Shown here: positions 1-26,551 of the stretch, piece by piece
Numbering within the stretch: the first letter of the stretch is position 1
Layout of the letters: each line of letters opens with the position of its first letter
Source: Saccoglossus kowalevskii
Taxonomy: Eukaryota; Hemichordata; Enteropneusta; Harrimaniidae
Assembly (NCBI RefSeq): GCF_000003605.2
Contig: NW_003148271.1
Coordinates: 90,002 to 116,552, forward strand
Reading direction: 5' to 3'
DNA length: 26,551 nucleotides
Notes under the pieces: model-generated
What the model was told of the DNA's origin: nothing
What the model saw: the letters and a program-made list of their open reading frames with translations, nothing else
The model's database searches: none
Position numbers and translations under genes: made by a program

Positions 1-2135
1 TCCGATTTGATGATGCGTAGATTAGTAGGTCCATGGATGATCTTAGCAACATGGCATAACAAATTTTCATGGCTTCAGTGGAATCACGTGTTCACACCGT
101 GTAAATCAAAATGTCTGATTTCTTCCTGATAATGGTAATTTAATGGAGTATGACTTCTCATCTGCCATGGACCTACAACCACTTCATGGGCAAGTTCTGT
201 TGCAATGTCATCACAACTAGTAAGGTTGACGGTGAATTAATCGATTATTTATCTGCAAGTATTCACAAGGTAATCGAATGACTTCGTAATGGTATAAATA
301 TATCCCTGCATAACGAGCAATTAACCATGTCCTAGCGTCGACTGCCAGGGCTTTTATTAAATCAGGGCATACATTCTTATTAAATAAGATTAAATGTATA
401 ACAATGTTTATAATTATTGAATTATTTGAGTATTTTGTATTATCTAGGATAGCAACTGACATACCTAGTTCTTTCTGAACAATTAAATACTTCTATCCCA
501 TGCAAGTTTCATCATTATTATGCCCTTTCGAATTGCAACAGAAATATATTAAATACATTGTAAACATTTCCCATGTTATGCTCATGTACGCGTTAATAAC
601 TATATAGTTATTAAATGAAATAATTTGTTGATGAATTAACGCTCCGTGCAGTCAGAACACAAATATGGCTGTGATATGTGATTATACACCATAGGACTTG
701 AATAAATAACCCACATTTCAACAGTGCGACGATACGCAACGTTATAGAAATAGAATGCCTGTTTTTATAAAGAGAGTGGAACTCGATACTGCAAGTTTTG
801 CAAAATGTAAGTATACTTAGACTGACTCGAACTACCCGAACCGAGACTCGAATTCACATATTTTCTTGGGTAGCAGTGTGAAAGGCAGCGACGTCTGATG
901 ACAAGAAATTCCATGTATTGTAGGAACGTGGCATGCATTTTTAATAAGTACTGAATGAGCAAATGGAGTTTCTTAAAAATGGGGAGCGATCTGAAAACGT
1001 GTATAGCGGACGTATACGTATTGCTGCTGTTGGTGGGTATCGATGGGCACAGCTCTACCTACCGTCGCGTGCCCTTGTCCTGTTTACCATCTGCCGTGAA
1101 AGCAGGCTTAAGCTTTGCTCGGCTCGTGCTAGACGTGCTGCTTGCCGTCCATGTCGGTGTCGTTGTTGGGTTGGTTCCTATCCCATCGTCAGATTTCCTT
1201 TTGCAGGCCATTGTGACTATAAGTTCATTTTGAAATCACTAATATGAATAATTACTGGTTCTAACGCCTGTGTTGACCGTCCTTCGGCCAACCAAGGTCT
1301 GAATTCATGTTGATTAACGCAGCAATGGCCCGTTCAACTGATATCCTATAGGTCGGGGCAGAGCTCATTAAATATGGTATGCCCTTTGCACAAATATGGA
1401 GTGCCTCGTCACGCAGTAAACATGAAGTACATTCCAATGTTAGTTTGACGGGATTGGCTCTACGAGACTCTCAGAACGCTAGTGACGCTGTACATCTATC
1501 CCATTCCACCCGTATAATATTACGCAACAACAATAAACTGCCCGGCTTCGGGGATCGTAACTCGAATACGCAAGTTCATTTTCACCTTGGCGTGGGTAGT
1601 GAGCAATACGAAAGCTATGCCGTAAACAACTATTGTCCACCCGTCATGATTGTCAGGTCCCATTTGTCTTGCCTGGCATATACTTGTAATTTAATACTAC
1701 ACATCACCGATCCCCCGGGTACCAATGCACATCCACATCTTATAAACACATTGTTTTGTTATTATTATTTAAATACCATTTTATTTATACTTGTACACTA
1801 TTATACCTATTTTCACTCAGTGCATTTTGACGGAGCCGTTTACCGGTCCAATTGTCTTAGTGAATGAGATCCGTTCCGCCCCCTCACACACATTCTTAGC
1901 ACATTAGCCGTCACAAAACGCCTATAGAAACTTCATAACCAGGGAAAGTATTTTGTCTAACCACCACACGCCAGAGTACAATCCAGTCGCGAGTATTCGC
2001 AGTATAGAATTTGTGGCGTCCATGCCAGGAAAATACGTGCACAATCTGCAGCACTGAATATAATAATATCGTTATTTATACCATTTTGTAATAAGCGCTC
2101 TATTTAATAATACTGAGTAATATGCATATAGCATA
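1..2135. other. CpG-dense stretch with no assignable gene
   Basis: CG dinucleotides are visibly frequent here, unlike most of the window after about 3 kb, and several blocks (roughly 955-1240 and 1380-1720) are clearly richer in G+C. In animals with mosaic methylation this usually marks unmethylated promoter or intergenic DNA. Long open frames occur on both strands (for example plus 955-1247 and plus 1379-1867), but their translations resemble no family I know and they overlap each other. A minus-strand stretch near 230-115 reads without stops for about 38 codons after a possible acceptor. A 47-codon minus ORF lies at 1663-1520. I call no gene. Confidence 0.5.
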
Positions 2136-2508
2136 TATTGAGGGGGGCAAGGGGGTAGCTGGTACAGTTTTACGGGAAAATTTACAATTTACAAAGAAAA
2201 AAAGACGTTTTTACAGTTTACAGTGAAAATTGAATTTTGTAGTGAATTGTGTCATTTAGTCGTTTTACAGTTTCGAAAATGTAATTTCCCTAGATTATTC
2301 TTTACGACTTTTTTTATTTGGATGTAAATTCTTGTACGTACCGAGAACAATTACACATTTTTACAGTGTACGAAAAAAATATTTGATTGATTACGTTATA
2401 CGTCTAGCCTGTGATTACAGAATTACGGAATTTATTTTTTCAATTTGTGCGAACAAACAAATATTGCATTTACGTTGAACGAAAATAACCCTCCTTGCCC
2501 CCACTATA
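2136..2508. mobile_element. MITE with G-rich terminal inverted repeats and TA target duplication
   Basis: The left end (from 2138) reads TTGAGGGGGGCAAGGGGGT. The reverse complement of the right end (ending 2506) reads TAGTGGGGGCAAGGAGGGT, so the two ends match at most positions as terminal inverted repeats of about 19 bp. Both sides are flanked by TA (2136-2137 and 2507-2508), the target duplication typical of Tc1/mariner-type elements. The interior of about 330 bp has no coding frame and is rich in TTTACAGT-like words. Size, ends and lack of coding point to a non-autonomous DNA transposon; the superfamily is inferred from TA only. Confidence 0.65.
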
Positions 2509-2623
2509 TTTCTCGCACTGCTGCTAGTGATTCAAACAGACCATTAGTGGAAGGTGTGGTGAAAAATGAAGGTAATCTGGGGCAGTTGGGGTGCATTCGC
2601 GGTTAACCACCTTTAAGGTACGC

Positions 2624-2694
2624 TTCCTATTAATTCGCGGGTTCTTCGGCCCTTTCCAATATTATAAGAACCCACGAAATACTCGTGATAGGAA
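2624..2694. repeat. Imperfect inverted repeat (hairpin-forming)
   Basis: CGCGGGTTCTT at 2636-2646 is nearly the reverse complement of AAGAACCCACG at 2666-2676 (10 of 11), and outer arms TTCCTAT (2624-2630) and ATAGGAA (2688-2694) pair as well. The loop is about 19 bases. It could be the core of a small foldback element or a cruciform. No target duplication was recognised. Confidence 0.4.
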
Positions 2695-2812
2695 AGTAAC
2701 CATGTTACCTTTGAGCAAACCAGGGTAATATTTTTCTAACCTAATCACACGTGTTGTCACAAGGCATCGCCCGCATAAAATATAATTGTGACACGACTCC
2801 AAGTCACCCTCT

Positions 2813-2859
2813 GCCATTTTCTTGCATCAATCAGCGTTACTATAGCAACCGTGACGTCA
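2813..2859. promoter_or_regulatory. Candidate promoter cluster: YY1-like, RFX X-box and CRE
   Basis: GCCATTTT at 2813-2820 is a YY1-like core on the minus strand. GTTACTATAGCAAC at 2836-2849 is a near-palindromic RFX X-box (consensus GTNRCC, short spacer, RGYAAC). TGACGTCA at 2852-2859 is a perfect cAMP-response element. X-box and CRE lie two bases apart, close to the right border of the CpG-dense stretch. RFX sites are typical of ciliary gene promoters, and an adjacent RFX/CREB arrangement is known from the MHC class II X1-X2 element. Which gene this would serve is not visible. Confidence 0.35.
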
Positions 2860-4419
2860 AACAACACAGTTGCTTGTAAACAATTGTCTTTAACACATTG
2901 TTAAACAGCGAAGCACTGGGGAAAAGGAAATGTGAACCTATCTGGTTTCAGTGATAAACTAATGTACCCTGGAGAAGAACAGAAGGCCCGGAGGTCGTTT
3001 CCTAAGTAATATGACGTTCGCAACACAATACCCAAAAACAATAACTAAACTTTTTTGTTTTCCATTTCCATCGCTGAAATTCCTGAAGCGATCTTTTACG
3101 AGCCATGAAAAGTTTCAAATGATCTGCCTGGGTGGGTATATAGTTACAGGCAGACACTGTTTTGTCCAGTATTATTTTGTTCACTAGGAAGACAATTGAG
3201 AGATCCAAACAAACATGTGATTTGAGAGGCCCGTCGATATGCAACAAAAGTTACGTCTTCCATAGAGATTTATTTTTCTGCTCGTTGGTCTTCCCGAAGA
3301 ACCCAATTTCACAAAATTCAGTAATTGTCTAAAAAATTAAGTGTGTATGTCTAAAATGTGCCAACTGTTGTTTTCTGGGTAGTAATTATATTTCAACAAA
3401 ATTGTGCAACATATTTTTATCTGAATAATTGCATCTCATTATTCGGTAATTTGTTGTGTTTGAACTTGAAAGCAATAAATATACACATTTTTTACATTAG
3501 GTAGGTACAATTCAGTATGATGGGTCAAAGGTCGACCCAACCTGAAATCCGGGTTGGCAGTGGGCACTTTATTTCCAGTTTTAAAATAAAATTCAACTGG
3601 TCAAGTTTGTACATGTACCAAATTTCATTAAAATGGAAATGGGAAACAATGACTAATTATTATACAAATTAGGTAATTAGTATGCACAGATCTCAGTCAA
3701 GAAGTAATCAGGTTTGTGCATTATCTAACATCATATATGTAACAAGTTCCAATTTAAATCATCTAAGTGGTTGTTGAGATATCAGTGAGAAACAAACACA
3801 CACATACATGGTAAACTCAAACACTCCCTTCACACAAGTTAATAATTGTAATACATTTAAAACCCTTATCAAATAAGTTGAGTGACCGAAATGAGATCTG
3901 TGTACCATAGATAAAGTAGTATCTGCTCTGCTCTGCATATCATATTAATTACCTTAGGAAGAGAATTATAAATCAATCTTATCCACTAACACAAAGTTTA
4001 AACCGCGGGTCCGGATGTATAAAAGGAAATATGGCCGCCAGACAAGTATCTAATCGACAGACCTAATTTATCTATTTTATAATAAATTTGATGAGGTTCA
4101 TTATAAAATGTCCCTTGGTAATAAAAACTATGTTGCTATGCTATGAATTTTTGCTTATTTTGAATAGATATGAGTACAGCAACTAATTTGTTATGACGTA
4201 CTTACGAGTTATTTGGAAGGGAAGTTTGACTATTATTTTTATGCAAAAAAATTGAATCTGGAAGAGATACAAAATATGGAGAAAACTATTACAACCTTAT
4301 CCATTGAGAACCGAGATTGAATAACAAATGTATGAATGGATAACAATCTAATGATGCAATATATTATCTTTGCATGGTAAAAATAAGTATAAAAGTCCTG
4401 AAACAATGTAATAACATAT
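2860..4419. other. Noncoding stretch, no gene seen
   Basis: AT-rich sequence without a convincing coding frame; the longest minus-strand frame (3247-3002, 81 codons) resembles no protein family. CpG becomes sparse after about 3.3 kb. A direct-repeat-1 nuclear-receptor-like word, GGGTCAAAGGTCG, sits at 3522-3534. A small CpG-rich island at about 4003-4042 combines a TATA-like TATAAAAGG (4018-4026) with ATGGCCGCC (4031-4039). No transcript can be supported. Confidence 0.4.
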
Positions 4420-4960
4420 AGGCTAAAAAAATAATAAAAAAATAATAGTACAACAACAAGTCTATGGAAAATTTGGCAAGAAAAATACTAGCCAATGTGT
4501 TCTCAAATAATACTACATGTACCATACTATAGAATAACATAATTGTATAAAAAATCCTAAAAAAATAGTACAGCAACACAGTGGCGAATCCAGCAAAATG
4601 TATTGGATTCCCCAAGCTTCGCTTAAGATATACGGAGCTTAAATCGCAGAGAAGCTATGCATAATCCAGATAATATGAATAGTCATGTGTTTGGGAGGGG
4701 CCATGGCCCCCCTGGCCCCTCTCTGGATCCGCCACTGCAGCAACATATCTAACCAAAATTTGGCAAGAAAAATACTAGCCAATGTCTTATTATTACATGC
4801 ACTGTATTAATCTCAATGTCACTTATAGAATAACATGAATTTTATAAACATATCTAAAATTTGGCATGAATACAAAATACATACATGTACTATATTAATC
4901 TCAATGTACCTTTAAACAGCATAAATTGCATTAACCAAACACTATACTCAAGCAAAATAA
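4420..4960. repeat. Degenerate tandem repeat of about 100-120 bp, split by a hAT MITE
   Basis: The word AAAATTTGGC begins at 4468, 4755 and 4856. It is followed in the first two copies by an almost identical run to GCCAATGT, and in each unit by similar AT-rich text containing ATAGAATAACAT. Removing the 159-bp hAT insertion and one 8-bp duplication, the first spacing is about 120 bp and the second 101 bp, so three imperfect units are visible, with a possible partial unit before 4468. It is noncoding; the minus ORF across 4615-4364 is a consequence of the AT-rich repeat. Confidence 0.55.
4579..4737. mobile_element. hAT-type MITE with perfect 8-bp target duplication
   Basis: The element begins CAGTGGCGAATCCAG (4579-4593) and ends CTGGATCCGCCACTG (4723-4737), giving 15-bp terminal inverted repeats with one mismatch. 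CAGTGGCGGATCC ends are typical of hAT-superfamily elements in many animals. It is flanked by a perfect 8-bp direct duplication, CAGCAACA, at 4571-4578 and 4738-4745, the hAT target-site length. Length is 159 bp and no coding frame exists, so it would have been moved by a transposase encoded elsewhere. A palindrome GGGGCCATGGCCCC lies near its right end. The unmutated duplication suggests a fairly young insertion. Confidence 0.85.
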
Positions 4961-7073
4961 AGTATTAGCCAGATTTGAAAAAAAGGTAAGAAACACTGCA
5001 CAGATTTTTGATTTATACTCATTATAACATTATATCTGTTTATTTCTGACAAATCTTAGAGAGCATATTACTAACATCAGGTGCTCATCAGTATAAATGC
5101 TTTTATTCTGTCCACTTATTTCTACTTCTAAAAATGTTTCATTTCAGTTAAATTTTACCCCACTTGCACTTGCAATTTATACCAAAATTGAACTTGAACT
5201 TTTATACCAATTGATTTCCAATGTTGAATATGATCAGATAAACGTTATTGTAAAACAATTTTAACTCAAATTTATTAAATATCTTGAAAAATATACATAG
5301 AACATGTATCATAATCAAACTTGGCAAAGATCCCAAAATGGTTAATATGAAAATTTGAAAGAAATTGGATAAAAACTGTTATTGTAACCAAAAGAAAATG
5401 TTTTATGAGGGCGTCAACTGATATTTTTCCATTCCTATACCTTGCCTTTCAATCGATTTACATGTACTGTAAATTGCACACAAATTTACTGATATGGAAA
5501 GATATGGTAACATGCATTTTCAACTCCACATGAGTCTGATAGTCACATTCCCAGTCAGCTCAAAGTAACCATAGCAACACACCACGTTACCCTTTATCTC
5601 AGAACCCTGCAACCTACATTACAAGCTTGATTCAATTAAGATTTATTGTTCTAATCTCCACCACTGTCAACCATCCATATCTTTCTTCTGCTACAAATCA
5701 CTACAATTCCATTTTTATTTTATAAACTTTCAATGATTTGCAATTGTTTCAGTTAGATTAAATCACTGCACAGACCTGAAGAGAAACTTGATACATGAAT
5801 ACAGGAATTACATTGGGTGCCGAAATAATTAATTTTCCTTGGACATTGAGAAGAAACATGTTAAAACATTCTCAGCGGCGTTTGCTATAACTTTGCATTT
5901 AACCGTTGGAAATTTGCAAATCACACTATATGATGAGGGCATTTGCTTGTGATCAAATAATTCACTTCGTCCAGGTGAAGAACACTCATAGCATTAAAAA
6001 ATTCATTTTTTCATGCAATTCCTTCGCTTGAATTCCAATTGAAAAGTTTTCAGAGAAACATCACTTACAAAATCAAGAGCTACAGAGCACCATATTTAAC
6101 AAGATTCAGAAATATCAGGGGAAAACTACTAGTCCAGTCTGAATATTGACGACAAAATCTTATGATATTCAGCCATAAATTGAATTTGCATTCCCCAATA
6201 TAACACGTGGGTAAAACGAAAAATTCAAAAACAGAAAAATATATTTTGTATACATGGTCCATTACACCCAGAGCCAAATGATTTCCAAGACTTTTTCCCA
6301 AACTTTCTTGCACCTGCCAAAGACATTTTTACCCTTAATTCAAGCCAACATCACCAAAGCTCATAAAGTTCTGAGGATATGGTAGTTCCCTGGAGAAAAC
6401 AGGCCTTTCTAAAAATGAATTACTAACTATGAAGAAATTTTTCAAAGATTTTTTTATTTTTCCTTTGATTTAAAGACAACTAAAAGACTTTCCAGGCCTC
6501 AAAGAATCCAAAGACTTTCAAAGAATTTTCCCAACGCTATGGACCCTGGTATATGATTTTTACCATTCAGCACCACTGGTGAAGGTGCAAATGTCAGAAC
6601 TAAACAATGCTACGAAAATTCCAAAGGATATTGGAATGTTCCAAGAGAAATAGATGTGGAGATTTTACTTTAGCATCTGCTGCAAGGTGGGAATATTTTA
6701 CTACTGAGTAGCATTTGTGTACAGTTTCCATGGACAATATATCGGCTTTATTTCCTTCAAAATAGCACTTGTACTTATCAAATGACACACAAATATGATC
6801 CCAATAGCAATAATTTTAGACATTTTAGGCATTTTTTCTAATAACTATGTTTGGGTCAAATCGATAAATGAAATTCCGTTTCCAACGAGGTTTGGAAATC
6901 GCAAATGTTTTTTTCTACTTTAAGTCAAACTTACTATCACTTCAGCTGTACCCCAGGAAAGATAGCTAAAAACAACAATCTATGTGAAAATTACACAATT
7001 TCTTTCCAGAATTTAGTTGTAACGAGCCTGGATAAGTTGACAGATCAGTAATCTCAACCAAATTCATGACTAA
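4961..7073. other. Noncoding stretch, no gene seen
   Basis: AT-rich, CpG-poor DNA with only short frames of low-complexity translation on either strand. I found no plausible exon with matching splice sites, no RNA gene and no clear terminal repeats. It lies downstream of the 3' end of the minus-strand gene at 7777-9750 and could be intergenic DNA or an intron of a gene outside the window. Confidence 0.4.
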
Positions 7074-7105
7074 CACCTCTATGCATTGACTAATGCATAG
7101 AGGTG
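7074..7105. repeat. Perfect 14-bp palindrome with 4-nt loop
   Basis: CACCTCTATGCATT (7074-7087) is followed by the loop GACT (7088-7091) and the exact reverse complement AATGCATAGAGGTG (7092-7105). The stem is short for a microRNA precursor. It may be a relic foldback or a templated inversion event. Confidence 0.7.
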
Positions 7106-7160
7106 GGTAATGTACTGTGTGGGGTATGTACTTTATTAGTAAACATCTTTTAATTGAGGG

Positions 7161-7241
7161 GAACACGTGTAGTGGCATGAAGCTAGGCGATTAGGTGCCG
7201 TATGCGAGCGCCGGTTCGAGTCACGCACGCAGTACGTGTTC
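7161..7241 (+). repeat. tRNA-like relic, possible SINE head
   Basis: GGTTCGAGTC at 7213-7222 matches the pol III B box (T-loop) almost perfectly. An A-box-like TAGTGGCATGAAG begins at 7170, about 40 bases upstream. GAACACGT (7161-7168) and ACGTGTTC (7234-7241) form a perfect 8-bp end-pairing stem. However, the distance from T-loop to the 3' arm is too long, and T-stem and anticodon-stem pairing are poor, so it is not a working tRNA gene. A degenerate tRNA copy or the head of a tRNA-derived SINE is likeliest. Confidence 0.35.
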
Positions 7242-7433
7242 ACTATAATTAGACGTAGTATTTACCTTGCCGTTTATTCGGTGTTATTTGCTTACTTTAC
7301 TTCCTATGTCGACAGCAACTACATGTATGAGTTTTAATTATTAAAAGATGGTTGCAAGTATTGGCTATGGCTGTGACAAAAAAATGTATGCAATAAAGTG
7401 AGAACAAAATGAACAGCGAATAGAAGGAAAACT

Positions 7434-7439
7434 TTTATT
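7434..7439 (-). terminator. Candidate polyadenylation signal AATAAA (minus strand)
   Basis: TTTATT on the plus strand reads AATAAA on the minus strand, about 340 bases beyond the stop codon of the minus-strand gene ending at 7777. It would give a 3' UTR of ordinary length. Only the hexamer was recognised. Confidence 0.35.
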
Positions 7440-7460
7440 TACATGTGCAACGTTACATAG

Positions 7461-7522
7461 GCGTGCGTGCCTGCCTGCCTGCGTGCCTGCCTGCGTGCGT
7501 GCCTGCTTGCCTGCATGTGTGC
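7461..7522 (+). repeat. Imperfect TGCC/TGCG microsatellite
   Basis: Tetranucleotide units mixing CTGC, GTGC and TTGC run for about 60 bases on the plus strand. The array creates an artificial Cys/Leu/Pro/Ala-rich open frame (7445-7669) that should not be taken as a gene. Confidence 0.8.
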
Positions 7523-7776
7523 ATTCTAGTCTTAATGTCTTTAATGTCTGCTTTATGTGGCAAAAGCTGGCCAGGTCTTCACTTTCACAACAAAAACCTA
7601 GGTACTCGTAAAAGACGACATAATATAGGCAGAGATATGCAAAATATTATTCACTCTCAAACATTTTAGTTTAAAATTATAACTACAAGTTGTATTCTTG
7701 CCTTTGTGACTAAATATGTATCACTGATGTACTGAACACTAGAAAAACAATAAATATTTATCTCATAAATGACTAA

Positions 7777-9750
7777 TCACATTGATGTTGGAGAAAGAAA
7801 ATTCATTTCCGGTTTTGAAATAAACCGATTTTTTACTTTCTGGGCTCCATCTACAGCTGAAGTCTTTGGGGGGTTATCAGGGGGAAAGAAATCCATGTCT
7901 TCTCTCTGGTGAAAGAAACTCTTTTTATTTGCTGTGAAGCCCCCTTGGACAACTCTTTGCATCAAACCCAGCTGTCTTGCATCATCCTCTCTGACACACG
8001 TGTGCTCAGGTGGATGCTGAAACTCAGGACCAATTCCAAACAGTTTCTTCACGTTGGACTGAATTAGGACTGGTACACATTTCATATTCTCCTCTTGCAA
8101 ATCATGTCTGGCTCTGTCAGTGAAAATGAAATGCATGTACATTATGAAAGATTACAGAAGATGTACATCCTATTTCATGTATATACACGGGTTTGGACTT
8201 CAGATTCTAGAAAGCATCCAATTTCAAGACTAAAATTATTGCAATTGGCTTAGAGTTATATATAGGAATACTATAGGGAATATTTTAAAGATACAAAACA
8301 GAAAACTCAGAAAATGCAAGTCCTGTATATGACAAGTTCATATGGAGTATACAATAAGTAAATATTTAGGTTCTACTTTTTGAACATTTCAATCTTTCTG
8401 CCAAGCTTAAACACTGATATACCAATGTTTATATGCATGTCTAACTTAAGCCTGTTCACAATAGAATAATTTTATAAAACAAATCTTAAGCCAGCTTCAA
8501 ACCTATGAGCTGATGTAACAAATATACTCCACACATAAACAACACTAGACATCAGACAGCGAATCACATTTAGTCCAGACACTATGAGATCAGTACAAGA
8601 TAACAAATTCACGTACATGATTCTGTAGTAAACTGTAGGTCAATAAGATCAATAAACAACAATAACTTGCACACGAGGTAAATCAAAATTGAAAACACCT
8701 TGCACACTACATCGACGTCATCACTCTGCACAAGATCATGAGGCTAACCACAGGGGCTTGTCAACTGATGGCGAATCCCCTAGTTCGAGTGGTCAGTTGA
8801 CAAGCCCATGTGAGGCTGACCAAAGGCAAGAGGTACGAATGTGAATTGGACAAATCAACTTGAATTGATTGTGAATCGGTGAAGCAGCAATGCTTAAAAT
8901 GCCTGGGGAGGACACACTCACCAGGTAACATGCAATTGTTTCAGTGAAATCTTAGTATGGAAATAACATGCAGCAACCTATAATTACATGTATATATAAC
9001 CAACCTTAATCTTGGTGAATGCTTTGGAGTGCACACTGGAGATGGATTCTCTGATACTGGAGTTTGCTGCCCACTTGCTATAACATCAACATCAGGGAGC
9101 TGAACTTTAGAGCCGTCGGGTAAAGTGACTGTAGCAAATTCCATTTCTTCATCCAAAAGAGGAAAACTATGTTGACGAGATAGAAAACGTGACTGTGTGG
9201 CTGGAACAACAGTAACTTCATCCTCAGAATCGGTCACTGGTGGTTCATACATGTGTGCTGTCTCATCACTTGTGGATATCAGCTCATTTTTTAAATCTAG
9301 GAAACGTGATGTCTTTTCATTAGTATCATCTGCGCTACTTTTTTGGCTGATCCCGTAAGGCATTACTTCAGTATGCGAAGGAGATGGAGACACATCAGCA
9401 TGTGAAAGGGATTTCTTTTTCAAGAACTCATCTCTCTGTTTCTCTACCCCTTTATCTTTATTGGTTGACCTGATTCTGCTATCAACAGATCTGCTTCTTG
9501 GGGTCTTCCTTCGGACATTAGTTGAGGGTTTACTTTGTTGAAGATCCCTCTCTTCCTCCTCAAGAATAAGTTCATATTTCCGAGGATGTGCTCTCAATAT
9601 ACTGCTAAAATCAAACATTTGCGATAAATTACTACGAGATGAAATTGGCGATTGAACTTTATCATCTATGTCATATCGCTCTGGTCGAGTGATTTGCATT
9701 GTTGACTGAAGACTTGGAACATCAGGTCCAACATCATCTGCTGTATCCAT
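7777..9750 (-). CDS. p33MONOX/KIAA1191-like protein (candidate), 360 aa, two coding exons
   Basis: Exon A has an acceptor TTTCAG ending at 9782 and covers 9781-9005; its donor AAG|GTTGGT starts at 9004. Exon B covers 8113-7777, after an acceptor CTGACAG, and ends in TGA. Phases match: Arg249 is split AG|A. The ATG at 9750 has a strong Kozak context (AAAATGG), so the exon's upstream part is probably 5' UTR; an upstream coding exon is not excluded. The 360-aa product has no signal peptide or membrane segment. It is Ser/Thr/Pro-rich and charged, with an acidic patch (residues 64-68), a basic patch (80-87) and likely phosphosites such as SVDS and RQHSFP, so it is probably largely disordered. The last 12 residues, KPEMNFLSPTSM, resemble the end of human KIAA1191/p33MONOX as I remember it, and the gene sits head to head with ARL10 as KIAA1191 does. 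The gene model is well supported; the family name is tentative, and no enzymatic motif is visible. Confidence 0.6.
8114..9004 (-). other. Intron of the p33MONOX-like gene
   Basis: An 891-bp phase-2 intron with donor GTTGGT and acceptor CTGACAG on the minus strand. It holds a perfect 15-bp inverted repeat (8754-8768 and 8793-8807), listed separately. No other gene is seen. Confidence 0.7.
8754..8807. repeat. Perfect 15-bp inverted repeat inside the intron
   Basis: GGGCTTGTCAACTGA (8754-8768) is the exact reverse complement of TCAGTTGACAAGCCC (8793-8807), with a 24-base spacer. Similar words TGAGGCTAACCACAGG (ending 8754) and TGAGGCTGACCAAAGG (from 8811) flank it as an imperfect direct repeat. 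This could be a tiny foldback element with its flank duplicated. Confidence 0.6.
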
Positions 9751-9781
9751 TTTGTCAGGAGTTCTCAGAAGTCTGATTTTG

Positions 9782-10179
9782 CTGAAAGATATTACCAAAT
9801 AAAATGAAAATAAAAAGCTCATATTTAACTAGCTTTATGGACATGCAATATCAGGATGGAAAACAACCTAATCATTACTCTTGGATTAAACTATTGTGTT
9901 CCTTGTAGTACACATGAATATCACGTGCATACAGCCTACATCACACATGAGTTGTATGCACATGTACATGTATGATTATTGGCTGGGCAAAGTCCAATTA
10001 CCACTCTCAGACAGATTATATCTCAATAAAAAGCACATAATGTAAATAATGTCAGTCACTTTTATTAGATTTGGTTATTTTTAAGTGACTCTATCCAAAC
10101 TTTGATGGTGTATTTAAAATAACAAAATCCATATCTCAGAAATTCAGTTGTCTCAAATTAGCTTGAACATGTTCAACCC
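9782..10179 (-). other. 5' intron or upstream region of the p33MONOX-like gene, left part
   Basis: The acceptor at 9782-9783 (minus strand) implies an upstream exon, so this region is most likely an intron in the 5' UTR. It contains an ACATGTACATGTATG-like palindromic cluster near 9960. No further coding frame is seen. Confidence 0.45.
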
Positions 10180-10366
10180 AAAGAGTTCCTTTTGTACTCC
10201 CATCCCTAAACCTAACTCTAACACTCACTTCCAGTTACCAAATTCATTTGTATATGCCCTCTAGATAACTATAGATGTCCTCAGGGGCATGTATAATTAA
10301 ATGGGGAGTGCTGGAGGGTAGGAGTAGAGTTAGGGTTAGGGATGGGGGGTACAAAAGGAACTCTTT
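10180..10366. mobile_element. Hairpin (foldback) MITE carrying TTAGGG words
   Basis: The ends AAAGAGTTCCTTTTGTA (10180-10196) and TACAAAAGGAACTCTTT (10350-10366) are perfect inverse complements. The pairing continues inward: CATCCCTAAACCTAACTC (10201-10218) pairs with GAGTTAGGGTTAGGGATG (10327-10344) with one mismatch, and GGCATGTATA-like text also mirrors the left arm. Nearly the whole 187 bp therefore folds back on itself around a loop near 10,260-10,283. It has no coding capacity and no clear target duplication. It probably lies in the 5' intron of the minus-strand gene, where a transcript would form a long hairpin RNA. Confidence 0.7.
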
Positions 10367-10662
10367 CCAAAATAGCAAATAGTTTCTGATCATTTGCCAT
10401 ATTTTTTTATTTAAAACAGGAAATTTAACGGAAAACATTTTTAGGACAAATTTTGGGAAAAAACACAGCAAATTGCTGATGTCCAGTGAGCATCTGAAAT
10501 CACTTTATCAAAATTATTGCATCATGTCCCTCATAAATTATTCATACACTCTTAAGTACACTTTTGGGTCACTTTTTACCTTTCGTGTGATGCAACTTTA
10601 GAGTACTAACGTGAATATCCTAATACATGGGTAAGGTATCAATAAAGATTACTATTATTTAA

Positions 10663-10677
10663 CCCCCCCCCCCCCCC
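10663..10677. repeat. Homopolymer run of 15 C
   Basis: An uninterrupted C15 tract. Such tracts are unstable and prone to sequencing error, so its exact length is uncertain. Confidence 0.9.
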
Positions 10678-10695
10678 GCATATTCTCATAAGTCG

Positions 10696-10747
10696 ATGAC
10701 ATCATGGAACTATAAACCATGATGACATGATAGTTCCATGATGACAT
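10696..10747. repeat. 18-bp inverted repeat with one mismatch
   Basis: ATGACATCATGGAACTAT (10696-10713) pairs with ATAGTTCCATGATGACAT (10730-10747) at 17 of 18 positions. CCATGATGACATG in the loop repeats part of the arm, allowing alternative foldings. It lies just after the C15 tract. No target duplication was identified. Confidence 0.6.
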
Positions 10748-10839
10748 AGAACACTACATTATGCAAATGAAATTATTATTTTTTCAGGCAGTGGAATGCC
10801 AACTAAAAATCACCCTTTCACCTAAATGAGCATACTAAC

Positions 10840-11358
10840 CTCGACAGATGAAATCCACTAATTTCTACAGCATCACAATAATGTCAAAGCAGACTGGGTG
10901 TATTTTGAAAATAAATCATCGACATCGTCATCGAGGTGAAAAAAAAGAGCAAACGGTGACACAGTTCACATACAATCAATTGTGAGTACATTTGTGACTT
11001 CTCTTCGTTGTGGTATCTCATACTCTATACGTAGACATCGAGGAGATATGTGAATTTGCATTGTTCTGCTAAATTTGCACGAAAAACAAATCACACAGCT
11101 AGAAATTCCACCATTACAAAATGGAACTTGGTTGAATAAGCAGCTGTCACGTGATCTCCGACGATTCGGCTGCATCCTTTTTCGCGGAAACAAAAATAAA
11201 AACAAAAAATTGTACACAAAAAGATTTTATTTATGTTCAATATTCTATTAAATAAGAAATGATCATATAATTTAGTGTACTATAATTAAAATTGAAATCT
11301 ATAGAGATACTCCAGCAATCACCACATAACACTCCTGGGAAGAGGTTATTTAGACAAT
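10840..11358. promoter_or_regulatory. Candidate bidirectional promoter between the p33MONOX-like gene and ARL10
   Basis: CpGs reappear here after a CpG-poor stretch and continue into ARL10 exon 1. A palindromic E-box/M-box, TCACGTGA, lies at 11147-11154. The sequence AATATGGCGGC at the ARL10 start (from 11356) fits the YY1 consensus, which in TATA-less housekeeping promoters often overlaps the initiator ATG. No TATA box precedes ARL10. For the minus gene, a possible noncoding first exon could end at donor GAG|GTTAGT (last base 10840); this is only a candidate. The two coding starts are 1.6 kb apart, with transcription starts probably closer. The arrangement fits a shared housekeeping promoter. 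Confidence 0.45.
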
Positions 11359-14300
11359 ATGGCGGCGCAGTGGTTCAAAAATCTGGGGGTCGCAGGTAAA
11401 ACTGTTGTTGTTCTCAGCGCAGGCGTAGCCGTTGCTGGTGTAGGCTGTTACTTGTTTCACAGAAATAAGGATTCATCCGAAGATGATATGGACGGTACAT
11501 TTGAAGTCCTGACGACGGTAATAATTGTCTTACTCACAGTTTCGATTCCAAAAGTTTGTGTATTGATATATAAGTGGCCGCACTCGTTATGCGTTGTACT
11601 ATTGAAATTACACAAATAGCAATACTAGTAACTAGTTAAGTAAGTTTCTTATTGAAACTCTGTCCTTCTATTAAACCGCATGCCATTCTAGTTGTCCGTG
11701 AACTGTCACTAGTTGTTACTCATGGCAACCATATACATGAGAATATTAAGGTATTTGAAAGACATCAAAATTAGAATGACATATACATATGCTATAGAAA
11801 CAGCAACCAATTAATTAAGGGGGTGTGTGTGTGGAAAAGGAAAATGTTCACGTCAACTCAGAACTGCATAATACATGGTTACTAAAACTTTGCATAATAT
11901 AATTGGGAAGAATTGAAATAAAAATAGTCATCAGGCATTCTCGCCGCCGAGTAGTTTATTGAATTACTAAAAATAGTACTGATGTATCTAATAGAATGTG
12001 TGTGAACTGTGGAAAAAGTTCATGCTCCAGTTGAGCGGAATTCAAGATGACGCAACATATGATTCGTGTGTCACCGCTGCTCAAAATGACCCGAAACAAA
12101 GTTAAACCATTTTCAGTTCATTGCCAGAAAATGATTGTCTTATCATTGAACAACATTCCGAAAATATATTATCATGAATGAGCTGTCTCGCTTCGTATAA
12201 TTTGTGAAACAAACAAACATACAAAATGGCACCACCCATTGACTGGAAGTGCACCATTCTCAAACTCTTGGGGTATACCGGTACTAGTATATAGATTTCT
12301 TCCATATTCTTCTATATATACATGTACACATGTTATCTATAGAGCTCACTTTACGAGCGGCCTTCAGTTGCTCTTGCTATTATTGAATTTGTTCAATCTA
12401 ATCAGCAATCTCTTTGTTTTGCTAATTAATAAGTGGGTGGTTGCAGTTGCTATGTCACTTGAAGGCTTGCCATGAGCATAGAAAATGTAGAGCTTCTGAG
12501 CGAATTTGAATTTGAATGAAAGCTGATGATTAGTATTATTCGTGTTCAGGCTACACCTAGTACCGGTAGGGGCTAAGATTTAAGCTAATCTCATATGCAT
12601 ATTGGCTAGACCCAATTGCGTTCATGCACAGGAGGGAAAAACATTTAGCACAGGCTAATGCACAATCAAACTTGTTAAGAATACAGATATATACAAATCT
12701 TCTTTTAAGTATTACTCAGTACAGTAAACTGGAAGGTATACATGTTAGTTCTATGGTTATAAAACAATGCCAATTCAGAAAGTGTAGATTGCGAAATAAC
12801 AGGAAGTAACAGTCCATTTTTTCCCCCCAAGAAATGAATAATGTCTTGATGTGCTCATATTGGATGTCACGTTGGAAATGGGATACCAAAATGAATACTT
12901 GTGAATATAATAGTAAATTTGTTTCTTTAAGAAAATATTTTTTCCTTATTTACTTTTCTGTGAATGATAATGTTTTAAAGTTCATGCCTTACATCGCCTT
13001 CACAGATTTGTGACTTTTACCTCTTGAAGAATGAGCACTGTTAATTTCACTTTTAAAATCTCTATGCACAACATGGAAAAATGGACGGTATGTCACACCC
13101 ACAAATATGGACATACATGTAGTTTGTATTATTTCAACTCTTTGACAACTGCAATGCCGATGTTTACACCAGAAATGTTTGCGTGAGGATTACCTATCAC
13201 TAAGACAACAGTGTTACCCAAGTACTTCCATATATACGCAAATAACAAGATATAAATTACTGTGGAATAATTTATTTTTGTTGGAATTAATTTTCGCTGA
13301 AACGGCTTTTTGGGCGTTTTGTATGTAATTTATTTGTATGATTTTTGATGAGTTGAATGTGAAATATAGGAAAAAAGTATATTCGCTATTCGCTGGATTT
13401 TATTTTCACTGAATTATCCTTTCAGCGAAAATAGTGAAAACAAATTCCAAGCGAAAATATAGTATTCTACAGTATATGTTTTTGCAGTATTTCAAAAAAC
13501 AGCCTAGACAACCCAACACACTTAATTTGATATACACAAAGATTATTTTGTAGCAATTAAGAAACATGCCTGCATCAGTGTAATATTTGTTATGTCGGCT
13601 GCATTGAGAGTTAGGACAATGTGAGAGGCAACAGCAGCTAAAGTGTTGTAGTGTTTTTTTCATTTGCAATTAAAAATAATAAGACAAATGGACAATAAAG
13701 TGTAAAGTCTGTAATTGGTGAAAATCTTTGGTCATATACGTTTGGTCATGATTCATAATTTCTACTATTATAGCAATGACTCGGTCACATGCCCGATGCA
13801 ACACGTACATGTACATTTTTTTTGTACATGATTCATTCACAATTCATAATTCTTGATATTGCTACAGCCAGTAGTTCTCGCTATTTAGTTTGTGATGTCT
13901 TCGATATTACAAAAACAATGCAAAAAGTAAAAAGGTGTGTTAAAAATATTACAAATAAGATAAATACATTGAAATGAAACTAGGAGTTTTTTATTTACCA
14001 GTATAATACCTTTTACAATAGTCTAAATTATCATTGTAGATAATCAAATGTGCACTTGAAGATGTCAGCAATTTGTCACAAGACATATCACCACGTCAAA
14101 TTATTGTAATTATTCATTTTTGTTTAAATTCATATTACCAGACCCGTTTAACAGCATAATTCGTGCAGGGGTTTTTCTGAACAGGGGTGCAGCGCCCTGA
14201 TACTTTCAGCCGGCGCCCTCTTACCAAATTGCTGATTGACCTTTAAAAGGCATAAATATATTTCTTGAGCAGCGCACTTTTGTGCTACCGTACAACATGC

Positions 14301-17180
14301 AATTTTTTCAAATCTATTTTCCTCCATGAAAACTTCCCAGCAACACTAACTGACAATGATTCTGGACACCAAATACACTCAAAGTACTCTAAAAATATTT
14401 AAATGGCAATAGATACACAGTTAAAACGAAGCAGAAACCTTCCGATATGGTCGACCCGACATGTTGTTTTTGTACTAGCTTGGTCGCTCCGCTTCCTCGC
14501 CTGTGTGTGCTCCCTGTTGTTCATTTTTTTCATTGTTTGTAGTCAAAGGTCACAACCCAAAAACATGACATCAAAGTAAAACCTTTTATTTATTTATTGA
14601 CTTGTGTAGTGACCTTTGAAATAGTACACTGTATGATCATTTGTTTGCCCATTTTACAGGAAGACGATTCGCCAGAAAAAAGAGTTCTTGTACTGGGACT
14701 GGATGGTTCTGGGAAGACTAGTATTTTATCATGTCTAGCAAACCAAGAAAATAAAGAAGAAACTAAGCCGACTGAAGGCTTTCATGTTATTGTAGTGCAG
14801 TCTGAGGGTGTTACACTCAATGTTTGGGAGAGTAAGTTTTCTTTAGCTTTAAGCATTGAACGGCAGAGGGTTTAAAAAGGGGGGGCAATATTATCATACG
14901 TGTACCACCAAGTCTACAACTTTATCGCTGTGTTCCATAGTGAAACTCGAAACATATGTACTGATATTTTCTAATTTATTTTGCTTATAAACATGAATAA
15001 TACACCAAACTGTGCATATCAATAAGTTTTGGTCATCACCTACCTTCTCACAAGCTTCATTTGAGCTATATTATCATTTATTTATCACATGTAATTTTTT
15101 GTACCTCAAAATTCTCTACCAAAACTATGCTAAAATGGCTACCAGAGTGATGCATCAGTTGATCATCACGTCAAATAAACCACAAGTGTGATATGCCAGT
15201 AGTTTATGTTTTACATGTAATGGCATACCAAAATGCAAGCCATGTAAATGATTCTCTATTTGAGAAAATTACCTTTTTTTTGTTTCTGTATTTTCCTTGA
15301 TACTACCTCATACTAAAATTTATATAAATATTTTTGACAGGTATACAACGAGATATTGCGCAATTCACAATATTTATGCCCAAGCCACAGACAAGTGCAT
15401 GTATGAAGTGAATTCAGTAATACTGTAATTCTGAAATATGGAAATAATTTTAAAGCAAGTGCTTGCTCCAAAACATCGCTCTGATCTTTATCAGCTAAAT
15501 ACATACAGCAGATACTGTATTTGCTCTGATAGTAGTGCATCCCGAATAAAAGTGCATAAACACCAACATTTCATGTTTATTGTATACTGGTTCCTATTTT
15601 AACCATAGAAACACCTGTTTAATTTGCGTAAGTGCATGCACTACTAATGGAACTAATAGAGCAAATAGAGCATAGAAAAAGTATTCAACACTTTTCATGG
15701 TGATATAACAGCTCCTTGTCAAAACTTACTTACCCATTCACGCTAGTCACAATAAAGCATTGTATTTTCAAATAGGCGTCAACAATTATGAAACACCAAA
15801 ATTGTACTCTAACTTAGGCGTCATGAAAGATTGACATTTTCCAAACGTGACGCCTAAATTAGAATACTAGCGGAGGTTTACCTCAGTTTGCTTGGCCTAA
15901 AATTTTCATTTTGTCCGCAGTTGGTGGTAGAGAAAATGTACGCTCATATTGGGATAACTTCATCCAGGACACACAAGTTTTAACATTTGTGGTGGATTCT
16001 ACTGATACCAATAGATTTGCACTTGCCATGGATGAACTGAGAAAGGTTTTATCCGATGAGAGGATGGATGGAGTTCCAGTTATAGTTGTCGCAAATAAAC
16101 AGGTAATCATGTCAACCTTTTGAATTTTTTTTTTAAACCTCATCTGTAAATCTTGATTGATTAGAAAAAATGTAAGGTTAATTATAATAAACATAAGAAT
16201 ACTACAGAATCTCACATGCAGTAAGTTATAGTGTGTACAAGAAAGAAGTACTGGGTAGTGCAGCCACCTTTTCAAACATCACATACATGGAACATGCCTT
16301 ACTTTTAGGTATTGACTCTATATCTTGCAATAGAAGATAGAGTCTTGCAATAGAAGCCTTTTCAGGAATGCAAATTTCCAGATTTTATTAATTTTCCAAT
16401 AAATTGTATTTCGAGGCATTAAAAAGGTTGACTGATTATTAATGATGAGGTATGGTTGTCCTAAATTATTTCAAAAATCGGGGTTTTAAAAAGTGTCATA
16501 AAATGCAAACTTTCTTTAACATTGTGCTGCATGGAATTATTTTAAAAATAGTGATTTCTGAAAAATATTAGGGACAAGTTTCTCAAAATATGTCACTAGA
16601 ACACACGCAAGAATGCTTTTTTATGGTGCGATGGGACAATAGCTTAAATATTTTACATAATAGACCAATTAACACTGTCATGTGGTTTATGACAAACTCT
16701 CAACAATTATGAGTACCGATAGGCTTCTACATTAACGAAAGTTTGTATTGTGAAATGAAAACCGTCCAACAATGTAAAGAAACAAAGGCAACTTTTGAAA
16801 CATATTTAATTTTGTTTGTGTTGCACACTAGTTGATGCCAGTATACAGCCTTGGATGGGCATCATTCTTAGATTATTACAGATTCTATTTTCTTGTACCA
16901 TTCGTTTTATATACCCCAATGTGATCATTTCTATGCAAGGGATTATTTTCACAGGATTCATTTGTCTGATTTACAATAAAAGTACTATTTTCATTGCTTT
17001 TTTTAGGATTTACCTGGAGCAAAGAATGCAAGTGAAGTTAGAGAATTTTTAGATCTTCAGTCAGTTGCGAAAAACCGAGAAATCCATGTAGTTGAGACAC
17101 AAGTACCGCTTAATTCTACACAGTTAGGCGTCAAGACTCTAGAAGAGCTGCTAAATAAACTCACAAAACATTCAACATAA
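11359..17180 (+). CDS. ARL10: ADP-ribosylation factor-like GTPase, ARL10/ARL9 type, 228 aa, four exons
   Basis: Exons: 11359-11517, 14660-14831, 15921-16102, 17007-17180 (stop TAA). All introns are GT...AG and phases fit (0, 1, 0; Ile111 is split). The 228-aa product has a hydrophobic segment at about residues 15-33, ending in basic residues, and Ala rather than Gly at position 2. It should therefore be anchored by a membrane helix, not by N-myristate. The GTPase domain follows: P-loop GLDGSGKT (66-73), switch I PTEGF (90-94, Thr91), switch II WEIGGR (109-114), N-K-Q-D (169-172). Switch II has Arg114 where Arf proteins have catalytic Gln, and the C-terminal SA-type motif is replaced (ETQV, 201-204). 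EIGG and an N-terminal membrane helix are features of vertebrate ARL10; ARL9 shares EIGG. The substrate would be GTP; partners are unknown. Complete and apparently functional; the choice between ARL10 and ARL9 names is less certain. Confidence 0.93.
11518..14659 (+). other. ARL10 intron 1
   Basis: A 3.1-kb phase-0 intron (donor ACG|GTAATA, acceptor TTTTACAG). It holds a TA-flanked MITE at 13258-13474 and a short GC-richer patch near 14,165-14,225 of unknown origin. Another in-frame-compatible donor GTACAT lies at 11494 but would give the wrong phase for exon 2. No other gene is seen. Confidence 0.75.
13258..13475. mobile_element. MITE with CTGTRGAATA ends and TA target duplication, in ARL10 intron 1
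   Basis: The left end reads TACTGTGGAATAATTTATTT (from 13258). The right end, reverse complemented from 13474, reads TACTGTAGAATACTATATTT. Both ends are followed inward by TTTTCGCTGAAA-like text, so inverted similarity extends over about 50 bp. The flanking TA at each end is consistent with a TA target duplication. Length is about 217 bp with no coding frame. Ends of the TACTGTAGAAT type followed by ATTTTCG are, as I recall, widespread in marine invertebrate genomes. Confidence 0.65.
14832..15920 (+). other. ARL10 intron 2
   Basis: A 1.1-kb phase-1 intron (donor GAGA|GTAAGT, acceptor GTCCGCAG). A 25-bp imperfect inverted repeat (15801-15870) ends 50 bases before the exon 3 acceptor. Nothing else is recognised. 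Confidence 0.8.
15801..15870. repeat. 25-bp inverted repeat just upstream of the ARL10 exon 3 acceptor
   Basis: The arm at 15801-15825 (core CTTAGGCGTCA) pairs with the arm at 15846-15870 (core TGACGCCTAA), about 20 of 25 positions matching, with a 20-base loop. A further GGCGTCAAC copy lies at about 15775. A transcript would place a stable hairpin next to the branch-site region. It may be the remnant of a small element. Confidence 0.6.
16103..17006 (+). other. ARL10 intron 3
   Basis: A 904-bp phase-0 intron splitting the N-K-Q|D motif (donor CAG|GTAATC, acceptor TTTTTTAG). Near 16,314-16,344 the words GACTCTAT and ATAGAGTC form an 8-bp palindrome, and TTGCAATAGAAG occurs twice there. No other gene is seen. 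Confidence 0.8.
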
Positions 17181-17185
17181 ATAAA
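17180..17185 (+). terminator. Candidate ARL10 polyadenylation signal overlapping the stop codon
   Basis: AATAAA begins at the last base of the TAA stop, and a T/GT-rich stretch follows at about 17,218-17,236, as expected of a downstream element. It would give a 3' UTR of only about 20-30 bases. Another AATAAA at 17857-17862 offers a longer UTR of about 700 bases. Confidence 0.35.
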
Positions 17186-17439
17186 CTATCAAGATATGAT
17201 TCATTGTTCACCAAGTACATGTATATTTTTTTGTGGGATTACTTTTAAACTGTAAAAAATATCTTAATTGCACATTGCAAGGGCTTTTGGGGTTTCATCA
17301 AAAATAGTAAAAATCTTTATCACAGTTAGTGAGAATGAGAGTTTTCTTGTAAAGGGACTTAAAAGGTGTACATACATTTCTGTATAAAGGATAGGTACCA
17401 ATCTGTTAATTTCAGAAAACTTTACCATGATAAAAGTAG

Positions 17440-17520
17440 TAACACACCACCTGCTGAAAGCCTCCACGGATCACCAAAGTGAATAAGAAAAAAAACCAGG
17501 GTCAGCAGGTGATGTTTTAA
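17440..17520. mobile_element. Mini-element with TTAA-type end, copy 1
   Basis: The left end reads TAACACACCACCTGCTGAAA. The right end reads TCAGCAGGTGATGTTTTAA, so CACCTGCTGA (17449-17458) and TCAGCAGGTG (17502-17511) are a perfect 10-bp inverted pair. TTAA is present at the right edge (17517-17520) and degenerate at the left. The left end is clearly similar to the element at 18002. About 80 bp long and noncoding. Confidence 0.45.
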
Positions 17521-18001
17521 TGCACTAAATTTATGGTATATGATAGTTATAATTCTCAAAGAAGAATGGCTGATTTTGAAAACCTTGGTGACTGACGCGC
17601 ATAGATGTCACGCTTAATTGGCATTCGATTCGTAAGTAAAGTTTTTTGAAATCACGATATTTCTGTTATTTTGATACTCAATTGGTCATGTGATAAAAAG
17701 GTTATCACCTGATATTGCTATTTGTAGAGCTGGTTTATGCTCATGGTGGTTATAGGATTCATTGTCCGCACACTTTGGTTTATCGATAATACTCTCCTCT
17801 GACATCACTTGTATTAACTATCTCTATGAACAAGTGATATATTGTCATGACCTCATAATAAATGCTTGATTATTTGATATATTGATTTTTAATGCAATTT
17901 TTCATTTTTTTTAAACTTTGTTTGAAAATATTTTTTTTTAAATGTATTTTTTTTTTTTTTCAAATCAGGTATACATGTATCATTTCTCCATAACCAAATG
18001 T

Positions 18002-18106
18002 TTAACACATTGCCAGCTGAAAGCTTTCACAAATAGCTGAAATGAATGGGGAATTTCAAATAGCTGAAATAAATGGGAAATACAGTGTCAGTAGGCTGTG
18101 TGTTAA
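18002..18106. mobile_element. TTAA-flanked mini-element (piggyBac-like MITE), copy 2
   Basis: TTAA lies at both edges (18002-18005 and about 18103-18106). The left end TTAACACATTGCCAGCTGAA and the reverse complement of the right end (TTAACACACAGCCTACTGAC) agree in TTAACACA, GCC and CTGA. TTAA duplications are the mark of piggyBac-type insertion, an inference here. The interior contains two tandem copies of a 27-bp unit beginning CAAATAGCTGAAAT (18029 and 18056). Noncoding. Confidence 0.5.
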
Positions 18107-19703
18107 GTTACCAATTATTAGCTCAGGACATTGTACCTTTTATGTCTTCCAAAGGATTGTATTTTCAAGCTGACTATAATTGAGTAACAGTCACCAACCC
18201 CTCTGTAGTTCAAGAAGAACACTGCTCAATATGTTGTCATAGCCATCTTTTATACACTAGGCCAACTATTTAAATCTTGTTAGCTTGTCACCAGAGCTTT
18301 ATGGAGAGTCTGAGAATTGCTGGCATCATAACTCATTTAATTAATCTATACCCCGTTTGCTGTGCAGTTCATTCCTATTGATATGTGTTGTGTACATGTA
18401 TGTATATTTTGTTATTTGATGCAATCTCTCCAGAAAGTGTATATCTACATTGCAACAGCCATCTAAAAGTAGTTGCTTTGTGCATATTCTCATTTGGAGC
18501 AACTCATAGCATGCACACACACGGTAATGATAATAGGAGCATGCCTTTCCCTCCAGTTGCATGTGGCAATCTAAAGCCGACACATCACTGTACCTTGACC
18601 ACTAAGATATTTGGTTTGTACATTTCCTTTTATAAATACGAGAATTTGTACATGTAATTACAGTTTAATTATGTAATAATGATTTAAATGTTTATCACTG
18701 GTTGTATCACTTTTATTTCAGCTTTTTTGTATTTGTAGCCACACTGGCTTATCATGTACCAATATGTTCCCCACGATTCCATGTTCTTTTCAAAGAACTT
18801 GCCACTTTAGAGATACTGCACAGAACATAACAACTTTTAATCCGATTAAAATATAAACATGGGTACTGTTTGCCCCTTTCTTACCTCTAAATACACATAA
18901 CATACCATATTTGTTCTATTAGTAGCAAATGCTAACTGATGGAAGTGCGTCTAAAGTCAAAGTCATATTTAATATGTAAACTGTTGATTTACATTCAATT
19001 TTAATAAAGCAAATACCACATTCTGGACATCTAATGTACGGTAGTTCATACCAGAAATCCTAATTGCTTGTTGACAAAAGATATCCCACAGTTTTAATAT
19101 GCATACAGCAAATGAGGAGCCCACACATTTGTGGATAATCACTAATAACAATTTTCATATTTGAAATTTAGTTCTGAACTCTTCATGTGTTAAAGTCGCT
19201 CAGGTAATCAAACGAATTGCTATGGAGAAGATAAAAGTACATGTGTATTATTAGAGAACACTTGTGTTAATTGAATGTGTAGACTTTCAACAGTCCCTCT
19301 AGCCTAATGTTTTTTTTTTTAATTTAAAATGCTGCAAATGCATTATCACGTTTGATTAAATAATTTTAGTTAAAAAAATAATAAACACTAGGACAGAGGA
19401 ACTGAACTGTTGACAGTCTATTGAAAATGCATAGTGTAGATTTCCTGACATTGAAATCTTCTAAATTTCAGTTTTAAAGTATTAATTATTAACTAGTTAA
19501 CATTTATAAATACTGGAAATTTTTGCTGTAAATCCTGAAATATTCTCATCTGTTTTGGTGTTAATTTGTTAATGTATAAATGATTTGATTTGTGATGTGC
19601 TGTGGGAAAACCATGAATAAAATAAGATTTGGTTAATCCTCAATCATAGTTTGTCTCTGATTACACTTGATATTAGGTAACAAAATCTGTAATTGGATAG
19701 TGA
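18107..19703. other. Noncoding stretch, no gene seen
   Basis: AT-rich, CpG-poor DNA 3' of ARL10. Short frames on both strands show no recognisable protein. T-rich tracts occur near 19,310. AATAAA words (for example near 19,616) could serve an extended ARL10 3' UTR but nothing decides this. Confidence 0.4.
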
Positions 19704-19850
19704 AAGTTCTACCCCAAAGCACAGTCCCTCAACACCCTCAAAAAGGCCCCTGGAATGCTGCAGTTGGGGTTCGCAGCAGTCCAGGGCGCCACGTATGCCA
19801 ACTTGTCAGGCTACGTCAAAGACAGCCAAGGGGCGTGTTCAGATTCACAT
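19704..19850 (+). other. GC-rich, coding-like block of unknown origin
   Basis: A sharply GC-richer patch of about 140 bp stands in AT-rich surroundings. After two adjacent in-frame stops (TAG TGA, 19698-19703) the plus-strand frame stays open to 19937. It reads KFYPKAQSLNTLKKAPG, then MLQLGFAAVQGATYANLSG from the ATG at 19755. The composition looks like real protein rather than random AT-rich translation. A possible acceptor, GCACAG, precedes TCCCTCAAC at about 19,735; no strong donor follows. The word APG followed by an AAVQGA-like stretch faintly recalls the start of the MUL1/GIDE domain, but that is a guess. It could be an exon, an exon fossil or a retrocopied fragment. Confidence 0.25.
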
Positions 19851-20422
19851 ACTTTAAACATACTTCTAATCTTTGCAGATTTGGTTGATGCAGTAAAAAT
19901 ATGCTTTCAATGTCATGTGATAGGTATTAAATATTAATCAAATGACGAAGCATAGACCCCATTGTATAGGAAATTGCATTTTCACAGTGGCGATGCCAGC
20001 CATTTTGCATACGAGGGAGGAGATTTAAATAACCTTTTCACTATCAGTTCCCTCTTCACAAGTTCACAAAATAGTACGGTACAATTTATAGCCAATATTT
20101 TTGAGTAAAAACTGAAAGTTTACTCAAATTTTGTCTGTTGGCTCCAAAATTAGGGTTCATTTCCAAGAATATAAAAAAGTGCAGAAAAATTTGGGCAAAA
20201 TTGTCTGGTGAGGAAAAGGTTAAATAAATCCTATTGTATTTTCTACAAAAACCCACCATGGTTGCTGCGTGCGTATGTTATGCAACTCCCTTTGTGCAGA
20301 TGAACTATAGACCAATGATCAGTTCAGAAAACTCTACTTGGATGTACATTGTGCAAAGAACATGTGCATGTGTACTTACATGTACAGGCCACTCGTTTCA
20401 CTCTGATGCATGTTCCAATATT

Positions 20423-21131
20423 TAGCTCCGCTGTCGACTTTGTTGAGCGGAGCTTATCATTGTCCGTCGTCGTCCGTGTCAATGTTTTACTTTTTCGACT
20501 TCTTCTTGAAAACTACAAGCCTGAATGTTTTGATACTTGGTGTATACATGTATGTACCTTGGGGAGACCTCTCTTAGATTTGTTCATTTCATTTTGGTGA
20601 ATATTTTTGTCATTTTTGATAAAAAGTAATTTTTTCGACTTCTTTTTAAAAACTGCAAGTCCAATTGCTTTATTACATATATAGGTACAACATGTGGATC
20701 TCTCTCAGATTTGTTCATTTTGTAATGATATCTTCAATTTTCTAATTTTAGTGAATATTTTTGTCATTTTTGGTAAAAAGTGATATTTTCAACTTCTTGT
20801 TAAAAACCGCAAGTCCACTTGCTTTGATATTACATATATAGGTACTACATGTGGACCTCTCTCAGATTTGTTCATTTTGTAATGATATCTTTAATTCCCT
20901 AATTTTGGTGAATATTTTTGTCATTTTTGGTAAAAAGTGATATTTTCGACTTCTTGTTAAAAACCACAAGTCCAATTGCTTTGATATTACATATATAGGT
21001 ACTATATGTGGACCACTCTCAAATTTGTTCATTTCATGATGATATCTTCAATTCTCTAATTTTGATGAATATTTTTGTCATTTTTGGTAACAAGTGATAT
21101 TTTCGACTTCTTGTTAAAAACAGCGAAGCTA
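20423..21131. repeat. Tandem repeat of about 157 bp bounded by TAGCTYCGCTG inverted ends
   Basis: The word TCGACTTCTT (or TCAACTTCTT) recurs at 20495, 20635, 20789, 20946 and 21103, a period of 140 then 154-157 bases. Each unit contains TTTGTTCATTT and GAATATTTTTGTCATTTTTG. The block starts TAGCTCCGCTG (20423) and ends CAGCGAAGCTA (21131), a nearly perfect 11-bp inverted pair. A hairpin AGCTCCGCT/AGCGGAGCT (20424-20432, 20446-20454) sits at the left end and CAGCC/GGCTG (21135-21148) just outside the right. No coding frame runs through it. This looks like a non-autonomous DNA element with internal tandem repeats; superfamily not recognised. Confidence 0.7.
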
Positions 21132-24100
21132 TCTCAGCCGAGAGGCTGCTTGTTTGTAGATAACTTTGAATTGAATAGCTGAAAACAACTTTTGTCCCAT
21201 TCATCACGAGTAAACAACTTTCGTCACATTCTTCATGAGAGAACAAGCTTTGTCTGAAACTGGACAGGAAGTTGGTCAGTTTAAAAAACAGAAACTAACC
21301 AATTCTAGAGGCATACTTAGAACAACAGCAACAAGACAAAGAGTTGTATAACTTTTATATAACCATGCTGTTGTGGGCAGACTTTTAAAAAACACCACAA
21401 ATCCAAATTTATGATGTGCAACGCAGACTTTGTGTCTTGGGTGATGTATACATGCACATTTTGCCATTGTACATGTACTTACGGTACTTTCTTTCTATGC
21501 ATCACCACTACCAATATTTAATGATAAAGCAATTTTCAAAACATCTTATGTTGTCACCTAAGTATGCAATAACCTAGACTAAAGTCTTTACATTAGAATT
21601 GGTTCTGAATAGTCCATATATCAGAGGAAGATCAAATCTCGGAGCTATATGCTCATGAAGAATATCCGTCTTGTAATGAATAACGCGTGTGCAGAGAACA
21701 AATTCATTTCAATGTTGTAAAAAAGGACTGCGTCTAAATGGAAGGTGTGTCACACGGTTACACCCACCATCAAACAGCCAGGTGTAGTAAAGTATCGTAA
21801 AAAGTACTTGTCTGCTGTACTCCACAACGAATGTCCAAAACAGGGACTTGTGTTATGGAGCCGGTTCATTTGTCAGTGTGTGTTTCTGTTGATCTGACAT
21901 TATTTCGAGCATTAATGGATTTCACTCAAAGACAAGTCATAAAAGTTACCATATACATGTACATGTCAATTTTTTTTCATTTCATTGATCTTTTATCGAC
22001 TGGCAGCTACTTTTGTCCCAAAAATTTAAGAACCATTTCAAAGGCATGCATAGGCTGATTGGCATTGTTTAGTTATTTTTAGATTTGGATAAAATTTATT
22101 TGATTGGAGATAAATCTTTGATATGGAATGTCAGTATAATTTTTCTGATAAAACCTTTGATTTCACATTCAATTTTCCATGAAAACTCAACACAACATGT
22201 GAATTTACCATGGAAATGCATCAGAGCATGCCCTGTTGTGTTTGATTTCATGACAGTGTATACAAGTTTCTATTAGGAATTCTACCATTGTGTAATGGAG
22301 AAGTGACTGCTGAATTATTAAACCTAGGATGGTGAAGATGTTGTATGAACTGCTGAAAAATAAAGGCAGTAATTCAGCCATACCAAATGTTTAACTCAGG
22401 CTGGACAACTACTGAAATCAAATCAAGTAATTTTTGAGTAAGGTTTAAGTTGCGAGAAAAAGCAGAACAGTATAAAAGCATTTCCTCAAATGTACAGGCT
22501 GAAAGTTATCAAACTCAGTGAAATCATTATCGTCAAAACAATAATATACATAATCACAGATGCAACAGGTACATGTATATGTTAATATCTGAGGCAGAGA
22601 CTTGATTCCCCTCCCTCTTCCACATAAAATACACTACTGCTCATGTAGAAATTCTACCACACACACACCTGGCAGACTTTAGCTGTCCCAGGGATTGCAT
22701 GAACTGCCTAGTCTGGAAAAGGTGAAAATTTAAAGTATCTACCAGTATTTACTTGCCAAATGATGGGAAAAAAAAAATATTTGTATTATGATAATTAGCA
22801 CATTAATAGCCATAGTGATTTGTCTCCCTAAGCTAACAGCAACATTCAGCTATGACTGTCAATGTGCTAAAGTTGAATTCCACGTTCCCACTGATTAATC
22901 ACTATGAAAAATGATACAATCAGTTGGTTTGGCAACAAATCCTAAAATACTGAAGGTCATTGTTTCTAATCATCAAATCAAACATTACTCATTGTCACAA
23001 ATCACAACTCAACATTCGTATGATGCTGATACATGGGACATGGTTTTCTATGAAACATACAAAGTGGGATAGCAACTGTATAGCAAAATTTAAATAATTA
23101 CTGTAAAGTTCTTGAACGAAACAGATACTCAATTGGCAAATTCCTGTTTTCCAGGATATAATAAAGTTTCTTCACAGGGTACACAAGAACCTTGCACGCA
23201 AGGAATTGTTTGGAGTGTATGTACAGTCACAAATGAATATGACAGATACAATGATATTTGAATTACTAGTAACTAATTCACAACTTCTTTGCTTCAAAAG
23301 ATCAATCATTTGATATGTTTTGAACATACCAGTTTGAAAATTGTTGTACGCTGCACCAGACTATACTATTACCAATACATGCATGAAAAACATTTCAAAA
23401 TATCTGAATTTGGCTGACAACTTGTCATGCTTTCCCAACTAAAGGAGCACATAGATCAATAAATGTAAAACAAGACATGAATGTTACAGTCCCTGTCATT
23501 TAATTATAAAATACTTGTGTTTAAATAATACATGGAACATCTGCAAACAATTGAATTAATGTGTACTCTATGTGGGTACAACTCATCATAAAGTGATTTC
23601 CCTTAATCTGATAACTGAAAACTATCATTGACCCCGGTCCAAAATCTCAAAGTACACAAGTGCAACCAAACTATGTCTCATACATGCTCAAGAAACTGCA
23701 TTCATAAATCTGAATAATCCTTGATGTACCTTTACCGGTAATAACAACTTGACTTTGTTAATTCAGGTCTTTGTATATTACCAGGAACTGGGTCTGTTCC
23801 AGCATCACCACTATAATTCCCATCAAAATGTAGCCCTGACTCCCCTCTACATTTTTCTACTGAGATTGGTAATGATACGACCCATTTGTCACTGATTCAG
23901 AGCATTACAGTCTAAGCTAATTATTTATTCTGAGCATGCTCAGTTGTTCTCTCAGTGCAGTGGGGAGAGGATGAAAATCATAAAAAAGACCCACTTAGGA
24001 TTTTCAGATCTGGGAAAAAAAATTATGTGCATAAGCGACTGAGACTGGTTCATCAACCTGCCAAGTTTCATCGATATCTGCTTCAGAATTTCTGAGAAAA

Positions 24101-24783
24101 TGTTAGAGACGTCACAGAAAGAAAATTGAAATAAGAATAGTCCGCCTTTCAGGCTGCCTGAAACAGGGACTAAAAAGAACAAATTTTTCTATTCTTAAAT
24201 GTTGGGGTTTATTTGGACAACAGAATGTTTACCATTTGATTCATAGAAATGTAGTCGCCATTTATAATAAAAAATCCCCAATAGTTGGTACTCGTATATT
24301 GTTGAGCTGAGTTTATCTGAGGTAACTACATGCGCCCTCACATGACAAAAATTGGTTAATCTTTTTTCTTTACAAAGAGCTTGGTAAGGTCAAAAAAAGA
24401 AAGATTTTGCTTCTCGTCCTAGGGATTTTTTTTTCGTATTAAGATTATACTACAACAAGATACAAGTTAAACATTTATTCCATAATACTCTTGAATACAT
24501 GCGTTAAAGCTTGATTTGGAGCAACAAAACATCCCCCGAAACAAAACATTTACCCATTCTATATGTGAAAGACTCTACTATTAAAGAAAATGCATGAGGT
24601 CAGGTTTCAAATTGACAGTCAAACACACAATGACAATAAGCAAAACTATTTTTTTTTTGGCCAAAGCAGAAATTGGGACAGAAAAATGGACACACAACCT
24701 AAGAATGGTATTGTTTTAACAAGTTATGAACTAATAGAATGAATTTCTGAACATTTGAATGATCTCAGGACCAGTGTTTACTT
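21132..24783. other. Noncoding stretch, no gene seen
   Basis: About 3.6 kb of AT-rich, CpG-poor sequence. Frames on both strands are short and of low complexity. I recognise no exon, RNA gene or well-bounded repeat. ACATGT palindromic words recur (for example near 21,956). NOP16, expected from vertebrate linkage, was looked for and not recognised. Confidence 0.4.
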
Positions 24784-25080
24784 AATCTGATTAAAATCTG
24801 ATGTAAGTAGAGGTTAAATGTCCATCACTGGTGTACATCGCCCAAAGCTCTATGCAAGTTGTGTTCAGTTCTTGCTGGTCCAACAATCAATCAAAACTGA
24901 TAATACACTTAGGGTTTCTAGCAAGACACACTCAGATTCTAATTGGTTGACAAATCTCATCAGAGGAAAGCTCCTAGAACATGACTAGTTGGACCGATGT
25001 AGTTAAAGGCGATGTACACCAGTATCCAAAATTAAGAGCAGCTAGAGCCTCGACATAAAGCAGATTTTAATGAGATTGGT
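24784..25080. mobile_element. Long imperfect palindrome, probable foldback MITE
   Basis: Three nested inverted pairs line up. The outer pair is AATCTGATTAAAATCTG (from 24784) with CAGATTTTAATGAGATT (about 25062-25078). The middle pair, ACTGGTGTACATCGCC (24827-24842) with GGCGATGTACACCAGT (25008-25023), is perfect over 16 bp. The inner pair is GGTCCAAC (24877-24884) with GTTGGACC (24988-24995). About 300 bp thus shows mirrored structure with no coding frame. Target duplications were not identified. Confidence 0.6.
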
Positions 25081-25415
25081 TTTTACATTGAGAAGACGCT
25101 GCCAAATGCATGCTTACCCGGTAATTTCATGCAAATGCTAGTACATGTAGAATCCTATTGTTGTGGTGGTTTAATTAAAATTACAGGAATTGTCAGTCAG
25201 AAAAACTGGTACTGTAGTAAAAAGAAATTACTGTTGACCACACTAAAAAACATTATTTCAGATTTCTGATTCCTGGGAACAAAAATGCATGACAAATCAT
25301 ACTTGACTGTTCTTGCGTGGATAGGATGAGATGTTCACATCATGTCACATCATTTCATTAACAGCAATAAATTAGTAATTACACAGAGAGGAGTATATAT
25401 TGTCTGTATGTTGTT

Positions 25416-25594
25416 TCACTTTTTTATCTGGCCAGGTCCTTTAGAAGCTCCTAGTGCTATGCCCATGATCAGAGCTATTACTGTAAATCCTTGTGCACCT
25501 ATACGCATTCTCATCATCATCTGTGAGTTTCTAGTGTTTCCTTTTCTGAACTGTACAAGGCCCCATGTTAATGCAGTGGTCGTTGCCAGCATAC
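25416..25594 (-). CDS. HIGD2A: HIG1 domain family member 2A, last coding exon (5' exon outside window)
   Basis: The exon follows a TTTCAG acceptor, begins with two bases completing a Gly codon, and ends in TGA. It encodes 58 further residues starting MLATTTALTWGLVQF. The run SQMMMRMRIGAQGFTV matches the HIG1-domain signature between the two membrane helices and is very close to the same region of human HIGD2A. The helices are at about residues 2-16 and 38-51 of the exon product, and the tail is GPGQIKK. HIGD2A proteins sit in the mitochondrial inner membrane and assist cytochrome c oxidase (COX3 module) and supercomplex assembly. The N-terminal part is missing: every possible G|GT donor up to 26,551 was examined and none follows an open frame that resembles the family. 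A minus-strand ATTAAA at 25175-25170 could be its polyadenylation signal. Confidence 0.92.
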
Positions 25595-26551
25595 CTGAAA
25601 TCAATTAACATACATGTGTTGTTAGAGTAAGACACATGTGAACTTCAATAATTTGACAAATTAACTAGAGTAAGACACTGCTACATGTATACTAGCCCAT
25701 ATATTGATTTACTAGTATATGAAACATTTCACAGTCCTGTTGTTTGAGGGCGCCCACACATGCACATTCGTGTATAGACAAAAACTGTGAATCTGTACAG
25801 TCATGTCATGATATTTTGTTATAAATGCGTCAAACATTTATATCAGATATTTATGTAATGGGCCAACATTTTCCAGAATCCCAATGTATTTTGAGTTATG
25901 ATTTTCAGCAAATAAAAATTGTGTGTATATTTTGTTTCCCACCTTGTGATTAGTATTAGCATGGAGGTATCTCTTTTCTACCTCCGTGGTATTAGGCTGT
26001 GATTAGGCTGATCGGCCAGACACAAGTACCGGTAGTAGTGATTTTGGGGGTTTCGGAACTGCATGATTAAATTTAATAATATATGCCTGTATTTTTCAAT
26101 TGCTGCATATTTTAAGTGTTCTCAGACACAACGCAAGTTTTAATCATCAGCACTTTTCCCCCCAAGTCCGAAAAACTCTGTCCTCTGGGTCCCCCAAAAT
26201 AGTTTTTCAGTCATGGTCGTCATCGTCTCAGTTCACTCCAAGCAGACAGTTTCCCTGGCATGGAAGAAACCATGGCATTATTAGGTGAAATAGGTATTGC
26301 GTTTATAAACGCGTTTATTCTCAAAGACGAACAGGAAGTTAGTAGAAGACAACAGATTTTTTCGTTAATGTGGGGGAAAACATAGGTGTTAATCCGAAAA
26401 TTCGTTGTCTATTATTGTTTGTGATTGGTCCTGGCAACGTTTTGAGGATCTGTGAGAATAGTTCGATCGTTGTTTATTGGATTAAAAAGTTAAGCCCCCC
26501 CCCCCAAAAAAAATGTGGCAGACATCCCACCGCGTTCTTTTACTGGTCAAA
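25595..26551 (-). other. HIGD2A intron and CpG-rich 5' region
   Basis: The exon at 25416-25594 needs an upstream exon to the right, so this stretch begins as HIGD2A intron. From about 25,970 CpG becomes frequent (GCGTTTATAAACGCGTTTATT near 26,298 is a double palindrome), unlike the preceding 20 kb, suggesting that a promoter is near or just beyond the edge. A CCAAT motif (reverse complement ATTGG, about 26,424) is present. A C-tract of 13 followed by an A-tract lies at about 26,494-26,514. No exon could be confirmed. Confidence 0.5.

What the first reader, a model, noticed from the sequence alone, without database searches (positions are those of the whole stretch)
7777..25594. Conserved gene neighbourhood: p33MONOX-like, ARL10 and HIGD2A
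The sequence shows an ARL10-type GTPase, a HIGD2A exon and, head to head with ARL10, a gene whose C-terminus resembles KIAA1191/p33MONOX. As I recall, human 5q35.2 carries KIAA1191(-), ARL10(+), NOP16(-), HIGD2A(+) in a row. An apparently invertebrate window with the same three genes, and the same head-to-head KIAA1191/ARL10 pair, implies linkage retained since an early bilaterian ancestor. The link also supports the otherwise weak p33MONOX call.
Basis: partly seen in the sequence, partly recalled or inferred. Interest (0 to 1): 0.72.

Follow-up and report, generated by a model that had tools for sequence, protein, structure and literature searches.

The report
ARL10-HIGD2A gene neighbourhood in a non-vertebrate
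Two mitochondrial genes that are close neighbours in mammals are also neighbours in this probably invertebrate genome, and the gene back to back with one of them may be a very diverged relative of the human neighbour; this is an ordinary case of gene order surviving over long evolutionary time.

Summary
ARL10 and HIGD2A are real and lie about 8.2 kb apart. ARL10 (+) has four exons with good splice sites, 228 aa, an N-terminal hydrophobic stretch and no switch-II glutamine; clear ARL2 and ARL3 exons lie elsewhere in the same genome. HIGD2A is represented by its last exon (-), the only HIG_1_N match found in the visible assembly. Cattle and sheep gene lists read ARL10, NOP16, HIGD2A, CLTB, so retained linkage is well supported. 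Two details differ from the claim: NOP16 was not found in the window, and HIGD2A runs opposite to its human orientation as recalled. The head-to-head gene (-) is real (two coding exons, 360 aa), but the p33MONOX call stays uncertain. The protein has no Pfam match at E up to 10, so I do not file it in PF15302. Its last 32 residues, however, gain 13.6-13.8 bits against PF15302, in register with the profile's C-terminus, where 15 shuffles gained at most 5.1. I put a divergent KIAA1191 orthologue at about 60%. The two genes face a CpG-rich stretch that looks like a bidirectional promoter. Other invertebrates could not be searched, so 'since an early bilaterian ancestor' is inference.

The parts
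11359..11517 (+). ARL10 exon 1 (ATG, N-terminal hydrophobic stretch TVVVLSAGVAVAGVGCYLF)
   Evidence: splice model; hydropathy 2.08 over 19 residues
14660..14831 (+). ARL10 exon 2 (P-loop GLDGSGKTS)
   Evidence: tblastn with recalled human ARL10 8e-7
15921..16102 (+). ARL10 exon 3 (EIGGREN switch II without Gln; NKQ)
   Evidence: tblastn with recalled human ARL10 4e-13
17007..17180 (+). ARL10 exon 4 with stop codon
7777..8113 (-). last coding exon of the p33MONOX-like gene; the last 32 codons resemble the p33MONOX C-terminus. An acceptor two codons further in (8107) also fits.
9005..9781 (-). large exon of the p33MONOX-like gene; ATG at 9750
10801..11600 (.). CpG-rich stretch between and over the start of the two divergent genes, candidate bidirectional promoter
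   Evidence: CpG observed/expected 0.84-1.33 in 300-base windows starting 10801-11501, against 0.56 for the whole window and 0-0.22 in windows starting 9701-10301; other CpG-rich stretches exist in the window
25416..25594 (-). last exon of HIGD2A; the intron before it splits a codon

Best explanation
This is an ordinary protein-coding stretch of a non-vertebrate animal in which ARL10 and HIGD2A have stayed close together since the common ancestor with vertebrates. The gene head to head with ARL10 is most likely a strongly diverged orthologue of KIAA1191/p33MONOX, a reading that rests on position plus a C-terminal tail and not on membership of PF15302, whose cut-off it fails. The two start sites share one CpG-rich, bidirectional-type promoter, which would make the pair hard to separate. 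Relative to mammals, HIGD2A (perhaps with NOP16) has been inverted. Shown here: the gene models, the identities of ARL10 and HIGD2A, the head-to-head layout and the CpG peak. Inferred: descent of the linkage, p33MONOX orthology, promoter sharing and the inversion.
For: ARL10: PF00025 1.7e-45; hydrophobic N-terminal stretch and missing switch-II Gln, features stated for ARL10 in passages of PMC8358228 and PMC12722892; groups with recalled human ARL10 at 99% in a seven-sequence tree; clear ARL3 and ARL2 exons sit on other contigs. HIGD2A; single HIG_1_N match found in the visible genome. Mammalian adjacency: passages; human 5q35.2 list with ARL10, NOP16, HIGD2A and CLTB. p33MONOX tail: +13.6 and +13.8 bits with two anchors against a maximum of +5.1 in 15 shuffles; an N-terminal segment +4.3 against at most +2.2 in 7. 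CpG peak between the genes.
Against: The 360-aa protein has no Pfam match at E up to 10 (HMMER's filters drop most weak matches). Whole-length alignment to recalled human KIAA1191 is not clearly above shuffles: 132, 221, 360 and 192 of 1000 reach the score in four settings; hhalign gives probability 0.3%; phmmer without filters gives 2.6-2.7 bits (E 0.004-0.005 for one comparison) on a Pro/Ser-rich piece, not the tail; by plain BLOSUM62 the C-terminal 35 residues are reached by 125 of 5000 shuffles. The middle segment is not above shuffles: 1 of 7 exceeds it. The N-terminal tip gains only 1.2 bits. No match in the three minus frames of 7701-11400. The cattle and sheep lists show COMMD10, not KIAA1191, before ARL10. 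HIGD2A orientation differs from human (recalled) and NOP16 is not found. No second invertebrate was examined.
Confidence: 0.6

Rival explanations
1. ARL10-HIGD2A linkage is ancestral, but the head-to-head gene is an unrelated, lineage-specific or unnamed protein, and its p33MONOX-like C-terminal tail is a short chance or convergent motif.
For: No profile match; no counterpart of the conserved core was detected; middle and N-terminal tip give no support; pairwise comparison is weak.
Against: The C-terminal match beats 15 of 15 shuffles, runs to profile position 289 of 291, and the gene sits where KIAA1191 sits in human (recalled).
Confidence: 0.36
2. ARL10 and HIGD2A came together here by chance rearrangement, independently of the vertebrate arrangement.
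For: HIGD2A is inverted compared with human (recalled) and NOP16 is not seen between them.
Against: The chance of a known neighbour within this window is about 5e-4 (my arithmetic); one HIG_1_N match was found in the visible genome.
Confidence: 0.04
3. The window is from a vertebrate, so the linkage is trivial.
For: Same linkage as in mammals.
Against: ARL10 is only 40% identical to recalled human ARL10 and the HIGD2A exon 58%, and no p33MONOX match was found in the visible genome, where a vertebrate should match PF15302 (inference); the exon-wise search has limited sensitivity and some stretches read N.
Confidence: 0.03

Closest known systems
Mammalian ARL10-NOP16-HIGD2A-CLTB block (human 5q35.2, cattle chromosome 7, sheep chromosome 5)
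   Same: ARL10 and HIGD2A are close neighbours; in human, KIAA1191 is head to head with ARL10 (recalled)
   Different: HIGD2A is on the opposite strand to ARL10; NOP16 not found in the window; KIAA1191 counterpart barely recognisable. The cattle and sheep lists show COMMD10, not KIAA1191, before ARL10
ARL10 (metazoan ARF family; ARL9 and ARL10 are vertebrate duplicates, PMC8358228, passages)
   Same: N-terminal hydrophobic stretch, EIGG motif, no switch-II Gln, 2-residue insert near NRE
   Different: Expected to be the single forerunner of vertebrate ARL9 and ARL10; 40% identity to recalled human ARL10
HIGD2A
   Same: HIG_1_N domain, 58% identity to recalled human HIGD2A over the exon
   Different: First exon not found in the window
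p33MONOX (KIAA1191, PF15302)
   Same: C-terminal tail with KP..N.L.PT just before the stop codon
   Different: No detectable core, no whole-protein match; longer than recalled human KIAA1191 (360 against 305 aa)

Membership tests
ARL10 | Arf-type G domain | tested here: met
   PF00025 1.7e-45
ARL10 | N-terminal transmembrane stretch | tested here: met
   residues 15-33, Kyte-Doolittle mean 2.08 (hydropathy only, no TM predictor run); feature named in PMC8358228 (passages)
ARL10 | no conserved Gln in switch II | tested here: met
   WEIGGREN, alignment; feature named in PMC12722892 (passages)
ARL10 | closer to ARL10 than to ARL2/ARL3 in a tree | tested here: met
   99% support, but only 7 sequences, 6 of them recalled human; raw BLAST bits are slightly higher to recalled ARL2 (120) and ARL3 (117) than to ARL10 (109)
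HIGD2A | HIG_1_N domain closer to HIGD2A than to HIGD1A | tested here: met
   55.9 against 22.5 bits
HIGD2A | N-terminal exon of HIGD2A | tested here: inconclusive
   not found in the window; the stretch to the right reads N
p33MONOX (PF15302) | whole protein over the curated cut-off | tested here: not met
   no match at E up to 10; recalled human protein scores 461 bits
p33MONOX (PF15302) | conserved C-terminal tail | tested here: met
   +13.6 and +13.8 bits; 0 of 15 shuffles reach it, maximum +5.1. A plain pairwise test is weaker: 125 of 5000 shuffles reach it
p33MONOX (PF15302) | conserved core (recalled human residues about 80-150) | tested here: not met
   no match to the protein nor in the three minus frames of 7701-11400 (no positive control)
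5q35.2-type neighbourhood | ARL10 and HIGD2A close together | tested here: met
5q35.2-type neighbourhood | NOP16 between ARL10 and HIGD2A | tested here: not met
   (Pfam scans had no positive control)
5q35.2-type neighbourhood | same linkage in other invertebrates | not testable with these tools
   the tool states that G000 has no relatives here

The most novel reading that the evidence does not exclude
KIAA1191/p33MONOX is not a vertebrate novelty but an old, fast-evolving animal gene locked head to head with ARL10, and KIAA1191-ARL10-(NOP16)-HIGD2A is an ancestral block kept by a shared bidirectional promoter.
Probability: 0.45. Interest if true: 0.4.

Novelty: new member of a known kind. 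Interest (0 to 1): 0.3.

Why it matters
Conserved animal microsynteny is a well-known phenomenon (abstract of PMC8851819). A retained ARL10-HIGD2A block would add one more instance; both proteins are mitochondrial in human (ARL10 in passages; HIGD2A by the PDB molecule name). If the p33MONOX link holds, it would give an invertebrate starting point for a protein that a 2025 paper still calls functionally uncharacterized (passage of PMC12154194).

Tried and rejected
A whole-protein p33MONOX match was sought by Pfam, phmmer against PDB (no hit at E up to 10) and pairwise Smith-Waterman, phmmer and hhalign against recalled human KIAA1191. None supports full-length homology; the unfiltered pairwise phmmer score (2.6-2.7 bits, E 0.004-0.005 for one comparison) falls on a Pro/Ser-rich piece and was set aside. 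The middle and N-terminal tip were tested by chimera and gave no support.

A 25-residue resemblance of the 360-aa protein (8026-8100, minus) to recalled ARL3 (E 0.003) was treated as chance: no Arf profile match to that exon or to the protein.

An upstream coding exon of the p33-like gene was looked for by eye in the three minus frames of 9786-11700 and none was obvious. Relatives in the viral and prokaryote collections: none confirmed. Rfam gave no match at gathering scores, so the 95-base ARAGORN tRNA-Glu at 23561-23655 is unsupported. Literature searches for the linkage or synteny listed no paper on it in invertebrates; passages of ten of the listed or related papers were looked at and one more.

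tblastn of five recalled human proteins against eight flanking stretches found nothing at E up to 1, but much of those stretches reads N. The NOP16 family search of the genome found nothing; the tool itself says this does not show absence.
Full report
What is there. The window is G000:C3847:90002-116552 of a 572-Mb, 4830-contig assembly. Three protein-coding genes were recognised. On the + strand, four exons with canonical splice sites (11359-11517, 14660-14831, 15921-16102, 17007-17180) give a 228-aa protein that matches Arf PF00025 at 1.7e-45. On the - strand, 25416-25594 is the last exon of a HIG1-domain gene (HIG_1_N 1.4e-17), much closer to human HIGD2A (chain 9i6f, 55.9 bits) than to HIGD1A (22.5 bits). 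On the - strand, exons 9005-9781 and 7777-8113 give a 360-aa protein starting at 9750. Its 295-codon stop-free run exceeds all 200 first-order Markov simulations of the window, whose maximum was 213. Pfam scans with stops read as X found nothing more: frame +1 of the whole window, four further frames of about 1-7500, three minus frames of 7701-11400, and the other frames between ARL10 and HIGD2A. Frames +2 and +3 of 7501-17180, +3 of 1-7500 and part of the minus strand were not scanned this way, and the scans had no positive control.

ARL10. Vargova et al. (PMC8358228, passages) place the origin of ARL10 in the metazoan stem, say that it has an N-terminal transmembrane region, and that vertebrates duplicated it into ARL9 and ARL10. 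A 2025 review (PMC12722892, passages) says that ARL10 lacks the switch-II glutamine and describes mitochondrial targeting of ARL10. The window protein has a hydrophobic stretch at residues 15-33 (mean hydropathy 2.08) and WEIGGREN instead of WDxGGQ. By raw BLAST it scores slightly higher to recalled human ARL2 and ARL3 (120 and 117 bits) than to recalled ARL10 (109 bits). But among the eight of 42 Arf matches that became loci, exons elsewhere are much closer to ARL3 (93% identity over 69 residues, C2106) and ARL2 (85% over 54, C3233), and a seven-sequence tree joins the window protein to recalled ARL10 with 99% support. That tree is small, six of its sequences are recalled, and long-branch attraction is possible.

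The linkage. Gene lists that look map-ordered read COMMD10, ARL10, NOP16, HIGD2A, CLTB on cattle chromosome 7 (PMC7655849, passages) and on sheep chromosome 5 (PMC10376747, passages). An alphabetical list for a human 5q35.2 gain holds ARL10, CLTB, HIGD2A and NOP16, without KIAA1191 (PMC3463597, passages). A zebrafish paper reports HIGD2A near FAF2 and SNCB homologues on chromosome 14, with HIGD2A in reversed order compared with human (PMC6005158, passages). In the window HIGD2A follows ARL10 after about 8.2 kb, on the opposite strand. NOP16 was not detected in the window with a recalled human query (best E 0.35), nor by the Pfam scans between the two genes. The visible genome gave no Nop16 match; the tool says that this does not show absence. 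The stretches on both sides of the window read N, so the rest of HIGD2A and a possible NOP16 to its right cannot be seen. One HIG_1_N match was found in the visible genome, the one in the window, so the linkage is not inflated by copies.

The p33MONOX question. Against: the 360-aa protein has no Pfam match at E up to 10, while recalled human KIAA1191 scores 461 bits to PF15302 in the same library. Whole-length alignment to the recalled human protein is not clearly above shuffles in four settings: 132, 221, 360 and 192 of 1000 shuffles reach the score. hhalign gives probability 0.3%. Unfiltered phmmer gives 2.6-2.7 bits (E 0.004-0.005 for one comparison), but on a Pro/Ser-rich piece and not on the tail. 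In a plain BLOSUM62 comparison, 125 of 5000 shuffles of the C-terminal 35 residues reach the observed score (all). PF15302 has no match in the visible genome at E up to 10 (the tool adds that nothing rang in its controls either), and none of the three minus frames of 7701-11400 matches it. For: to measure window segments against the curated profile despite HMMER's filters, I joined them to human anchor pieces. The last 32 residues raise the PF15302 score by 13.6 bits (98.6 to 112.2; the human tail reaches 171.4) and extend the match to profile position 289 of 291; seven shuffles gave -0.1 to +5.1. With a shorter anchor the gain is 13.8 bits (63.0 to 76.8) and eight new shuffles gave -0.3 to +2.1. 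So 0 of 15 shuffles come near. A segment around PRKYELILEEEE gains 4.3 bits against at most 2.2 in 7 shuffles, weak support. The middle segment is inside the shuffle range (152.3 against 137.5-155.8, 1 of 7 higher) and the N-terminal tip gains 1.2 bits against at most 0.8 in 7, no real support. I do not file the protein in PF15302; I put a divergent orthologue at about 0.6.

How it would work. CpG observed/expected is 0.84-1.33 in 300-base windows starting from 10801 to 11501, against 0.56 overall and 0-0.22 in windows starting 9701-10301. A CpG-rich stretch thus lies between the two divergent genes, as expected of a bidirectional promoter (inference). It is not the only one: windows near 600-2500 and 7000-7500 are CpG-rich too. 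TCACGTGA at 11147-11154 is not significant (0.22 expected); TTTCGCGGAAA at 11180-11190 was picked after the fact. A shared promoter is a plausible reason for the pair to stay together; ARL10-HIGD2A may simply not have been broken.

What is not shown. No other animal genome could be searched, and the animal is unnamed, so the depth of conservation rests on one non-vertebrate against mammals. That it is not a vertebrate is inferred from divergence (40% and 58% identity to recalled human ARL10 and HIGD2A). Literature searches listed no paper on this linkage in invertebrates, within an open-access library only. Animal genomes are known to keep local gene order (abstract of PMC8851819), so the finding is of a known kind.

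Noticed in passing
L018:2451-3539 (contig C3847:32452-33540, about 56 kb left of the window), minus strand: A 363-codon open frame matching somatostatin receptors (SSTR2 chain 7wic, 2.6e-72), a somatostatin/opioid-type GPCR gene.
   Followed up: partly
window 20517-21141: Four tandem copies of a 157-base unit between ARL10 and HIGD2A, 61-94% identical to the reference copy.
   Followed up: no
window 601-2500: Several CpG-rich windows (observed/expected 0.97-1.93 among those listed) with open frames but no Pfam match in the five of six frames scanned; possibly another promoter or 5' exon.
   Followed up: partly
window 8026-8100, minus strand: 25 residues of the p33-like protein resemble the region after the G3 motif of recalled ARL3 (E 0.003), without any Arf profile match; probably chance.
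   Followed up: partly
   Followed up: partly
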